A DNA stretch of 64,000 nucleotides from Micromonospora sp. WMMD1128. Lineage in GTDB: Bacteria > Actinomycetota > Actinomycetes > Mycobacteriales > Micromonosporaceae. Position numbers and translations under genes: made by a program. This document shows positions 1 to 64,000 of this stretch, one piece after another (within the stretch, counting starts at the first letter, position 1; every line of letters starts with the position of its first letter). The notes under the pieces were generated by a model. That model was not told the origin of the DNA, made no database searches, and was given only the letters and a program-made list of their open reading frames with translations. The DNA is taken from contig NZ_CP114902.1 of assembly GCF_027497235.1 (NCBI RefSeq), forward strand, positions 6,164,001 to 6,228,000. The letters are read 5' to 3'.

Positions 1-287
1 GTCGGCGTCACCGTGCGGGTGACCAGGCCGTCGCGTTCCAGGGAACGCAGCGTCTGGGTGAGCATCTTCTGGCTGACCCCGGCCAGCCGACGGGACAGCT
101 CCGAGTAGCGCATCACCTGCGGGCCGACCTCGCCGTCCGGACCGTCGCGGCCGAGGGCGGCCAGGATCAGCGCCACCCACTTGTCCGAGATCCGGGCGAG
201 CAACTGACGGCTGGGGCACGCGGCCAGGAACGCGTCGTACTCCACCCGCGCCCGGGCCCTCCTCTCGGTGGCCGTTCGCGTCGACAT
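1..287 (-). CDS. HxlR-family winged-helix regulator (3' end outside window)
   Basis: This is the first 95 or so residues of a small DNA-binding repressor of the HxlR/DUF24 family; the C-terminus lies beyond the window edge. The visible protein has a Cys in an early CPSRQLL stretch, then a recognition segment with YSELSRRLAGVSQKMLTQTLRSL, typical of HxlR wings. HxlR proteins commonly sense quinones or electrophiles through an N-terminal cysteine. It starts at the ATG whose complement is at 285-287. It faces a quinone oxidoreductase-like gene across a spacer with a perfect palindrome, so it probably represses that gene and itself. Confidence 0.85.
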   Translation of the reverse strand, partial: MSTRTATERRARARVEYDAFLAACPSRQLLARISDKWVALILAALGRDGPDGEVGPQVMRYSELSRRLAGVSQKMLTQTLRSLERDGLVTRTVTP

Positions 288-317
288 CGACCGCTCCTTC
301 CCACCCGAGGGTGCCCT

Positions 318-335
318 ACGCACTTCGAAGTGCGT
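318..335. promoter_or_regulatory. Perfect 18-bp palindrome, likely HxlR operator
   Basis: The sequence ACGCACTTCGAAGTGCGT is a perfect inverted repeat in the 116-bp gap between the HxlR-like gene and the oxidoreductase. HxlR dimers bind palindromes of this size in divergent promoters. Binding here is inferred from position and symmetry only. Confidence 0.55.
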
Positions 336-403
336 CCTTCCCGCTGGAGAGTTACCCCTCCATCGTGGTGTGGGAGAACCGTCAAGGACAAGGAGCACCA
401 GAC

Positions 404-1321
404 ATGGGTACGCCCACCTTCCGCGCCGCCGTCGTCCGCACCCCGGGCGGACCCGGCACCATCGAGGTCATCGACGTTCCGCTGCGCGAGCCAGGGCCCG
501 GCGAGGTGCGGGTGGCGGTGGCCGCCGCCGCCGTCAACCCCGTCGATCTCGGTGTCGCCGGCGGCTTCTTCCACGGCCTGGGGATGATCAATCAACCGCA
601 CCACACCGGCCTGGGCTGGGACTTCGCCGGCACCGTCGTCGCCACCGGCACGGGCGTCGACCTGACCGCCGGCACCCGGGTCGCCGGCCTGGTGGTCGGG
701 TTCGACCGCGACTACGGCACCTACGCCGAGCAACTCGTCGTGCCGGCCGCCGAGCTGGCCGTCGTACCCGACGGGCTGGACCTGGTGGCGGCGGCGACGG
801 TGCCGCTGAACGGGCTGGCCGCGGCGCAGGTCGTCGACCTTCTCGGCGACGCGCCCGCCGGGGCCGACCGGCTGCTTGTCACCGGCGCGGCCGGCGCGGT
901 CGGCGCGTACGTCCTCGTGCTCGCCGCGGACCGGGGCTGGCGGGTGACCGGCCTGGCCCGCGCGGAGGACGAGGAGTTCGTGCGGGGCCTCGGCGCCGGC
1001 TTCACCGCGACGGCCGAGTCGGGCTTCGACGCGGTGGCCGACGCCGCGAACCTTCAGGAGCAGGCGTTCGCCCTGGTCCGGGACGGCGGTGCGTTCGTCG
1101 GGGTCCGGCCGAACATCCGGCCGGCCCCGGCCCGCGGCGTCAGCGTCGCGGCCGTGGACACGCACGCGGACGGCCGGCAGCTGGCCGACCTGCTCGCCCG
1201 CACCGCGTCCGGCGAACTGCCGGCCCGGGTGCACGCCGTGCTGCCGCTGGACCGGGCGGCGGACGCCCACCGCGCGGTCGCCAAGGGCGGGGTACGCGGC
1301 CGTTACGTGCTCCGGCCCTGA
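404..1321 (+). CDS. NADP-dependent zinc-free quinone oxidoreductase (MDR family)
   Basis: A 305-residue medium-chain dehydrogenase/reductase of the quinone oxidoreductase type. The N-terminal GroES-like part carries VNPVDLGVAGG and GWDFAGTV. The Rossmann part has LLVTGAAGAVGAYV, a nucleotide-binding loop of the AAGAVG type. The zinc-ligand cysteines of alcohol dehydrogenases are absent, which fits the quinone reductase branch. I chose the ATG at 404 because AAGGAG lies just upstream (390-395); the frame stays open back to 311 but that part overlaps the palindrome. It is probably induced when the divergent HxlR regulator is inactivated by an electrophile. Confidence 0.8.
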   Translation: MGTPTFRAAVVRTPGGPGTIEVIDVPLREPGPGEVRVAVAAAAVNPVDLGVAGGFFHGLGMINQPHHTGLGWDFAGTVVATGTGVDLTAGTRVAGLVVGFDRDYGTYAEQLVVPAAELAVVPDGLDLVAAATVPLNGLAAAQVVDLLGDAPAGADRLLVTGAAGAVGAYVLVLAADRGWRVTGLARAEDEEFVRGLGAGFTATAESGFDAVADAANLQEQAFALVRDGGAFVGVRPNIRPAPARGVSVAAVDTHADGRQLADLLARTASGELPARVHAVLPLDRAADAHRAVAKGGVRGRYVLRP

Positions 1322-1363
1322 CCGGGGCCGCGCACCGCGCTCGTCGAAGGGCCGGACGGGGTC

Positions 1364-3265
1364 TCAGCCGAGCGCGGTGTGCTGCGGCGGAAACCGCAAC
1401 TCCAGTTCCACCGTCTGCACCTCCTTCCGGCCGACCGTGATCGGCTCGGGCCGTCCGGTCCGGTAGCCCTGGGCGAAGTCGACGCCGCAGTTGCGCAGCA
1501 GCTCGATGGTCTCCTCGTCCTGGACGTACTCGGCGGCGACTCGGATGCCGAGCGTGTGGCACAGCTCGACAAGCGTCGACACGACCGCCTGACTCGCCGG
1601 GGACCGGCAGAGATCGACGATGAACGTCCCGTCGATCTTGACGAGGTCGACCGGGAGCTGTTTCAGGTGGGTGAGCGTGCCGTATCCGGTGCCGAAGTCG
1701 TCGAGCGCCAGGTGGCATCCCAGTTCTCTGATCCCGGTGGCGAAGGCCATGGCCTCGTTCCGGTTCTCGATCAGGGCGGTCTCGGTGATCTCGAACGTCA
1801 GGCAGTCCGGCTTGACCCGGTGCCTGTCGATCGCGTCGGTCACGAAGGCGAGCAACCCGGGGTCGGCGAGCGACCGGCCGGAGATGTTGACCTGGTAGTG
1901 GGAGGTCTGGGCACCCCGGCCGATCAGTTCCAGGGCGTGGTCGACGACCCACTTGTCCACCGTGAGGATCTCACCGACCCGCTCGGCCATGTCGAGGAAC
2001 GCCCAGGGTGCGACCGGCTCACCGGTGTCGCTGCGCACGCGTAACAGGATCTCGTGCCGGGTGACCTGGTTGAGTTGGAGATCGACGATGGGCTGCGCGT
2101 AGAGCGCGAACCTGTTGGCCGAGACGACGCGATGGATCCGGGACCGGCATCGCTCCGTCCGCTCCCGTTCCTCCACCGGCCGGTCGAGGACGGTGACGGC
2201 GGTGCCGTTCCGGCGCGCGTCGCGGGCGGCGTTCTCCCCATCGATGAGCAGGTCGAAGCCGGTGGCTGGCACGCCGCTGCCGAAGTGCACCACACCGGCC
2301 GAGATGGTGAACCGCAACGGCTTCTGCCGCACGCTGAACAGGTGGTTCCGGAACGTTTCGACGATCCTGGCCGCCAGGCTCTCCGCGGTCTCCGGGTGGT
2401 CGTCGGCCGGGGTGAGGAGCACCCCCCACGAGCCGGAGCCCACCAGCCCACCTGTCACCTTCGCCCCGACGACCGCGCGGAGGACCCGGGCGACCTCCGC
2501 CGTCACCCGGTCGCGGTCCTCGTCGGTGAGCGCGTCGGGCAGCCGGGTGGCGGGCTCGGTCGCCACCACGACGAGCGCCCCGCCGGTGCTGCGCCGCGCC
2601 CGGTCCACCTCGTCGATCACGTACGCGCGGGTCGGCAACCCGGTCAGGACGTCCGGTACGGCCAGGTCGGTGCTGAGCATCCGGCTGCGCACGGCGAGCC
2701 GGTGACGCTCCTGCCGGGCCAGTTCGAACGCGGTGACGTCCTCCCCGGTCGCGATGATCCCCGACGGGCCGTCCTCGGCGGTGAGTATTTCGAGGTGGCA
2801 GTGCACGTGGCGGATCCGGCCCCCCGGTTGGACCACCCGGAAGCGGACCTCGTCGGGACGGTGCCGCTCCCACGCGGCCCGGACAGCCGCGCGGACCCGC
2901 TCGGCGTCGCCCGGATGGACGAGGTCGAGGACGGTCTCGGGCGTGAGGCGCCGCGTTCCCGGCGCGTGCCCGAAGATCATCGCCATCTCGTCCGACCAGA
3001 AGAGCCGGCCGAGGCACCCGGGTCCGCCGGCCATCCAGGTGAGCGTGCCCTGCTTCGACAACTGGGCGGCGCGGGCCACCCGGGTCGCCTCATCGACCTT
3101 CCAGGTCACCGGGTCGACCAGGTCGGTGTCGACCATGATCTCGTAGCCCTCGGCGAGCGAGAGGTCGTACCGGCTCTGCACGGTGCGCGCGACGCGGCGG
3201 GCGCGGGCCAGTTCCAGCGGGCTGGGCCTGGTCTCGGCCAACGCCAGCAGGTCATCGAGATCCAC
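1364..3265 (-). CDS. PAS-GGDEF-EAL protein with degenerate GGDEF site
   Basis: A cyclic-di-GMP signalling protein of about 633 residues. Order: an N-terminal helical part, a PAS domain around GRLFWSDEMAMIFG, a GGDEF-like domain and a C-terminal EAL domain. The GGDEF signature is GSGSW, so cyclase activity is unlikely. The EAL domain has EIL for EAL but keeps the Asn of VNISG, EITET, DDFGTGYG, VKIDG and FAQGY, so phosphodiesterase activity or c-di-GMP binding remains possible; AEGVE reads AEYVQ. The GTG at 3265 follows a G-rich ribosome site and overlaps the upstream sigma gene by 14 nt, which suggests translational coupling. No cytoplasmic anti-sigma gene is visible. Confidence 0.85.
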   Translation of the reverse strand: MDLDDLLALAETRPSPLELARARRVARTVQSRYDLSLAEGYEIMVDTDLVDPVTWKVDEATRVARAAQLSKQGTLTWMAGGPGCLGRLFWSDEMAMIFGHAPGTRRLTPETVLDLVHPGDAERVRAAVRAAWERHRPDEVRFRVVQPGGRIRHVHCHLEILTAEDGPSGIIATGEDVTAFELARQERHRLAVRSRMLSTDLAVPDVLTGLPTRAYVIDEVDRARRSTGGALVVVATEPATRLPDALTDEDRDRVTAEVARVLRAVVGAKVTGGLVGSGSWGVLLTPADDHPETAESLAARIVETFRNHLFSVRQKPLRFTISAGVVHFGSGVPATGFDLLIDGENAARDARRNGTAVTVLDRPVEERERTERCRSRIHRVVSANRFALYAQPIVDLQLNQVTRHEILLRVRSDTGEPVAPWAFLDMAERVGEILTVDKWVVDHALELIGRGAQTSHYQVNISGRSLADPGLLAFVTDAIDRHRVKPDCLTFEITETALIENRNEAMAFATGIRELGCHLALDDFGTGYGTLTHLKQLPVDLVKIDGTFIVDLCRSPASQAVVSTLVELCHTLGIRVAAEYVQDEETIELLRNCGVDFAQGYRTGRPEPITVGRKEVQTVELELRFPPQHTALG

Positions 3266-3869
3266 GGCTGCCCCCCTGACGCCGCCGGCCGGGCGAACGG
3301 GTGAAGCCGGCCTCCTCGGCCAGCTCACCGAGACCTCGCTTGGCAGCGGCCTTGTAACAGCGGACGCTGTTCTCGGTCAGCCCGAGGATGCGGGCGATCT
3401 CCTGGTTGGAGAAGCCCTCCCGGGACATCTGGAACACCTCGGCGTGCCGGGCCGGAAGCTGACGCAGCCAGGCCCGCAACGTCTCCTGCGCCTCCCACAC
3501 GTCCGCGATGTCGGAGTGCGGCGCCGGCGGCAGGTCCTCCGGCGCCACCGCGGCTTCCCGCTGACGCCGGTCCCGGTCCTTCAGCAGGTTGAACCGGGCG
3601 GTACGCACGATCCAGCCGATCGGCCGCACGTGGTCCCGAAGTTCGGGCCACTTGACCCGCCCGTGCAGGTACGCCTCGTGCAGCGCGTCCGCCACCACCT
3701 CGCGGTCCCACCACACAGACCGGAGAATCCGCTCCACGGTGTGGTAGGAGCCCTCGACGAAGGTGGCGAACTCCCGGTCGTGGTCGGCCTTCACACGGAG
3801 GGCCTCCGCCCTGCGCGCGTCCTCGTCGTCGGCCGGCGTCCGGGCGGCGGTGCCCTGGATGTCGCTCAC
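3252..3869 (-). CDS. Sigma-70 family (ECF-like) RNA polymerase sigma factor
   Basis: A 205-residue sigma factor. Region 2 includes VVADALHEAYLHGRVKW and PIGWIVRTARFNLLKD. Region 4 ends in a helix-turn-helix with SREGFSNQEIARILGLTENSV. The start is a GTG that overlaps the stop of the upstream membrane protein gene as GTGA (3866-3869). It is the middle gene of a three-gene operon and is followed by the PAS-GGDEF-EAL gene. This order hints that the sigma factor controls or is controlled by c-di-GMP signalling, but no direct evidence is visible. The basic C-terminal tail (GRRRQGGSRGSR) is unusual and may be disordered. Confidence 0.85.
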   Translation of the reverse strand: MSDIQGTAARTPADDEDARRAEALRVKADHDREFATFVEGSYHTVERILRSVWWDREVVADALHEAYLHGRVKWPELRDHVRPIGWIVRTARFNLLKDRDRRQREAAVAPEDLPPAPHSDIADVWEAQETLRAWLRQLPARHAEVFQMSREGFSNQEIARILGLTENSVRCYKAAAKRGLGELAEEAGFTRSPGRRRQGGSRGSR

Positions 3870-4159
3870 GCCGCCTCCCTGGTGATCCCGGACTTCGGCA
3901 GGTCACGGACGCCCAGTTCCACCTCGCGATGACCGTCGCGGTCACGCTCCACGATCCGCACCACGTCGTGGTCGGCCTCGGTGAGCCGGATCAGCCAGGT
4001 CATCCGGGCTGTCGTACGTGTCGTGGCCTCGCGTTCGGCGTGTATCCGCGCCCGGTACGCCACGCAGGCCCGCACCAGGCCCCCCACCACTCCGGCGACG
4101 GCTACGGCCACGGCCGTCACCTGATAGCCGGTGAGCGGTTCCGCCAGTGCTTCGTTCAT
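3866..4159 (-). CDS. Small single-pass membrane protein, unknown function
   Basis: A protein of 97 residues with one hydrophobic segment near the N-terminus (YQVTAVAVAVAGVVGGLVRAC) and a charged cytoplasmic-type remainder rich in Arg, Asp and Glu. The ATG at 4159 is preceded by AAGGGGGAACG. It is the first gene of an operon with a sigma factor and a GGDEF-EAL protein. A membrane tether or sensor for the sigma factor is possible, but it has no zinc-binding anti-sigma motif (HxxxCxxC). I do not recognise the family. Confidence 0.6.
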   Translation of the reverse strand: MNEALAEPLTGYQVTAVAVAVAGVVGGLVRACVAYRARIHAEREATTRTTARMTWLIRLTEADHDVVRIVERDRDGHREVELGVRDLPKSGITREAA

Positions 4160-4452
4160 CGTTCCCCCTTGGCCCCTTCGGTTCGCCAATTACTATCCGT
4201 GGCAGGGCGGCAATGTAGACAGCTCATCGTCCACAATGTTCGGGGAGATCGACGATCAGTGTCTCGACCTCGACACAAATCAGAAAGTCATGCTGGCGGG
4301 ACCCTGCGCTAGGGCCAAGTCGAGCATCTCGTCGCACATAACACTCAGTGAGATGCGCTTCACTCTGGAGTGTGGACCAGCGCAGGTTCCCCAGGCACCC
4401 GGCTCGGCGACGAACGCCCGACAGCCGCTGACGGCCGGCATCAGACTACGAA

Positions 4453-5895
4453 TCAGTATCCGGCAGCACCAGACCGCGTCCTCGATCGCGGACGCATGTC
4501 ACTCCGGCGTTCGGCGAGAGCGAGCCAGGCCGCGCTGGCGAGTCCCAACGCCGACGCCACGGTCAGCCAGGAGAACGCGGTACGGAAGGCCGCGTCCGCC
4601 CCGTGGGAGAGTTCGTGGGCGAGTACGACGGTGAACACCGCGCCACCGAGTGCTCCACCGACCCGCTGCAGGATGTTGACCTGGGTGGTGGCGTCCGGAA
4701 GCTGGTCCGGGGCGACTGCCTTGTAGGCGGAGATCCCGGCCGGCACCACGGCGAGCGCGAGTGCCATGCCGCGCAGGAACAGCAGGGCGAGCACCAGTGG
4801 CTCCGGCAGGCCGGTGCCGGCCAGCGCGAACGGCGCGGTGGTGGCGACCGCGGCGAGGATGCCGTAGAAGCTCACCACGCCGCCGCCGAAGCGGTCCACG
4901 AGCCGGCCGCTGACCGGCAGCAGCACCGCGGTCCCGAGCCCGAGCGGGATCAGCGCCAGGCCGGTCTCGAGCACATCGGCGTCGTGGCCGATCTGGAAGT
5001 AGAGCGGGAACAGCAGCGACGCCCCGAACATGACGGCGCCGGCGAACGCGGCGGTCACGGTCGCCGCCGCGTATGCGGGCCGGGCGAACAGCCGGAGGTC
5101 GAGAATCGGGTGGGCCACCCGTCGGGCGTGCCAGGTGAAGCCGCCGGTCAACAGGAGCCCCGCAAGCGTGGGGACGAGCGCACCGGGCGCCAAGACGCCC
5201 CGCTCGCCTGCCATGGTGAGTCCATAGATCAGCAGGGGGACGCCGGCCCCGATCAGCAGCAGGCCCGGCCAGTCCAGCCGGCTGGGGAGGTCGACCGGTC
5301 GGCCGTGCGGCACGTACCGCAGACCGAGCCAGAGCCCGAGTCCGCCGAGCGGCACGTTCACCAGGAACAGCCACGGCCAGGGGCCGGCGTGCACGATCAG
5401 CCCGCCGAGCACCGGGCCCAGCGCCGGGCCGAGGGTGACGGCGATGCCGAGCGTGGCCATGACCCGGCCGAGACGGTGCGGACCGACCGCCTGACCGAGC
5501 ACCGTCTGCCCGGCGGGCACCAGCAGTCCGGCCGTGAGGCCCTGGAGCACTCTCGCCGCCACCAGCCACCACACGCCGTCGGCGAGGGCGCACAGGACGG
5601 AGGCCACGGTGAACCCGCCGAGCGAGGCCAGCCACATCCGGCCGACGCCGAACCGGCGGCCGAGCCATCCGCTGGCCGGCAACGACATGCCGAGCGCGAT
5701 CAGGTACGCGTTGGCGATCCACTGGGCGTCACCGAGCTCCGCGTCCAGGTCGGTGGCGATGGCGTTGAGGCCGACGCTGACGATCGACGTGTCGAGTTGG
5801 CTGATGAGCGCGCCGAACGCGATCACCAGGGCGAGTCGCCACACCCGCCACGGGATCGCCCCGGTTCCCGGGGGTGCGTCGAGACGGGTGGTCAA
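4453..5895 (-). CDS. MFS multidrug exporter, DHA2 (EmrB/QacA) type
   Basis: A 480-residue integral membrane transporter with the hydrophobic pattern of a 14-helix major facilitator. Visible signatures are LDTSIVSVGLNAIATDL in helix 1, GRRFGVGRMW after helix 2, and ARVLQGLTAGLLVPAGQ with GPALGPVLGG of motif C, which is characteristic of drug/proton antiporters. It is translationally coupled (ATGA overlap) to a broken flavin reductase gene upstream and faces a TetR regulator at 6123. This is the classic repressor/exporter layout. The substrate cannot be read from sequence. The 293 bp beyond its stop, up to 4452 from 4160, shows no gene. Confidence 0.9.
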   Translation of the reverse strand: MTTRLDAPPGTGAIPWRVWRLALVIAFGALISQLDTSIVSVGLNAIATDLDAELGDAQWIANAYLIALGMSLPASGWLGRRFGVGRMWLASLGGFTVASVLCALADGVWWLVAARVLQGLTAGLLVPAGQTVLGQAVGPHRLGRVMATLGIAVTLGPALGPVLGGLIVHAGPWPWLFLVNVPLGGLGLWLGLRYVPHGRPVDLPSRLDWPGLLLIGAGVPLLIYGLTMAGERGVLAPGALVPTLAGLLLTGGFTWHARRVAHPILDLRLFARPAYAAATVTAAFAGAVMFGASLLFPLYFQIGHDADVLETGLALIPLGLGTAVLLPVSGRLVDRFGGGVVSFYGILAAVATTAPFALAGTGLPEPLVLALLFLRGMALALAVVPAGISAYKAVAPDQLPDATTQVNILQRVGGALGGAVFTVVLAHELSHGADAAFRTAFSWLTVASALGLASAAWLALAERRSDMRPRSRTRSGAAGY

Positions 5896-6050
5896 CGGGC
5901 CGTCCGCTCGTTGCGCACGGAGGGGTTGTAGTCCGGCGGCTCGCCGAGCACCGGCAGCCGATGCTCGGCGATGTCGACGATCTCCACCGCGAGGTCGTTT
6001 CGCCGACTGGCGTGGTTGAGGATGACCGCGAGTCGTAGTGCCTGGTTCAT
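5892..6050 (-). pseudogene. Remnant of an NADPH-dependent FMN reductase gene
   Basis: A 52-codon reading frame with a good ribosome site (AGGGAG). It reads LRLAVILNHASRRND, then directly LAVEIVDIAEHRLPVLGEPPD. In flavodoxin-fold NADPH-dependent FMN reductases these two stretches are the first strand/phosphate loop and the second strand, separated by about 15-20 residues. The rest of the roughly 180-residue protein is missing. I infer an internal deletion plus truncation. It may survive because its translation is coupled to the MFS gene through the ATGA overlap at 5892-5895. It could instead be a short leader peptide gene. Confidence 0.5.
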
Positions 6051-6122
6051 CGGGCTCCCTCCGTCAGGTAAAGTAAAACGTATACAGCAATAATTTGCCG
6101 AGCGCAGCCCCAAGGGAGAACC
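6051..6122. promoter_or_regulatory. AT-rich divergent promoter between exporter operon and TetR gene
   Basis: This 72-bp spacer contains an unusually AT-rich core (GTAAAACGTATACAGCAATA) with a central GTATAC palindrome. It lies between the exporter operon and the TetR gene. It is the obvious site for overlapping promoters and the TetR operator. No exact operator was identified. Confidence 0.45.
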
Positions 6123-6764
6123 ATGTCCGAGACCCCACCCCGCAGCCACGGTCGTGGCCGACCCGCCAAGCGCGACGCGATCGTCCTGGCGGCCCGGGCG
6201 GTCTTCGGCCGCGACGGCTACGCCCGCACGACGATGGACACGATCGCCCGCGAGGCCGAAGTCTCCACGCGCACCCTCTACAAGCACTTCGGCAGCAAGG
6301 AGGAGCTGTTCTCCTTCGTGCTGGAGCAGAGCGCCAACCGGGTCGCCGACGCCTTCTGCGAGTACGTGACGGCGGGACTGGAGCAGGCCGACGGGGTGGC
6401 GGAGCAGTTGATCGCCATCGGTCGGGCGCTTGTGGCACACCGGCTCGACTTCCCCGACCACTTCGCGCTCGTCCGACAGATCAACGCCGAGGGTCGGCAC
6501 TTTCCCCGCGCCATGCTCGACGCCTGGCAGCAGGCCGGCCCGTTGCGCGTCCAGGCCGAAGTCGTCAGGCGTCTCCAGGCGCTCGTCGATCGCGGCGACC
6601 TACGCGCTGCCGCCCCGGAGCGGATGGCGTTGCACTTCACCGCCCTGACCACGTTCGAGAGCACGAACGCGTCGACCGAGCGCACCCTGACCGCCGACGA
6701 GATCTCCACGATGGTCCGCGACGCCGTACACGCCTTCCGACACGGCTACCAGCCGGCGACGTGA
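6123..6764 (+). CDS. TetR-family transcriptional regulator
   Basis: A 213-residue regulator. The N-terminal TetR helix-turn-helix reads ARAVFGRDGYARTTMDTIA, then EVSTRTLYKHFGSKEELF. The C-terminal part (ADGVAEQLIAIGRALVAHRLDFPDHFALVRQI region onward) is of the AefR-like C-terminal type seen with efflux genes. The ATG at 6123 follows AAGGGAGAACC. It is divergent from the MFS exporter operon and most likely represses it and itself in the absence of the exporter's substrate. Confidence 0.88.
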   Translation: MSETPPRSHGRGRPAKRDAIVLAARAVFGRDGYARTTMDTIAREAEVSTRTLYKHFGSKEELFSFVLEQSANRVADAFCEYVTAGLEQADGVAEQLIAIGRALVAHRLDFPDHFALVRQINAEGRHFPRAMLDAWQQAGPLRVQAEVVRRLQALVDRGDLRAAAPERMALHFTALTTFESTNASTERTLTADEISTMVRDAVHAFRHGYQPAT

Positions 6765-6779
6765 TGCCGTCCGCCGCTC

Positions 6780-6821
6780 TGGGTGCGTCTGTTGTCGCTC
6801 CGGCAACCACAACCGCACCCA
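6780..6821. terminator. Possible bidirectional terminator hairpin
   Basis: An 8-bp inverted repeat (TGGGTGCG at 6780 and CGCACCCA at 6814) with extra internal pairing lies between the convergent TetR and MarR genes. There is no strong T tract. Confidence 0.4.
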
Positions 6822-6842
6822 AAGGTCGAGCCGATCCTCCCG

Positions 6843-7304
6843 TCAGTCGCCGCGGCGGGCATGGTGGGCGAGCACCCGCCCCAGGAGCCCGGCGAGTTGG
6901 TCGCGCTCGTCGGGTGACAAGGGCGCGAGCAGTTCGTCCTGTACGGCGGCGAGCTGTTTCTCCAGTCGCCGGAGTTGCCGGCGCCCGGCCGTGGTGATGG
7001 TGACGACGTTGCGCCGCCGGTCGGCCGGGTCCGGGGCGCGGTTGACGAAGTCACGGTCGGCGAGTTCGTTGAGCGCCGCGACCACGTCGCTGACGTGGAT
7101 GCCGCTGCGACGGCCGAGCGTGGCCTGACTTGCCGGCCCGAACTCGTCAAGCGTCGCGAGCAGCCGGAAGTGGTAGCCCCGCGCGTCGATCGCCGCGAGC
7201 CCGTCGGCGACCAGCCGTCCGGCGCGTACGGCGGTCTGGGTGATCAGCCAGCTCGACAGGCCGGTCAGGCGGGCCGGCACGACGTCCGGGTCCGGAGCTT
7301 CCAC
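6843..7304 (-). CDS. MarR-family transcriptional regulator
   Basis: A 153-residue winged-helix repressor. The recognition region reads QATLGRRSGIHVSDVVAALNEL and the wing reads DPADRRRNVVTITTAGRRQL, both standard for MarR. The start is a GTG (complement 7302-7304). It is divergent from an epoxide hydrolase gene, and the spacer holds an inverted repeat and a pair of direct repeats. The simplest reading is ligand-controlled repression of the hydrolase and of itself. Confidence 0.88.
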   Translation of the reverse strand: MEAPDPDVVPARLTGLSSWLITQTAVRAGRLVADGLAAIDARGYHFRLLATLDEFGPASQATLGRRSGIHVSDVVAALNELADRDFVNRAPDPADRRRNVVTITTAGRRQLRRLEKQLAAVQDELLAPLSPDERDQLAGLLGRVLAHHARRGD

Positions 7305-7322
7305 GTGACCAGCCTAACAAAC

Positions 7323-7384
7323 TCGTTGGCCACACCAACGAAACGGCGTTATCGTAGGTGCGACAAACGTTAGTGCGACCAACG
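7323..7384. promoter_or_regulatory. MarR operator region: inverted repeat plus two direct repeats
   Basis: TCGTTGG at 7323-7329 is mirrored by CCAACGA at 7335-7341 with a 5-bp spacer. Just downstream, GTGCGACAAACG (7358-7369) and GTGCGACCAACG (7373-7384) form a 15-bp-period direct repeat that re-uses the same CAACG half site. All lie between the divergent MarR and hydrolase genes. Confidence 0.6.
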
Positions 7385-7395
7385 AAGGGCTCGTC

Positions 7396-8487
7396 ATGAT
7401 CAAGCCGTTCCGGGTGCGGGTTCCACAGGCCGACCTCGACGACCTGGCCGACCGCCTGGCGCGTACCCGCTGGCCCGACGAGCTACCCGACGCCGGGTGG
7501 GACTACGGCATCCCCCTGGCTCGGGTACGCGAGCTGGCCGAACACTGGCGCACCACCTACGACTGGCGCGAGCACGAGGCCGAACTCAACAGATACCCCC
7601 AGTTCACCACCGAGATCGACGGACAGAACGTCCACTTCCTGCACGTACGCTGCGCCGACGCGGACGCGCTGCCGCTGATCCTCACCCACGGCTGGCCCGG
7701 CTCGGTGGTGGAGTTCCTCGACGTGCTCGTCCCCCTGTCCGAGCAGTTCCACCTGGTCGTCCCGTCGATACCCGGATTCGGCTTCTCCGGCCCGACCCGC
7801 GAACGCGGCTGGGACATCGACCGGGTCGCCCGAGCCTGGGCCGAGCTGATGCGCCGGCTCGGCTACCGGCGATACGGCGCCCAGGGCGGCGACTGGGGTA
7901 CGGGAATCTCCATCCGGCTCGGCGGAATCGCCCCGGAGCAGGTCGTCGGCGTACACGTCAACTACCTGCCCACGCCCCCGCCGCCCGGCTGGGCCGGAGA
8001 GGCCGACCTGTCCGCACCGGACCTGGCCCGACTGGCGCGGATCAGACAGCTCATGGCGCAGCGGCACCCGCACCAGATCCTCTACGCCACCCGCCCGCAG
8101 ACGGTGTCGTACGCGCTGAACGACTCACCCGCCGGCCAGCTCGCGTGGATCGCCGAGAAGTTCACCGAGTGGGCCGACCCGCGATCCGCCGTCCCGACCG
8201 ACCGCATCCTCACCGACGTGGCGCTCTACTGGCTCACCCGCACCAGCGCCTCAGCGGCGCGGCTGATCCGGGAGAGCGGGTTGGCCGGGCCGCCGCCACC
8301 CTGCCCGTCGCCGATGGGAGTGGCCGTCTTCGCCCATGACATCACCCTGCCCGTCCGTCCGCTCGCCGAGCGGACGTACCCGATCCGGCACTGGAGCGAG
8401 TTCGACCGGGGTGGCCACTTCGCCGCGCTGGAGGTGCCCGACCTGTTCGCCGCCGACGTCCGCGCGTTCTTCCAGGACCTCAGATGA
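7396..8487 (+). CDS. Epoxide hydrolase with N-terminal EHN domain
   Basis: A 363-residue alpha/beta hydrolase of the microsomal epoxide hydrolase type. It begins with the EHN domain (PFRVRVPQADLDDLADRLARTRWP). The hydrolase core shows the oxyanion-hole motif HGWPGS, the nucleophile elbow GGDWG with Asp as nucleophile, and a C-terminal GGHFAALE containing the catalytic His. Lid tyrosines are plausible but not assigned. It opens epoxides to diols; the substrate is unknown. It faces a MarR regulator. Its stop lies 3 bp from the stop of the convergent NACHT-WD40 gene. Confidence 0.88.
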   Translation: MIKPFRVRVPQADLDDLADRLARTRWPDELPDAGWDYGIPLARVRELAEHWRTTYDWREHEAELNRYPQFTTEIDGQNVHFLHVRCADADALPLILTHGWPGSVVEFLDVLVPLSEQFHLVVPSIPGFGFSGPTRERGWDIDRVARAWAELMRRLGYRRYGAQGGDWGTGISIRLGGIAPEQVVGVHVNYLPTPPPPGWAGEADLSAPDLARLARIRQLMAQRHPHQILYATRPQTVSYALNDSPAGQLAWIAEKFTEWADPRSAVPTDRILTDVALYWLTRTSASAARLIRESGLAGPPPPCPSPMGVAVFAHDITLPVRPLAERTYPIRHWSEFDRGGHFAALEVPDLFAADVRAFFQDLR

Positions 8488-8489
8488 GG

Positions 8490-11400
8490 TCAACAGCGCA
8501 CCGGGACCCGGCCGACCACGCGCTCGGCAGTGTCGGGCAGCAGGTCGCTCCCGCCGTCGATCTCCAGCGCCAGCAGGCCCTGGTCCAGGCCAACGAGCAG
8601 CACGCCGTCCACCCTGCAACAGGTGAGCGCCGGGTGGTAGACGGGGATGGTGTGCACCGCCCGTTCGGTGGACGGATCCCAGATCCGCACCGTCCGGTCC
8701 CGGCTGGTAGAGGCGAGCAGCTCCCGGCCACCGACGCGCACCAGGCTCAACCCGGTGACGGCAGCCGTGTGGCCGGTGAACACGCCCACAGGCTCGCCCC
8801 ACTCGGCGTCCCACAGGCGGATCGTGTGATCGGCGCTGGCCGACGCCAGCATCCGGCGACCCGCCACGACGAGGCCGCAGAGCGCGGTGACCGCGTCCTG
8901 GTGTCCCTGCCGGGTCCACACCGGCGTGTCACCGCCGCCCCACAGCATCACCGTGCCGCTCTTGTCGGCCGAGGCAAGCGCCTCCACGCTGGGCCACCGG
9001 ACCGTCGCGAGGGCGGTCACCCAGGCACGGGTGACGTGCCCGAGCAGGACCGCCCGCACGGCGCCGCTCTGCGGGTGCCACAGCCGGATGGCCTGGTCGT
9101 CGCCGGCCGACGCGACGAGCGTCTCACCGCCGATGACGATCGGGCAGACCGCCGCCACCGGGGCGTGGTGCTCGTTCATCTCCCTCACCGGGACGCTGTG
9201 CCGCACACTCCAGGTCCCGACCGTGTTGTCGTCCTGCGCGGCGACGAGCAGCGGCTCCTCGACGTCGTCGACCGCGCACATCGCGTTGACGGGTCCTCCG
9301 GGAGTCGGGATCTCCTCCAGCCGCTCGCCCGTGGCGGCGTCCCAGATCCGCACCCGGCCGTCGGCACCGCCGGACGCGACCAGGCCCGGCCGCTCGTCAG
9401 GGACCGCGCAGAGGCTGTGCACGGGCCCGAGCCGGTCCCGCTCGGCGACCGTGTCGGGTCGGCCGCCGGCCGGGTCCCACAGCCGCACCGTGCCGTCGTC
9501 ACCCGCCGTCGCCAGCATCCGGTCCTTCGCCGTACGCAGCTCGCATACCGCGCGGATCCAGCTCGCGTGTCCCCGCAGGCTCGGCCGGCTGGTCCAGGTC
9601 GGCACGTCCCAGACCCGGATGAGCCCGTCCTCGCCCGTCGACACGAGCAGACAGCCCTCGTCAACCTCGACCGTGCAGAGATCCGTGACCGGCCCGCCGG
9701 TGGCGAGGACGTGGACGCATTCGCCGCTCTGCGGGTCCCATAGCCGGACCGTGCCGTCGTAGCCGGCCGAGGCGAGCAACGTGCCGCCGGGCGCACGAAC
9801 GGCGTAGAGGGTGGTCACCCAGCCGACGTGCCCGGTGAGGGTCAGCGTCGGGCGGGTGCCGCTCGTCGGCTCCCAGACCCGGACGACGCCGTCGAAACCG
9901 GTGGAGGCGAGCAGGTGCCGACCGCCCGCCGGGACGTACGTCACGGCGGTCACCCAGCCCGAGTGCCCGGCCAACGCGTGGCGCTGCGTCCCGGTCACCG
10001 GGTCCCAGATCCGTACCGTCCGATCGTCGCCGGCCGAGGCGAGCAGGTCACCGTCCGGCAGCGGGATGACGCAGATGTTGCGGACCCAGTCGTCGTGCCC
10101 GCGCAGTTCGTGCCGGCGCTGACCGGTTCGCGGGTCCCACAGGCCGACGGTCCCGTCGTGGCTGGCGGTGGCGATCAGCGTCTCGCCGCCGCCGGCACGG
10201 ACGGCGCACAGCCCGCGGATCGTGTCGTTGTGACAGTTGAAGACCCCCACGGCCTGGTTGGTCAACGGGTCCCAGAGCCGCACCGTGCCGTCGTCACCGG
10301 CGGAGACCAGCAACCACCGATCGTCCAGCTCGATGGCCGCCACGTCGTAGACGGCCTGCGAGTGCCCGTCCAGCACGCTGCGCTCCTGCCGGGGCGGGGT
10401 GTGCGCCCAGCGCGCGCGGTACGGCGCGATGTCCGCCTCGATCCCACTGCCCAGCCCGTCGAGCCGGTCGACCACCGAGAAGAGGGCGGCGCGCTCGGCC
10501 GGCGCCGCCGCGACCGCGAGCGGCGTGCGGTGCAGCAGCCGCACCCGTGATCGGGACCGCGGTTCCAGCGGTCTCTCCAGGTCGATGACCGAGAGCAGCC
10601 GCTCCAGGTGCGCGTGCAGGAGGTAGTCCTCGTCGGCGAGGAGCCGTTCCACGAGCCCGGCGCGGGAGGCGTGCTGGGGCAGGGAGCGCCGCAGGTAGTC
10701 GGGCACCGCTGCCCATCCCACCTCGGCCGCCAGGGCTGTCCAGGCGGCAACCAGCCGTCGCTGGTCGTCCCGGCGGGTCGCCCCGGCCAGCAACGCGTCG
10801 TTGAGGGCCTGGTGGAACAGGCGGTACGCGGGCTGACTGCCGCCGCCGGTCTCGACCAGGAAGTTCGCCGCCGACGTGCGGGCGAACGCGAGGAGTTCGT
10901 CCTCGGTGACCGTGCCGCCGAGTGCGATCACCGCGATCCGCCAGAGCGAGAGCGGCAGGCCCGGCGCCTCGGCGTACGCCAGGGCGGTGAGCGCGAGCCG
11001 GGCGGATGCTGAGCCGGCGGCCGGCAGTCCGGCCAGGTACGAGTCGAGCGCATGGGCCACGGTCGCGGTGAACGACACCGAGGCCGGGTCGACCGGCTCG
11101 ATGTCGCGCAGCGCGTGTGCCCGGGCGACGAGACCGGCCACCAGGAAGTTTCCCTTCGCCAGCTCGGCGATGCGGCGGGCCAGCGGGGCAGCCGCCGTCG
11201 AGTCGGTGTATGGGTTGCCCGGCCGTTCCGCGCCGAGCAGCCGCAGGGTCGCCAGGGCGTAGTTCACCAGATCGGCCTCGGCGAAGTATTCCGGTGTGTC
11301 CAGATCCACCAGCTCGACCGGGCCACCGAAGCAGGAGATCAGGTCACCCCGGTCGTCGCCACGCCGGGTGCCGACGACCACCCGGACGCCGTACCGGCCG

Positions 11401-12593
11401 CACTCCCGGGCCAGCGGCAGCAGGACGTCGTCGATGACCTGCCGCGCCTGACCCGGGTCGGCCGTCTCGTCCAGCGCGTCGATGACCAGCGCGAAACGAG
11501 CCGGACGACGCGCCAGCCGCTCCCGCACCGCCGGCATCAGGTCGGCCGGCGCGCTGGGCAGGTCGACGGCGGCGGCCCGGGCGATCTCGATCGCCACCTC
11601 GAGCGCGGTCTTGCCCTTGGCGTGCACGGCGCAGGACACCGAGCCGACCGTGGCCCGCACCGCGGTGTCGCCGCCCGGCAGGCTGGCCTGGATCTGCTGA
11701 TCGGCAGTGGTCACCACGCGGCCCAGGACGGCGGACTTGCCGACCCCGGGCGAGCCCGTGACGATCAGCGGCCGGATGGCGGGCGCCTCCCCGTCGATGA
11801 AGTCGACGATCCGCCGGAGCGCGGCCGTTCGGCCCCGGAACCGTGCGCCGCCCTCGGTGTCCACGGCGACACCCCGCGCCCGGGGCAGCCAGTGCCGGCC
11901 GGCCTCGCCATCGGTGCTCAACGTCCACCCCCAGGCCGAGAGGGCGGCGTCGTCGGCGTCCTCGACCCGCCAGGCCGACAACGCGCCCAACGTCATCGCC
12001 GGCACCTGTTCGTCGGCGTGGCTCAGGGTGACCGCCTGGCCCTTACCCTTGCCGTCGGCCGTGACGACCACGCCGACCACCGCCTGATACTCCGGGGACC
12101 ACACGGCGCCCCCGCTGAACCCCTTGCTGAGCGGCCCGGCGGCGCCGCTGTCGATGGTGACGTGGCCGTACCCGCCGGCTTCGACGACGGAACCGGTCGC
12201 CTGGAGGCCGCCGACCACTCCGGCCGGGAAGCCGTACGCCCAGAAGGGGCGGTCGAGCAGCGGCTTGGCGGCGAGACAGCGCAGCCGCGCCGGGGAGACG
12301 GTCGCCGGCACCGGCTCGACGAGTTCGAGCACGACCAGATCGACGTACGCCTCCCGCATACCGTCGTGCCGGCACTGCCGGACCTTGCGCCGATCGAAGT
12401 AGGCGACCTTGGGCGCGCGCGGAAAGGCGACCGTGAGATCGGGACGGAGGGTGCCATCGGCGGTGAACGCCACATGGTGGCAGGTGAGCACCAGGTTGGT
12501 GGCGATGACGATGCCGGTGCCGAGCGCCGTGTGCGGGTCCGCCTCACGGTGCAGCGCGACCGCCCACGAGCTTTCGTCCGGGGCCGTTGTCAC
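8490..12593 (-). CDS. Trypsin-like protease / NACHT NTPase / WD40 fusion protein
   Basis: A 1367-residue multidomain protein with no signal peptide, so probably cytoplasmic. Residues 10-200 are a trypsin-like protease with all three catalytic positions visible: H40 in TCHHV, D85 in YVDLVVLEL and S160 in GFSGG. Residues 250-650 are a STAND/NACHT NTPase with Walker A GSPGVGKS (280-287) and Walker B IDALDE (371-376). From about 725 to the end are 14 WD40-like units (13 clear, the last degenerate), enough for two seven-bladed propellers. Proteins of this build are predicted conflict sensors: the propeller senses, the NTPase oligomerises and the protease executes. It starts at a GTG 15 bp after the stop of a Trypco1-like gene and forms an operon with it. 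Confidence 0.85.
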   Translation of the reverse strand: MTTAPDESSWAVALHREADPHTALGTGIVIATNLVLTCHHVAFTADGTLRPDLTVAFPRAPKVAYFDRRKVRQCRHDGMREAYVDLVVLELVEPVPATVSPARLRCLAAKPLLDRPFWAYGFPAGVVGGLQATGSVVEAGGYGHVTIDSGAAGPLSKGFSGGAVWSPEYQAVVGVVVTADGKGKGQAVTLSHADEQVPAMTLGALSAWRVEDADDAALSAWGWTLSTDGEAGRHWLPRARGVAVDTEGGARFRGRTAALRRIVDFIDGEAPAIRPLIVTGSPGVGKSAVLGRVVTTADQQIQASLPGGDTAVRATVGSVSCAVHAKGKTALEVAIEIARAAAVDLPSAPADLMPAVRERLARRPARFALVIDALDETADPGQARQVIDDVLLPLARECGRYGVRVVVGTRRGDDRGDLISCFGGPVELVDLDTPEYFAEADLVNYALATLRLLGAERPGNPYTDSTAAAPLARRIAELAKGNFLVAGLVARAHALRDIEPVDPASVSFTATVAHALDSYLAGLPAAGSASARLALTALAYAEAPGLPLSLWRIAVIALGGTVTEDELLAFARTSAANFLVETGGGSQPAYRLFHQALNDALLAGATRRDDQRRLVAAWTALAAEVGWAAVPDYLRRSLPQHASRAGLVERLLADEDYLLHAHLERLLSVIDLERPLEPRSRSRVRLLHRTPLAVAAAPAERAALFSVVDRLDGLGSGIEADIAPYRARWAHTPPRQERSVLDGHSQAVYDVAAIELDDRWLLVSAGDDGTVRLWDPLTNQAVGVFNCHNDTIRGLCAVRAGGGETLIATASHDGTVGLWDPRTGQRRHELRGHDDWVRNICVIPLPDGDLLASAGDDRTVRIWDPVTGTQRHALAGHSGWVTAVTYVPAGGRHLLASTGFDGVVRVWEPTSGTRPTLTLTGHVGWVTTLYAVRAPGGTLLASAGYDGTVRLWDPQSGECVHVLATGGPVTDLCTVEVDEGCLLVSTGEDGLIRVWDVPTWTSRPSLRGHASWIRAVCELRTAKDRMLATAGDDGTVRLWDPAGGRPDTVAERDRLGPVHSLCAVPDERPGLVASGGADGRVRIWDAATGERLEEIPTPGGPVNAMCAVDDVEEPLLVAAQDDNTVGTWSVRHSVPVREMNEHHAPVAAVCPIVIGGETLVASAGDDQAIRLWHPQSGAVRAVLLGHVTRAWVTALATVRWPSVEALASADKSGTVMLWGGGDTPVWTRQGHQDAVTALCGLVVAGRRMLASASADHTIRLWDAEWGEPVGVFTGHTAAVTGLSLVRVGGRELLASTSRDRTVRIWDPSTERAVHTIPVYHPALTCCRVDGVLLVGLDQGLLALEIDGGSDLLPDTAERVVGRVPVRC

Positions 12594-12608
12594 GGGCCGA
12601 CCCGTCCG

Positions 12609-12938
12609 TCAGCGCCGTGGGCCGGCACCGCGATCGGTGGGGCCGTCCGGCTGCCAGGCGAGCGTGACCTCGAAGTTCGCCTCTCCGGTCGCCTTCGCCA
12701 CCACCCAGCTCGCCGTGCCGGTGGCCTTGATCCCGAAGCGCACCTCCACCGCGTCGGGAGAGACGGTCTTGACCTGTTCCAGCAGTTCCCGGGCGGCGGC
12801 CACGGCCGGTGCCGCGGACTCGCGCACCCAACCGGCGATGTCGCCGAGGCCGGCGGGCTGGAAGCCGGGCGTCGGCTCGACTTCGATCAGGGCAACCGTT
12901 TCGTCGTCGACCTGGTAGCGGACCACCTCAGACTGCAC
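12609..12938 (-). CDS. Trypsin-co-occurring domain 1 (Trypco1, CU044_2847-like) protein
   Basis: A 109-residue protein. It has a beta-rich start (VVRYQVDDETVALIEVEP) and a conserved C-terminal stretch (PDAVEVRFGIKATG, then GEANFEVTLAW) that I recognise as the small family found next to trypsin-domain genes in actinobacterial conflict systems. The GTG at 12938 has an ideal GGAGGT upstream; an ATG at 13022 is in frame but lacks a ribosome site. Its role is unknown. Physical association with, or regulation of, the protease of the downstream NACHT-WD40 protein is inferred from recurrent gene pairing. Confidence 0.75.
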   Translation of the reverse strand: MQSEVVRYQVDDETVALIEVEPTPGFQPAGLGDIAGWVRESAAPAVAAARELLEQVKTVSPDAVEVRFGIKATGTASWVVAKATGEANFEVTLAWQPDGPTDRGAGPRR

Positions 12939-13313
12939 GGTCACCTCCGTGACGTATTTCTGGAGAACAGGCAGGAGGGTTCGCGGCGGAGCAGAACTCC
13001 GGGCCTCTCGCCGGTCTGCCATGCTGCCCGCTGTCCTTGTCACTTTGCAATGGTCGGATCGGCGAATCGCGCCGAAGCGGCCGAACAGGCGTTTCAGGCG
13101 GGCCATCCACGCAGGACCGTTGAAGATCCACTGCGTTGCCCTGTCGGCTTTCGTCAGCGAGATCGGTGACCTTGCGCGAGCCGGACGGCGTCGGCAGAAT
13201 CGGCCCGTGCGCCGGGGCGATCCCCGTTGCTCACCTCGATCATGGCCACCCCTTCCGAGCCTTCGATCACACCGTCGACGCGGTGGGAGCTCGTGCCGCA
13301 GAGGAGCATCCGC
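12939..13313. other. 375-bp divergent spacer between the two NTPase modules
   Basis: The spacer separates the Trypco1/protease-NACHT-WD40 operon from the winged-helix/ATPase operon. It must hold both promoters. I see no convincing -35/-10 pair, tRNA, repeat or coding region. Short in-frame extensions of both neighbours run into it but have no ribosome sites. Confidence 0.5.
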
Positions 13314-13973
13314 ATGCCGGAAAAGGAACTGACCCTCGTCGACCGGTGCATTCTTGTCACGCTGATGGTGAAGGCGGCACCTTTGCCGCAGACGTACTTC
13401 AAGAACGTCGCCGGAATCAGCCTGAAGCCGGAGCACCGCAGCCGACTTAAATCACTCGGTCTGATCGAGGTCACGGAGAAGCCGAGGATTGTTCTGGCGC
13501 TCACCGACAAGGGATGGGATCGCGCCACCGAGGAGTTGGGCGCGGAGCCGCCGAAGGGCGCCGGTACCGCCGGCGGCACGCTCTACGTCGCGCTCGACTT
13601 CCTGCGCCGGCTGATCGACCACTCCGGGACCCGCGCCGACGACCTGTTCCGGATGCAGATCAACCGGGACGAGGTCGTCGCGCCGCCGGTGGCGTCGCCG
13701 GCATCCGCGGCTGTCGACGCGGTGACGCTGATCCGGCAGGCGTACCACGAGCTGGCCGCCAAGCCCGGTGACTACGTCATGCTGGCCGACCTTCGCGAGG
13801 CCCTCACCGATCTGCCCCGCCACGAGTTCGACGTCGCGCTGGTGACGCTCAACCGGGAGCGCGGCGTGCACCTGGTGCCCGAATCCAACCAGAAGGTGCT
13901 CAAGCCGCAGGAGCGGGCGGCGGCGGTGACCATCGGCAACCAGGACAAGCATCTGGTCGCCATCTCGTCATGA
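13314..13973 (+). CDS. Winged-helix protein paired with AAA/HerA ATPase, unknown function
   Basis: A 219-residue protein. The N-terminal part (ELTLVDRCILVTLMVKAA to KPRIVLALTDKGW) looks like a winged helix with a typical L-T-DKG wing. The C-terminal part (FDVALVTLNRERGVHLV, PESNQKVLKPQERAAAV, then GNQDKHLVAI) looks like a second winged-helix-type domain that recurs beside defence-type ATPases. I chose the ATG at 13314 because GAGGAG sits 7 nt upstream; the frame is open back to 13227. Its stop overlaps the start of the next gene as ATGA, so the two proteins are probably made in stoichiometric amounts. It could load the ATPase onto DNA or sense a trigger. Confidence 0.65.
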   Translation: MPEKELTLVDRCILVTLMVKAAPLPQTYFKNVAGISLKPEHRSRLKSLGLIEVTEKPRIVLALTDKGWDRATEELGAEPPKGAGTAGGTLYVALDFLRRLIDHSGTRADDLFRMQINRDEVVAPPVASPASAAVDAVTLIRQAYHELAAKPGDYVMLADLREALTDLPRHEFDVALVTLNRERGVHLVPESNQKVLKPQERAAAVTIGNQDKHLVAISS

Positions 13974-16900
13974 TCGGTGACGAGCAACGCCGGGCCCTGG
14001 CGGCGCTGAGGTTCAACTGGGCCCCGACCCCGGACGATGTCTGGAAGCCCACGCCGTTCCATGTGGCGGGTCTGCATCACGACGTCGTCACGACGGTGCT
14101 GGACAGCTTCGTGGAGGCCCAGGCCAGCACCGGCTCCAGTCCGGTCGGCGTGGCCATCCTCGGCCAACGCGGCACCGGCAAGACCCACCTCATCGGCACG
14201 GTCCGCCAGCAAGTGCAGGGACGTGGCGGCTTCTTCTTCCTGGTCGAGCTGCTCGAAGCCCGGACGTTCTGGCAACGCACCGCGATCTCGATGCTGGAGG
14301 GTCTGGTCCGGCCGATGCCGGACGAGACGACCCAGCTGCGGGCGTTCCTGCGTCGGCTGGCCGACGAGGTGGGTGCGCCCCGGACGGTACGGCGCGCGGT
14401 CGCCGGTGAGACCGAACTCAGCCGGTCGACGCTCGACGCGTTCGTCGACTTGATCCGCAAGAAGGACCGCCAGATCGGCACGGAGTGCCAGGACACCGCG
14501 CGGGCCCTGGTGCTCTACGCGGCCGAACAGTCCGCTTTGCAGGACATCGGCTACGACTTTCTGTCCTCGATGGACGAGGAGGAACCCGGCCAACGGGCCG
14601 GGTGGGGCCTGCGGCGCAATCGACGGGCGCCCCAGGAGGTGGTCCGGGACACCTCCCGGCTGCTCGCCGTCGTCGGCCCGACCGTGATCGCGGTGGACCA
14701 GATCGACCTGATGATCGCCCAATCCGTGAAGGCCACCAACCAGGAGGTCCGGGGCGAGGCGGACTGGCAGACCTCGCTCCTGCTCGAGCAGGTCGCCAGC
14801 GGTCTGATGGCGCTGCGTGAGACCACCCGGCGGACGCTGTCCGTCGTCTCGTGCCTGCCACAGACGTGGCGCAGCATCCAGCAGCAGGCGACGGACACCG
14901 TCCAGGACCGGTTCCGGGAGGCCGCCCCGCTCAAGGAGATCCCCTCCGTCGAGGTGGGCCGCGAACTGGTCGAGAAACGGTTCGCGGTGCTCTTCGAGGG
15001 CATCGGTTTCACCCCGCCCCACCCCACCTGGCCGGTACACCCGGACGCGTTCCGGGAGGTCGTCGGCTTCACCCCCCGTGAGCTGCTGCGGCGGATCGAC
15101 ACACACGTCCGGGCCTGCCTGGCCGACGGTGAGGCTCGGCAACTGCGGCACCTGCTGCACACGACAGATGACCGGCTCGTCGACGACATCGCGCCGACCC
15201 CGGTCACCGGGTCGCCGCAGGAGAGCCGGACGACCGGATTCAGCAAGATCGACGCCAGGTACGCGGAGCTGGTCGCCGCCGCCGACACCGCCTCCGCCGG
15301 GTCACCGAAGTCGGAGGACGTCCGCGTCCCCCGACTGCTCGAAGCCGGCCTGACCGCGTGGATCGCTGCGCAGGGTCCGGCCGTCGACGCGTTCAGCCTC
15401 GACCCGATCCCCGCCGGGACCAAGCCGGCGCTGCACGCCCGGCTGCGGCACAGCCTGAGCGAGGACAACGAGGACGAGGAGCACTGGTCGTTCCGGGCCA
15501 TCTCCGCGCCACACCACATCGCCGCGCTCAACCGGATCCGCAACGCGATCACGGCCGCCGGGCTCACCGAGGGCGTCGCGAAGCGCAAACTCTTCCTGCT
15601 GCGCAGCGCAAACTGGTCGACCGGCGCCCGGACCCGAGAGGTGCTGGACGCCTTCGAGCGGGCCGGCGGGCGGACGCTCGCCCTGCCCGCGCCGGACGTC
15701 GCCCGGATGGCCGCGCTCGAACAGCTCATCCAGGACCACGGGCGGGAGACGTTGCGGCCCTGGTTCGCCGACCGCCGGCCGGCCTCCGACATCACCTGCC
15801 TGCGGGAGGCGTTGGGCGACTGGCCGGGCGGGACAGCAGCCGGCCGGGCCGAGGGGCGGCCGTCGGAGGCGCCGGACCGCGAGCCAGTCGGGACGCCGCC
15901 GCCGGTCACCACCGCGCCACGCTCCGCCGGCCCCGAACCGGCGCGGCCGGCGATCGCCCTCCTGCCGCCGATGGCCGGCATCGATCCGGAGCGGCTGGGC
16001 GTCGGCACGGTCGCCGGGCGGGCCGACCCGGTCGGCATCGACCTCGAAGCACTGCGCCGGCACACCGTCATCTTCGCCGGCTCCGGTTCCGGCAAGACCG
16101 TCCTGATCCGCCGCCTGGTGGAGGAGTGCGCCCTGCGCGGTGTGTCGGCCATCGTGCTCGACCCCAACAACGACCTGGCCCGGCTCGGCGAGGCCTGGCC
16201 TGCACCACCGCCGGGCTGGGGCCCCGACGACGCCCGCCAGGCCGCGGAATACCTGGCCGGCACCGACGTGGTCATTTGGACGCCGGGACGACAGGCCGGC
16301 CGACCGTTGACCTTCCAGCCGCTGCCGGTCTTCGCCGACGTGCTCGACGACCCGGACGGGTTCACCTCGGCGGTCAACGCCGCCGTCGCCACGCTCGCTC
16401 CCCACGCCCGGGTGGACGGCGGCACGGACAAAGCCCGGCTCGGTCGCGCCGTGCTGCGCGAGGCGCTGATCGGCTACGCCCGCAGCGGCGCGAACGACCT
16501 GCGTGAGTTCACCGACGTCCTCAACGACCTCCCGGACGGCGTCAGCCAGCTCGACAGCGCGCCCAAGCTGGCGGCCGGTATGGCACAGCTACTCAAGGCG
16601 GCCCTGATCAACGATCCACTCCTGGGTGGCGTCGGCACTCCGATCGACCCGGGTGAATTGCTCACGCCGCCACCTGGTCGGCGCGCCCGGGTCTCGGTGA
16701 TCAACCTCGCCGGGCTGACCGAGGAACATCAGCGGCAGAGCTTTGTCAACCAGTTGCAGCTCGCCCTGTTCACCTGGATCAAGCGCCATCCGGCCGGGGA
16801 TCGGCCACTCGGTGGGCTCTTCGTCATGGACGAGGCGCAGACGCTGGCCCCGTCCGGTGCGGTGACGGCCTGCACCCAGAGCACGCTGGCACTCACCTCG

Positions 16901-17224
16901 CAGGCCCGCAAGTACGGGCTGGGGCTGGTCTTCGCCACCCAGGCGCCGAAGGCGTTGCACAACCAGATCCCCGGCAACGCCGCCACGCAGTTCTTCGGCC
17001 TGCTCACGGTGCCCGTGCAGATCGAGGCGGCCCGCGACGTGGCCAGGGCGAAGGGCACCGATGTTCCCGACATCGGGAAGCTGCGGACCGGCCAGTTCTA
17101 CGCCGCGGTGGAGGGCGCTCAGTTCGTCAAGATGCAGGCCCCCATGTGCTTGAGCCACCACCCTCGCAGCCCGCTCACGGTGGAGGAGATCGTCCGGCGA
17201 GCGGCCGTTCCGCCCACCGCCTGA
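13970..17224 (+). CDS. Fused AAA ATPase and HerA/FtsK-type DNA translocase
   Basis: A 1084-residue protein with two separate P-loop ATPase units. The first has Walker A GQRGTGKT (65-72) and Walker B IAVDQID (241-247), of ORC/STAND-like AAA character. A middle segment (about 450-620) contains KRKLFLLRSANWSTGARTRE and a Gly-rich turn that may be a degenerate nuclease-like or structural domain, but no catalytic residues are evident. A Pro/Ala-rich linker (620-665) leads to a HerA/FtsK-type unit with Walker A GSGSGKT (705-711), the LDPNND strand, Walker B FVMDEAQ (953-959) and the sensor ATQAP (990-994). HerA-type ATPases translocate DNA and are common in defence systems. No partner nuclease is adjacent. 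Confidence 0.8.
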   Translation: MIGDEQRRALAALRFNWAPTPDDVWKPTPFHVAGLHHDVVTTVLDSFVEAQASTGSSPVGVAILGQRGTGKTHLIGTVRQQVQGRGGFFFLVELLEARTFWQRTAISMLEGLVRPMPDETTQLRAFLRRLADEVGAPRTVRRAVAGETELSRSTLDAFVDLIRKKDRQIGTECQDTARALVLYAAEQSALQDIGYDFLSSMDEEEPGQRAGWGLRRNRRAPQEVVRDTSRLLAVVGPTVIAVDQIDLMIAQSVKATNQEVRGEADWQTSLLLEQVASGLMALRETTRRTLSVVSCLPQTWRSIQQQATDTVQDRFREAAPLKEIPSVEVGRELVEKRFAVLFEGIGFTPPHPTWPVHPDAFREVVGFTPRELLRRIDTHVRACLADGEARQLRHLLHTTDDRLVDDIAPTPVTGSPQESRTTGFSKIDARYAELVAAADTASAGSPKSEDVRVPRLLEAGLTAWIAAQGPAVDAFSLDPIPAGTKPALHARLRHSLSEDNEDEEHWSFRAISAPHHIAALNRIRNAITAAGLTEGVAKRKLFLLRSANWSTGARTREVLDAFERAGGRTLALPAPDVARMAALEQLIQDHGRETLRPWFADRRPASDITCLREALGDWPGGTAAGRAEGRPSEAPDREPVGTPPPVTTAPRSAGPEPARPAIALLPPMAGIDPERLGVGTVAGRADPVGIDLEALRRHTVIFAGSGSGKTVLIRRLVEECALRGVSAIVLDPNNDLARLGEAWPAPPPGWGPDDARQAAEYLAGTDVVIWTPGRQAGRPLTFQPLPVFADVLDDPDGFTSAVNAAVATLAPHARVDGGTDKARLGRAVLREALIGYARSGANDLREFTDVLNDLPDGVSQLDSAPKLAAGMAQLLKAALINDPLLGGVGTPIDPGELLTPPPGRRARVSVINLAGLTEEHQRQSFVNQLQLALFTWIKRHPAGDRPLGGLFVMDEAQTLAPSGAVTACTQSTLALTSQARKYGLGLVFATQAPKALHNQIPGNAATQFFGLLTVPVQIEAARDVARAKGTDVPDIGKLRTGQFYAAVEGAQFVKMQAPMCLSHHPRSPLTVEEIVRRAAVPPTA

Positions 17225-17254
17225 GGCTGGCCCGGAAGCGGTCCCGGGCCAGCC
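17225..17254. terminator. Bidirectional terminator hairpin
   Basis: A perfect 11-bp inverted repeat (GGCTGGCCCGG and CCGGGCCAGCC, 8-nt loop) lies between the convergent ATPase and AhpD-like genes. It has no T tract. Confidence 0.6.
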
Positions 17255-17266
17255 CCACCGTTCAGC

Positions 17267-17752
17267 TCAGCGCAGCGCGTCGGCGAACATCCCCGCCTCG
17301 TACGAGCCGCCCTGCTGGTGCGCGATCACCCCGAACCGGTTCGCCGCGTTGATCAGCCCGACCAGGCAGATCAGCGTCGCGATCTGGTCGTCGTCGTAGT
17401 GCTTGCGCACCTGCGCCCACGTCTCGTCGGACACCCCCTGGTAGGCGTCGGCCAGCCGGGTGCCCTCCTCGGCGAACGCCAGCGCGGCCCGCTCCGCCTC
17501 GGTGAACACGGTCGACTCACGCCAGGCGGCGACCAGGTGCAGCCGGACCGCGCTCTCCCCGGCGGCGGACGCCTCCTTGGTGTGCATGTCGATGCACCAG
17601 CCGCAGCCGTTGATCTGGCTGGCCCGCAGCGACACCAGCTCCTGGGTCGAGTACGGCAGCGGCGACTGGTGCAGGACCGTGCTGGCGTTGGCGAACCTCT
17701 TCATGAACTTCGCGGAGATCGGGTTCTCGAACAGGTTGATCCGGGTCTCCAT
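17267..17752 (-). CDS. AhpD-like carboxymuconolactone decarboxylase family protein
   Basis: A 161-residue alkylhydroperoxidase D-type protein. The redox motif is GCGWCIDMH, that is CxxC followed three residues later by His, as in AhpD peroxidases. The ATG at 17752 has GGAGGGG upstream. It is divergent from an ECF sigma factor of the SigJ/ECF41 type and is preceded by a promoter resembling the ECF41 consensus. ECF41 sigma factors are known to neighbour and control genes of exactly this family, so it is the likely target of the sigma factor. Confidence 0.88.
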   Translation of the reverse strand: METRINLFENPISAKFMKRFANASTVLHQSPLPYSTQELVSLRASQINGCGWCIDMHTKEASAAGESAVRLHLVAAWRESTVFTEAERAALAFAEEGTRLADAYQGVSDETWAQVRKHYDDDQIATLICLVGLINAANRFGVIAHQQGGSYEAGMFADALR

Positions 17753-17795
17753 GGTGACGTCCCCTCCGGGTGGCGTGTCGTTCGGACGCACATGA

Positions 17796-17822
17796 GATGC
17801 CGGCGGCGGGCACACCGTGACA
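17796..17822 (-). promoter_or_regulatory. ECF41-like promoter for the AhpD-like gene
   Basis: On the minus strand TGTCACG (17822-17816) is followed after 16 nt by CATC (17799-17796). The ECF41 consensus as I recall it is TGTCACA with a 16-nt spacer and CGTC. It lies 44 bp upstream of the start codon. Confidence 0.6.
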
Positions 17823-17856
17823 CCGTGGCCCGGTGACGACCACCACAGCGGCGAGG

Positions 17857-17883
17857 TGTCACACCGCGCCGGCCGCCGGCGTC
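17857..17883 (+). promoter_or_regulatory. ECF41 consensus promoter for the sigma factor gene
   Basis: TGTCACA (17857-17863), a 16-nt spacer and CGTC (17880-17883) match the ECF41 promoter exactly. It lies 36 bp before the sigma gene start, implying autoregulation. Confidence 0.75.
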
Positions 17884-17919
17884 TGGTGGGAACGCAGCCG
17901 AGCGGACAGGGAGCACGCC

Positions 17920-18822
17920 ATGGCGGACCGGGCCACCGAGGACTTCCTCACCCACCGGAACCTGCTCTTCACCGTCGCGTACGAGTTGCTCGGCTCGGCG
18001 GCCGACGCGGAGGACGTGCTCCAGGAGACCTGGTTGCGGTGGGCCGGCGTCGACCTCGACCAGGTTCGCGACCATCGCGCCTACCTGGTGCGGATCACCA
18101 CCCGTCAGGCGTTGACCCGGCTGCGGACGCTGGGCCGGCGCAAGGAGTCGTACGTCGGGTCGTGGCTGCCCGAGCCGCTGCTCACCGCGCCCGACGTGGC
18201 CGACGACGTGGCACTCGCCGAGAGCGTCTCGATGGCCATGCTGCTGGTGCTGGAGACGCTCGCGCCGACCGAGCGGGCCGTGTTCGTGCTGCGTGAGGTG
18301 TTCGACGTCGGATACGACGAGATCGCCGACACGGTCGAGAAGAGCCCGGCCACGGTACGCCAGATCGCGCACCGGGCCCGCGCCCACGTGGCGGCGCGAC
18401 GCCCCCGCCGTACCGTCTCCCCGGCCGAGACCCGGGACGCGCTCGACGCGTTCCGCCGGGCGGTCGAGACGGGTGACCTGCGGTCGCTGCTGGCCGTGCT
18501 CGCCGCGGACGTGGTGCTGGTGGGCGACGGCGGCGGGATCCGGCAGGCGATCCCGCGCCCGGTCACCGGCGCCGACAAGGTGGCCCGCCTGGTCACCGGC
18601 GGGTGGAGCCGAGTCGCCGCCGTGGCGTCGATGGAGCCGACGGAGGTCAACGGCTGTCCGGCGCTCGTCGTCCGGTTCGACGGCGAGCTGGACACGGTCA
18701 TGGCGGTACGCCTCGACGACGACGGCCGGATCACCGGCCTCTACGCCGTGCGCAACCCGGAGAAGCTGTCCCACATGAGCCGGGAGACGACGCTGAGCCG
18801 GCATGCGACGATGCCCGGATGA
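17920..18822 (+). CDS. sigJ: ECF41-type sigma factor with SnoaL-like C-terminal domain (SigJ-like)
   Basis: A 300-residue sigma factor. Region 2 reads FLTHRNLLFTVAYELLGSAADAE. Region 4 reads VFDVGYDEIADTVEKSPATVRQIAHRA. About 100 residues of SnoaL/NTF2-like domain follow and end in the NPEKL motif, which in ECF41 proteins corresponds to the conserved NPDKL box. In this group the C-terminal domain replaces a separate anti-sigma factor. The ATG at 17920 follows CAGGGAG; the upstream in-frame extension crosses the promoter and is rejected. The gene overlaps the next one by ATGA. Confidence 0.88.
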   Translation: MADRATEDFLTHRNLLFTVAYELLGSAADAEDVLQETWLRWAGVDLDQVRDHRAYLVRITTRQALTRLRTLGRRKESYVGSWLPEPLLTAPDVADDVALAESVSMAMLLVLETLAPTERAVFVLREVFDVGYDEIADTVEKSPATVRQIAHRARAHVAARRPRRTVSPAETRDALDAFRRAVETGDLRSLLAVLAADVVLVGDGGGIRQAIPRPVTGADKVARLVTGGWSRVAAVASMEPTEVNGCPALVVRFDGELDTVMAVRLDDDGRITGLYAVRNPEKLSHMSRETTLSRHATMPG

Positions 18823-19100
18823 GCCCCGACGTCAACGCACTCGCCATCAACGTGGCCATCCCGGAGGCGTTGCGCTGGACCGACACCCGGCGCGGCGAGG
18901 AGTTCACCCTGACCACGCTCAACGTCCGGCTGCTGCCCGACGGGCACCTCGCCGCCAAGGCGTACGGCCGGCCCACGGCGGGTGGCCGCGGCGCGTACGT
19001 GTCGTTCCGGGTACCGGACCGACCGGAGCTGGCGGCGTTGGTGGCGACCGCGGCCGACCGGGCCGGCGCGCTCTGGGCCGCCCACCGCGGCCTGGGGTGA
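18819..19100 (+). CDS. Conserved small hypothetical protein coupled to sigma factor
   Basis: A 93-residue protein overlapping the sigma gene stop as ATGA, so translation is probably coupled. It has no membrane segment or recognised motif. The sequence suggests a small alpha/beta domain (EEFTLTTLNVRLLPDGHLAAKAYGR region). I do not recognise it. Its position in the ECF41 transcript suggests a role with the sigma factor or its regulon. Confidence 0.6.
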   Translation: MSPDVNALAINVAIPEALRWTDTRRGEEFTLTTLNVRLLPDGHLAAKAYGRPTAGGRGAYVSFRVPDRPELAALVATAADRAGALWAAHRGLG

Positions 19101-19111
19101 GCGACGGGAGG

Positions 19112-19888
19112 TCACCGGCGCACACCCACCCCGCCGTAGCCGTGCGACACCGCCGCCCGCGGCTCGCCGTCCGGCCGCCAGTCGGCCAGCCGGACCAGAC
19201 CGGGCTCCACCAGGTCGTACCCGTGGAGGAAGCGGGCCACGTCGGCGTGGGTGCGGGGTACGAGCGGCGCGCTGCTGCGCCGGTAGATCTCGGTGCCCGC
19301 CCGCGCGGGCATCGGCGGCGCGCCGTCCAGCGTCAGGTGCGAGAGCGCGAGCAGGCTGCCCGGGGCGGTGGCGTCGCGCAACCGGGCCACGGCCGCCCAC
19401 GGGTCGTCCGAGTCGGGCACGAAGTGCAGCACCGCGACCAGGAGCAGCGCCACCGGCTCGGTCAGGTCGAGCGTGGCCCGCACCGCCGGGTCGGCCAGTA
19501 GCTCGTCGGGCCGCCGCAGGTCACCCCGGACCACGACGGTGCGACCGCCGTCGGTGGGCAGCAGCCGCCGGGCGTACGCGACGGCCACCTCGTCGTGGTC
19601 GACGTAGACCACCCGGGCGTCGGGGTGCACGGCGCGGACCACCTCGTGCACGTTGCCCTGGGTGGGCAGGCCGGCCCCGACGTCGAGGAACTGGCGTACG
19701 CCCTGCCCGGCCGCCCAGCGCACGGCCCGGCGCAGGAAGGCACGGTTGGTCTGGGCCGCCACCCCGGTGTCCGGGAAGATCTTCAGGATCTCCTCGGCGG
19801 CGGCCCGGTCGGCGGCGAAGTTGTGGCAGCCGCCCAGGTAGTAGTCATACATCCGGGCCACGTTGGGTCGCGTTTCAGCCTCCGTCAC
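19112..19888 (-). CDS. SAM-dependent methyltransferase (DUF574/PF04672 family)
   Basis: A 258-residue Rossmann methyltransferase of the large actinobacterial family PF04672. It shows the family's N-terminal signature (PNVARMYDYYLGG, then NFAADRAAAEE), the SAM-binding motif FLDVGAGLPTQGNVHEV and YVDHDEVAVAYAR for the ribose-binding acid. The start is a GTG at 19888. Substrates for this family are mostly unknown. It is divergent from a zinc-ribbon-like gene and shows no operon partner. Confidence 0.85.
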   Translation of the reverse strand: MTEAETRPNVARMYDYYLGGCHNFAADRAAAEEILKIFPDTGVAAQTNRAFLRRAVRWAAGQGVRQFLDVGAGLPTQGNVHEVVRAVHPDARVVYVDHDEVAVAYARRLLPTDGGRTVVVRGDLRRPDELLADPAVRATLDLTEPVALLLVAVLHFVPDSDDPWAAVARLRDATAPGSLLALSHLTLDGAPPMPARAGTEIYRRSSAPLVPRTHADVARFLHGYDLVEPGLVRLADWRPDGEPRAAVSHGYGGVGVRR

Positions 19889-19948
19889 GCCCTGATGTGT
19901 AGCACTCTGGGCGACACACCGCTGACCCGCCGTTGCGAGGAGGTACCG

Positions 19949-20428
19949 ATGACCGATGGACGGCAGACCGTGGAGGTCGACCCGACCCTGTTCCGCGCCG
20001 TCTACGACTCGCCCGCCTCGCTGCCGGGGCGGCACCGGTGGACCACCCCGGAGGCGGACGTACGCCGGCTGGAACGGCTGTTGGAGATCCCGGCGCACAG
20101 CATCGGCGCGCCGCTGTGGGTGAGCGGCGACGAGCCGGACTGCCCCAAGTGCGGGCGCCGGGTGACCTGGTACGACATCGTCTCGTCGGCGTTGCACGGG
20201 GTGCACGACAAAACGATGATCGCCCGGGTGGTGCTCGGCGAGCGCAAGTACGTGAACACCGAGGTGCCGGACGGGGTGCCGGGCGTCCACTGTGCCGACT
20301 GCCGGACCCCGATCACCGGCCTGCGCAGCTTCAAGTGCCACAACTGGGCGTACGCGTTCGAGGCGCTGGAGAAGATCGTCGAGCAGATGTCGGGCGTGCC
20401 GGCGGCCCGGCCGCCGGCCGCCTCCTGA
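19949..20428 (+). CDS. Conserved hypothetical protein with two CxxC zinc-ribbon-like pairs
   Basis: A 159-residue protein with a strong ribosome site (GAGGAGGT) before the ATG at 19949. It contains CPKCGR near residue 70 and CADCR near residue 115, which together could form one four-cysteine zinc site. No enzymatic motif is visible and I do not recognise the family. It has no signal peptide, so it is probably cytoplasmic. Confidence 0.7.
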   Translation: MTDGRQTVEVDPTLFRAVYDSPASLPGRHRWTTPEADVRRLERLLEIPAHSIGAPLWVSGDEPDCPKCGRRVTWYDIVSSALHGVHDKTMIARVVLGERKYVNTEVPDGVPGVHCADCRTPITGLRSFKCHNWAYAFEALEKIVEQMSGVPAARPPAAS

Positions 20429-20435
20429 CCGGCGC

Positions 20436-20490
20436 GCGTTAAGCGGGGCCCCCGCCTATACCGGATGCGTTAAGCGGGGGCCCCGCCTTA
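20436..20490. repeat. Tandem pair of GC-rich palindromic units
   Basis: Two near-identical units begin GCGTTAAGCGGGG at 20436 and 20467 (period 31) and each folds on a GGGGCCCC core. The second unit provides the TAA stop of the convergent prepilin peptidase gene (20488-20490). A related hairpin occurs at 53915-53980, also between convergent genes. It may act as a terminator. Confidence 0.6.
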
Positions 20491-21258
20491 CACCAGCAGG
20501 AGGGTGGCGGCGGTGGCGAGGATGAGGAACGGCCCGAAGGGGAGGTGGCTGGACCAGCGGAGTCGCCGGGTGGCGAGCAGTGCCAGCGCGGCCAGCGCGG
20601 CGAGGGTGAACGCGAGCACCAGCCCGGTCACCAGCACCGGCCAGCCGTGCCAGCCGAGCAGCGCGCCGACCCCCAGGGCCAGTTTGGCGTCGCCGAGGCC
20701 GAACCCCCGGCTGCCGAAGAGCACTGTGGTCGCCGCGAAGCCGGCGCCGAGCGCCAGCCCGGCCGCGGTGGCCCGCAGCCACGGCGAGGGGCCGGGCCCG
20801 GTCAGCGCGGCGGCCCCGAGCAGCGCCCAGGTGCCGGCCGCGGCGGGCCAGGTCAGCCGGTCGGGCAGCCGGTGTGCCGCGGCGTCCACGAGGGCCATCG
20901 GCACCGCCCAGGCGAGCCACCAGGCGAGCGCCAGCCGCGCGCCGAGCGGGCCGCCGGCCAGCGCCAGCACGGCCACCGCGACGAGCAGCGCCACCTCCGC
21001 CACGGCGGGCGGCGCGCCGATCCGGGCGCGGCAGGCCGGGCAGCGGGCCGCCGGCCCGAGCGCCGGCAGTGGCCGGTCCAGCCCGATCGGCGCGCCGCAG
21101 GCGTCGCACCCCGTCCGGTCGGGACGATCCGGCGGTACGGCGTAGCGGGCCACCGCCAGCCGGACGGGCGGCCCGACCGCGAGGGTGGCCAGCAGCCGCA
21201 CGACCGGGTGGCGGCCGGTGGCCGGCGGGGCGGGAGGGTGGATCCGTTCGGCGGTCAC
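20488..21258 (-). CDS. Type IV prepilin peptidase (A24 family)
   Basis: A 256-residue integral membrane aspartyl protease that would cleave the leader from Tad pilins. It keeps both catalytic aspartates: the first in MALVDAAAHRLPD and the second in the GLGDAK signature. It also has the two CxxC pairs (CDACG and CPACR) of the N-terminal methylase-associated zinc loop. About seven hydrophobic segments follow. The GTG at 21258 has GGGGGAG upstream. It is divergent from the tad operon at 21828, which makes it the natural processing enzyme for the prepilins encoded there. Confidence 0.85.
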   Translation of the reverse strand: MTAERIHPPAPPATGRHPVVRLLATLAVGPPVRLAVARYAVPPDRPDRTGCDACGAPIGLDRPLPALGPAARCPACRARIGAPPAVAEVALLVAVAVLALAGGPLGARLALAWWLAWAVPMALVDAAAHRLPDRLTWPAAAGTWALLGAAALTGPGPSPWLRATAAGLALGAGFAATTVLFGSRGFGLGDAKLALGVGALLGWHGWPVLVTGLVLAFTLAALAALALLATRRLRWSSHLPFGPFLILATAATLLLV

Positions 21259-21827
21259 GCCGGCTCCCCCGTTCGGACGCCTGCGCTTGCATCCTGCAAC
21301 ACGCAGCGTGACCGGGCACTGATCGCCGTGTTGCGGATGGCGCGGAAAGGGGCGTTCCGGCGGCCGGTTCGGGCGGGACGGGTCGGGTGCGCCCGGCCGG
21401 TGGAACGGATCGGACGACCCGGATGGACCCCACCCATACCGGTGGGCTCGGACCGGGCCGCCGGGTGCGGGCGGAGGGGTACGGGCGGGCACACGCCTGC
21501 GCTCGGCCGGGCCGATGGCGGCCTACTCGTCACCGTCCGGACATCCACCGGCCGCCACCACCCGTCTTCACTCACCGTGTTCACGTGAATTGCCTCTGTT
21601 GCATCGGCGCACGTCAGCCTATGCTCGCCCCTTGGGTACGACGCAACCCCCGATCAATTGGCGTCGGAGGCCGACCGGAGACATCAGTTCCACATTCCCG
21701 ACAGATCAGCACAGGCAAATGCAAGCGGTGGCGGCCGAGGCCCGGCCGGGCAGATCCGGGCGCGCTTCCGCATGCCCGGAGCGTGTCGACACGACCGTGC
21801 CGGGCCGGCACCGAGGAGGGCTCGGCG
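21259..21827. other. 569-bp divergent spacer upstream of the tad operon
   Basis: I find no convincing gene in this stretch. It contains a lower-GC segment (about 21575-21730) with a possible promoter, TTGCAT near 21598 and TATGCT near 21619, pointing into the tad operon. I looked for a c-di-GMP riboswitch and did not find the conserved core. Confidence 0.45.
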
Positions 21828-22394
21828 TTGCGCACATGGCAATCCCGTCGATGGGAAAGCTGCCTGCTCAGCCTGGCGCTGCTGACCGGCGCGGCCGGGT
21901 GCGGCACCGAGCCCGAGGTGGCCGCCCGCCCGCTGACCGGCGACGCCCCCGCACCGGCCGTCCATTCCGCCGCCGAGGAGAAGGCGGCCGAAAAATCGGC
22001 ACTCGCCGCCTATTCCGGCTATCTCGCCGCGTCCCGGGCGGCAAGCGCACGCAGCGATCCCGGCCACCCCGCACTGGCACGCTTTCTGGCCGACCCGCTG
22101 CTGACCCAGGTTCGGTTGGCAATTCGTGACGCGAAGGAGCACGGCGCGATGCGTACCGGAAAACTGGTTTCCGACCCCACCGTCGTCTCGGTCGACCTGA
22201 CCGCCCCGCTGCCCACCGTCGAGATCCAGGACTGCCTGGACTCGACCGGCTACCGGCTCGTCTACGCCAAGGACCGCAAGACGGTGCCCGGCACCCGCGG
22301 CGGGCGCTACCTGGCCACCGCCACCGCGGCCCGCTATCCGGACGGCCGCTGGCTGGTCAAGACCGGTGCCGCGCACCGGGACCAGCCGTGCTGA
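21828..22394 (+). CDS. Lipoprotein at head of tad operon
   Basis: A 188-residue predicted lipoprotein. The N-terminus (RRWESCLLSLALLTGAAGC) is a lipoprotein signal with lipobox AAGC. The mature part resembles secreted NTF2-like proteins found in actinobacterial tad loci but has no catalytic motif. I chose the TTG at 21828 because GAGGAGGG lies 7 nt upstream; the frame is open to 21387 without a ribosome site. It overlaps the next gene by 7 nt. Confidence 0.65.
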   Translation: MRTWQSRRWESCLLSLALLTGAAGCGTEPEVAARPLTGDAPAPAVHSAAEEKAAEKSALAAYSGYLAASRAASARSDPGHPALARFLADPLLTQVRLAIRDAKEHGAMRTGKLVSDPTVVSVDLTAPLPTVEIQDCLDSTGYRLVYAKDRKTVPGTRGGRYLATATAARYPDGRWLVKTGAAHRDQPC

Positions 22395-23335
22395 CCTGGG
22401 GAGGCGAGGGCGTCCCGGCCCGCCGGGCCGGGACGCCCCGCCGGTGGTTCACCGCCGGCCTGGTCGCGCTGCTCACGCTTGCCGGCGCGCCCGCGCGGGC
22501 CGCCGACCCGGGCGGCTCCTGCACACCCGACCAGGTTGACTGCGACGTCTGGGACGACGACCCGCCGGTGCCGGGTGGCGGCGGGAACGACGGCGGAGGC
22601 GGCGGGAACGAGGGCGGAGGCGGCGGCAACGACGGCGGCACCGCCAAGTGCCAGTGGGAGAGCCAGGTCGTCAAGTGCTACGACGACATCCTCGGCTGGT
22701 TCAACAACGCCGACGGCTGCTACTACAAGCTTGCCTCTCCGCAGGATCCCGCTCCCGAGGGCCAGCAGTGGTATACGGCCAGTTGCAACGGCGGCCTCGG
22801 CAACCAGGTGAACGTCCTGCTCGCCGCCCCGCCGCCCGGCTTCGGCACGCCACCCGACCCGGAGGAGCTGGCCCGCCGCGCCCTGGCCTCGATCTCGCTG
22901 CTGCCCCCGCGGACGGCTGTCGCGCCCCGGCGCAGCAAGGGGCCCGGGCTGGTCGGCCTGCCGGTGTGGATGTGGGCCAGCCCCGGCAACTCCTACTTCG
23001 GGCCGCTGCACGCCTCGGCCTCGGAGCGGGGACTGACCGTGGAGATCACCGCGACGGTGAACCGGATCGTCTGGCACATGGCCGACGGCCTCGACGTCGA
23101 GTGCGACGGGCCGGGCACCCCCTACAAGGCGGACGGGCCACGGGCCGGGTCCGCCTCACCCGACTGCGGCCTGCCCAACGGCTACCCGAAGGCGGACACC
23201 TACCGGGTCTACGCCACCGCCTACTGGACGGTCGAGTGGTCGTCGAGTGGCGGCGAGAGCGGTGAGATCGCCCAGACCCGGACCAGCGGTGTGATCCCGG
23301 TGCAGATCAACGAACTTCAGGTGGTGACCCGATGA
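22388..23335 (+). CDS. Secreted protein with Gly/Asn-rich linker, tad operon
   Basis: A 315-residue exported protein. A signal peptide (RRWFTAGLVALLTLAGAPARA) is followed by a low-complexity linker of repeated GGGGNDGG and GGGGNEGG units, then a Cys-containing domain (CQWESQVVKCYDDILGW and CNGG) and a C-terminal beta-rich region. The start is a GTG overlapping the previous gene. It has no recognised catalytic motif. It sits inside the tad operon and probably acts at the cell surface in pilus assembly or adhesion. Confidence 0.7.
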   Translation: MLTWGGEGVPARRAGTPRRWFTAGLVALLTLAGAPARAADPGGSCTPDQVDCDVWDDDPPVPGGGGNDGGGGGNEGGGGGNDGGTAKCQWESQVVKCYDDILGWFNNADGCYYKLASPQDPAPEGQQWYTASCNGGLGNQVNVLLAAPPPGFGTPPDPEELARRALASISLLPPRTAVAPRRSKGPGLVGLPVWMWASPGNSYFGPLHASASERGLTVEITATVNRIVWHMADGLDVECDGPGTPYKADGPRAGSASPDCGLPNGYPKADTYRVYATAYWTVEWSSSGGESGEIAQTRTSGVIPVQINELQVVTR

Positions 23336-23994
23336 GCATGGTGGCGTCCCGGAACGGGACCCCGGTGGAGGCGCCGGTGGCGCCGCCCAAGGTGGTCCGG
23401 CAGCGACGGATCCGACCCGGCCTGCTCGGCCTGGCGATCCTGCTGATCGCGCTCGGCGGGCTGGGCGCCGCGTTCGCGGTCACCTCGGTGCGGTCCACCG
23501 GCACCTACCTGGCGGTGGCCCGCCCGGTCGAGGTGGGGCAGCAGATCACCGCCGACGACCTGGTGCCGGTCCAGCTCTCCGGCGGGCGCGAGCTGCGGCC
23601 GGTGCCCGCCGACCGGATGAAGGACCTGCTCGGCCTGCGGGCCGCCGTCCGGCTCACCCCCGGCACCCTGCTCACCACGACCCAGCTCACCGAAGCCCCC
23701 CTGCTCGGCCCCGGCCAGCAGCAGATCGCGCTGGGGTTGGCGTCCGACCAGGTGCCCGCCCGCAAACTGCACCCCGGTGACAAGGTGCTGCTGGTCAGCA
23801 CGCCGGACACCGGCACCAGCGGCGCCGAGGCGACCCGCGGCGGCACCCGGTTCGAGGCCACCGTGATCGACACCGCCGTGCCGGAGAGCAGCGACGTGGT
23901 GGTCTACCTGGCGCTGGCCGTCCGGGACGTGCCGGCGGTGGTGGTGCTGGCCGCGGACGACCGGGTCGCACTCGTGCTGGTCGAGGCGGCCTGA
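23332..23994 (+). CDS. cpaB: CpaB/RcpC-like SAF-domain pilus assembly protein
   Basis: A 220-residue membrane-anchored protein. One N-terminal helix (GLLGLAILLIALGGLGAAFAV) precedes a SAF domain (VARPVEVGQQITADDLVPV, then LTPGTLLTTTQL). CpaB/RcpC proteins are periplasmic or cell-wall components of Tad machines. The ATG overlaps the previous stop as ATGA. Its place before the CpaE and TadA homologues supports the call. Confidence 0.8.
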   Translation: MSMVASRNGTPVEAPVAPPKVVRQRRIRPGLLGLAILLIALGGLGAAFAVTSVRSTGTYLAVARPVEVGQQITADDLVPVQLSGGRELRPVPADRMKDLLGLRAAVRLTPGTLLTTTQLTEAPLLGPGQQQIALGLASDQVPARKLHPGDKVLLVSTPDTGTSGAEATRGGTRFEATVIDTAVPESSDVVVYLALAVRDVPAVVVLAADDRVALVLVEAA

Positions 23995-24827
23995 TGGCGA
24001 TCATCGCCCTGGTGTCGGCGAAGGGCTCGCCGGGCGTCACCACCACCGCGCTGGCCGCGGCGCTGAGCTGGCACCGCCGGCTCGTGCTGGCCGAGTGCGA
24101 CCCGGCGGGCGGCTCGATCCTCGCCGGCTACCTGGGCGGCACGCTCGACGGCCCGCGCGGCATCGGCGAACTTGCCGTCGGTGAGCTGCGCGACGGCAGC
24201 CTGGAGACCGCGTTCTGGTCGCAACTCGTCGACCTGGACGCGCCGCGCCGCGAACGGCTGCTCCTGCCCGGCGTGGTCGACCCGGCGCAGGCCGGCAGCG
24301 TGGTGCCGCTCTGGCAACGCTTCGCCGACTACTTCACCGGGCTGGACCGGGGCGTACCCCCGTACGACGTGCTCGTCGACTGTGGCCGGTTGGCGGTCGA
24401 CGGTCCACCGTGGCCGCTGCTGCGGGCCGCCGCGGTGGTGCTGCTCGCCACCCGCGCGCACCTGCCCGACCTCTCCGCCACCCGGTCCACCGTCCGGGCG
24501 ATCGAACGGGACCTCACCGAACACCGCGTCCCGCCCGGCAACCTGCGGCTGCTGGTGGTCGGCGACGGGCACGGCACCAGTGAGATCAGCAAGGCGCTGC
24601 GGCTGCCGGTGATCGCCCGGCTGCCACACGACCCGCGTACCGCCGAGGTGCTCGCGCACGGCGGCACCGTACGCGCCGGTCGGCCGCTCATGCGCGCGGC
24701 CGGCGCGCTCGAGGTGCCGGTCCGGGCGCTGCTGGACCGCCGTCGGGCCCGGCTGGCCTGGCCCGGTGCGACGTCCGCCCACGCGGTGAGCGCGCCGCTC
24801 GCGCCGGAGGTGCCAGGTGCGGTTTGA
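23994..24827 (+). CDS. cpaE: CpaE/TadZ-like ATPase with degenerate P-loop
   Basis: A 277-residue MinD/ParA-type protein that would localise the pilus machine. The deviant Walker A reads KGSPGVTTT: the first Lys is kept but the Lys that normally precedes Thr is Val, so ATP hydrolysis may be weak or absent, as reported for some TadZ proteins. DVLVDCGR corresponds to the Walker B strand. It starts 1 nt inside the cpaB stop and overlaps the tadA start. Confidence 0.8.
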   Translation: MAIIALVSAKGSPGVTTTALAAALSWHRRLVLAECDPAGGSILAGYLGGTLDGPRGIGELAVGELRDGSLETAFWSQLVDLDAPRRERLLLPGVVDPAQAGSVVPLWQRFADYFTGLDRGVPPYDVLVDCGRLAVDGPPWPLLRAAAVVLLATRAHLPDLSATRSTVRAIERDLTEHRVPPGNLRLLVVGDGHGTSEISKALRLPVIARLPHDPRTAEVLAHGGTVRAGRPLMRAAGALEVPVRALLDRRRARLAWPGATSAHAVSAPLAPEVPGAV

Positions 24828-26361
24828 GCCGGTCTCGCACGACCCGCGCGGGCAGCAACCCGGGGTCGTCTCCACGGTCCCGCCGCTGGCCCCGCCGAAC
24901 GGGCGGCACCACGTCGCCGGCCCGGCTTTGCCCGCCGCGCCACCCGCGCCACCGCCCCGCCCCCGGGTCGACTTCGCCGTGGTCCGCGAGCTGCGCCGGG
25001 AGTTGAGCGAGCGGCTCACCCACTGGCAGCGCGGGCGGGAGTTCGACGCCGACGCCGAGGAGACCGAGCGGGCCCGGCTGGCCGTCGCGGTGGTCTCCGC
25101 GTACGCCGACTCGGTGCGCCGGGCCGGCACGCCGATGCCCGCCGACGCGGAGCGGCTGCTGCTCGACCAGGTGACCGCCGAGCTGGTCGGGCTCGGTCGA
25201 CTCCAGACGCTGCTCGTCGACGAGACCATCGAGGAGGTGCACATCCTCGGCTGCGACCAGGTGCGCATCACCCGGCACGGCGGCGGCGTCGACTGGGCCG
25301 AGCCGATCGCCGACAGCGACGACGAGTTGGTGGAGATCCTCCAGGCCGCGGCCCGCCGGGCCGGCGCGACCGAACGGTCGCTCTCCACCTCCAAGCCCAC
25401 GCTCGACCTGCAACTGCCCGACGGCAGCCGGCTCGCCGCGGTCTTCCTGGTCAGCCACCGTCCCTACGCGGTGATCCGCAAGCACAACACGCTCGACGTG
25501 AGCCTGGAGGACATCGCCGGCGCGCGGCCCGACCTGGACGAGATGATCGACCCGCTGCTGCGCGACTTCCTCCGCGCGTCCATGCGGGCCGGGCTGAACA
25601 TCATGGTCGCCGGGCTGGCCGGAGCCGGGAAGACCACCGTCATCCGGGCGCTGATGGACGACATCCCGGCCGACGAGCCGTACGTGCTGCTGGAGGAGAG
25701 CCGGGAACTGCTGCCGGCCCGGCGCGGGCACAAGCACCGGGCGGTGATGAGCTTCGAGTCCCGGGAGGGGCACGGTGAGCGCGGCGCGGACGGGCGACCC
25801 GCGGGTGAGGTGAGCATCGCCGACCTGATCCCGGTGTCGCTGCGGATGGGCGTGCTGCGGATCATCGTCGGCGAGGTGCGGTCCCGGGAGATCGTGCCGA
25901 TGCTCCAGGCGATGACCACAAGCCGCGGGTCGATGTGCACCATCCACGCCCGTACCCCGGCCGGGGTGAGCGAACGGATCATCGAGCTGGCGCTGTCCCA
26001 CGGCCGGGAGATGACAGTCGACCAGGCCCGCCGGATGGCGGGCAACGCGCTCGACCTCATCGTCTACGTCACGGTCGAGGACGAGACCGCGATCGGCGGT
26101 CGCAAGCACCGCTTCGTCTCGCACGTCGAGGAGGTCATCGGCGTCGGCGAGGGCAACCGGATCACCACCACCACCGTCTTCGGCCCGGGGGCGGACGGCC
26201 GGGCGGTCCCCCGCCACCTGCCCGAACGGATCCGCGACCAACTGCTGCGCGTCGGCTACGACGCCCGGCTGCTCACCCGGTTCGTCGAGGCCGGCGTCGG
26301 CGCCTGGCGGCGGCCCCGCCACACCCGCCTCGGGCGGCGGCCGGGCGGGGGGCCGGCGTGA
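24817..26361 (+). CDS. tadA: TadA/CpaF secretion ATPase
   Basis: A 514-residue type II/IV secretion ATPase that powers pilus assembly. Walker A is GLAGAGKTT, the Asp box is VLLEESREL, Walker B is LRIIVGEVRSREI and the His box is GSMCTIHA. A Pro/Ala-rich N-terminus of about 50 residues precedes the CpaF N-domain. It starts at a GTG inside the cpaE gene. Confidence 0.92.
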   Translation: MRFEPVSHDPRGQQPGVVSTVPPLAPPNGRHHVAGPALPAAPPAPPPRPRVDFAVVRELRRELSERLTHWQRGREFDADAEETERARLAVAVVSAYADSVRRAGTPMPADAERLLLDQVTAELVGLGRLQTLLVDETIEEVHILGCDQVRITRHGGGVDWAEPIADSDDELVEILQAAARRAGATERSLSTSKPTLDLQLPDGSRLAAVFLVSHRPYAVIRKHNTLDVSLEDIAGARPDLDEMIDPLLRDFLRASMRAGLNIMVAGLAGAGKTTVIRALMDDIPADEPYVLLEESRELLPARRGHKHRAVMSFESREGHGERGADGRPAGEVSIADLIPVSLRMGVLRIIVGEVRSREIVPMLQAMTTSRGSMCTIHARTPAGVSERIIELALSHGREMTVDQARRMAGNALDLIVYVTVEDETAIGGRKHRFVSHVEEVIGVGEGNRITTTTVFGPGADGRAVPRHLPERIRDQLLRVGYDARLLTRFVEAGVGAWRRPRHTRLGRRPGGGPA

Positions 26362-27260
26362 CGCAGATCGAGCTGATCGCGCTGGTGTCCGGCGCCGCCT
26401 GTGTGGCCGGGCTGGTGCTCGCCGTGGTCGCGCTTGTCGGCACCCGCCGGCCGCCCAGGTCGACGCCGGGTGAGGCCGGGCCGGGCCTGAGCCGACTCTG
26501 GACCGGCTCCGGGGCCAGCCGCGCCGAGCGGCGACGCCACCAGCTCCTGCTCGGCGGGGCCGTCGCCGCCGGGGCACTGGCATTCCTGATCACCGGCTTG
26601 CCGGTGGTGGGCCTGCTGGTGGCGCTCGCGGTGCCCGGGGTGCCGTGGCTGTTCGCCGTCGGCCGGGCCGAGCAGCGGGCCATCGCCCGGGTCGAGGCGG
26701 TCGGCGAGTGGACCCGGCGACTCAAGGACGTCTCCGCCACCGGGCAGGGACTCCAACAGGCCATCGTCGGCACCATCACCACCGCGCCGGAGGAGATCCA
26801 GGAGGAGGTACGCACGCTCGCCGCCCGCCTCCAGGCCGGCTGGCTGGCGAAGTCCGCGCTGCTCGCGTTCGCCGACGAGATCGCCGACCCGGTCGCCGAC
26901 CAGGTGGTGGCCGCGCTGATCCTGCACCTGACCGACCGGGGCGAGCGCCTCGGTGACGTGCTCGGCTCGATCGCCGGCGCGGCCTCCGCCGAGGTGGCCA
27001 CCCGGCGCGAGGTCGAGGCCAAGCGGACCCAACCCCGGTTCGCGGTCCGCTTCCTCACCGGGATGACCCTGGCGACGCTCGCGTACGGGCTGGTGAACAA
27101 CGACTACATCCGTCCCTACGGGACCTTGACCGGGCAGCTCGTGATGGCGGTGCTCGGCGCGGCCTTCATCGGGCTGCTGGTCTGGGTGCGGTCGATGAGC
27201 CAGCCGCCGCGCCCGGCGCGTTTCCTGCCGGCCCCGGACCCGGAAGAGGCGATCGCGTGA
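26358..27260 (+). CDS. tadB: TadB-like inner-membrane platform protein
   Basis: A 300-residue membrane protein with the type II secretion F-like domain (RLKDVSATGQGLQQAI, then LILHLTDRGERLGDVLG) flanked by hydrophobic helices at both ends. The GTG start overlaps the tadA stop as GTGA. With the TadC homologue it would form the platform on which TadA acts. Its stop codon lies at the edge of a dispersed repeat. Confidence 0.88.
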   Translation: MTQIELIALVSGAACVAGLVLAVVALVGTRRPPRSTPGEAGPGLSRLWTGSGASRAERRRHQLLLGGAVAAGALAFLITGLPVVGLLVALAVPGVPWLFAVGRAEQRAIARVEAVGEWTRRLKDVSATGQGLQQAIVGTITTAPEEIQEEVRTLAARLQAGWLAKSALLAFADEIADPVADQVVAALILHLTDRGERLGDVLGSIAGAASAEVATRREVEAKRTQPRFAVRFLTGMTLATLAYGLVNNDYIRPYGTLTGQLVMAVLGAAFIGLLVWVRSMSQPPRPARFLPAPDPEEAIA

Positions 27261-27292
27261 GCGCGAGGAGTGAGCTGGTCGCGAACGAAGGG
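27257..27292. repeat. Copy of a dispersed VSARSEL repeat between tadB and tadC
   Basis: About 36 bp beginning GTGAGCGCGAGGAGTGAGC and ending in GCGAACGAAGG match the duplicated repeat at 52510-52614 in reverse orientation, minus an internal segment. It fills most of the 40-bp gap between tadB and tadC and contributes the tadB stop. Confidence 0.7.
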
Positions 27293-27300
27293 CCGGTCCG

Positions 27301-28161
27301 ATGACCAACTGGCATCTCGTGGTGGCGGTGCTGGGCGGATGCGCGGTCGGGCTCGGTCTGTTCCTCGTGGTCCGCGAGGCGTTGCCGGCCACGCCGGCGC
27401 TCGGCCCGGCGCTGCGCCGGCTGCACCAGCCGCCCGGCCAGGCACCGGTGGCCGGTGCCGGGCCGGACTGGCTCGGCGGCTTCGCCCGCTGGCTGCGCCC
27501 GCCGACCCGGCAGCTCGCCCTGCTCGACCGGACCCCCGAGCAGTACGCCCTGTCGGTGCTGCTCTCCGCGCTCGTCGGGTTCGCCACCCCGGCGGTCGCC
27601 TCGGCCGTGCTCTTCCTGGGCGGGGTGTCCGTGCCGGTGGTCGTACCGCTGCTGGCCAGCCTCGGGATGGCGCTGCTCGCCGGTCTCGTCGCGCACCGCT
27701 CGGTGCTGACCAAGGCGGACGCCGCCCGGGACGAGTTCCGGCAGGCCGTCTGCACCTACCTCGACCTGGTGGCGTTGCAGCTCTCCGCCGCGCACGGCCC
27801 GGTGCAGTCGCTGGAACGCGCGGCGACGGTCTGCGACGGCTGGGTCTTCGACCGGATCCGGGAGGCGCTGCGGCTCGCCCAGCTCCAGATGCACTCGCCG
27901 TGGGACGAGTTGCAGGAGCTGGCCGACCGGATCGGCATCCCGGAGCTGGGCGACGTGGGCGCCATCATGCGGTCCTCCGGCAGTGAGGGCGCCCAGGTGC
28001 ACGAGACGTTGCGCGCCCGCGCCGACTCGCTGCGCGACCAGATCCGCACCGACAACCTGACCCGCGCCGAGGGGGTGACCAGCAAGTTGGACATTCCCGG
28101 CTCGCTGCTGGTCTTCGTCCTGCTCGGCTTCGCCGTCTATCCGTTCCTCGCCCGCCTGTGA
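27301..28161 (+). CDS. tadC: TadC-like inner-membrane platform protein
   Basis: A 286-residue membrane protein with the second F-type domain of Tad systems (EFRQAVCTYLDLVALQLSA, then EVHET-like QVHETLRARADSLR). Hydrophobic helices occur near the N-terminus, at residues 85-125 and at the C-terminus. It follows tadB after a 40-bp gap occupied by a dispersed repeat and has GGGCCGGTCCG before the ATG. Confidence 0.85.
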   Translation: MTNWHLVVAVLGGCAVGLGLFLVVREALPATPALGPALRRLHQPPGQAPVAGAGPDWLGGFARWLRPPTRQLALLDRTPEQYALSVLLSALVGFATPAVASAVLFLGGVSVPVVVPLLASLGMALLAGLVAHRSVLTKADAARDEFRQAVCTYLDLVALQLSAAHGPVQSLERAATVCDGWVFDRIREALRLAQLQMHSPWDELQELADRIGIPELGDVGAIMRSSGSEGAQVHETLRARADSLRDQIRTDNLTRAEGVTSKLDIPGSLLVFVLLGFAVYPFLARL

Positions 28162-28188
28162 CACCCACCCCCGATAAGGAGTACGGCC

Positions 28189-28404
28189 ATGCAACTCCTC
28201 AGCACCTACGTCTACGCGGCGGTCCGGAGCCGCGTCGCCGAGCTGCGACACCGCGCCGAGCGCGGCGACAGCCCGGTGCCGACCGCTGTCATCATCTTCG
28301 GCCTGGTCGCGGTGGCGGTCATCGTCACCGGAATCGCCCTGACCAAGGCGCGGGACTGGATGACCAACATTCCCGACCACAAGGACCCGGTGGAGACCAA
28401 GTGA
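28189..28404 (+). CDS. Flp-type pilin, lacking Glu at +5
   Basis: A 71-residue protein with a basic leader, a Gly in ERGDSPVPT and a hydrophobic helix (AVIIFGLVAVAVIVTGIAL). This is the size and build of a Flp pilin. The usual processing site G/xxxxE is not present: position +5 after the Gly is Pro. The ATG has AAGGAG upstream. It is the only Flp-sized gene in the operon and so the probable major pilin. Confidence 0.7.
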   Translation: MQLLSTYVYAAVRSRVAELRHRAERGDSPVPTAVIIFGLVAVAVIVTGIALTKARDWMTNIPDHKDPVETK

Positions 28405-28886
28405 CGTCCCGCCCCGCCCGTACGGTCCGGAACCGGCCGGCTCGCGCCGGCCGGTCCGGTCCGCGCGGCCCGGGGCGGATCGTCGCCGCCCTGCGCGCCC
28501 GCCTCGTTGCGGACGGGCGCGAGCGGGGCGCCAACCCGGTCGAGCTGGCCGTGATGATGCCGGCGATCCTGGTGCTGCTCTTCGGCTCGATCCAGGTCGC
28601 CGTCTGGTTCGTCGCCCGGTCCACCGCGCTCAACGCGGCCCAGACCGGGGTGAACGCGCAACGCTCGTACGACGCCGCGCCGGACGCCGGGCGGGCGCGG
28701 GCCACCGACTTCCTGCGCCGCTCCGGTGACTGGCTCGTCGGCTGGGACAAGACCGGCCCGACCTGCGTGGAGACCGCCACCGACGTCACCTGCACGGTGC
28801 GCGGACGGTCCCTGTCGGTCGTTCCCGGCGTCGACTTCGAGGTCGTGCAGACCGCGCACGGCCCCGCCGAACGCTGGACGGGGTGA
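28401..28886 (+). CDS. tadE: TadE-like pseudopilin
   Basis: A 161-residue minor pilin-like protein. After a basic N-terminus of about 45 residues it has GANPVELAVMMPAILVLLFG, a proper G/xxxxE prepilin site followed by the TadE hydrophobic helix. The start is a GTG overlapping the previous stop as GTGA. It would be processed by the A24 peptidase encoded at 20488. Confidence 0.85.
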   Translation: MTSRPARTVRNRPARAGRSGPRGPGRIVAALRARLVADGRERGANPVELAVMMPAILVLLFGSIQVAVWFVARSTALNAAQTGVNAQRSYDAAPDAGRARATDFLRRSGDWLVGWDKTGPTCVETATDVTCTVRGRSLSVVPGVDFEVVQTAHGPAERWTG

Positions 28887-29353
28887 CGCCGGTGCCCCGG
28901 GACCGAGGTTCCGTCTCGATCGAGGTGGCGGTCCTCGCCCCCGCCTTCATCGGGCTGATGGTGCTGGCCGGCGTGGTCGGCCGGACCGCCGTCGCCGACG
29001 AGGCGGTGGAGTCCGCCGCGCACGACGCCGCCCGGGCCGCCTCGCTCGCCCGGACCGCCGCCGACGGCCGGAAGGCGGCCGAGAAGGCGGCCCGTGACCA
29101 GCTCAACTGGTCCGGGCTGCGCTGCGCCGCGCCACCGACGCTGGGCCTGACCGGGTCGGTGGCCGGCAAGCCAGCCAGCTTCAACCGGGCGTACCGCAGC
29201 GCCGCCGGCGTGCCGGCGACCGTCACGGTGACGGTGACCTGCACGGTCTCCTTCGAGGACATGCGCGCGCCCGGGCTGCCCGGGGTGCCGGGCGGCAAGA
29301 CCGTCTCGGCGCGCTTCACCTCGCCGCTCGACACCTACCGGAGCCGGGGATGA
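28883..29353 (+). CDS. Second TadE-like pseudopilin
   Basis: A 156-residue protein with RGSVSIEVAVLAPAF, again a G/xxxxE prepilin site, followed by a hydrophobic helix and an exported domain with one Cys pair. The start is a GTG overlapping the preceding gene by 4 nt. It is a TadE/TadF-type minor pilin. Confidence 0.8.
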   Translation: MTPVPRDRGSVSIEVAVLAPAFIGLMVLAGVVGRTAVADEAVESAAHDAARAASLARTAADGRKAAEKAARDQLNWSGLRCAAPPTLGLTGSVAGKPASFNRAYRSAAGVPATVTVTVTCTVSFEDMRAPGLPGVPGGKTVSARFTSPLDTYRSRG

Positions 29354-29775
29354 CGCGGCGCGGCGCGGAGAGCGGCCGGGTGAGCCTCTTCCTGGCGGTG
29401 GCGATGACGGGCGTGCTGGCGATCGTCAGCCTCGCCTACGACGGCGCCGGGCAACTACGCACGCTGCAACGCGCCGACAACCTGGCCGCCGAGGCGGCCC
29501 GCAGCGGCGGCCAGATGATCGACCGCGCGAGCGCCATCGACGGCGGCCCGAAGCGGATCGACCAGGTCGCCGCCCGGAAGGCCGTCGCCGACTACCTGGT
29601 CGTCGCCGGCGGCGTCGCCGACCACGAGGTCGACTTCCCCGTGGTCGGCGTCGAGACCCAGATCCGGGTACGCGTCCGGATCACCTACCGCCGGGACCTG
29701 CTCGGTCTCTTCGGCGTGCAGAAGACCGCCACCGTCACCGGTGAGGCCACCGCTCGGGGGCTCACCGGACCGTAG
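29350..29775 (+). CDS. TadG-like pilus assembly protein, atypical prepilin site
   Basis: A 141-residue protein with SGRVSLFLAVAMTGVLAIVSL near the N-terminus. It resembles a prepilin helix but has Phe at +5 instead of Glu. The rest (GAGQLRTLQRADNLAAEAARSGGQ) matches the conserved start of the Tad-like Flp pilus-assembly domain. It overlaps the previous gene by ATGA and is the last small pilin-like gene. Confidence 0.75.
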   Translation: MTRRGAESGRVSLFLAVAMTGVLAIVSLAYDGAGQLRTLQRADNLAAEAARSGGQMIDRASAIDGGPKRIDQVAARKAVADYLVVAGGVADHEVDFPVVGVETQIRVRVRITYRRDLLGLFGVQKTATVTGEATARGLTGP

Positions 29776-29789
29776 GAAGGAAGGTCGCC

Positions 29790-30842
29790 ATGGGTGCACC
29801 GGGACGCTCCGCCGTCCGCCGCGCCGGGCAGGTCCTCACCGGGCTCGGCGCGCTCGTCGTGCTCGTCGGGGTGCTGGCCGGCGGGCCGATCGCGCTGCTG
29901 GCCTTCGCCGGCAACCCGCTCCCCGACCACCTGCCCACGCTGGCCGAGGTGGGCACGGCCTTGACCAGCCGCGACGACGGGCAGCTCTTCCTGCGGGCGC
30001 TCGCCGTGGTGGGCTGGTTCGGGTGGGCCACGTTCGCGTTCTCCGTGGTGGTGGAGCTGCTGGCGTCGGCGGTGCGCCGGCCCGCGCCGAAGCTGCCCGG
30101 GATGCGCCGCCAGCAGCGGGCCGCCGCCGCGCTCGTCGGTTCGGTGGCGCTGATCCTGGCGGCCAGCCCGGCCGCGGCGAGCGCCGCCGCGCTCACCGCC
30201 CCGCAGCCGGTGGTCGCCGCCCCCGCCGTCAGCACGGCGTACGCGGCCCCGCACGTCGCCACGCCGGCCCGGGCCGCGCCGGACGCCACCGGCCCGGCCG
30301 TGTACCGGGTGGCGAAGGGGGACTACCTGGGTGAGGTGGCCGACCGTTACCTGGACGACTTCGACCGCTACCGGGAGCTGGCCCGGATGAACCGGCTCGC
30401 CGACCCGGACCGGATCCGCCCCGGCCAGCTCATCGAGCTGCCCGGCGGCGCGGTGGACGACGGTGCCCGGCGGCACGCCGCCGGCCGGCTGGTGGTGCGG
30501 CCGGCCCGGCCCGCACCGGCGAAGCCGGCGGAGGGGGGTGCGTCCGCGACCGCGCCGAAGCCCACCGAGGGCGGCGCGTCCGCGACCGAGCCGCAGCCCG
30601 CGCCGGACACGTCCGCGCAGGACACCACGCCCACCGTGGAAGCGCCGGAGGGGCAGCCGCCGGCCATGGCGGCGGGCGCGTCCCGGGCCACGGCCGAGGA
30701 GGGCATCAACCGTCCGCTCGCCATCTCGGCGGTGCTGGCGGTGGCAAGCATCGTGGGGGCGCAGATCGGCGCCGTCCTCGGGCTGCGTCGCCGACCGGCG
30801 GCGGCGCGTGCGCTCGGCAACGGGCGGCACCGCCGGGACTGA
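29790..30842 (+). CDS. LysM-domain membrane protein at end of tad operon
   Basis: A 350-residue protein with two N-terminal hydrophobic helices, a third near residue 115-135, then a LysM domain (YRVAKGDYLGEVADRYLDD, then NRLADPDRIRPGQLIELP). A low-complexity linker follows with two copies of EGGASAT separated by 14 residues, and a final hydrophobic helix (LAISAVLAVASIVGAQIG). LysM binds peptidoglycan, so it may anchor the pilus machine to the wall. The ATG follows GGAAGGAAGG. Confidence 0.82.
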   Translation: MGAPGRSAVRRAGQVLTGLGALVVLVGVLAGGPIALLAFAGNPLPDHLPTLAEVGTALTSRDDGQLFLRALAVVGWFGWATFAFSVVVELLASAVRRPAPKLPGMRRQQRAAAALVGSVALILAASPAAASAAALTAPQPVVAAPAVSTAYAAPHVATPARAAPDATGPAVYRVAKGDYLGEVADRYLDDFDRYRELARMNRLADPDRIRPGQLIELPGGAVDDGARRHAAGRLVVRPARPAPAKPAEGGASATAPKPTEGGASATEPQPAPDTSAQDTTPTVEAPEGQPPAMAAGASRATAEEGINRPLAISAVLAVASIVGAQIGAVLGLRRRPAAARALGNGRHRRD

Positions 30843-30857
30843 CCCGGCGCCGGCCGC

Positions 30858-31709
30858 TCAGGGCAGGCGGGCCTCGACCCGGCCGGACACCACGCGGGTG
30901 GGGAGCACGGCCTGGTCGTTGGCGGCCGGGCCGCGCGCCACCTGGCCGTTGTCCAGCCGGAACGCGCTGCCGTGCCACGGGCAGACCACACAGGCGTGGC
31001 CGTCGATCTGCTGCACCTCACCCGCGCCGAGCGGGCCGCTCTGGTGCGGGCAGCGTTCGAGCATCACCGTGACGTCGTCGCCGTGCCGGTAGAGGAGCAC
31101 CGAGACGTCGTCGATCGTCCGGGTGACCGGTTCGCGTTGCGGCAGGTCGCTCAGGTCGCCCACCGAGTGCCAGCCGTCGCCGATCAGGTGCAGCTCGGAG
31201 ATGCTCTGACTGACCTGGGCCCCCTGCTTGTACGCGAGGTGCCCACCCAGGTACGCGCCGCCGCTCGCCGCGGACAGCCCCAGGTAGGCGAGGGCCCGGC
31301 CGAGCCCGTGCCGCCCGTTGAGCCGGGCCGCGAGCGAGCCGGCGTAGAGCGTCAGGCCGACGATGTTGGCCCCGGCGTGCACCAGCCCGACCCGGCGCTG
31401 GTCACGGGAGAGCGCCGCCCAGTCGTTCCAGCCGGCGACCGCGGCCGGGAGCGCGCTCACCGTGCCGAGCCCGACCAGGGCGGTGGCGGCCCGGCGCTGG
31501 CCGGGAAGCAGGTCCACCACGGCGGCGGAGATCCACGCGCCGACCGGCACCTGCACCATCGCGGGGTGCAGCGGATGACCCAACCAGACGCCGTGCAGCG
31601 CGTCGCGGACCCGGTGCGAGCGCAGCGTGCCCTGGACGGCGCGCTGCAACCGGTCGCCCACCCGGTCGAGACCGGATGCCTGTTCGAGCTTCGTCAGTAG
31701 TTCGCGCAC
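30858..31709 (-). CDS. Rieske [2Fe-2S] protein with N-terminal DUF2231 membrane domain
   Basis: A membrane-anchored Rieske protein. The N-terminal DUF2231 part (HPLHPAMVQVPVGAW) has about four hydrophobic helices. The C-terminal Rieske domain keeps CPH (first pair) and CPWH (second pair), the four ligands of the cluster. I chose the GTG at 31709 because family members begin close to RELLTKLEQ and because in-frame ATGs at 31769 and 31793 run into the divergent gene at 31792. It probably transfers electrons, partner unknown. Confidence 0.75.
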   Translation of the reverse strand: MRELLTKLEQASGLDRVGDRLQRAVQGTLRSHRVRDALHGVWLGHPLHPAMVQVPVGAWISAAVVDLLPGQRRAATALVGLGTVSALPAAVAGWNDWAALSRDQRRVGLVHAGANIVGLTLYAGSLAARLNGRHGLGRALAYLGLSAASGGAYLGGHLAYKQGAQVSQSISELHLIGDGWHSVGDLSDLPQREPVTRTIDDVSVLLYRHGDDVTVMLERCPHQSGPLGAGEVQQIDGHACVVCPWHGSAFRLDNGQVARGPAANDQAVLPTRVVSGRVEARLP

Positions 31710-31791
31710 CTGGTCCGACTTCCCGGCCGGACCGGCCCCAAACCGGACGCCGGGGAAAAAGGTGCCCATCGAGCGGCGTACGGTCGACGGC

Positions 31792-32253
31792 ATGGCCCGC
31801 CGTCGCATCCCCCGTTGGCTCGCCCGCGCGCCGATCCCGCTCTACCGGCACGGTCTCGGTCGGTTCCTCGGCCGCCGGCTGATGATGCTGGAGCACCGGG
31901 GCCGCCGGTCCGGCCTGCCCCGGTACGTGGTGCTGGAGGTGGTCGACCGGGAGCCGGGCGCGCTCTTCCTGGCCTCCGGCTACGGCCCGGGCTCGCAGTG
32001 GTTCCGCAACGTGCGAGCGGATCCGGCGGTACGGGTGTGGACCGGCCCGGACCGGGGCGTCCCGGCGCGGGCGACCGTGTTGGCCGCGGAGGAGGTCCGG
32101 CAACGGCTGGCGCGTTACCGGCAGCGGCACCGGCGGGCCGCCGCGGCGTTGGGCCGTACCCTCGGCATCCCCGAGCTGACCGGCGACGGCCCGCTGCCGG
32201 CCGACGTGGACACCCGCCTCCCCCTGGTCCGCCTCGACCTCGCGGAACGCTGA
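31792..32253 (+). CDS. DDN-family F420-dependent nitroreductase-like protein
   Basis: A 153-residue split-barrel protein of the deazaflavin-dependent nitroreductase family. Characteristic stretches are LMMLEHRGRRSGLPRYVVLEVV, LASGYGPGSQWFRNVRADP and VWTGP. These enzymes use F420, made by Micromonosporaceae. The ATG at 31792 lacks a clear ribosome site, so it may be leaderless or start slightly later. It is divergent from the Rieske gene. Confidence 0.82.
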   Translation: MARRRIPRWLARAPIPLYRHGLGRFLGRRLMMLEHRGRRSGLPRYVVLEVVDREPGALFLASGYGPGSQWFRNVRADPAVRVWTGPDRGVPARATVLAAEEVRQRLARYRQRHRRAAAALGRTLGIPELTGDGPLPADVDTRLPLVRLDLAER

Positions 32254-32289
32254 CCCGTCGCGATTCGAACCCTCGCCGACATGCCAGCG

Positions 32290-32316
32290 GATATACTTCA
32301 GCCGCTTGTCGTATAT
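32290..32316. promoter_or_regulatory. Likely VapB operator
   Basis: ATATAC (32291-32296) and GTATAT (32311-32316) form an inverted repeat with a 14-bp spacer, ending just before the AGGAGG ribosome site of vapB. Its AT content stands out from its surroundings. Autoregulation by VapBC is inferred. Confidence 0.5.
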
Positions 32317-32327
32317 AGGAGGCAAGG

Positions 32328-32537
32328 GTGACCAAGATTCTGGTGGATGTCGACGACGAGGCACTGGCGGACGCGGCCCGGGCGTTCGGCACCAAGACCA
32401 AGAAGGACACGGTAAACGTCGCGCTCCGCGAGGGCGCGGCACGTTTGCGCCGTGCCCGTGCCTTGACCGAACTCGCCGGGCGTGGGCGGGCCGGTGACTT
32501 CGACGAGTTGCTCGACAAGGACACCTACCGCTCGTGA
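32328..32537 (+). CDS. vapB: VapB-type antitoxin
   Basis: A 69-residue antitoxin. The N-terminus (TKILVDVDDEALADAARAFG, then KKDTVNVALREGA) is a ribbon-helix-helix domain of the VapB type. The C-terminal tail (FDELLDKDTYRS) is the acidic/aromatic toxin-binding segment. The GTG has AGGAGG upstream and the stop overlaps the toxin start as GTGA. Confidence 0.88.
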   Translation: MTKILVDVDDEALADAARAFGTKTKKDTVNVALREGAARLRRARALTELAGRGRAGDFDELLDKDTYRS

Positions 32538-32959
32538 AGCTCGCGGACTACCTGATCGACACGAGCGCTCTCGTCCGGCTTCTCCGCGACCCGGACGTGC
32601 TGGCCCGTTGGGAGCAGACGGTGACCGCCGGACTGGTTGCGGTCTGCCCACTGGTCGAACTGGAATTTCTCTACACCGCCCGGTCCGTCGCCGACCGCGC
32701 ACAACTTGAGGAGCAACTCCGGACGGTCTTCGGCTGGGTGGCGATGCCCGACCGGATCTACGAGCGTGCCGCCGAGACGCAGCACGAGTTGACCGCCCAG
32801 GGCACACATCGGTCAGCCGGCGCCGTTGACCTGCTCATCGCCGCCACTGCCGAAGACCACGGCCTTTCGTTGCTGCACTACGACCGGGACTTCGATCAGG
32901 TCGGCGCGGTGACAGGTCAACCGATGCGCTGGCTGGCCCCACCCGGCGCCATCAAGTAG
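32534..32959 (+). CDS. vapC: VapC-type PIN-domain toxin
   Basis: A 141-residue PIN ribonuclease. The acidic catalytic residues are visible: D in YLIDTSALVRLL, E in LVELEF, D in GAVDLLIAATA and D in HYDRDFD. Such toxins cut tRNA or rRNA when the labile antitoxin is lost. It is coupled to vapB and followed by a long perfect hairpin. Confidence 0.9.
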   Translation: MKLADYLIDTSALVRLLRDPDVLARWEQTVTAGLVAVCPLVELEFLYTARSVADRAQLEEQLRTVFGWVAMPDRIYERAAETQHELTAQGTHRSAGAVDLLIAATAEDHGLSLLHYDRDFDQVGAVTGQPMRWLAPPGAIK

Positions 32960-32970
32960 CGGGCCGTCTG

Positions 32971-33022
32971 ATTCACGGAAACAGTGCTCATCCGGCGCGT
33001 GATGAGCACTGTTTCCGTGAAT
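32971..33022. terminator. Perfect 22-bp inverted repeat downstream of vapC
   Basis: Two 22-bp arms (32971-32992 and 33001-33022) are perfectly complementary around an 8-nt loop. It lies 11 bp after the vapC stop. There is no T tract. It may terminate transcription, or be a small palindromic repeat element. Confidence 0.65.
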
Positions 33023-33080
33023 CCGCGCCGCTCGGCCGGGGGTTGTGGCGCGGTGGGGGTGGGGCGGGCATGCTTGGGGG

Positions 33081-33845
33081 GTGGCGGTTCACGTCGAGCG
33101 TGCGGGTGGCGTGACCACGGTGATCCTGGACCGGCCGGAGGCCCGTAACGCGGTGGACGGGCCGACCGCCCGGGCCCTTGCCGACGCGTTCCGCGCGTTC
33201 GACGCCGACCCGGACGCGGCGGTCGCCGTGCTCTGGGGCGCGGGCGGCACGTTCTGCTCCGGCGCCGACCTCAAGGCGATCGGCACGCCGCGCGGCAACC
33301 GGGTCGAGGCCGAGGGCGACGGCCCGATGGGTCCCACCCGGATGTCGCTGTCCAAGCCGGTCGTCGCCGCGATCTCCGGGTACGCCGTGGCCGGCGGGCT
33401 GGAGCTGGCGCTCTGGTGCGACCTGCGGGTCGCCGAGTCGGACGCCACGCTCGGCGTGTTCTGCCGCCGGTGGGGGGTGCCGCTGATCGACGGTGGCACG
33501 GTGCGGCTGCCCCGGCTGATCGGGGAGAGCCGGGCGATGGACCTCGTCCTCACCGGGCGTCCGGTGCCGGCCGACGAGGCGTACGCGATGGGTCTGGTCA
33601 ACCGGCTGGTCGCGCCCGGTGCGGCCCGGGCGGAGGCCGAGCGGCTGGCCGCCGAGATCGCCCGGCATCCGCAGACCTGCCTGCGGAACGACCGGGCGGC
33701 GCTGCTCGGCGGCGCCGGCCGGCCCGAGCCGGAGGCGCTCGCGGTGGAGCTTGCCTACGGCGTGGAGTCGTTGGCGGTGGACGGGGTGCGCGGCGCCGGC
33801 CGGTTCGCCGCCGGCGCCGGCCGGCACGGCGCGCCGGCCGGCTGA
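33081..33845 (+). CDS. Enoyl-CoA hydratase/isomerase family protein
   Basis: A 254-residue crotonase-fold protein. It has the DRPEARNAVDGPTA start, the oxyanion hole stretch GTFCSGADLKAIG and SGYAVAGGLELALWCDLRVAE. The second catalytic Glu region reads GVPLIDGGTVRLPRLIG, where the usual Glu is Asp, so true hydratase activity is uncertain. The GTG at 33081 is the most reasonable start. It is convergent with the disulfide oxidoreductase, with 4 bp between the stops. Confidence 0.85.
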   Translation: MAVHVERAGGVTTVILDRPEARNAVDGPTARALADAFRAFDADPDAAVAVLWGAGGTFCSGADLKAIGTPRGNRVEAEGDGPMGPTRMSLSKPVVAAISGYAVAGGLELALWCDLRVAESDATLGVFCRRWGVPLIDGGTVRLPRLIGESRAMDLVLTGRPVPADEAYAMGLVNRLVAPGAARAEAERLAAEIARHPQTCLRNDRAALLGGAGRPEPEALAVELAYGVESLAVDGVRGAGRFAAGAGRHGAPAG

Positions 33846-33849
33846 CCGC

Positions 33850-35334
33850 TCACTTCAGGTTGCGCAGCGCGTCCTCGATCGCCCGGTGGAACGTCGGGTA
33901 CGCGTAGATCATGTGCCGGAGCTGGCTGATCGGCACCGCCGCGTGCACGGCCACCACGAGCGCGGAGAGCACCTCGCCGCCGGCCGGGCCGGCCGAGGTG
34001 GCACCGACGAGCACGCCCTGGTCGGCGTCGGCGACCAGCTTGATGAAGCCGGCGTTGCCGGTCTTGTGGATCCAGCCCCGGGTCGACGAGGTCAGGTCGG
34101 TGTAGCCGACCTGGACGTTGACGCCCCGGTCGCGGGCCTGCTGCTCGGTCAGGCCGACCGCGCCCACCTCGGGGTCGGTGAACGTGACCCGCGGCAACGC
34201 CCGGTAGTCGGCGACCGGGACGCTGCCCGGCGCGGCCGTCGGTCCGCCCGCGCTCATCGCGCCGCCGACCGCGCTGACCACGCCGGCCGCGCCGCCGACC
34301 ACGCTCGCGGTGCCGCTGGCGTCCGGGCCACCCTTGGTACGCCGCATGTGGTCGAGCACGTCGGCCACCACGATGCCGGCCTGGTACATGGCGATGTGGG
34401 TGAACGCGCCCTCGCCGGTGAGGTCACCGACCGCCCAGATGCCGTCGGTGACGTGCATCCGGTCGTTGACCGGCAGGTAGCGCTGCCCGGCGTCCACGCC
34501 GGCCGTGTCCAGCCCCAGCTCCTCCAGGTGCGCCCGGCGGCCGGTCACCACGAGCAGCTTCTCGCCGGTGAACGTGGCGCCGTCGGCGTGGATGGTGAAG
34601 GTGCCGCCGTCGTGGCTGACCCGGCCGGCCTTGACCCCGGTGTGGATCTCCACCCCGTCGGCGCGGAGCGCCTCGGCGGCGAGCGCGGACGCCTCCGGCT
34701 CCTCGACGGCGAGCACCCGGTCGGACGCCTCGACGAGGGTGACCCGGACGCCGAACCGGGCGAACACCTGGGCCAGCTCCAGGCCGATCGCGCCGCCGCC
34801 GAGCACCAGCAGTGTGCCGGGCAGTTCCTCGACCTCGATGGCCTGGTGGTTGGTCCAGTAGGGCGTGTCGGCGAGCCCGTCGACCGGCGGGATCGAGGGC
34901 CGGGTGCCGGTGCCGAGGACCACCCCGAAGCGGGCTTCGAAGACCTGGTCGCCGACGCGGACCCGGTTCGGGCCGTCGAGCCGGCCGCTGCCGCGCACGA
35001 ACCGGCCGCCCCGGCCGGTGAAACGGCCCACCGCCGCCCGGTCGTCCCAGGTGTCGGTGGCCTCCTCGCGGATCCGCTTCGCCACCGGCGCCCAGTCGGG
35101 TCGCACCTGGGCGGAGCCGGCCAGCTCGTTGACCCGGTGCGCCTCGGCCAGCGCGTTGGCCGCCCGGATCATCATCTTGCTCGGCACGCAGCCCCAGTAG
35201 GGGCACTCGCCACCGACCAGGTCCCGCTCGATGCCGACCACGTCGAGCCCGGCCTCGGCGAGTCGCCCGGCCACCTCCTCGCCGCCGACCCCGAGCCCGA
35301 CCACGACCACGTCCACCAGTTCCGGCTCTGCCAT
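33850..35334 (-). CDS. FAD-dependent pyridine nucleotide-disulfide oxidoreductase
   Basis: A 494-residue flavoprotein of the lipoamide dehydrogenase/mercuric reductase group. It has the FAD motif VVVGLGVGGEEVAGRL, the redox-active disulfide GGECPYWGCVPSK, the NAD(P) motif LVLGGGAIGLELAQ and AVGDLTGEG. The C-terminal active-site HPT of the family reads YPT, followed by His at the next residue but one, so the acid-base residue is altered or shifted. An Ala/Gly-rich insertion (VVGGAAGVVSAVGGAMS) precedes the dimer domain. The substrate is unknown. Confidence 0.85.
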   Translation of the reverse strand: MAEPELVDVVVVGLGVGGEEVAGRLAEAGLDVVGIERDLVGGECPYWGCVPSKMMIRAANALAEAHRVNELAGSAQVRPDWAPVAKRIREEATDTWDDRAAVGRFTGRGGRFVRGSGRLDGPNRVRVGDQVFEARFGVVLGTGTRPSIPPVDGLADTPYWTNHQAIEVEELPGTLLVLGGGAIGLELAQVFARFGVRVTLVEASDRVLAVEEPEASALAAEALRADGVEIHTGVKAGRVSHDGGTFTIHADGATFTGEKLLVVTGRRAHLEELGLDTAGVDAGQRYLPVNDRMHVTDGIWAVGDLTGEGAFTHIAMYQAGIVVADVLDHMRRTKGGPDASGTASVVGGAAGVVSAVGGAMSAGGPTAAPGSVPVADYRALPRVTFTDPEVGAVGLTEQQARDRGVNVQVGYTDLTSSTRGWIHKTGNAGFIKLVADADQGVLVGATSAGPAGGEVLSALVVAVHAAVPISQLRHMIYAYPTFHRAIEDALRNLK

Positions 35335-35408
35335 GCCGCAAGCATTCCGCACCGCCGGATGTCGGGCCACCGGACCCGGCCGGAATTCCTGCGCCGGTAA
35401 TGAGTGCT

Positions 35409-36731
35409 CTAACGCATCCAGACCGGGTCGGCGCCGGGCACGTCGAGCGGGGGCGGGTAGTCGAGCGTGCGGCGCACCTCGTCGGGCAGCCGCCACGGCT
35501 GGTGCACCGCCCTGCCGGCCACCGACTCCAGCTCCGGCACCCACCGCCGCACGTACGCGCCGTCAGGGTCGTACCGGTCGGCCTGGCGCACCGGGTTGAA
35601 GCCCCGGTACGGCCGGGTGTCGTTGCCGGTGCCGGCCACCCACTGCCAGTTGCCGGAGTTGTTGACCCGGTCGCCGTCGAGCAGCCAGCGGAAGAAGACC
35701 TCCAGCCCGGGCCGCCAGTCCAGCCCGAGGTGCTTGGTCAGGTAGCCGGCGGTGATCAGCCGGGCGCGGTTGTGCATCCAACCCTCGGCGCGCAGTTGCC
35801 GCATGCCGGCGTCCACGATCGGCATGCCGGTGCGCCCCTCGGTCCAGGCCGCCAGCGCGGCCGGATCGTCCCGCCAGTCCTCCCGGGCGCCCCGCCGGTA
35901 CGCCGTCGTGCTCAGGTCCGGGAAACCGGCGACGACCTGATGGTAGAAGTCGCGCCAGCAGAGCTGCCGGACGAACGGCCCGTCGCGGTCGCCGGCCCGG
36001 TTCGCCACCGCCAGCGGGGAGACGCAACCCCATCGGAGGTACGGGCTGAGCCGGGAGGTGTCGTCGCCGGCCATGTCGTCGTGGATGTCGTCGTAGCGGT
36101 CGAGGGTGGGCAGCCACGCCTTGAGGCGACGCCGGGCGGCGCTCTCCCCGCCGGTGGCGGCGTCCGGGCTGTCGCCCTTCGGCGGCTCCGGCAGCCGGCC
36201 CGGGTCGACGCCGTCGGGGAGCCGGATCCGCTTCGGCGCGGCGAGCTCCTCCCGGAGACGAACTCCCTGCCAGGCGCGGAAGTAGGGGCTGAACACCCGG
36301 TAGTGGTCGCCGCCGGCGGGCCGGAGCGCGCCCGGGTCGACGATCGTCAGCCCGGGGAAGAGCCGCAGGAACATCCGGTGCCGCTCGCACTCTTCGCGCA
36401 GGCGGCGTTCCCGGCGGTGGGCGTACCGGCTCACGTCGGCGGAGAGCCCGATGCCCTCGGCGCCCACCTTCCGGGCCAGCTTGACGGTCTCGGCCACCGG
36501 GTCGCCGCGCCGGACCACCAGGTCGCCGCCGCGTCGGCGGAGCGCCTCGCGCAGCTCGGCCAGGCTCTGGTGCAGGAACCGGGTGCGGTTCGGCGAGAGC
36601 TTCGCGAGCGTCGGGTCGAGCACGTACAGCGGCACCACCCGGTCGAACGCCGAGGCCGCCGCGGCCAGCGCCGGGTGGTCGTGCACCCGCAGGTCGCGGG
36701 TGAACAGCACCACCGCCGTACGCTCGGTCAT
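35409..36731 (-). CDS. phr: Deoxyribodipyrimidine photolyase
   Basis: A 440-residue photolyase that repairs UV-induced pyrimidine dimers with light. The N-terminal antenna domain begins VVLFTRDLRVHDHPAL. The FAD domain has GRTGMPIVDAGMRQL, EGWMHNRARLI, and NNSGNWQWVAGTG with the electron-transfer tryptophan region. The ATG overlaps the crtB stop as ATGA, so it is co-transcribed with a carotenoid gene in a light-response locus. Confidence 0.92.
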   Translation of the reverse strand: MTERTAVVLFTRDLRVHDHPALAAAASAFDRVVPLYVLDPTLAKLSPNRTRFLHQSLAELREALRRRGGDLVVRRGDPVAETVKLARKVGAEGIGLSADVSRYAHRRERRLREECERHRMFLRLFPGLTIVDPGALRPAGGDHYRVFSPYFRAWQGVRLREELAAPKRIRLPDGVDPGRLPEPPKGDSPDAATGGESAARRRLKAWLPTLDRYDDIHDDMAGDDTSRLSPYLRWGCVSPLAVANRAGDRDGPFVRQLCWRDFYHQVVAGFPDLSTTAYRRGAREDWRDDPAALAAWTEGRTGMPIVDAGMRQLRAEGWMHNRARLITAGYLTKHLGLDWRPGLEVFFRWLLDGDRVNNSGNWQWVAGTGNDTRPYRGFNPVRQADRYDPDGAYVRRWVPELESVAGRAVHQPWRLPDEVRRTLDYPPPLDVPGADPVWMR

Positions 36732-37660
36732 CCGGCCACGGCCGAGGCCGACGCCCGCGCCGGACCGGGCACCCGCACCGGCGTGCCGGCGGGGGTGAGC
36801 AGCGCCCGCGCGGCCACCGCCATCCGCCGCCGCTGCGGCACCAGGGCCCGGCGGACGAAGACGTCGAAGCCCTGCCCGGCCACCTCGTCGAGGATCCCGC
36901 CGTAGAGCGCGTACGCGGTGCGCATGCACGCCTGCGAGGCCGGGTGGAGCAGCGGGATGCCCGGCGCGGCGGCGAGGTAGTGGGCCTGCGCGCGGGTCAC
37001 CTCGTACTCGATCAGCTCGCGGATCGCCGGGGTGGCGCGGCCGGCGGCCTGGGCGGCGAGCAGATCGTCGCGGGTCAGGTCGAACTTGGCCAGGTCCTCG
37101 TCGGGCAGGTAGGTCCGGCCCCGGTCGAGGTCCTCGGCGACGTCCCGGACGAAGTTGGTGAGTTGGAACGCGAAGCCGAGCTGCCGGGCCGGCTCCCGGG
37201 CGGCGGCCGGGTCGGAGCTGCCCAGGATCGGCAGCATCATGGTGCCGATGACGGCGGCCGAGCCCTCCATGTAGTCGAGCAGGTCGTCGTAGGTCGGGTA
37301 CGACGTGACCGTCAGGTCCATCGCCATGCTGCGCAGAAACGACGCGAAGTCGTCGCGGTCGAGGTCGAACACGGCGATGGTGTGCAGCACCGCGGGGAGC
37401 AGCGGGTCGTCGACCGACGCACCGTGCAGGCCGGCGACGAAACGGTCGGACCACTCACGCAGCCGGGCGGCGCGCTCGGCGGGCGGCAGGTCCTCGGTGC
37501 GGTCGACGATCTCGTCCGCGTAGCGGGTGAACCCGTACAGCGCGTGCACATGCCGTCGTTTCCATGCGGGGAGCAGCCGGGTGGCGAGATAGTAGGTGCG
37601 GCCGTGACGCCGGTGCAGCTCGCGACAGCGGTCATAGGCAGCGGTGAGATCGGTGTCCAC
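36728..37660 (-). CDS. crtB: Phytoene synthase
   Basis: A 310-residue squalene/phytoene synthase. Substrate-binding Asp motifs are visible as YADEIVDRTED (first) and NFVRDVAEDLDRGRTYLP (second). It would join two geranylgeranyl diphosphates into phytoene. The GTG at 37660 has GAGGAGGGG upstream. It is divergent from crtE and coupled to the photolyase gene downstream. Confidence 0.92.
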   Translation of the reverse strand: MDTDLTAAYDRCRELHRRHGRTYYLATRLLPAWKRRHVHALYGFTRYADEIVDRTEDLPPAERAARLREWSDRFVAGLHGASVDDPLLPAVLHTIAVFDLDRDDFASFLRSMAMDLTVTSYPTYDDLLDYMEGSAAVIGTMMLPILGSSDPAAAREPARQLGFAFQLTNFVRDVAEDLDRGRTYLPDEDLAKFDLTRDDLLAAQAAGRATPAIRELIEYEVTRAQAHYLAAAPGIPLLHPASQACMRTAYALYGGILDEVAGQGFDVFVRRALVPQRRRMAVAARALLTPAGTPVRVPGPARASASAVAG

Positions 37661-37725
37661 CGGCCCCTCCTCGGTTTCGACGCAGAAATCGACGCAACTC
37701 GTGAGCCTAGGGTACGCTCCTTCAC
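37661..37725. promoter_or_regulatory. Divergent crtB/crtE promoter with direct repeats
   Basis: This 65-bp spacer holds both promoters. TCGACGCA occurs twice, at 37677-37684 and 37689-37696 (12-bp period). These are candidate binding sites for the LitR/CarH-like regulator encoded at 40971. The site call is inference. Confidence 0.4.
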
Positions 37726-38880
37726 ATGGCCAACGACGCAGTTGCGGATAATGCGCTCCGCGTCGCGCCGGCACAGCCGGAAGCGACTGACGATCCGGTC
37801 CACGGCGTACTGGCCGCGTTCACCCAAGACCTGGTCACCGGCGTCGACGACACCCTGGCGGCGTTCCTGGCCGCCGAAGTCGACGCACTCACCGAGATCG
37901 ACGCGGCGATGGGTGCTTTCGCCGCGACCGCCCGCGACTCCGTGCTCGTCGGTGGCAAGCGGGTGCGTCCGACGTTCGCCTACTGGGGCTGGCGCGGGGT
38001 GGTCGGCGGCGACGGGCCGCTGCCCTCGGTGCTGCCCGCCCTGTCCGCGCTGGAACTGCTGCACACGTTCGCGCTCGTGCACGACGACGTGATGGACGCC
38101 TCCGACGTCCGGCGCGGTCGACCCACCGCGCACCGGGCCGCCGCCGCCCGGCACCGGGCCGCCGGACACACCGGCGACCCCGACCGGTACGGCGAGGCGG
38201 TCGCCGTACTCATCGGCGACCTCTGCATGGTCTGGGCCGACCGGCTCATGGGGCGCGCCGCCGTGCCGGCCGACCGGCTGCTCGACGTGCGCCGCTGCTA
38301 CGACCAGATGCGGGTGGAGACCGTCGCCGGGCAGTTCCTGGACGTGCTCGGCGAGCACGACGGGGCGAACTGGTCGGTCGACCGGGCGCTGCGGGTGGCC
38401 CGCTACAAGACCGCCAGCTACACCGTCCAGCGCCCGCTGCTCTTCGGCGCCGGCCTGGCCGGCGCCGACGCGGACGGCCCGCTGACCGCCGCGTACACCC
38501 GCTACGGGCTGGCCGTCGGCGAGGCGTTCCAACTCCGTGACGACCTGCTCGGCGTCTTCGGCGACCCGGCCACCACCGGCAAGCCGGCCGGGGACGACCT
38601 GCGCACCGGCAAGCCGACCCCGCTGCTCATGCTGGCCCGGCAGCTCGCCGACCCGGCCCAACGCCGCGCCCTGGACCGGGCCGGTTCGGTGGGCGGCGCG
38701 CGCGAGCTGGCCCGGTTGGCCGACGTGGTCCGGGACACCGGCGCCGCGACCCGGGTGGAGCGGATGATCTCCGAACGGGTGGCCGAGGCGCTGTCCGCGC
38801 TCGACACCGCACCCATCGACGAGACGGCGCGCACGGCGCTCACCGGTCTCGCCACCGCAGCCACCGAACGGCGGTCCTGA
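37726..38880 (+). CDS. crtE: Geranylgeranyl diphosphate synthase (polyprenyl synthetase)
   Basis: A 384-residue trans-prenyltransferase. It has the first Asp-rich motif DDVMD with the following RRGRPTAH, and the second motif DDLLGVFGDP. GGKRVRP near residue 85 binds diphosphate. The product feeds phytoene synthase encoded divergently. It overlaps crtI by one base at 38880. Confidence 0.9.
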   Translation: MANDAVADNALRVAPAQPEATDDPVHGVLAAFTQDLVTGVDDTLAAFLAAEVDALTEIDAAMGAFAATARDSVLVGGKRVRPTFAYWGWRGVVGGDGPLPSVLPALSALELLHTFALVHDDVMDASDVRRGRPTAHRAAAARHRAAGHTGDPDRYGEAVAVLIGDLCMVWADRLMGRAAVPADRLLDVRRCYDQMRVETVAGQFLDVLGEHDGANWSVDRALRVARYKTASYTVQRPLLFGAGLAGADADGPLTAAYTRYGLAVGEAFQLRDDLLGVFGDPATTGKPAGDDLRTGKPTPLLMLARQLADPAQRRALDRAGSVGGARELARLADVVRDTGAATRVERMISERVAEALSALDTAPIDETARTALTGLATAATERRS

Positions 38881-40391
38881 TGAGCAACCTCGTGACCAAG
38901 GGAGCCGGAATGCGCACCGTCGACGGACGGACCGACCGCGTCGTCGTGGTCGGCGCCGGGCTGGGTGGGCTGGCCTGCGCGCTGCACCTGGCGGGCAGCG
39001 GCCGGCAGGTGACCGTGTTGGAACGCGAGCCGGTGCCGGGTGGGCGCGCCGGCCGGCTCAGCGTCGACGGGTACGAGTTCGACACCGGTCCGACCGTCCT
39101 CACCATGCCCGACCTGATCGCCGAGGCGCTCGGCGCGGTCGGCGAGGAGTTGACCGACTGGCTCGACCTGACCCCGCTCGACCCGGCGTACCGCGCGTAC
39201 TACCCGGACGGGTCGACGCTCGACGTCATCACCGACACCACCCGGATGGCCGCCGAGATCTCCCGCGTCTGCGGCCCCCGCGAGGCGGACGGCTACCTGC
39301 GTTTCGTCGACTACGCCCGCAACCTGTGGAAGTGGGAGCGGGCCGACTTCATCGAGCGCAACCTCGACGCGCCGACCGACCTGATCACCGGCAACCTGCT
39401 GAAGCTGCTCGCCAACGGCGCGTTCCGGCGGCTCCAGACGAAGATCAACCAGTTCTTCCGCGACCCGCGTACCCAGCGGATCTTCTCCTTCCAGGCGATG
39501 TACGCCGGCCTGTCGCCGCACGACGCGCTCGCCATCTACACCGTCATCGCGTACCTCGACTCGGTAGCCGGGGTGAGCTTCCCGCGCGGTGGCATCCACG
39601 CGGTCTCCCGCGGCATGGCCGGCGCGGCCGAGAAGCACGGCGTGCAGATCCGGTACGACACCACGGTGACCCGGGTCGAGACCGCCCACGGCCGCGCCAC
39701 CGGCGTGATCACCTCCGACGGCGAGGTCGTCCCCGCCGACGTGGTGGTGCTCAACCCCGACCTGCCGGTCGCCTACCGGGACCTGCTGCCGGAGAGCCGG
39801 CAGCGCCGGCTGACCTACTCGCCGTCCTGCGTGGTGCTGCACGTCGGTTCGACGCAGGGTTATGGCAAGATCGCTCACCACAACATCCACTTCGGACGCG
39901 CCTGGAAGGGCACGTTCGACGAGGTGATCCGGCGAGGCGAGCTGATGACCGACCCGTCGCTGCTGGTGACGAACCCGAGCCGCACCGACCCGTCGGTGGC
40001 CCCGGCCGGGAAGCACACCTACTACGTGCTGGCCCCGGTGCCGAACCTCGACCGGGCCCCGTTCGACTGGCCCGGCGACCTCACCGACCGCTACGCCGAC
40101 CAGCTCGTGCACACCCTTGAGGAACGCGGCTACGTGGGCTTCGGCGACGGCATCGAGGTGCTGCGCGCCGTCACCCCGGCCGGCTGGGCGGCGCAGGGCA
40201 TGGCCGCGGGCACCCCGTTCGCCGCCGCCCACAGCCTCTTCCAGACCGGCCCGTTCCGCCCGTCGAACCTGCACCGGACCCTGGGCAACGTGGTCTTCGT
40301 CGGCTCCGGCACCCAACCCGGCGTGGGCGTGCCGATGGTGCTGATCAGCGGCAAGCTCGCCGCCGCCCGGATCACCGGGGAGGGCGCGTGA
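38880..40391 (+). CDS. crtI: Phytoene desaturase (CrtI type)
   Basis: A 503-residue FAD-dependent desaturase. The dinucleotide motif VVVVGAGLGGLACALHL is near the N-terminus, followed by EREPVPGGRAGRL and FDTGPTVLTMP. The C-terminal FAD signature reads VFVGSGTQPGVGVPMVL. It converts phytoene towards lycopene. The start at 38880 overlaps crtE; an ATG at 38910 after GGGAGCCGGA is an equally plausible start. No cyclase gene is in the window. Confidence 0.92.
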   Translation: MSNLVTKGAGMRTVDGRTDRVVVVGAGLGGLACALHLAGSGRQVTVLEREPVPGGRAGRLSVDGYEFDTGPTVLTMPDLIAEALGAVGEELTDWLDLTPLDPAYRAYYPDGSTLDVITDTTRMAAEISRVCGPREADGYLRFVDYARNLWKWERADFIERNLDAPTDLITGNLLKLLANGAFRRLQTKINQFFRDPRTQRIFSFQAMYAGLSPHDALAIYTVIAYLDSVAGVSFPRGGIHAVSRGMAGAAEKHGVQIRYDTTVTRVETAHGRATGVITSDGEVVPADVVVLNPDLPVAYRDLLPESRQRRLTYSPSCVVLHVGSTQGYGKIAHHNIHFGRAWKGTFDEVIRRGELMTDPSLLVTNPSRTDPSVAPAGKHTYYVLAPVPNLDRAPFDWPGDLTDRYADQLVHTLEERGYVGFGDGIEVLRAVTPAGWAAQGMAAGTPFAAAHSLFQTGPFRPSNLHRTLGNVVFVGSGTQPGVGVPMVLISGKLAAARITGEGA

Positions 40392-40981
40392 CCGCGCGGG
40401 AGGACCACCTGGTCGAGCTGGTCGACGACGGTGGCCGGGCCATCGGCCAGACAAGCGTGGCCAGCGCCCACCAGCCGCCCGGCCGGCTGCACCGGGCCTT
40501 CTCGGTGCTCCTGGTCGACCCCGCCGGGCGGGTGCTGCTCCAGCAGCGGGCCGCGGTGAAGACCCGGTTCCCGCTGCGCTGGGCCAACTCCTGCTGCGGG
40601 CACCCGCTGCCCGGCCAGTCGCTCGTCGAGGCCGCCAACCGCCGCCTCGCCGAGGAACTCGGCCTCGGCCCGTTCGACCTCACCGAGGTGGGGATCTACC
40701 TCTACTACGCCGAGGACCCGGCGACCGGTCGGGTCGAGTTCGAGTACGACCACGTGCTGCGCGCCGACGTACCCGCCGACCTGCCCACCCGGCCCGACCC
40801 GGACGAGGTGGCCGAGCTGCGCTGGGTCGATCCGGCGGCGGTGGCGGCCGATCTCGACGCCGCCCCCCGCACGTACGCCCCCTGGCTGGGCGGCGTGGTG
40901 AACCGGCTGCTGCACCCGGCCGATCCGTTCCGGTCCGGCGCGCCGGCCACCGAGGCACCGGAGCGGTCGGGTGGCCGATGA
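40388..40981 (+). CDS. idi: Isopentenyl-diphosphate delta-isomerase, type I
   Basis: A 197-residue Nudix-fold isomerase that interconverts the two C5 precursors. The active-site Cys lies in WANSCCGHP, and the Glu-containing region reads GRVEFEYDHVLRA. AANRRLAEELG is the Nudix-like helix. The GTG overlaps the crtI stop, and its own end overlaps the regulator start by 11 nt. Confidence 0.92.
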   Translation: MTAREDHLVELVDDGGRAIGQTSVASAHQPPGRLHRAFSVLLVDPAGRVLLQQRAAVKTRFPLRWANSCCGHPLPGQSLVEAANRRLAEELGLGPFDLTEVGIYLYYAEDPATGRVEFEYDHVLRADVPADLPTRPDPDEVAELRWVDPAAVAADLDAAPRTYAPWLGGVVNRLLHPADPFRSGAPATEAPERSGGR

Positions 40982-41918
40982 GGCGTTGAGCGCGGGGGCC
41001 GTCGCGCGCCGGCTCGGCGTGGCCGTCACCACGCTGCGTACCTGGCACCAGCGCTACGGCCTCGGTCCCAGCGAGCACGTGCCGGGCCACCACCGGCGCT
41101 ACACGCCCGCCGACCTCGCTCGCCTGGAGATCATGCGGCGGCTCACCGCCGAGGGGGTCGCACCCGCCGAGGCGGCTCGTTGGGCCCGGCAGGCGCCGAC
41201 CGTACGCCCGCCGGAACGGCTCGGGTCAAAGGTCGGCCACCTGACGGTCCGCGACGGCGGCGGCGCCACCATCCCGGTCGGCCGGGCCGGACCGGTCGCG
41301 CGTGGCCTGGCCCGGGCCGCCATGCGGCTGGACTCGGTGACGATCGCCCGCACCATCGCCGACGCCGTCGCCGCGGACGGGGTGGTGGCGACCTGGGAGG
41401 CCCTGCTCCGGCCGGTGCTCGCCGGCATCGGGGAACGACACGCGGCGACCGCCGGGCTGATCGAGGTGGAGCACCTGGTGTCCCGGTGCGTCTCCGAGGC
41501 GTTCGCCGCGGTGGCCCGGGCACACCCCACCGCCGGGCCGCCCCGGATCCTGCTCTCCTGCGCCGACGAAGAGCAACACTCCCTGCCGTTGGAGGCGCTG
41601 GCCGCCGCGCTCGCCGAGGCCGGTGTGAGCTATCGCATGCTCGGTGCCCGGATGCCCGTGGCCGCCCTGGTCGAGGCGGTCAACCGGACCGGGCCGGCGG
41701 CCGTGGTGCTCTGGTCGCACACCCGGGCCACCGCCGACCCGCACCAACTCGCCGCGCTGCTGGCCGTTCCGCGCCGGCCGCTGCTGGTGCTGGCCGCCGG
41801 GCCGGGCTGGCGGGCGGACTCGCTGCCGGCCGGGGTGGTCCGCCCGGTCGACCTGGCCGAGGCGCTCTCGCTGGCCGTGGCCGTCCGGGATTCGCTCGAC
41901 CAGTCGGCGGCGGGCTGA
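40971..41918 (+). CDS. litR: MerR-family B12-dependent photoreceptor-like regulator (LitR/CarH type)
   Basis: A 315-residue regulator. The MerR helix-turn-helix reads LSAGAVARRLGVAVTTLRTWHQRYGL, then the wing HHRRYTPADL. The remainder is a cobalamin-binding-like module: a helical bundle with IEVEHLVSRC, matching the conserved EH of CarH, and a Rossmann part with DEEQHSLPLEAL. The Trp of the CarH W-x9-EH motif is replaced by Arg here, and the usual Gly after the ligand His is not obvious, so light response may be altered. It is the last gene of the crtE operon and the likely controller of the whole locus. Confidence 0.82.
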   Translation: MADEALSAGAVARRLGVAVTTLRTWHQRYGLGPSEHVPGHHRRYTPADLARLEIMRRLTAEGVAPAEAARWARQAPTVRPPERLGSKVGHLTVRDGGGATIPVGRAGPVARGLARAAMRLDSVTIARTIADAVAADGVVATWEALLRPVLAGIGERHAATAGLIEVEHLVSRCVSEAFAAVARAHPTAGPPRILLSCADEEQHSLPLEALAAALAEAGVSYRMLGARMPVAALVEAVNRTGPAAVVLWSHTRATADPHQLAALLAVPRRPLLVLAAGPGWRADSLPAGVVRPVDLAEALSLAVAVRDSLDQSAAG

Positions 41919-41997
41919 CGCCCCCCTCTCCCACTCGGGGGTGGCGTCCACTACGGTCGGAAAGTCCATCTGACCCCGACCCCTCCGGGAGCGACAG

Positions 41998-42789
41998 ATG
42001 CGTCCACGCACCGTGCTGGCGTTCGCCCTCGGCCTGGTACTTTTCGTCGCCGGCTGCGGCGGTTCGGGCAAGACCCCGGAGAAGGTCGCCGCCTCGCCCT
42101 CCGCCACGTCCACGCCGAAGCCGACGTCCAGTCCGACACCTCGGCCGACCCGCACCACCCCATCACCGAAGCCGAAGCTGCGACCGCTGCCCAAGAAGCT
42201 CCCGGCCGGCCTGCACCGGCGCAGTGGCAGCCCCGGGGTGGCGCTCACCTTCGACGACGGGCCGGACCCCCGCTACACCCCGCAGATCCTGGCCCAGCTC
42301 CGGGCGGCTCACGTCACCGCGACGTTCTGCCTGGTCGGCAGGCAGGCCAAGCATTACCCGGAACTGGTGGCCCAGATCGTCCGGGAGGGTCACCAAATCT
42401 GCAACCACAGCTGGCGGCACGACCTCGACCTCGGCCGGCGCCCGGTCGCGGAGATCCGGGCCGACCTGGAGCGAACGAACCGGGTCATCCGCGAGGCGGC
42501 CCCGAAGGCGCAGATCACCTGGTTCCGCCAGCCCGGCGGCCGGTGGACCGCCGAGGAACTCGCCGTCGCCGACCAGCTGGGGCTGCGCCCGTTGCACTGG
42601 AGCGTCGACCCGCAGGACTGGGACCACCCACCGGCGCAGAAGATCATCAAGCGGGTGAGGTCCTCCACCCACCACGGTTCGGTCGTGTTGATGCACGACG
42701 CGGGCGGCGACCGGACCCAGACGATGGCCGCCTGCCGGCACCTGATCCCGGATCTCAAGCGGCGGTACGGGATCGCCCGACTGCGGTGA
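41998..42789 (+). CDS. Polysaccharide deacetylase lipoprotein (NodB homology)
   Basis: A 263-residue predicted lipoprotein with lipobox FVAGC, a Ser/Thr/Pro/Lys-rich linker (residues 30-62) and a NodB domain. Metal-site motifs are TFDDGPD and HSWRH, and the catalytic Arg/Gly region is RQPGGRW. It would deacetylate peptidoglycan or another cell-surface polysaccharide. The ATG lies 8 nt after GGGAGCG. A hairpin at 42855 follows. Confidence 0.9.
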   Translation: MRPRTVLAFALGLVLFVAGCGGSGKTPEKVAASPSATSTPKPTSSPTPRPTRTTPSPKPKLRPLPKKLPAGLHRRSGSPGVALTFDDGPDPRYTPQILAQLRAAHVTATFCLVGRQAKHYPELVAQIVREGHQICNHSWRHDLDLGRRPVAEIRADLERTNRVIREAAPKAQITWFRQPGGRWTAEELAVADQLGLRPLHWSVDPQDWDHPPAQKIIKRVRSSTHHGSVVLMHDAGGDRTQTMAACRHLIPDLKRRYGIARLR

Positions 42790-42854
42790 CACCGCCGCTG
42801 AGCTGCGGCTCTGCCCGGTGATGTGCCCGCGGCCATACCGGTTTGGCCGGCGGA

Positions 42855-42884
42855 GGAGGCATGACATATGCTCTTCATGCCTCC
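42855..42884. terminator. Terminator hairpin after the deacetylase gene
   Basis: GGAGGCATGA and TCATGCCTCC pair perfectly around a 10-nt loop. No long T tract follows. Confidence 0.5.
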
Positions 42885-42944
42885 GGCGGGGCCGGATGGG
42901 AGCAAGTCCGCTTGATGTTGCGAGTGTGCAATGATGGCGGGGCC

Positions 42945-43017
42945 GCCCTCATCGTCTAGCGGCCCAGGACGCCGCCCTTTCAAGGCGGTAGCACGGGTTC
43001 GAATCCCGTTGGGGGCA
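42945..43017 (+). tRNA. tRNA-Glu (TTC)
   Basis: The 73-nt sequence folds as a cloverleaf. Acceptor GCCCTCA pairs with TGGGGGC (one G-T), the anticodon loop is CTTTCAA within CCGCC/GGCGG, and the T arm is ACGGG-TTCGAAT-CCCGT. The discriminator is A. CCA is not encoded. Confidence 0.93.
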
Positions 43018-43051
43018 CGATCCGGCTCACGCCGGAGGCAACACCAGCCAG

Positions 43052-43125
43052 GTCCTGTGGAGCAGTTGGAGTGCTCGCCGCCCTGTCAAGGCGGAGGTCG
43101 CGGGTTCAAGTCCCGTCAGGACCGC
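43052..43125 (+). tRNA. tRNA-Asp (GTC)
   Basis: The 74-nt cloverleaf has acceptor GGTCCTG/CAGGACC, anticodon loop CTGTCAA in a CCGCC/GGCGG stem, T arm GCGGG-TTCAAGT-CCCGT and discriminator G. CCA is not encoded. Confidence 0.93.
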
Positions 43126-43134
43126 AAGCGCTGA

Positions 43135-43160
43135 CGCCGCGCACATCATTGCGCGGCGTT
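43135..43160 (+). terminator. Hairpin after tRNA-Asp
   Basis: ACGCCGCGCA and TGCGCGGCGT form a perfect 10-bp stem with a 6-nt loop, 9 bp after tRNA-Asp, followed by TCTGCG. Confidence 0.6.
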
Positions 43161-43199
43161 CTGCGTATCGGCCGTGCGGTAGCATGTGCCGAGCACCAC

Positions 43200-43273
43200 G
43201 GCCAGGTAGCTCAGTTGGTACGAGCGTCCGACTGAAAATCGGAAGGTCGGCGGTTCGACCCCGCCCCTGGCCA
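43200..43273 (+). tRNA. tRNA-Phe (GAA)
   Basis: The 74-nt cloverleaf has acceptor GGCCAGG/CCTGGCC, anticodon loop CTGAAAA in a TCCGA/TCGGA stem, T arm GGCGG-TTCGACC-CCGCC and discriminator A. It marks the left edge of a lower-GC accessory patch with a recombinase remnant. Confidence 0.93.
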
Positions 43274-43295
43274 CATAGCCTTTCGCCGGGCTACC

Positions 43296-43333
43296 AGGGC
43301 GGTGACCAGCAGAAATGCGGTCACCGCCCTTTT
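43296..43333 (+). terminator. Rho-independent terminator after tRNA-Phe
   Basis: AGGGCGGTGACC and GGTCACCGCCCT form a perfect 12-bp stem with an 11-nt loop, followed by TTT. Confidence 0.8.
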
Positions 43334-43699
43334 GATGTAGCCACCGCCTCCATCGATGGAGGTCCTCGCGGCCTCGGCTGCCCGTGAGCCCAAGGGCTCA
43401 CGCACCGTCACGACGCCTCGCCGATATAAGCGAAAGTGATGGCCAGAGGTCTGCGAGTAGCTGCTTAGGCCTGCAGACCGAAGCGGGCCGACAGTTCGGC
43501 CCCGTGGGTCTGATGAAGCCAGCCATCGTCTCCGGCCTCGTCCGGCCGAGTTCGCCCCGGTAGCTCCCACGTGTGGCCCCCAGCCTGGTCAGCCAGCAAG
43601 CCAGTTGTCGCCGGGCCCTCCTTGCCCCGCACTACTGCCAGACACGCCGACGCGAGTCGCTACTTCCGCGTTAAAAATCTGGCTGATAATATCGCGCCC
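43334..43699. other. Non-coding start of accessory patch, with a 16-bp palindrome
   Basis: No convincing gene is visible. CCTCCATCGATGGAGG at 43347-43362 is a perfect palindrome. Base composition falls towards the right, and an AT-rich stretch (about 43670-43695) directly precedes the next gene and may be its promoter. Confidence 0.45.
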
Positions 43700-44341
43700 A
43701 TGATTAACCAGGACGTCGAGCGGATCCGCGCAGCTCTCACGTCACTCTGTGAACCACTTCACGACGTCTTCACCTGGGCCGACCAGCGGCGTCGGGCTGC
43801 GCTGCCCGAGTTCGATGAAGTGGCACAGTATGGGTGGTACGCGACGCACAGCGTCCGCGCCTTCGCCCACCTTCGACTCGGCGGTCTGCACATCAGCCCT
43901 TGGGGTTTGGCCGGGAACCATGCCCGCAACGGCGAGCTCTGGTTGACCGACGGTGACTACCGAGTGCGTCTTCTTCATGCGGTTCGTGACTCGGACGTCC
44001 CTCCCGCCGGGAGCAACGCCGCGCGTCAGGCGTACTACAGGAACCCTCCGCTCTTCACGATGCTGCAGCAGCGCCTCTTCGGCCCGCCGGATGATCGACT
44101 GCTGTTCGTTTGGCGAATCGACCCGAAGACGGGCGTTCCCACCTTCCGAGTGGTTAGACCTATCGGGAACTGGAAGTGGGGCGATCGCGCCAAGACGGAC
44201 ATCGACTTCATCCTGCCGGAGACGGCTGAGGATCTTGCTGCACTAGAGTTCGAGCCCTCGGACGAAGGCATGGAGCTAAGCATCCCGAACGAGGATGAAC
44301 TGGAAGGCGGGAGCGAGAATGCTGGCGGCAGCGCCGGGTGA
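43700..44341 (+). CDS. Unknown protein overlapping an XRE-ImmA gene
   Basis: A 213-residue protein. It begins MINQDVERIRAALTSL and contains aromatic-rich stretches (GWYATHSVRAFAHLRLGG, then NPPLFTMLQQRLFGPP and FVWRIDPKTG). It ends in a strongly acidic tail (EPSDEGMELSIPNEDELEGG). No transmembrane helix or known catalytic motif is seen. The ATG at 43700 lies after an AT-rich stretch; the upstream frame to 43571 looks non-coding. It overlaps the next gene by 23 nt, so the two are a unit. Its GC and codon use are lower than the flanking core genes. A toxin or effector role is inference. Confidence 0.65.
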   Translation: MINQDVERIRAALTSLCEPLHDVFTWADQRRRAALPEFDEVAQYGWYATHSVRAFAHLRLGGLHISPWGLAGNHARNGELWLTDGDYRVRLLHAVRDSDVPPAGSNAARQAYYRNPPLFTMLQQRLFGPPDDRLLFVWRIDPKTGVPTFRVVRPIGNWKWGDRAKTDIDFILPETAEDLAALEFEPSDEGMELSIPNEDELEGGSENAGGSAG

Positions 44342-45488
44342 GCGGCTAAAGACCCTGCGCGACATCCTCGGACTGACACAGAGTCAGCTAGCTGAGGTGT
44401 CTGGCGTCAGCCAGCCCTGGATCTCCGAGGTGGAAACGTCCAGCAGAGACGCGGCCGACGACAAGCTGAAGCAGATTGCTGACGCAACCGGCACACCCGT
44501 TAGCTTCTTCCAGGCGCGACCCTCGTCTGTCCCGCTCGACAGCCTCCGATTTCGGAAGTCTTCCGCAGCCAGGAAGACCACGACTCGGCGGGTACATGCC
44601 ATCTACGGTGAGAGCTACCGTGTCACCGAAGACCTGGTAGACGCCGAGGGCTATCCCACCCCGTCACTTCCCTTTGCATCCGGGGAGGCGCCCCTAACGA
44701 ACACCGAGATCGAACAGTTAAGCCGCGAGACGCGTGAGGCGCTGCAGCTGGCGCCTGACAAGCCCATCCCGCATCTGACTCGTGCGCTTGAGCGTGCCGG
44801 CATCGCAGTAGCACCAATGGTCCTCCCGGACGCTGGCGGTGAGGAGCAAGCCGCGGTCGGGCACTTTGGTGTCTCCCACTGGGGCGGCCTCGGCGCAACA
44901 GCCTTGATCGGCTATTTCCCCGGGCATCAAGGTGACCGGGACCGCTTCACACTAGGGCATGAGCTCGGACATCTGGTGCTTCACACCTTCCGACCCCGCA
45001 CGACACACAACCAAGCGGAAGAGGAAGCCAACCTCTTTGCCACGGCCTTGCTAATGCCTCTCGACCGCGCACAAACCAGCATGTCAGACGCGCTTTCGCT
45101 CTCGGACTACGCAAGACTCAAAGCGACTTGGGGCGTTTCTATCCAGGCTTTGATCATGCGAGGCTACACAGTCGGGGCCATCGGTGATACTCGCAAGAAC
45201 TCCTTGTTCGTGCAGCTATCTGCAAAGGGCTGGAGGAAGCATGAGCCGGTCTCGGTAGGACACGAATCGCCGAAGCTGTTGTGGACGTTGCTCTCTCGGC
45301 GCTTTGGACCGCGCCCGTACCTTCAAGGGTCAGAAAAGCTCGCAATCCACCCAACCGTCTTGAGGTCAATCGCCCCCACCCCTCAGCTGGCTCGTGCTGC
45401 CGAGAGCCAAGTCGGGCCGACTCGGGAAAGCCATATTCGGGTTGTGAGCATCGAATCACGACGTAAGGCGATGCGACGCAGAGCTTAA
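44319..45488 (+). CDS. XRE helix-turn-helix plus ImmA/IrrE metallopeptidase
   Basis: A 389-residue fusion. Residues 8-60 are an XRE DNA-binding domain (LGLTQSQLAEVSGVSQPWISEVE). The ImmA/IrrE peptidase has its zinc motif HELGH at 214-218 and a likely third ligand in the Glu-rich NQAEEEANLFA stretch about 20 residues later. Such proteins control mobile elements by cleaving repressors, or act with a partner as toxin-antitoxin-like units. The ATG at 44319 follows GGCGGGAG. It overlaps the unknown upstream gene. Confidence 0.85.
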   Translation: MLAAAPGERLKTLRDILGLTQSQLAEVSGVSQPWISEVETSSRDAADDKLKQIADATGTPVSFFQARPSSVPLDSLRFRKSSAARKTTTRRVHAIYGESYRVTEDLVDAEGYPTPSLPFASGEAPLTNTEIEQLSRETREALQLAPDKPIPHLTRALERAGIAVAPMVLPDAGGEEQAAVGHFGVSHWGGLGATALIGYFPGHQGDRDRFTLGHELGHLVLHTFRPRTTHNQAEEEANLFATALLMPLDRAQTSMSDALSLSDYARLKATWGVSIQALIMRGYTVGAIGDTRKNSLFVQLSAKGWRKHEPVSVGHESPKLLWTLLSRRFGPRPYLQGSEKLAIHPTVLRSIAPTPQLARAAESQVGPTRESHIRVVSIESRRKAMRRRA

Positions 45489-45813
45489 TGCCTGGGCGCC
45501 TAAGATCCTTGGAGCGCCCGTGGCCGGCGGGGCCCGGGAGCATCCAGCCTGCGGCGATGTCGGCGGGTGAAGCGCCGTGTAGATCGAGTCTACGAGCAGC
45601 GGCTTGATCCCGACGTTCCTCGGACAGTTTGGCGTTCTCGACCAACTGCGCCACGCGGGCTGCCACGTCCAGCAATTCACCGCCGTTGCCCCTCGGCTCA
45701 CCTGCAGACGGGAAACGCAGCGGGCACACTGCCCCCGTTCTCGCGACAAGCGCCAAGACGCCGTTCGGCCGGGCGGGCTGTACGTAGGCCTGTGCAGGGG
45801 CAATACTCGGCTC
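45489..45813. other. 325-bp spacer in the accessory patch
   Basis: No recognisable gene, repeat or RNA. The frame of the next gene is open leftwards to 45604, but that extension has no ribosome site and an unremarkable composition. Confidence 0.4.
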
Positions 45814-46335
45814 GTGACAGAAGCGGCCGGCCGCGCGTTCCGTGAAGCGGCAGTGTCCTGGCGGACTGTGTGGAACGAGCTGTATCCGGAGGACAACAAC
45901 GACCCGCACGACGATGACTATGTTACGGAGATGCACCGGCTTCGAGGGTTGATCATGGCGCAGGCGGCGGAGACGGAGACCGTTCTCGGGATGATTCTCG
46001 TTCGCCTTGATCCTGGGCAGAACGTCGCCCGCCCCGCCGGGCAACTCCTCCGCTCCATTCGGCAGAGGCTCGACGAGCAGAGGCGCTTGCACTGGTCCAC
46101 CAGCCTGGACTTGATCTACGACGCGATCAAGTGCCGCAACAAGGCCGTACATCGCCCCGTTGAAGTCGGCTCCTCGTGGTTGCCCTACAGCACTGGGGAT
46201 GGTGGCGAGTGGGTACCGGTCATCACCCTAATGTGTGGCCAGGAGTACGACGTGCAGGACCTACGCAGAGATCTTGCGTTGCAGCATCGCGCGACAGCCG
46301 AGGCGGTGCGACTGCTCCGATCCCTCGACGGATGA
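45814..46335 (+). CDS. Small HEPN-like protein
   Basis: A 173-residue, mostly helical protein. It contains CRNKAVHRPVEV, with R108 and H113 spaced as R-x4-H and the residue after Arg being Asn. This is the signature of HEPN ribonucleases and HEPN-like toxins. Upstream helices (EMHRLRGLIMAQAAETETVL) fit the first HEPN helix. The GTG at 45814 is the chosen start. It stands alone, ends just before a strong terminator, and lies in the accessory patch after tRNA-Phe. No antitoxin gene such as MNT is adjacent. Confidence 0.6.
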   Translation: MTEAAGRAFREAAVSWRTVWNELYPEDNNDPHDDDYVTEMHRLRGLIMAQAAETETVLGMILVRLDPGQNVARPAGQLLRSIRQRLDEQRRLHWSTSLDLIYDAIKCRNKAVHRPVEVGSSWLPYSTGDGGEWVPVITLMCGQEYDVQDLRRDLALQHRATAEAVRLLRSLDG

Positions 46336-46353
46336 GTGCTGGGATCAAGATGG

Positions 46354-46386
46354 AAATGCGGACCTCGGTGAGGTCCGCATTTTTTA
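46354..46386 (+). terminator. Strong rho-independent terminator
   Basis: AAATGCGGACCTC and GAGGTCCGCATTT form a perfect 13-bp stem with a 3-nt loop, followed by further T residues. It ends transcription from the accessory patch. Confidence 0.88.
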
Positions 46387-46478
46387 ATCTAGCGCCGCAT
46401 CTGGCGGACTTCCTCGTCAGGCAGCCGTAGACCGTTCAGCGTCCTGTGGTGCTCGGCGAACTGATCCGCCCCGACTAA

Positions 46479-46770
46479 TCACTGAGGAGGGCCGGGCCTC
46501 GGGGCGAAGCCCGAGGTCTTCGACTTACTCCTCCTCGCCAAGTCCTCCTCGTCGACGTCGTCGATGACCCCCTTAGCCGGCTTTGAGCGCATCCCGCCCA
46601 AGGCCGCCGCCGCTTCCTCGTTAGACTCCGGCATCAGGTGCCCGTAGATCTCACTCGTCACAGCCAGGGTGGCGTGGCCGAGCCGGCGCGATACCACCAA
46701 CTGTGGAACGCCCCGGGCAAACATCCACGCCGCGCACGAGTGCCGCAGCCGGTGGGGCCACCGTCCGGCA
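46479..46770 (-). pseudogene. C-terminal remnant of a tyrosine recombinase
   Basis: Only the last 95 or so codons of an integrase survive. PHRLRHSCAAWM holds the HxxR box, RRLGHATLAVTSEIYGHL holds the second His/active Tyr box, and an acidic/basic tail follows. The upstream coding sequence, including the first catalytic Arg, is not present in any frame. The fragment points back towards tRNA-Phe, consistent with a decayed integrated element. Confidence 0.7.
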
Positions 46771-47010
46771 CATCCAGGCTCAGTACCCCTGAACAGTCGC
46801 AATCGGACACAGCGTCCGGGCCGGGCCCGATGTGGTTGACGCACCGGTTCCACCCCGGCGACAGACATGCCCCGCAAGGCTTCCCGTGGTCGTTGGTCCC
46901 GCCGTGGTCTCGGCACCGTCCCTTCAGGCCTTGCACCCGCTCACCGCGAACGCCGGTCGGCGTTCTGCTTTTCGCCTCGGCTTTCGGCGGGACCTCGGAG
47001 GGTCTACGGT

Positions 47011-47454
47011 GTGGCGGTGTCCGAGCAGTGGTCGTTGACCGTCGACTGCGCGAGTCCGCGCGAGTTGGCGGCGTTCTGGTGCCTCGCGCTGGGATACGTC
47101 CCGGCCGCCCCGCCGGCCGGGTTCGCCTCCTGGGAGGCGTGGCAGGCCCACTTCGAGATCCCCGAGGACGAGTGGGACGACGGCGCCTTCATCGAGGACC
47201 CGGACGGCGTCCGGCCCGGGGTGTCGTTCCTGCGCGTGCCGGAGCCGAAGGTGGTCAAGAACCGCATGCACTTCGACGTCCACGTCGGCGGCGGCCGGCA
47301 GGAGCCGTTCGAGGTCCGCTGGCCGCGGGTCCGGGCGGCGGTCGACAAGCTGGTGACGGCGGGCGGGACCGTGCTCCGGGTCGACGAACCGGACGGGACG
47401 CCTGACCACGTGACGATGGCCGACCCCGAGGGCAACGAGTTCGACGTTCTCTAG
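47011..47454 (+). CDS. VOC (glyoxalase/bleomycin resistance) family protein
   Basis: A 147-residue single-module VOC protein of the glyoxalase-like domain type common in actinobacteria. It shows LTVDCASPRELAAFWCLALGY, NRMHFDVHV and MADPEGNEFDVL. The Gly/Glu metal ligands are plausible (His of MHFDV, Glu of GNEF). The GTG at 47011 has GGAGGG 8 nt upstream. The substrate is unknown. Confidence 0.85.
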   Translation: MAVSEQWSLTVDCASPRELAAFWCLALGYVPAAPPAGFASWEAWQAHFEIPEDEWDDGAFIEDPDGVRPGVSFLRVPEPKVVKNRMHFDVHVGGGRQEPFEVRWPRVRAAVDKLVTAGGTVLRVDEPDGTPDHVTMADPEGNEFDVL

Positions 47455-47473
47455 ACCGCCTGCATCCAGGGTG

Positions 47474-47521
47474 GATCTTGGAAGCTCCGGGCCCCTCCAG
47501 GGGCCGTTTCTCTCCAAGATC
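47474..47521. terminator. Bidirectional terminator between convergent genes
   Basis: GATCTTGGA (47474) and TCCAAGATC (47513) pair perfectly, enclosing a second GC-rich hairpin (GGGCCCCT/AGGGGCC). Confidence 0.6.
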
Positions 47522-47537
47522 TGGCGCTCTGCGGCGT

Positions 47538-48326
47538 TCACCGGCCCGGGCGCTGCTGACGGTGCTGAGCCATGCCGCTCTGGATCGCCTCCCAGACGCT
47601 CCGGCCGGCCTGCCGCAGTGTCTGCCCGGCCTGCCCGGCCAACTGCGCCGCCCCGGCTCCGGGAGGCTGTGCTGTCCCACCCGATGCGGCGCCAGCACCC
47701 GGCCCGCCACCCTCCGCTGACCTGGCACTGTCACCCGACCCGCTGTCGCCACCCGGTTCGGCGTCGCCACCTGCCTCGGCCGACTGCTTCCGCCCTCCTT
47801 CGGAAGGTTCGCCCCGGGCGGTCCGGAACGGTGGGCGGGGCTCGGTGTCGCCGGCCGCCGCCGCGAGGGGCCGGTCCACCAGCTCACCGGCCCCGACCAC
47901 CCGCCGTCCGGTCCGGTCCACGACCGGCGCCGCGACCTGGCCGGCCGTCCGGTGCACGTCGTCGACGACGGCCCCGGCGGACCGGGCCAGCGCGTCGATC
48001 AGCTCGGGATTGCGGTCGATCGTCGCCAGGGCCCGGTCCAGGATCTGCACCAGCTTCTCCAGCCGTACCTTCAGCAGGGCCTCGGCCCGGACGCCGGCGA
48101 TGTCCAGCTCGACGCCCTCCAGGTGCACCCGGACGCCGGCGTCGATCTGGAGCAGGTTGGCCAGCCGGGCGCGCAACGAGAGGTCCGCGTCGAGCCCGTC
48201 CACCGCCAGCCGGATCTCGTCAACCGACAGTTCCGGCACGTCGAGCAGGACGTCCGGCTCCGCTTCGGCCGTACCCCGGGAGGTCGGTTGTTCGGGCTTC
48301 CGCTCGGCGGCGCCGCTGTCGCTCAT
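47538..48326 (-). CDS. Conserved actinobacterial hypothetical protein with Gly/Ala-rich tail
   Basis: A 262-residue protein. The conserved half (DVLLDVPELSVDEIRLAVDGL, then ALLKVRLEKLVQILDRALATIDRNPEL) is predicted amphipathic and recurs in actinobacteria. The second half is low-complexity Gly/Ala/Ser/Glu-rich sequence ending in a short helix (VWEAIQSGMAQHRQQ). It has no signal peptide. I do not know its function; a surface- or vesicle-coating role would be speculation. Confidence 0.7.
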   Translation of the reverse strand: MSDSGAAERKPEQPTSRGTAEAEPDVLLDVPELSVDEIRLAVDGLDADLSLRARLANLLQIDAGVRVHLEGVELDIAGVRAEALLKVRLEKLVQILDRALATIDRNPELIDALARSAGAVVDDVHRTAGQVAAPVVDRTGRRVVGAGELVDRPLAAAAGDTEPRPPFRTARGEPSEGGRKQSAEAGGDAEPGGDSGSGDSARSAEGGGPGAGAASGGTAQPPGAGAAQLAGQAGQTLRQAGRSVWEAIQSGMAQHRQQRPGR

Positions 48327-48519
48327 GCTCCCGCTCCCCCATCGGCCGGTTCGGGTCAGCGGCGGTTACCCGATTTCCGGTACGGCATCCATGAGTCACG
48401 TGTCCCCTGGTGACCGCCGGTGCGACCGCTTCCGTTGTCGGGACGGCGGGTCCCCGTTGTCCGAAAGCGGGCGAAACCGAAGCTGCACAGCGAGACATCA
48501 GCCGGTATGGTCCGGGCTT

Positions 48520-49035
48520 ATGGGACAGGAGATGGCCGATCCGGATGAGGTCCGGCAGGAATCCGACCGCTTCTCCCTCCGCAGCAGCCTCCTCGTCCCG
48601 GCGCCCGCCGAGCAGGCGTACGCCGTCTTCACCGGCGCGCTTGCCGACTGGTGGGTACGCGAATACACCTGGTCCGGGCCGGAGGCACTGGCCGCGCTCG
48701 GCATGGAGCCACGGGCCGGCGGGATGCTCTACGAGATCGGCCCGTACGGCTTCCGCAACGACTGGGGTCGCGTGCTGACCTGGGATCCGCCCCGGCGACT
48801 GGTGTTCACCTGGCAGATCGGGCCGGACCGGGTGCCGCTGCCGGATCCGGCCCGGGCCAGTGAGGTGGAGGTGCTCTTCCACCCCGAAGGCCCCGAGTCG
48901 ACCCGGGTGGACGTCGAGCACCGCTACTTCGACCGGCACGGCACGGCCGCCGAGGACTACCGGGAGGTGCTCACCGCCGGCTGGCACGAACTGCTCTGCC
49001 GCTATCTGGCGACGGTCGCCCGTACCACCGTCTGA
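48520..49035 (+). CDS. SRPBCC/AHSA1-type ligand-binding protein
   Basis: A 171-residue START-like protein. Characteristic stretches are PAPAEQAYAVFTGALADWW, GGMLYEIG and VLTWDPPRRLVFTWQI, and the C-terminal helix is EVLTAGWHELLCRYL. These proteins bind small hydrophobic ligands; the ligand is unknown. The ATG at 48520 is the best start, although the region upstream has only a weak ribosome site. Confidence 0.85.
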   Translation: MGQEMADPDEVRQESDRFSLRSSLLVPAPAEQAYAVFTGALADWWVREYTWSGPEALAALGMEPRAGGMLYEIGPYGFRNDWGRVLTWDPPRRLVFTWQIGPDRVPLPDPARASEVEVLFHPEGPESTRVDVEHRYFDRHGTAAEDYREVLTAGWHELLCRYLATVARTTV

Positions 49036-49062
49036 GCGCCGGGCGGGACGCCGCCGGACCGG

Positions 49063-49770
49063 TCAGCCGCCGGCTATCCCGGGGCTCGCGCCGGCGCCGG
49101 TCAGCCCGCTGCCGCCCAGGTCGGCGCGACGACCGGCGGCGGCGCCGGGAGCGAAGCCGCCCCCGGCGAGCCGGCGGCGCGGGGCGGTACGCAGTCGCGG
49201 GTACACCTCGGCGAGGCGGCGTTGGACACGGTCGGAGCGGTCGGCCAGCACCAGCGCCACCGAGGGCGCCCCGGCCTCGGCGACCGCCCCGGCCTCGGCC
49301 GCCCGCAGCCGCTCGGCGACGACCTGGGCGAAGCCGGCGAGCCAACTGCGCCGGAACGCGGCCGGATGCTCCCCGACCGGCACCACCGTCCCGGCCAATC
49401 CGTGTGCCGCCTGCACCAGCAGCGAGGTGAAGAGCAACTCGACCCGTTCCAGGTCGCTGGCGAAGCCGAACAGGTGCATCACGTAGGTGTCGCCCTGCCG
49501 TCGGCGTACGCAGCGGCACCGCAGCGGGTCCGCGACGGCAGCGAGCAGACCGGCCTTGTCCCGCGCGTACGGCGCGACCACCTCGACCGTGCGGTCCCCG
49601 ATCGGATCGACGGCCGGCTCGCGGGCGGCGAGCAGCGCGCGGTCGACGCCGTACCGGGCGATCAGCTCGGTGGCCTTGGCCATGAAGGTGGCCGACTCGG
49701 CGGGCGTGCAGGCCGGGTCCTCGGCCTGGGCGAGCAGCTTGCGCACCTTGCCGAGCATCGCCTGGGACAT
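49063..49770 (-). CDS. DUF2786 domain protein
   Basis: A 235-residue protein. The N-terminal 40 residues (MLGKVRKLLAQAEDPACTPAESATFMAKATELIARYGV) are the DUF2786 signature. The central part has alternating hydrophobic strands, and the C-terminus is Gly/Ala-rich and probably disordered. The function of DUF2786 is unknown. The ATG complement is at 49768-49770. Confidence 0.82.
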   Translation of the reverse strand: MSQAMLGKVRKLLAQAEDPACTPAESATFMAKATELIARYGVDRALLAAREPAVDPIGDRTVEVVAPYARDKAGLLAAVADPLRCRCVRRRQGDTYVMHLFGFASDLERVELLFTSLLVQAAHGLAGTVVPVGEHPAAFRRSWLAGFAQVVAERLRAAEAGAVAEAGAPSVALVLADRSDRVQRRLAEVYPRLRTAPRRRLAGGGFAPGAAAGRRADLGGSGLTGAGASPGIAGG

Positions 49771-49803
49771 CAGTCAGAGGTATCACAACGCGGGGGCGCG
49801 GTG

Positions 49804-50193
49804 TCAGCCCTCCCGGCTGCGCAGCGTGGCGATGGTCGAGCCGGCGAGCGTGAGCAGGCAGGCGGGCAGCAGCCCGTCGGCCGCCGCCGCGCCGAACAGC
49901 GCCTCACCGGTGTCGGCGTCGTCGTTGGCATACGCGCTGACGAAGCGGGCCACCCAGCGGGTGTCGTAGTCGGCCTGGTCGATGCCGGGGAAGTCGAGGG
50001 CGGCGGCGCCACCGGGAGCGTCGTCGCCGAGCATGGTGGCGGCCAGGCACCAGGCCACCCCGTACGCACCGGCCAGCCCGCGGCGGTCCACCACCGCGTC
50101 GAAGGCGCCGACCACGCCGTCGCCGTCGCCGGCCAACGCCGAACGGAGCACGGCGGTCGCGTCGTCGAGCGTCTGCTGTGCGTCGTCGGTCAC
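49804..50193 (-). CDS. Small conserved hypothetical protein
   Basis: A 129-residue helical protein (DDAQQTLDDATAVLRSALAGDGDGVVGAF, then FPGIDQADYDTRWVARFVSAYANDD). It has no signal peptide, membrane helix or catalytic motif. The start is a GTG at 50193; an in-frame start further up lacks a ribosome site. It precedes the DUF2786 gene by 33 bp in the same direction, so they may be co-transcribed. I do not recognise it. Confidence 0.6.
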   Translation of the reverse strand: MTDDAQQTLDDATAVLRSALAGDGDGVVGAFDAVVDRRGLAGAYGVAWCLAATMLGDDAPGGAAALDFPGIDQADYDTRWVARFVSAYANDDADTGEALFGAAAADGLLPACLLTLAGSTIATLRSREG

Positions 50194-50360
50194 CTGCGGA
50201 ACAGTAACGCCGGAGGGCAAACCGGTGACCCGGAAACGGGTCGACGATCACGCAGAGTCATTCCCGCAGTCGAGGTGCCGACGGAGCCAGGTCCACGGTC
50301 CCGCGTGCTGCGCGGGCACGCTAATGTGCGCAGCGGACCTTCGCCGGAGGAAGGACGACC

Positions 50361-51698
50361 ATGCTTGGAAATCGCACGTCGCGCGCGGCCCTGTCCATGG
50401 CCTGCGCGGCGCTCCTGCTCGCTACCAGCGCCTGCGGGAGTGACGAGCCGAAGGACGCGGCCACCACCCAGGTCCGCCTCTACGGCACCGACGGCAATAT
50501 GCAGAACTCCTTCGCCGCGGAACTCAAGGACCGGGCAAATCTTCTCAACGGGATGAAGGGCACCACCCCCCTGACACCGTTGCCGGAGAGCTTCAAGGAA
50601 CGGCTACGCAACGTCGATCCGAAGTTGACCGACTACCTCTACTCCGCCGAGTCCTACGACGCCGTGGTGATCAGCGCCCTGGCCGCCCAGGTGGCCGGCA
50701 CCACCGCGCCGGCCGAGATCGCCAAGCAGATCGTCGGGGTGACCACCGGCGGCCAGATCTGCGACACCGTGAAGTCCTGCCTCCAGCTGGCCCGCGCCGG
50801 CCAGGACCTGGAATACCGGGGTGTGTCGCTGAACCGGGCCGGATTCACCGACACCGGCGAGCCGGCCACCGCGAGCTACGGCACGCTGCACTTCGACAAC
50901 CAGAAACTCGACGACGCGAAGACCGAGTTCGTCGGCGCCGGCGAGGAGTCCGGGGTGAGCACCAAGACCCCACCGCGCGGTCGCAAGCCCCGCGGCGGGA
51001 AGGCGAAGGACGCGCCGCTGCTCATCGGCGGCCTGCTGCCGAAGACCGGTGACCTGGCACTGGCGTACCCGCCGATGGCCGCCGGGGTCACGCTCGCGAT
51101 CAACGAGGTCAACGCCGGCGGCGGGGTGCTCGGCGAGCCGGTCAGGTTCATCGCGGGCGACGACGGCACCAACCCGGCGGTGGCGAAGGCGACGGTGGCC
51201 TCGCACGTCAGCGAGGGCGTCTCGGTGATCATCGGCGCCGGCGCGTCCGGCATCTCCCGCGAGGTGCTGCCGGACGTGGTGGCGGCCGGACGGATCCTCT
51301 TCTCCCCGTCGAACACCGACGCCGGGTTGAGCACCATCGACGACAAGGGCCTCTACTTCCGCACCGCGCCGCCGGACAGCCTCCAGGGCCGGGCGCTCGC
51401 CGACGTGATGCTGCGGGACGGGCCCCGCAAGATCGTGCTCCTGGCCCGGAAGGACTCCTACGGCGAGGGCCTCCAGGAAAACGTCCGGTCCGAGCTGGAG
51501 AAGGCCGGGGTGGGCGCGGACCGGGTCAAGCTGCTCACCTACATGCCGCCGGCCGACCCGAACACGCCCGTCGACTTCACCGGCATCGCCCAGGACATCA
51601 AGAGCTTCGGGCCGGAGGCGGTGCTGGTGATCGGGTTCGGCGAGTCGGCGGGGGCGATCACCGCACTGGCCGACGCCGGGGTCCAGATCCGGAACTGA
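50361..51698 (+). CDS. Circularly permuted branched-chain amino acid-type substrate-binding lipoprotein
   Basis: A 445-residue lipoprotein (lipobox TSAC). The second half starts like a normal type I periplasmic-binding protein (LLIGGLLPKTGDLALAYPP, GVTLAINEVNAGGGVLG, LYFRTAPPDSLQGRAL, VLVIGFGESAGAI) and ends at ADAGVQIRN. The first half, directly after the signal, is what normally follows: VRLYGTDGNMQNSF, GMKGTTPL, VDPKLTDYLYSAESYDAVVISALAA and TGGQICDTVKSC. The two halves are therefore in swapped order. The Lys/Arg/Gly linker (PPRGRKPRGGKAK) joins old C- to old N-terminus. No permease or ATPase genes adjoin it. Confidence 0.8.
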   Translation: MLGNRTSRAALSMACAALLLATSACGSDEPKDAATTQVRLYGTDGNMQNSFAAELKDRANLLNGMKGTTPLTPLPESFKERLRNVDPKLTDYLYSAESYDAVVISALAAQVAGTTAPAEIAKQIVGVTTGGQICDTVKSCLQLARAGQDLEYRGVSLNRAGFTDTGEPATASYGTLHFDNQKLDDAKTEFVGAGEESGVSTKTPPRGRKPRGGKAKDAPLLIGGLLPKTGDLALAYPPMAAGVTLAINEVNAGGGVLGEPVRFIAGDDGTNPAVAKATVASHVSEGVSVIIGAGASGISREVLPDVVAAGRILFSPSNTDAGLSTIDDKGLYFRTAPPDSLQGRALADVMLRDGPRKIVLLARKDSYGEGLQENVRSELEKAGVGADRVKLLTYMPPADPNTPVDFTGIAQDIKSFGPEAVLVIGFGESAGAITALADAGVQIRN

Positions 51699-51713
51699 GC
51701 CGCCAGGCATCGC

Positions 51714-51742
51714 GGGCCGCACCGGTGGATCCGGTGCGGCCC
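51714..51742. terminator. Bidirectional terminator hairpin
   Basis: GGGCCGCACCGG and CCGGTGCGGCCC form a perfect 12-bp stem with a 5-nt loop between two convergent genes. Confidence 0.7.
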
Positions 51743-51755
51743 TCGCCGTGGCGCC

Positions 51756-52499
51756 TCAGCGTGCCCGGCGCCGCTCCAGGAAGTCGGTCATCCGCCGATG
51801 CTTCTCCTCGTCCTCGAAGAGCACCGCCTGGCTCAGCAGGTCGAGCTGCGGGTGCGCGGCCGGTGGCGCGTCCACCGCCAGCTTGGTCAGCCGCAGGGCC
51901 AGCGCGGAGCCCTTGCCGATCTCGTCGAGCAGGTTGTGGGCGGCGGGCAGCAGCTCCGCCGGCGCCGGCACCACCCGGTTCACCAGGCCGATCCGCAGCG
52001 CCTCGTCCGCCCCCACCCGCCGGCCGGTGAAGAGCATTTCCTTGGCCCGAGCCTCGCCGATCAGCGCCGGCAACCGGTAGGTCGCGCCGGCGCCGGCCAG
52101 GATGCCCAACCGCACCTCGGGCTGGCCGAAGACCGCACGCTCCGTGCACACCCGAAGATCGCAGGCGTACGCCAGCTCGGCGCCGCCGCCGAGCGCCGGG
52201 CCGTCGACCGCCGCCACGGTGGGCAGCGGCAGCGCCCGGATCCGGGCGAAGACGCCCTGGTTGATGGCGGCCAGCGCGTCCAGCCGACCGCGTTCGCGGA
52301 GCTGCGCGATGTCGGCGCCACCGGCGAAGATGCCGTCCGTCCCGCCGGTGAGCAGCATCAGCCGGGGGCGGGCCTCCAGTTCGGCGCAGACGTCGTGCAG
52401 TTCACCGACCAGGTCGGCGTCGATCGCGTTGCGCTTCTCCGGCCGGTCGAGCGTGACCACGAGCCGGTCCGCCAGTTCCTCGATCCGCAGCCCACTCAT
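51756..52499 (-). CDS. Enoyl-CoA hydratase/isomerase
   Basis: A 247-residue crotonase. It has DRPEKRNAIDADLV, the first oxyanion loop GIFAGGADIAQL, VDGPALGGGAELAYACDLRV, and PEVRLGILAGAGATYRLPALIG, in which the first catalytic Glu (PEV) is kept and the second is replaced. It is followed in the same orientation, upstream, by a 3-hydroxyacyl-CoA dehydrogenase, so the two probably act in beta-oxidation. A duplicated repeat separates them. Confidence 0.88.
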   Translation of the reverse strand: MSGLRIEELADRLVVTLDRPEKRNAIDADLVGELHDVCAELEARPRLMLLTGGTDGIFAGGADIAQLRERGRLDALAAINQGVFARIRALPLPTVAAVDGPALGGGAELAYACDLRVCTERAVFGQPEVRLGILAGAGATYRLPALIGEARAKEMLFTGRRVGADEALRIGLVNRVVPAPAELLPAAHNLLDEIGKGSALALRLTKLAVDAPPAAHPQLDLLSQAVLFEDEEKHRRMTDFLERRRAR

Positions 52500-52509
52500 T
52501 GCTGTGCCA

Positions 52510-52614
52510 GCCTTTCGTTCGCGACTGCGGGGCTCGCAAGCTCACTCCTCGCGCTCACCGTGCTTGCCTTTCGTTCGCGACTGCGGGGCTCGCAAGCTCA
52601 CTCCTCGCGCTCAC
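52510..52614. repeat. Two tandem copies of a 49-bp dispersed repeat
   Basis: Copies lie at 52510-52558 and 52566-52614 (56-bp period) and are identical over 49 bp. On the minus strand each begins GTGAGCGCGAGGAGTGAGC and could encode VSARSELASPAVANER. A shortened copy is at 27257-27292. The upstream dehydrogenase gene takes its stop codon from within the first copy. Confidence 0.85.
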
Positions 52615-53467
52615 GTCGAACGCCGCCTTCCCAGGTGTAGAAGCCCTGCCCGGACTTCTTGCCCAGCTTGCCGGCGGCGACCATCTCGGCAAGCAGCGGC
52701 GGCGGCGCGAACCGGTCACCGTACGCGGCCTGGAGGGTGCGGGCGATGTCGAGCCGGACGTCCAGCCCGACCAGGTCGGTCAGCTCCAGCGGGCCGACCG
52801 GGTGCCGGTAGCCGAGCACCATCGCCTTGTCGATGTCGGCCGGGTCGGCCACCCCGTCGGCCACCATCCGGATCGCCTCCAGGCCGAGCGTGACACCGAG
52901 CCGGGAGGTGGCGAAGCCGGGCATGTCGCGTACCACGACGGGGTCCTTGCCCAGGCGCGCCGCGAGCGTGACGGCCGCCGCGGTGGTCTCCGGCGCGGTG
53001 GCCGGGCCGACCACGACCTCGAGCAGCGCCATCGCCCAGACCGGGTTGAAGAAGTGCAGCCCGAGGAAGTCCCCCGGACGGTCCAGCCCGGCGGCCAGCT
53101 CGGCGATCGGGATGCTCGACGTGTTGCTGCCCAGCAGCGCCGGTCGGCGACCCTCGGCCTCCCGGAGCACCGTCCGCTTGAGGTCGAGCCGCTCGGGCAC
53201 CGCCTCGACGATCACGTCCGGTCCGTCGGCAACCTCGGCCAGGCCGGTACGCGGCGTCACCCGCACCCGGTTGGCGGTGGCCGCCTCGGCGGTCAGCTTC
53301 CCGCGCGCGACGGCGCGGTCCCACAGCTCGCCGAGCCGCCGGACGGCGTCCGCCCCCCGCTGCGGGTCGACCTCGACCAGCTCGACCGCGTATCCGGCGC
53401 CGGCCGCCACGTAGGCGATGCCGAGGCCCATGGTGCCGGCTCCGACGACCACAAATCGACCACTCAT
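52598..53467 (-). CDS. 3-hydroxyacyl-CoA dehydrogenase
   Basis: A 289-residue NAD-dependent dehydrogenase of beta-oxidation. It has VVVGAGTMGLGIAYVAA (Rossmann), SNTSSIPI, HFFNPVWAMALLEVV with the catalytic His, and GYRHPVGPLELTDLVGLD in the C-terminal domain. The last residues (RREREE) come from a dispersed repeat that provides the stop codon, so the original C-terminus was probably altered by the repeat. Confidence 0.92.
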   Translation of the reverse strand: MSGRFVVVGAGTMGLGIAYVAAGAGYAVELVEVDPQRGADAVRRLGELWDRAVARGKLTAEAATANRVRVTPRTGLAEVADGPDVIVEAVPERLDLKRTVLREAEGRRPALLGSNTSSIPIAELAAGLDRPGDFLGLHFFNPVWAMALLEVVVGPATAPETTAAAVTLAARLGKDPVVVRDMPGFATSRLGVTLGLEAIRMVADGVADPADIDKAMVLGYRHPVGPLELTDLVGLDVRLDIARTLQAAYGDRFAPPPLLAEMVAAGKLGKKSGQGFYTWEGGVRREREE

Positions 53468-53629
53468 CGTGTCCCCTCGTCGCGGCGGTGGCGCACGGGG
53501 TCTCCGCCGCCCGGCCGGCCGCTCGCTCGATCCTGGATGCGACCCTATGCGTCGGCGGGGCCGCCGGGCATGCGTGGGGGGCGGGCGGACGGGGTAAAGA
53601 CCGCCGTCAACGCCGAAGGAAGGATCGAG

Positions 53630-53917
53630 ATGAGCCAGGCACCGGAGAGCGCGGAGAGCACCGAGACGGTCGAGACGCGCGGTGACGAGCGGGTGGACCT
53701 GCTTCGCGCGGACACCAACAACGACGGCAAGACCGACGTGTGGGTGGTGGACACCGACGGCGACGGCAAGGCCGACCTGTTCCAGTTCGACACCGACGGC
53801 GACGGCAAGGTGGACATCACCATGGTCGACATCGACGAGGACGGCACCCCGGACGAGGTGGTCGACGGCGACGGCGGCCTGCCGCCCGAGCAGACCACGC
53901 CCACCGTCCAGGTCTGA
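53630..53917 (+). CDS. Small acidic Asp-repeat (calcium-binding-like) protein
   Basis: A 95-residue, very acidic protein. It contains successive DTNNDGKTD, DTDGDGKAD, DTDGDGKVD and DIDEDGTPD units, like EF-hand or thrombospondin-type calcium loops, spaced about 11 residues apart. It has no signal peptide. The ATG has GAAGGAAGG upstream. Calcium binding is inferred from the loops; the cellular role is unknown. Its stop lies in a long hairpin. Confidence 0.75.
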   Translation: MSQAPESAESTETVETRGDERVDLLRADTNNDGKTDVWVVDTDGDGKADLFQFDTDGDGKVDITMVDIDEDGTPDEVVDGDGGLPPEQTTPTVQV

Positions 53918-53980
53918 GAGGTAAGGCGGGGGCCCTTCTTATCGCCTACGCGATAGGAGGGGCCCCTTCTTAACCTCTCA
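53915..53980. repeat. 66-bp imperfect palindrome carrying both stops of convergent genes
   Basis: Outer arms TGAGAGGT (53915-53922) and ACCTCTCA (53973-53980) are perfect, and inner arms pair imperfectly over GGGGCCC cores and TATCGC/GCGATA around CTAC. It includes the TGA of the upstream gene and the TAA of the methyltransferase. It is related in sequence to 20436-20490. Confidence 0.65.
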
Positions 53981-54749
53981 GCGTGAGCGTGGCGAGATAG
54001 TAGGGGTGATCGGTGTCGTCCACGTCGGTCAGTCGCCACGGGCTGTCCTGGACCAGCTCGGCGAACTCCGTGGGCGAGCAGACCAGGTAGTCGAACCAGT
54101 CGGTGCCGAGCAGCCGGTAGCGCAACCGCAGCCGTAGCTGCCCGCCCAGCCGGCCCCGCCGCCGGTTCGCCTCGTGGTAGCCGGTGTGCACCGGATCGGT
54201 GGTGCCGTACGGGTCGGTGCCGTGGGCGATCACCCGTGCCCCGGGTCGGGCCAGCGCGGCGAGCGCGGCCAGCAGCACCGGGGCCCGCTCGCGGCCCTCG
54301 AACAGGCCGAGGTTGTTGCCGAGCAGCAGGAACGTGTCGTAGCGCCGGCCGCTGGCGGCGTGCTCGTCGACGGTGGCGTGCACCAGCTCGCGTACGCCCC
54401 GGTGACGGCTGACCCGCAGCGCGCCGAGCGAGGTGTCCAGCCCGGTGACCGGCACCCCGCGCTCCTGGAGGTGCAGCGCGATCCGACCGCCGCCCACGCC
54501 GATGTCGAGCACGTGCCCGTGGACCCGGTCCACCGCCCGGTGGTCGTGCGGCTGCCACTGCGGCGGCGGGTCCAGGTAGTGCCCGGCGGGCGCGCCGTTG
54601 ACCAGCCCGTCGTCCCGCTCGATGATCTCGATGACCGGGCGCGGCAGGCGTCCGCCGGCCATCGGCCGGGGGCCGACCCCGGTGGCCACGGCGTACGCGT
54701 CGCGGATCATCTCGCCGAACACGTCGCCGATCGTTGGTTCGGGGGTCAT
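53970..54749 (-). CDS. Class I SAM-dependent methyltransferase
   Basis: A 259-residue methyltransferase. It has the SAM motif VLDIGVGGGRIALHL, the acidic ribose-binding strand VTGLDTS and LLLGNNLGLF as the fourth motif. N-terminal DGLVNGAPAGHYLDPPPQW is conserved in actinobacterial members. The substrate is unknown. It is convergent with the Asp-repeat protein. Confidence 0.82.
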   Translation of the reverse strand: MTPEPTIGDVFGEMIRDAYAVATGVGPRPMAGGRLPRPVIEIIERDDGLVNGAPAGHYLDPPPQWQPHDHRAVDRVHGHVLDIGVGGGRIALHLQERGVPVTGLDTSLGALRVSRHRGVRELVHATVDEHAASGRRYDTFLLLGNNLGLFEGRERAPVLLAALAALARPGARVIAHGTDPYGTTDPVHTGYHEANRRRGRLGGQLRLRLRYRLLGTDWFDYLVCSPTEFAELVQDSPWRLTDVDDTDHPYYLATLTLRG

Positions 54750-54802
54750 GCGAGCACGCTATCCGGGCTCGGCAGCGCTGTCGCGGCCGTATCCTGGGCG
54801 TC

Positions 54803-55210
54803 GTGACCGACCTGGACCGCCTGGCTGCGGAGAAGTACGTGCTGCTCACCACGTTCCGCAAGGACGGGCGGGCGGTGGCGACGCCGGTGTGGGCGGTGCG
54901 CGACGGCGACGCGCTCGCGGTGTGGACGGTGTCCGACTCCGGCAAGGTGAAGCGGATCCGGCGCGACGGCCGGGTCACGGTGGCACCGTGCGACGTACGC
55001 GGCAATCCGCGCGGTGAGGCGGTGGCGGGGCACGCGACGATCGACGACCCGGAGCACACCCGCCGGGTGCGGGGGCTGCTCAAGCAGAAATACCGGGTGA
55101 TCGGGCGGATGACGTTGCTCGGTAGCCGGCTGCGCCGGGGCGAGGGCGGCACGGTGGGGTTGCGGATCGTGCTCGACGGTGTGACCTCCGGACACGATCA
55201 GGGGCGGTGA
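54803..55210 (+). CDS. PPOX-class F420-dependent enzyme
   Basis: A 135-residue split-barrel protein (Rv1155-like). It shows EKYVLLTTFRKDGRAVATPVWAV, SDSGKVKRIRRDGRVTVAPCDVRG and GRMTLLGSRL. These proteins bind F420 or FMN and reduce small molecules. The GTG at 54803 is close behind a possible -10 (TATCCT), so the mRNA may be leaderless. Its stop is inside a bidirectional terminator. Confidence 0.85.
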   Translation: MTDLDRLAAEKYVLLTTFRKDGRAVATPVWAVRDGDALAVWTVSDSGKVKRIRRDGRVTVAPCDVRGNPRGEAVAGHATIDDPEHTRRVRGLLKQKYRVIGRMTLLGSRLRRGEGGTVGLRIVLDGVTSGHDQGR

Positions 55211-55244
55211 TCGTCGCTGCTGCGACGGTCGACCGCCCCTGATC
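55196..55244. terminator. Bidirectional terminator hairpin
   Basis: GATCAGGGGCGGT and ACCGCCCCTGATC form a perfect 13-bp stem between the PPOX gene and bldC, with an internal smaller hairpin in the loop. Confidence 0.75.
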
Positions 55245-55271
55245 GGAACGCCTGAGAGAATGTCCGGGTCG

Positions 55272-55481
55272 TCAGTCCCCCTGCCGCTGCTGGGGGATCT
55301 GCCCCTGAAGTAGGGCTCGAACCTCCGACTCGCGGTATCTGCGGTGGCCGCCCAGGGTCCGGATGGCGCTGAGCTTGCCAGCCTTTGCCCACCGGGTCAC
55401 CGTCTTAGGGTCGACACGGAACATCGACGCCACCTCGGCCGGTGTCAGTAGCGGCTCTGGTTCGTGCGTTCGCGATGCCAT
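55272..55481 (-). CDS. bldC: BldC developmental regulator
   Basis: A 69-residue MerR-like DNA-binding protein. LLTPAEVASMFRVDPKTVTR, then WAKAGKLSAIRTLGGHRRYRE is near-identical, as I recall it, to Streptomyces BldC, which represses premature sporulation and binds DNA cooperatively. The ATG at 55481 has GGAGGAG upstream; the longer frame begins further back without one. The 256 bp upstream contain no gene, but a lower-GC stretch at about 55615-55680. Confidence 0.92.
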   Translation of the reverse strand: MASRTHEPEPLLTPAEVASMFRVDPKTVTRWAKAGKLSAIRTLGGHRRYRESEVRALLQGQIPQQRQGD

Positions 55482-55737
55482 CGGGGTCACTCCTCCACAT
55501 GTATAGACATCGGCCGGGGTCCCGCCGGCCGACGCGTCTCCCATGGTCCGGCTAGTCCCCGATGTCCGACATGGGCCGAACGGCTGAAGGTCCCTAGACG
55601 GACGGATGAAGCATGCCCGATTTTTACTACTTTTATGTCGCAGAACCTACCTTATTCGGACTCATGATCACGGTTCGTGATGCGTCAACTACGAGACAGT
55701 TTCGGATCCGCCATCGCAAAAATGGACGAACCGGGCG

Positions 55738-56577
55738 TCAATTGCAGCGCTCCAGAAGTTGCACCGCGCGCCAGCGGGCCACCAGCTTGTCGTACGCCGC
55801 CGAAGCTTCCTCGGCCTCGCCCCGGGACAGCCCGGCCAGGCCCGCCGCGACCAGCTCGGTCGAGTCGTCGGCCGCAAGCGTCTCGTCCGGCAGCAGCTGC
55901 ACCAGACCGCCGTAGTCCAGCTCCACCACCGACCTCGGGTGGAACTCCTCCAGCCAGCGGGCGGCCTCCTCGACCGCCTCGGTGATCGGCGCCTCCCCGA
56001 CCGACTTGCGCAGCACGGACAGCGCCCGGGAGGAACGGCGACGGGCCTTGGAGATCTCCGTGCGGTAGCGCAGCGCCCGCCGCCCCGCATCGGTGACCAG
56101 GTGCCGTTCCCCGGCCTCGAAGAGCACGAACCACCGCAGCGGCACCCCCCAGGTGGCGACCTGTTCGTGCACGCGCGGCACGCCGTGCTCCAGCACCCGC
56201 GCCCCGCTGCGCCAGTCTTCCACCACGGCCTTGGCCTGCCCGGCGAGCACCGGCGGCACGAACGCGTCGGCGAGCACCGAGGGCACGCCGTCGCGGGCGC
56301 TCAGCGCCGCCTCGGCGACCCGGATCCGCAGGTTCCACGGGCAGACCAGCAGCGTGTCGTCGGCTTCCAGGACGTACGCCTCCTCCGGCAGCTCGGGCAG
56401 CCGGGTCCAGCCCGCGCCGAGCGCCTCGATCACCGAGGTCCGCTGCCGGCCCGGCCCCTCCAGCGGCGCGATCGCCCGACCTTCGGTGACGTACCGGCGC
56501 CAGTATGACTGCCGATCCCGGTCGAAGGCGGTCAGCGGCTCGTACACGCGCAGGTATGAAGCGAAGAGCGACGGCAC
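55738..56577 (-). CDS. Conserved actinobacterial hypothetical protein
   Basis: A 279-residue protein. It begins PSLFASYLRVYEPLTAFDRDRQSYW and contains LLVCPWNLRIRVAEAAL and VRVHEQVATWGVPLRWFVLFE-like stretches. No catalytic motif is seen and I do not know its function. The GTG at 56577 has GGAGG upstream. It lies between bldC and the valine dehydrogenase gene, a position occupied by a hypothetical protein in related genomes. Confidence 0.75.
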   Translation of the reverse strand: MPSLFASYLRVYEPLTAFDRDRQSYWRRYVTEGRAIAPLEGPGRQRTSVIEALGAGWTRLPELPEEAYVLEADDTLLVCPWNLRIRVAEAALSARDGVPSVLADAFVPPVLAGQAKAVVEDWRSGARVLEHGVPRVHEQVATWGVPLRWFVLFEAGERHLVTDAGRRALRYRTEISKARRRSSRALSVLRKSVGEAPITEAVEEAARWLEEFHPRSVVELDYGGLVQLLPDETLAADDSTELVAAGLAGLSRGEAEEASAAYDKLVARWRAVQLLERCN

Positions 56578-56752
56578 GGCGCGATCCTCCCACGAGACGG
56601 GACCGCCCGTCGCCACCGTCACACCGGCACCGTGACGTGGGCGACAGTACGGTTCCGGCCGATATTAGGCTCAACGACACCGGCGTCATCCCGCCGGCCG
56701 CGCCACCCAGGTCCGCGGCCCACAAGGTCGCACACCGACACAGGAGTCAGCC

Positions 56753-57835
56753 ATGGGCGTATTTGCCAGCACCGACGACCCCGCATCCACAGGTCACGAA
56801 CAGGTCGTGTTCTGCCAGGACAAGCAGTCCGGCCTGAAGGCGATCATCGGGATCTACTCCACCGCGCTGGGCCCCGCGCTCGGTGGCACCCGGTTCTACC
56901 CGTACGCCAGCGAGGCCGACGCCCTCGCCGACGTGCTGGACCTCTCGCGGGGCATGGCGTACAAGAACGCCCTGGCCGGCCTCGACCTCGGCGGCGGCAA
57001 GGCGGTCATCTGGGGTGACCCGGAGCAGCTCAAGAGCGAGGCCCTGCTGCGCGCGTACGGCCGCTTCGTGGAGTCGCTCAACGGCCGCTACTACACCGCC
57101 TGCGACGTCGGCACCTACGTCCCGGACATGGACGTGATCGCCCGCGAGACCCGCTTCGTGACCGGCCGCAGCGTGGAGCACGGCGGCGCCGGCGACTCCT
57201 CGATCCTCACCGCCTGGGGCGTCTACCAGGGCATGCGGGCCGCCGCCGAGCACGTCTGGGGCAGCTCGACGCTCGCCGGCCGGCGGGTCGGTGTGGCGGG
57301 CCTGGGCAAGGTCGGCAAATATCTGACCGGGCACCTGCTGGACGACGGCGCCGAGGTGGTCGCGACCGACGTCAGCAGCCGCGCCCGGGAGTGGGCCCGC
57401 ACCACCCACCCGCAGGTCGCCCTGGTCGACGACACCGCGGCGCTCGTCGCGTCCGACATCGACGTGTACGCCCCGTGCGCGCTCGGCGGCGCGCTCGACG
57501 ACGAGACCGTGCCGGTGCTGCGGGCCAGGGTGGTCGCCGGCGCGGCGAACAACCAGCTCGCCCACGCGGGCATCGAGAAGGTGCTCGCCGACCGGGGCAT
57601 CCTCTACACCCCGGACTACGTGGTGAACGCCGGCGGCGTGATCCAGGTCGCCGACGAAATCGAGGGCTTCAACTTCGAGCGGGCCAAGCTGCGCGCCACC
57701 CGGATCTTCGACACCACCCGCGAGATCCTGCGACTCGCCGACGACGAGGGTGTCCCACCGGCGGTCGCCGCGGACCGGCTCGCCGAGCGGCGGATGGCCG
57801 AGGTCGGCCGGCTGCGCAGCATTCACCTGCGGTGA
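56753..57835 (+). CDS. vdh: Valine/leucine (branched-chain amino acid) dehydrogenase
   Basis: A 360-residue Glu/Leu/Phe/Val-type dehydrogenase. The substrate-side motif [10 protein letters not shown] and catalytic Lys in [12 protein letters not shown] are present. The NAD domain has [12 protein letters not shown] and [10 protein letters not shown]. It deaminates branched-chain amino acids to 2-oxo acids. Neighbours bldC and the DUF3073 gene match the known actinobacterial order, which supports the symbol. Confidence 0.9.
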
Positions 57836-58136
57836 ACGGCTCCCGGGGGCGGACCCACCGGCTCCGCCCCGGGGCCGCCTGCGGCCGACCAGGGCGTTAG
57901 GCTGGACGTAGGTAACTTCGTGCCGATTTGCCCGCTGTCACGGCCGACCCCGGCAAGCACTCCTTACCGGGTACACTTTGTGACGGTCGGAACACTGCGA
58001 CGCGCAGGGCCGGTCGACGGTGACCCGAGGTGCCGAACGGTGGCATCCCCATGTACCGTAAGAGCCACGAGAGATGCCTGACGTCATCGGGGCCCGCCTT
58101 CGGGCTGCCCCGCATTCTGTGCGAGGGGGTCGAGCC
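57836..58136. other. 301-bp spacer upstream of the DUF3073 gene
   Basis: No gene is visible. A possible promoter lies near 57955-58000 and includes GGGTACACTTTGTGACGG. I saw no riboswitch core that I could name. Confidence 0.4.
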
Positions 58137-58352
58137 ATGGGGCGCGGCCGTGCTAAGGCCAAGCAGACAAAGGTGGCCCGGGAGTTGAAGTACCACTCCC
58201 CGAACACCGACCTAACCGCCTTGCAGCGCGAACTGGCGGGTAGTGGTAAGTCTGAGCACAACTTCGACGACGACTACAAAGAGTATGTCGACGACGATGA
58301 CGAGGACCACGCGGACGACGACCCGGACCCCTGGGCCCGTCCGACCCGCTGA
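58137..58352 (+). CDS. DUF3073 family protein
   Basis: A 71-residue basic-then-acidic protein. MGRGRAKAKQTKVARELKYH, then SPNTDLTALQRELAG is the DUF3073 signature, and the C-terminus is Asp/Glu-rich (DDDDEDHADDDPD). It is conserved in actinobacteria next to valine dehydrogenase. Its function is unknown; the charge pattern suggests nucleic acid or protein binding. Confidence 0.88.
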   Translation: MGRGRAKAKQTKVARELKYHSPNTDLTALQRELAGSGKSEHNFDDDYKEYVDDDDEDHADDDPDPWARPTR

Positions 58353-58365
58353 CCTCCGGTCACAC

Positions 58366-58393
58366 TGAGCACGCGGCAGCCCCCGCGTGCTCA
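58366..58393. terminator. Terminator hairpin after DUF3073 gene
   Basis: TGAGCACGCGG and CCGCGTGCTCA form a perfect 11-bp stem with a 6-nt loop. Confidence 0.7.
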
Positions 58394-58428
58394 CGCATGT
58401 GCTCAGCCGGCGCCGACGTACGACCGAC

Positions 58429-58481
58429 GATCAGGGACCTGCCGCACCGGGATGCCTCCCCGCGCCGACAGGTCCCTGATC
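58429..58481. terminator. Bidirectional terminator hairpin
   Basis: GATCAGGGACCTG and CAGGTCCCTGATC form a perfect 13-bp stem with a 27-nt loop, ending 15 bp before the stop of the RiPP precursor gene. Confidence 0.65.
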
Positions 58482-58495
58482 GCGGAACCGGCACC

Positions 58496-58708
58496 TCAGC
58501 GCGGGCGATTGTTCCAGTTGTAGAACGTCGGGATGTTCTCGAAGTGGTTCCACGCGCACACCGCGTTGGCGCCGTCCCCGCCCGACACCTCCGCCCGCAG
58601 CAGGCGTGCCGCCTCGGCCTCGTGGAGCAGCGCGGTCAACCCCGCGGCGGCATCCCGCACCCGGTCGGCGACCGCGTCCCGGTCGGTGTCACTGGTGATC
58701 TCGGGCAT
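58496..58708 (-). CDS. amcA: Cyclophane RiPP precursor peptide (AmcA-like)
   Basis: A 70-residue precursor. The first 50 residues are a helical, charged leader. The C-terminal core reads WNHFENIPTFYNWNNRPR, with aromatic-x-Asn/His triads at W53-H55, F56-N58, F62-N64 and W65-N67. Such triads are the targets of three-residue cyclophane-forming radical SAM enzymes. I recall the AmcA family of multi-cyclophane RiPPs having this kind of core. The start lies inside the end of the radical SAM gene (20-nt overlap), so the two are translated together. Confidence 0.75.
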   Translation of the reverse strand: MPEITSDTDRDAVADRVRDAAAGLTALLHEAEAARLLRAEVSGGDGANAVCAWNHFENIPTFYNWNNRPR

Positions 58709-59804
58709 GCTCCAACACTCCCTCCAATAGGCGGATCTTGCTGTTCCGGCAGTGCTCGGTCTCCGTACCGTCGAACCGCCCCTGCTCGAAGTAGCGGTTG
58801 GCGGCGTGGCCGCCCCCGCAGAAACCGAAATACGCGCAGGTCGACCGGCACGCCTCCACCCCGGTGAGGAACTCGTCCACCCACGGCGTCCGGCCGGCGT
58901 CGGCGAGGATCTCGCCCAGCGGCGTGGCAAGCACGTTCCCGCTGCCGAAGTCGCCGTAGCGGGCGTCGGTGAAGCCGGCCAGCTCGGGCGAGAGCACCAC
59001 CACCGAACCGTCGTACGCGACCGTCGGGATCGGGTCGAGGCGGCGGGGCAGCAGGTCGTCGGCGGCGCCGGTCAGCACCGCGCCGGCGTACCGCAGCGAC
59101 CACTCCACCTCCCGCAGGTGGATCCGGGGATCCCGACGCCAGGCGGTCACCAGCTCGGCCCAGAACCCGGTCACCGCGCCCGCGTCCCGCGCGTTCGAGC
59201 GGGTGTTCACCCCCTCGGTCTCCTCGATGTTGACGCCGAGCACCTCGCAGCCCAGGTCGAGGAAGTAGTCGTACAGCTCCGTCGCCAGCCCCGGCTCCGG
59301 CCGGGAGACCACCGCCAGCGCCGAAAACGGCAGCCCGTGCCGGCGCAGCGCCGCCACCCCGGCCACGATCCGGTCGTACGCCGGCCGGCCGCCCCGGGTG
59401 ACCCGCTCGGCGTTGCGCGCCCGCGGGCCGTCCACGCTCACGCTGACCCGCACCCGGTGCTCGACGAAGAACGCGCACCAGGCGTCGTCGATCAGCGTGG
59501 CGTTCGTCTGCACGTGGTGCTCCACCTCCGGCCCGAACGGGGCCAGCAGGGCGGCCAGATGCTCCCGGCCCGCCGCGAGCGGCTCACCGCCGTGCCAGAC
59601 CACCGAGCATCGACCCTCGGCCGCCCAGGGGTTCACCGACGCCGCCACCGCCTCGGCGACCGCCACCGGCATCCGCCGGTCCGCCGCGCGCAACGGCAGG
59701 TAGCAGTAGGCGCAGTCGAGGTTGCACAGCGTGGTCGGCTGCATCACCACGTACGAGGGGACGGCGGCGATGCCCCGCATCCCCTCCGAGGTGCGCGCAG
59801 CCAT
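58689..59804 (-). CDS. amcB: Radical SAM/SPASM cyclophane-forming maturase (AmcB-like)
   Basis: A 371-residue radical SAM enzyme. The cluster motif is CNLDCAYCY, followed by WHGGEPL and SVSVDGP. The SPASM-type C-terminus has CRSTCAYFGFCGGGHAANRYF and a final Cys at GTETEHC, ligands for auxiliary clusters. It is predicted to crosslink aromatic side chains to backbone-neighbour carbons in the adjacent peptide. The ATG at 59804 has GGGGAGGGG upstream. It is the first gene of the two-gene operon, and no transporter or protease gene is next to it. Confidence 0.85.
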   Translation of the reverse strand: MAARTSEGMRGIAAVPSYVVMQPTTLCNLDCAYCYLPLRAADRRMPVAVAEAVAASVNPWAAEGRCSVVWHGGEPLAAGREHLAALLAPFGPEVEHHVQTNATLIDDAWCAFFVEHRVRVSVSVDGPRARNAERVTRGGRPAYDRIVAGVAALRRHGLPFSALAVVSRPEPGLATELYDYFLDLGCEVLGVNIEETEGVNTRSNARDAGAVTGFWAELVTAWRRDPRIHLREVEWSLRYAGAVLTGAADDLLPRRLDPIPTVAYDGSVVVLSPELAGFTDARYGDFGSGNVLATPLGEILADAGRTPWVDEFLTGVEACRSTCAYFGFCGGGHAANRYFEQGRFDGTETEHCRNSKIRLLEGVLEHARDHQ

Positions 59805-59910
59805 CGACCCCTCCCCCGCGTACCTGTGAAAAACCGAACCTTCAGGCTAGGCCGCGGCGGCCATCCGGGTGAACCCCCGATCAGGTGCGCGGATGATCAA
59901 CAGAAGGTGA

Positions 59911-61065
59911 TCACCCGCGGGTGTGCTGGCCGACCATCTGGACATTGCCGGAGCCCTCGATGATCTCCCCCGCCTGCCAGGCGTCGACGCCGCGGCCGGT
60001 CAGGGTGGCAAGCGCGCGGTCGGCGTCCTCGGCCGAGACGATGGCGAACATGCCGACGCCCATGTTGAAGGTCGCCTCCATCTCCGGGTCCTCGATCCGG
60101 CCCTTCGTCTGGATCAGGTCGAAGATCGGCTGGGGCTTCCAGGTGGAACGGTTGACCACCGCGTCGACGTGCTCGGGCAGGATCCGGACCAGGTTGCCCG
60201 GGATGCCACCGCCGGTCACGTGGGCCAGCGCCCGCACCTCGGCCTCGGCGATCAGCTTGAGGCAGTCCTTTGCGTAGATCTTGGTCGGGGTGAGCAGCTC
60301 CTCGCCCAGCGTGCGCTGGCGGCCGAAGTCCTCGATCACCACGTCCAGCCGCATCCGGCCGGCGCCCAGCAGCACGTGCCGCACCAGGGAGTAGCCGTTG
60401 GAGTGCAGGCCGGAGGAGCGCATGGCGATCACCACGTCGCCCACCTCGACCCGCTCCGGGCGGAGGATCTCGCTCTCCTCCACCACGCCGACGCCGGTGG
60501 CGGAGATGTCGTACTCGTCCGGGCGCAGCACGCCGGGGTGCTCGGCGGTCTCGCCGCCGAGCAGCGCGCAACCGGCGTACCGGCAGCCGTCGGCGATGCC
60601 GGCGCCGATCTCGGCGACCTTGTCCGGCACGACCTCGCCGGTGGCGATGTAGTCGAGCAGGAACAGCGGCTCGGCCCCGCAGGCGACCAGGTCGTCGACC
60701 ACCATGGCGACCAGGTCGATGCCGACCGTGTCGTGGATGTCGAGCTGCTGGGCGATCACCAGCTTGGTGCCCACACCGTCGGTGGAGGACGCCAGGATCG
60801 GATTCTTGTATTTCTTGGTGTCCAGCCGGAACAGGCCGGCGAAGCCACCCAGGTCACCCAGGACCTCCGGGCGGCGGGTCTCCTTGACCTTGGTCTTGAG
60901 CAGCTCGACCGCGCGGTCGCCCGCCTCGATCGACACCCCGGCATCGGCGTACGAGACCGAGCGTTTGCGCTGCGTGCGGCTGGAGCCCGCCGACCAGGGC
61001 TGGCGGTCGCCGCCGGCACCCGACGGGCTGGATCCTGCGCCGCTGCGCTCGGACACGTGCGTCAC
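59911..61065 (-). CDS. purM: Phosphoribosylformylglycinamidine cyclo-ligase
   Basis: A 384-residue AIR synthetase of purine biosynthesis. It shows SYADAGVSIEAGDRAVELL, SSTDGVGTKL, GIDLVAMVVDDLVACGAEPLFLLDY and LLGGETAEHPG. About 35 extra N-terminal residues (Ser/Gly/Arg-rich) precede the domain from the GTG at 61065, so a later start is possible. It follows purF by 55 bp and the two form the usual purF-purM operon. Confidence 0.93.
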   Translation of the reverse strand: MTHVSERSGAGSSPSGAGGDRQPWSAGSSRTQRKRSVSYADAGVSIEAGDRAVELLKTKVKETRRPEVLGDLGGFAGLFRLDTKKYKNPILASSTDGVGTKLVIAQQLDIHDTVGIDLVAMVVDDLVACGAEPLFLLDYIATGEVVPDKVAEIGAGIADGCRYAGCALLGGETAEHPGVLRPDEYDISATGVGVVEESEILRPERVEVGDVVIAMRSSGLHSNGYSLVRHVLLGAGRMRLDVVIEDFGRQRTLGEELLTPTKIYAKDCLKLIAEAEVRALAHVTGGGIPGNLVRILPEHVDAVVNRSTWKPQPIFDLIQTKGRIEDPEMEATFNMGVGMFAIVSAEDADRALATLTGRGVDAWQAGEIIEGSGNVQMVGQHTRG

Positions 61066-61120
61066 GGTTCTCCCCTTTGTGGTCCCGCGGGGCCGAGGCG
61101 CCGGACCCGCGTCGGTGGTG

Positions 61121-62638
61121 CTACGGGTGGTGGGTCGGTGTGGCGACGAGAGGGTTCGTGGACTCGGCCGCCTCGGCGACGATCCGGCGGCTGACGCCCT
61201 CGAGCACGTGCTTGCCGATCAGGTTCCCGGCCGGCAGTTCGATCGGGTACTCCCCATCGAAGCACGCCCGGCAGAGTCGGGTCTTCGGCTGCTCGGTCGC
61301 CGCGATGAGACCGGGCAGCGATACGTAACCAAGCGTGTCGGCGCCGATCGACCGCCGGATGCCCTCGTTGTCCAGCCCGTTGGCCAGCAGTTCCGCCCGG
61401 GTGGCGAAGTCGATGCCGTAGAAACAGGGCCAGCTCACCGGCGGCGACGAGATCCGGACGTGGACCTCCAGCGCGCCCGCCTCGCGCAGCAGCCGGACGA
61501 TGGCCCGCTGGGTGGTGCCCCGGACGATCGAGTCGTCCACCACCACCAGCCGCTTGCCGCGGACGTTCTGCCGCAGCGGGTTCAGCTTGAGCCGGACGCC
61601 GAGCGCGCGCAGCGTCTGCGAGGGCTGGATGAAGGTGCGCCCGACGTACGGGTTCTTCATCAGGCCCTGGCCGTAGGTGATGCCGGACTCCTCGGCGTAG
61701 CCGATCGCCGCCGGCGTGCCGGACTCCGGCACCGGGATCACCAGGTCCGCCTCGACCGGGTGCTCCTTGGCGAGCTGGCGGCCGATCTGCACCCGGGCGG
61801 CATGCACGTTACGGCCGGCGATGGTGGCGTCCGGCCGGGCGATGTAGACGTATTCGAAGAGGCAGCCCTTGGGCTCCGGGGCGGCGAACCGGCTGGAGCG
61901 CAGGCCGTCCTCGTCGACGGCGATCAGCTCACCCGGCTCGACCTCGCGGACCACGCTCGCGCCGACGATGTCGAGCGCCGCGGTCTCGCTCGCCACCACC
62001 CAGCCACGCTCCAGCCGGCCGAGCACGAGCGGGCGTACGCCGTGCGGGTCACGCGCCGCGTAGAGCGTCGACTCGTCCATGAAGACGAAGCTGAACGCGC
62101 CACGCAGCTGCGGCAGCACCTCGAGCGCCGCCGCCTCGACCGACAGGTCGGGCCGGCTGGCCAACAGCATGGTGACGAGCGACGTGTCGTTGCTCGACCC
62201 GTCGGAGTCCAGCCCGCGGGCGGACACCTCGCGTTGCAGGTCGGCGGTGTTGACCAGGTTGCCGTTGTGGGCCAGCGCGATCGTGGTGCCGGCACTCGTG
62301 GCGCGGATCGTCGGCTGGGCGTTCTCCCAGGTCGAACCGCCAGTGGTCGAGTAGCGCGCGTGCCCGATCGCGACGTGCCCGCGCAGGCTGGCCAGGGTCG
62401 GCTCGTCGAACACCTGGGCGACCAGGCCGAGATCCTTGTAGACCACGACGCCGGAGCCGTCGCTGACCGCGATGCCGGCGGCCTCCTGGCCGCGGTGCTG
62501 GAGGGCGTAGAGCCCGAAGTAGGTCAGATTGGCGACTTCCTCCCCCGGGGCCCAGACGCCGAAGACGCCACACGCGTCCTGGGGGCCGGGTCGTTGGGGG
62601 TCAAGGTCGTGGCTCAGCCGGCCATCGCCTCGGGGCAC
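61121..62638 (-). CDS. purF: Amidophosphoribosyltransferase
   Basis: A 505-residue enzyme that commits PRPP to purine synthesis. The nucleophile Cys is in DACGVFGVW, preceded by a short propeptide removed in mature PurF. The PRPP motif is LVVVDDSIVRGTT. Iron-sulfur ligand cysteines are seen in KGCLFEYVY, WPCFYGID and RLCRACFDGEYP. I chose the GTG at 62638 because AGGGAG sits 6 nt upstream; an ATG at 62719 is in frame without a ribosome site. Confidence 0.93.
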   Translation of the reverse strand: MPRGDGRLSHDLDPQRPGPQDACGVFGVWAPGEEVANLTYFGLYALQHRGQEAAGIAVSDGSGVVVYKDLGLVAQVFDEPTLASLRGHVAIGHARYSTTGGSTWENAQPTIRATSAGTTIALAHNGNLVNTADLQREVSARGLDSDGSSNDTSLVTMLLASRPDLSVEAAALEVLPQLRGAFSFVFMDESTLYAARDPHGVRPLVLGRLERGWVVASETAALDIVGASVVREVEPGELIAVDEDGLRSSRFAAPEPKGCLFEYVYIARPDATIAGRNVHAARVQIGRQLAKEHPVEADLVIPVPESGTPAAIGYAEESGITYGQGLMKNPYVGRTFIQPSQTLRALGVRLKLNPLRQNVRGKRLVVVDDSIVRGTTQRAIVRLLREAGALEVHVRISSPPVSWPCFYGIDFATRAELLANGLDNEGIRRSIGADTLGYVSLPGLIAATEQPKTRLCRACFDGEYPIELPAGNLIGKHVLEGVSRRIVAEAAESTNPLVATPTHHP

Positions 62639-62806
62639 CTGCCGCTCCCTCATGGTGGGGGTCTGGACTGGCCTGGCGGAGTCGGGGGGCAGCTCCGCAC
62701 CGTGGGCCGGGACCGTCATCGGGCACCAGTGTACGCGAACAGATGTCGACACCGACAGTCACGAAACATCCGCCGAACGTCACCAGGTCCGACCGGGTCG
62801 GCCCGG

Positions 62807-63160
62807 CTAAATCGGGAGGTACGCGGAAAGGTCGGCCCGGATCCCGGAGACCCGTACGCGACCCTCGGTGACCGCATCCGCCCAGCCGAGACGTCCGGTG
62901 GCGAGCGCCAGCCAGGTCGCCGGATCCATCTCCACCACGTTCGGTGGGGTGCCACGGGTGTGTCGCGGCCCGGGCACGCACTGCACCGCGCCGTAAGGTG
63001 GAACGCGCACCTCCACCGATCGGCCGGGAGCGCGCTCCGTGAGGGCGGCCAAGAGCGTCCGGACCGCCGCCCGGAACACCGGCCGTTCGGGCGTACGCCC
63101 CTCATCAAGCGCCGTCACTGCGGCGAGCACCGACTCGGAATAAGCGTGCGGAGAGGACAC
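62807..63160 (-). CDS. Sterol carrier family protein
   Basis: A 117-residue protein of the actinobacterial sterol-carrier-like family usually found near purF. It shows [34 protein letters not shown] and [23 protein letters not shown], ending in DLSAYLPI. It is probably a lipid-binding fold without a known ligand. The GTG at 63160 is chosen; longer frames lack a ribosome site. Confidence 0.82.
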
Positions 63161-63320
63161 GACGGGACGATACGACCCGGCAGAAGGCCGCCTGACGCCG
63201 GCCCTGGGTAGAGATGATCCGGTCAGACAAGGCATAGTTGCCGACGGCGTAATTCGTACCGTGAGTGATCAACCCGGCCGGACCGGCCAGCGGGGAGATC
63301 AGACCCGGAAGGCGGTGGAC

Positions 63321-64000
63321 GTGTCCACACACCGACGTGCCTGGCAGCATCGGGCCGGTGTGGTCGTAGCGTTGGTCTTCGGCGCCCTGCTCACCGTCCC
63401 CGCCACACCCGCCCTCGCGGCAGATCCAGGCGTGCAGATCACCGGCTTGTCGACGGACTCGTTGACGAGTGGCCAGTCCACGAAGATGGCCTTCTCGGTC
63501 ACGAACAACAACGACGCTCCGGGGGTCTTCAGCATCACCGTCGACACCTTCGACGGGCTGAAGTGTCAAGGCCAGTGCCGCGTGCCGGCACAGACCATCC
63601 CGGGGAAGGAAAGCGCCACATTCGAGGTCACCCTCGTCGCCGACAACCTCGCGGAAGGCGCCAAGAAGTCCGGACAGGTCCGGGTGTCCGCCCGTGTCGG
63701 CGGCGAGCAGGGTGGGGACTCACGCGGCATCACCGTGAACGGTCCGGCTGCCCCGCAGCAGCCGGAGACCGTCAAGACGATCTCCGGCAAGGTGGTCACC
63801 TCCGAGGGCGAGCCGATCTCCGGCGCGCTCGTCATGCTGCGTGACAGCGCCAACAAGCAGCGCTCGACGGAGACGAACGGCAGCGGCAACTTCAGCTTCA
63901 GCGGCTCCGCGTCCCAACCGATCGCGCCGGGGCGGATCGACCTCGGCGCCTCCAAGGGGCAGGCCGAGCCCGGCACCAAGTCGATCAACGCCGCTGCCGG
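63321..64000 (+). CDS. Secreted protein with Ig-like and carboxypeptidase-regulatory-like domains (partial)
   Basis: The first 226 residues of an exported protein cut by the window edge. A signal peptide (RAGVVVALVFGALLTVPATPALA) precedes an adhesion-type domain (GLSTDSLTSGQSTKMAFSV with one Cys pair, KCQGQC). A linker leads to a carboxypeptidase-regulatory-like beta-sandwich (ISGKVVTSEGEPISGALVMLRD). The GTG at 63321 has GGAAGG 8 nt upstream; an earlier in-frame GTG is at 63261. The catalytic or anchoring part lies beyond the window. Confidence 0.75.
   Translation, partial: MSTHRRAWQHRAGVVVALVFGALLTVPATPALAADPGVQITGLSTDSLTSGQSTKMAFSVTNNNDAPGVFSITVDTFDGLKCQGQCRVPAQTIPGKESATFEVTLVADNLAEGAKKSGQVRVSARVGGEQGGDSRGITVNGPAAPQQPETVKTISGKVVTSEGEPISGALVMLRDSANKQRSTETNGSGNFSFSGSASQPIAPGRIDLGASKGQAEPGTKSINAAA

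Follow-up and report, generated by a model that had tools for sequence, protein, structure and literature searches.

A two-gene core, encoding a double winged-helix protein and a protein that joins an AAA+ ATPase, an inactive nuclease-like domain and a HerA-type motor, is in its relatives nearly always accompanied by a neighbouring partner gene drawn from an exchangeable set, suggesting a modular virus-defence device with a swappable working part. We analysed this pair in a stretch of 64,000 nucleotides from Micromonospora sp. WMMD1128, referred to here as the window, and across 88 loci collected via the large protein (87 by profile and one by tblastn; near-copies are included, leaving 87 different rows). 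On balance we favour the reading that the pair and its adjoining partner form a DNA-capturing anti-invader system with exchangeable effectors, a variant of HerA-FtsK capture as set out in the main text of PMC10853773, with a protease/NLR-like effector in the window.

Table 1. Coordinates of the gene pair, its predicted domains and motifs, and the divergent neighbouring genes in the window.
Feature	Position	Strand	Length or basis
Trypsin-like peptidase - NACHT/STAND-type NTPase - WD40 gene, predicted effector/sensor	8490..12593	-	1367 aa
Trypco1 (trypsin-co-occurring domain 1) gene	12609..12944	-	about 111 aa; Pfam PF19493 E 1.7e-16, NCBIfam NF041216
Shared divergent upstream region, Trypco1 versus winged-helix gene	12945..13313		divergent layout in 14 trypsin-type loci
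Small double winged-helix gene	13314..13973 (stop included)	+	219 aa
AAA+ / inactive-REase-like / HerA gene	13970..17224	+	1084 aa; ORF list, Pfam
Walker A, N-terminal AAA+ (residues 65-73, K71)	14162..14188	+	alignment motif
Walker B, N-terminal AAA+ (D243-Q244-I245-D246; catalytic Glu to Gln)	14696..14707	+	alignment
Middle domain, probable restriction-endonuclease-like fold without catalytic motif (residues 449-615)	15314..15814	+	
HerA/FtsK-type motor (residues 680-1078)	16007..17203	+	DUF87, mad8, motifs
HerA Walker A (K709)	16073..16105	+	alignment motif
HerA Walker B MDEAQ	16814..16840	+	alignment motif

An earlier sequence-only reading of this DNA had described two translationally coupled open reading frames, and the ATGA overlap read from the sequence bears this out; the frame of the small gene could be extended upstream to 13227, but most aligned homologues share its MPEK-type start. 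The small gene lies upstream of the large gene in 88/88 loci, and in 74 of them the two genes are -4 or -1 apart, so that their pairing is not due to chance (the small gene of L050 was found by tblastn, and the gene calls of the HerA gene in L051 and L055 are shortened). The divergent region upstream of the pair may have a regulatory role; no sigma-70-type site was found in it. In agreement with the earlier description of a double winged-helix protein, the predicted model of the small protein shows one winged-helix unit at residues 1-77 and a second at about 130-217, with helices between them, the first unit being supported by structure matches. Since the model shows winged helices, a PDB profile match to calmodulin (best E 2.2e-5) was taken as chance.

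Two complete P-loop units of different type had been proposed for the large protein, and both are present, one matching AAA_22/AAA_16 (Pfam matches inside residues 51-167) and the other DUF87/HerA (from residue 678, E 3.7e-12), but the first is not catalytically complete, because its Walker B motif reads D-Q-x-D, with glutamine at the position of the catalytic glutamate, in 88/88 aligned rows. A cruder pattern recovered DQ in 119 of the 120 best of 1148 large-protein homologues and in 117/120 of a second best-120 listing. Owing to this replacement, the N-terminal ATPase is probably able to bind ATP but poor at hydrolysing it. A family tally over 25 members gave AAA_16 in 25/25, AAA_22 in 22/25 and an ORC-CDC6-like match in 1/25 (best E 0.0019). 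The HerA domain carries a GKT Walker A and an MDEAQ Walker B in 88/88 aligned rows; K71 had been correctly named as a Walker A lysine, but the second is K709 and not K710. The catalytic motif of restriction endonucleases is D...(D/E)xK, and this set is absent among the conserved columns of the middle domain in the aligned rows. Structure prediction gives this segment, with moderate support, a probable restriction-endonuclease-like fold without the usual catalytic residues, in line with the degenerate nuclease suspected there. In the model no winged helix lies C-terminal to this inactive domain (iREase), whose last strand is followed only by helices, a low-confidence linker and the HerA domain. 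Searching the PDB with the whole protein returned only weak HerA/TrwB-type matches, and no helpful match came from profile searches that used its AAA+ or its middle segment.

The pair had also been proposed as possibly self-contained, which is not supported: a partner gene nearly always adjoins it. This partner is a DUF559-type nuclease gene directly upstream of the pair in 61 of the 88 loci (spacing -29 to +46, n=53 measured; six of these nuclease genes were found by tblastn instead of gene calling, that of L040 being a fragment at a contig end), followed by trypsin genes in 14 loci, a P-loop/repeat protein in seven, and DUF4365, TIR-type and AIPR genes in one each, with one locus lacking a recognisable partner (L102) and two cut by contig ends (L037 and L098). 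The rare partners are conflict-type genes, namely DUF4365 with PDC-M02B, TIR/SEFIR with PDC-M28B, and AIPR. The tree's count of three changes excludes 12 rows classed as other, six of which are nuclease loci. Searches by tblastn recovered neither a nuclease gene in any trypsin-type locus (14 in all, the window and 13 relatives) nor a trypsin gene in the locus DNA of the nuclease type; the 55 nuclease proteins gave no match to positions 1-30000 of the window.

What adjoins the pair in the window is the divergent Trypco1 and trypsin-NACHT-WD40 gene set at 8490-12944. Residues 1-640 of the 1367-aa protein match Trypsin_2 (E 7.4e-8, passing the cut-off), NACHT (E 4.8e-6) and nSTAND1 (E 4e-6), its WD40 match reaches E 2.9e-77, and the peptidase motifs TCHHV, DLVVLEL and GFSGG as well as GSPGVGKS are present. 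Among 37 hand-picked Micromonospora genomes this protein occurs in 13, adjoining the pair in 13/13, and in 0/12 of the pair-less genomes. Of the 14 trypsin-type loci, 12 have Trypco1 next to the pair.

The pair is accessory. Strong matches to the small protein were found in 47 of 101 Micromonospora genomes, with one further weak match; at class level, 30 of 296 genomes gave strong matches. The pair spans phyla, as a Methylobacterium plasmid carries the same three genes (nuclease, small and large), with the small protein fitting the profile at E 2.9e-23. A housekeeping role is rejected on the patchy occurrence in Micromonospora and because the module is not tied to one flank. The right-hand flanking gene pair is present without an adjoining module in G004, G006, G009, G010 and G011; a clean empty site, with left and right flanks side by side, was found in 0/12 genomes searched. 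Near and far flanks of 71 of the 88 loci, after removal of genes >900 aa and cut genes, gave no clear sign of enrichment for defence islands. For the 132 near-flank proteins, the 25 of 48 PADLOC families listed were all kinase-type with four proteins each, and the 25 of 142 Pfam families listed included bDLD3 (bacterial Death-like domain; 3/132), a CRISPR-associated family (2/132) and patatin (2/132). Among the 108 far-flank proteins, encoded by the fifth gene out, Cas1 and Cas4 profiles matched in two (25 of 36 families listed).

It seems unlikely to us that in the window the pair processes or captures DNA by itself, or together with a nuclease from another locus, and that the trypsin-NACHT-WD40 genes next to it are an independent, merely co-moving conflict system. 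None of the 37 genomes had the trypsin protein at a place apart from the pair, the runner-up neighbour family is common to only 3/14 trypsin-type loci, and nuclease and trypsin genes do not occur together in the locus DNA examined, all of which argues for a partner rather than a chance neighbour, even though the Trypco1 and trypsin genes run divergently from the pair in all 14 trypsin-type loci and share no operon with it, these loci form one clade in the tree, and Trypsin/Trypco1 genes belong to conflict systems of other make-up among those described in PMC7159879.

Still less probable is a motor for plasmid or chromosome maintenance or for conjugation, in which a winged-helix DNA binder and a HerA pump would serve segregation or transfer and not defence. 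TrwB, VirB4 and TraD-like profile matches of the motor domain, the resemblance of the first winged-helix unit to the partition proteins TubR and AspA as well as to MarR, and the location of one relative on a mobilizable plasmid all agree with such a motor; yet the WMMD1128 genome holds a single copy of the pair, the Pfam listing for the nearest neighbours (25 of 142 families) includes no relaxase or integrase family, and a segregation machine would presumably have no need to exchange nuclease, TIR-type, AIPR and protease genes. Nor were relatives found in viral contigs or phage records, on which ground a phage origin was also rejected. A repair module resecting breaks in the manner of HerA-NurA, with DUF559 replacing NurA, would explain the HerA motor and nuclease in one gene row in 61/88 loci, but we hold it to be very improbable given the patchy occurrence within one genus, the lack of an adjoining nuclease in the window and the replacement of the nuclease by a protease module.

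From the observed gene structure, domains, conservation, linkage and partner exchange we infer DNA capture, activation of the partner and defence. In this capture system with exchangeable effectors, the core would consist of the two proteins of the pair: the winged-helix units together with the dead nuclease domain would hold DNA, the N-terminal AAA+ domain, with its Walker B glutamine, would serve as an ATP-binding clamp or switch instead of a motor, the HerA ring would next pump the captured DNA, and capture would be signalled to the partner encoded beside the pair. In most relatives the DUF559-type nuclease would then cut the DNA; with the divergent Trypco1 and trypsin-NACHT-WD40 proteins as partner in the window, capture would not lead to cutting but would release a protease, as an abortive or a signalling response. 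More tentatively, the motor core may be a general sensor platform with interchangeable output, a nuclease in most lineages seen, that was rewired in the Micromonosporaceae to an NLR-like trypsin-NACHT-WD40 protein. If true, in the window a HerA ring would capture DNA mechanically, this capture would be turned into a proteolytic, possibly cell-death, signal, and the AAA+ domain would be an ATP-bound clamp naturally locked by its Walker B glutamine, an invariant change that directly predicts which ATPase does the work. The same DNA motor with nuclease or protease output would furthermore offer a natural experiment, testable in culturable Micromonospora.

HerA-NurA, HerA-Sir2 and HerA-DUF4297 are known HerA pairs, with which the locus shares a HerA-type motor and an adjoining effector gene, and from which it differs in the fused AAA+ and iREase domains. 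The statement that no such HerA partner is present holds for NurA, Sir2 and DUF4297, none of which was matched in Pfam scans of window proteins around the pair (for the WD40 protein, 25 of 45 families listed) or of partner genes, but it overlooked the divergent trypsin-type genes beyond the pair itself. NCBIfam HerA_antiphage scored 13.2 bits against the large protein (cut-off 800). A likeness to MADS lies in mad8, the best PADLOC profile for the HerA domain (E 1.3e-18), which covers residues 687-1006 only and was the sole mad profile to give a match when four window proteins were scanned. PADLOC, NCBIfam and Pfam gave domain-level HerA, mad8 and AAA matches but no named system for the pair, and no account of this gene family was recognised in searches of the openly readable literature; calling the system undescribed is nevertheless too strong, as its design comes close to the HerA-FtsK capture of PMC10853773.

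BREX-related capture (BRC), which PMC12839542 outlines as defined by PglZ, DUF6079, DUF4007 and others, resembles the locus in its HerA/FtsK motor, AAA+ ATPase and winged helices, but none of these three defining families matched the window proteins scanned with Pfam. The Trypco1/trypsin conflict systems of multicellular bacteria, reported in vWA-MoxR-VMAP and STAND contexts (PMC7159879, PMC10907252), likewise have Trypco1 next to a trypsin-like peptidase protein, which in our locus also carries a NACHT/STAND NTPase and WD40 repeats; the difference is that the peptidase is tied here to a HerA/AAA+ core, and not to the contexts cited. According to the main text of PMC10853773, on which this comparison is based, the HerA-FtsK systems coupled to Orc/CDC6 AAA+ ATPases combine AAA+, iREase, HerA/FtsK and winged-helix components with an active REase nearby, are patchily distributed, have the iREase follow the AAA+ core and precede a C-terminal winged helix, and include a separate multi-winged-helix protein in a subset. 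Our locus departs from this description in the fusion of AAA+, iREase and HerA into a single chain, where no winged helix is seen behind the iREase, in a D-Q Walker B, in the DUF559 type of its relatives' nuclease, and in the Trypco1 and trypsin-NACHT-WD40 genes found in the window in place of a nuclease match. It agrees with it in the AAA+ domain followed by an inactive REase domain, the HerA/FtsK motor, the patchy distribution and the nuclease gene nearby in most relatives, and its separate double winged-helix protein matches the subset. HerA-type DNA-capture machines and NLR-like protease/NTPase-repeat systems, treated apart in these accounts, would be linked through a shared core with exchangeable partners.

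The two genes of the pair overlap by ATGA, and one full-length copy is present in the single-contig, 6.81-Mb chromosome of WMMD1128.

Coordinates of the two genes of the pair in the window
Feature	Product length	Position	Strand	Type
Small gene	219 aa	13314-13973	+	ORF
Large gene	1084 aa	13970-17224	+	ORF

In Pfam, the large protein matched AAA_22/AAA_16 inside residues 51-167 and DUF87/HerA starting at residue 678, whereas none of the three collections used (Pfam, NCBIfam, PADLOC) gave a match to the small protein within the cut-offs applied; overall, fold evidence is moderate. In an 88-row alignment, the N-terminal AAA+ domain keeps its Walker A motif (GKTH) and two further motifs, DRF and TPR, which probably supply an arginine finger and the sensor-2 arginine, respectively, but its Walker B motif is D-Q-x-D in all 88 rows. 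By a cruder pattern, DQ was found at this position in 119 of the 120 best-listed homologues of the window's large protein and in 117 of the 120 best-listed relatives of a 1084-aa Methylobacterium plasmid protein. Glu-to-Gln at an AAA+ Walker B motif permits ATP binding and blocks hydrolysis. In the HerA domain, Walker A and an MDEAQ Walker B are both intact in 88/88 rows.

Genes were called in 88 loci (80 genome records, seven genus relatives and the window), and the small gene lies upstream of the large gene in every case, with a spacing of -4 or -1 in 74. A nuclease gene lies upstream of the small gene in 61 loci (55 recognised via clustering and six via tblastn), and the two products scanned hit the DUF559 family of Pfam with E values of 3e-9 and 6e-13. 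In the annotated Tsukamurella record, the three genes stand in a row and overlap. Rhodococcus sp. IEGM 1409 (L090:6680-13532) and Tsukamurella (L108:1879-15243) both carry the three-gene module within their ribosomal genes, between rpsQ and rplN, in Tsukamurella together with VapBC and a DEAD helicase. Among the 88 loci, L090 alone had these ribosomal genes around the module; the site is possibly an insertion hotspot.

The large protein had 1148 homologues, the best 120 of which were listed, and at least 532 genome relatives were found, 80 of them kept for analysis. The nearest named relatives among the matches listed were Micromonospora species, and the 80 kept belong to Micromonosporaceae, Streptosporangiaceae, Nocardiaceae, Mycobacteriaceae, Pseudonocardiaceae, Kribbellaceae and unplaced actinobacteria. 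For the small protein, 48 of the 101 Micromonospora genomes searched gave a match, strong in 47; at class level the figure was 37 of 296, with 30 strong. No relatives turned up in the viral contigs and phages searched, and three records of the plasmid collection matched, including a Methylobacterium plasmid with the same three genes, encoding a DUF559-like protein, a winged-helix protein and one of 1084 aa that has DQID. The plasmid is a mobilizable megaplasmid from Methylobacterium aquaticum, and the plasmid table lists no gene at the site of this alphaproteobacterial relative (L107:5237-10246). Its 1084-aa protein as query gave 274 relatives (E<=1e-30), and of the 120 listed, those with a name were mostly from Methylobacterium and Methylorubrum, while Lichenibacterium and Rhodopseudomonas also appeared.

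In 14 of the 88 loci, including the window, divergent genes occupy the place of the nuclease. All 14 encode the trypsin-NACHT-WD40 protein and 12 encode Trypco1; the next commonest neighbour family reached 3/14. A domain search of the window's protein confirmed its trypsin and NACHT domains. When the locus DNA was searched by tblastn, no DUF559-type family nuclease was found in the 14 trypsin-type or seven P-loop-type loci, and the trypsin protein was found only in the former, confirming that nuclease and trypsin partners are mutually exclusive among the loci searched. The first 640 residues of the trypsin protein were compared with a hand-picked set of 37 different Micromonospora genomes. Of these, 25 have the pair, as shown by a match to the large protein or to the small protein alone, and 12 do not, although one of the 12 (G005) has a weak small-protein match. 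The trypsin protein was detected in 13 of the 37, all pair-bearing and with the protein adjoining the pair by coordinates, and by this search in none of the 12 genomes without the pair. The two trypsin-type loci without Trypco1 (L032 and L033) are exactly those, among the 14, whose trypsin-like domain has lost its catalytic histidine motif; this points to Trypco1 acting together with an active peptidase. ARAGORN called a 97-base tRNA-Ala within the WD40 coding region (window 9360-9456, - strand), probably a false call.

Rarer partners were also seen. In seven of the 88 loci the partner place is taken by a protein of 570-720 aa that has a GGSS.GKT motif and weakly matched repeats, and single loci have DUF4365 together with a PDC-M02B gene or, downstream, AIPR. 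In one further locus, from an Amycolatopsis MAG (L100:5787-9278), the pair is flanked by genes for SEFIR and TIR proteins and for an ATPase of ParA type, with PDC-M28B and CATASP matches. In two related loci from Paractinoplanes (L101:13142-13990 and L103:13121-13987), a patatin-like phospholipase gene directly follows the HerA gene downstream, possibly as a further partner. The sequence-only reading had considered a self-contained defence or DNA-processing system and looked to defence islands as a check; run on the flanking genes of pair loci, this check gave no clear defence enrichment. By eye, a gene run at window 21783-30842 (+ strand) resembles a Tad/Flp pilus cluster.

On the HerA tree, the four partner labels need 14 changes versus a shuffled mean of 30.9, and three are enough with the 12 'other' rows, six of them nuclease loci, left out. 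The trypsin-type rows form one 15-row clade, shared with one cut locus. Together, the change counts and this single clade indicate that partners are indeed exchanged, though rarely, and that the protease swap may have occurred once.

Our best reading is a DNA-capture core in which winged helices, a dead nuclease platform, an ATP-locked AAA+ clamp and a HerA pump would act together and, after capture, hand over to a partner, namely a nuclease in most lineages seen and a protease/NTPase/WD40 protein in the window. It follows the capture-and-channel model of PMC10853773 and PMC12839542. HerA-FtsK capture systems, as described in PMC10853773, have a winged helix after the iREase and a nuclease nearby, whereas here no winged helix was seen after the iREase and no DUF559-type family nuclease was found in window 1-30000. 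On these two features, together with the ambiguous Orc/CDC6 assignment of the AAA+ domain, we do not class the pair as a member, but it would work like one.
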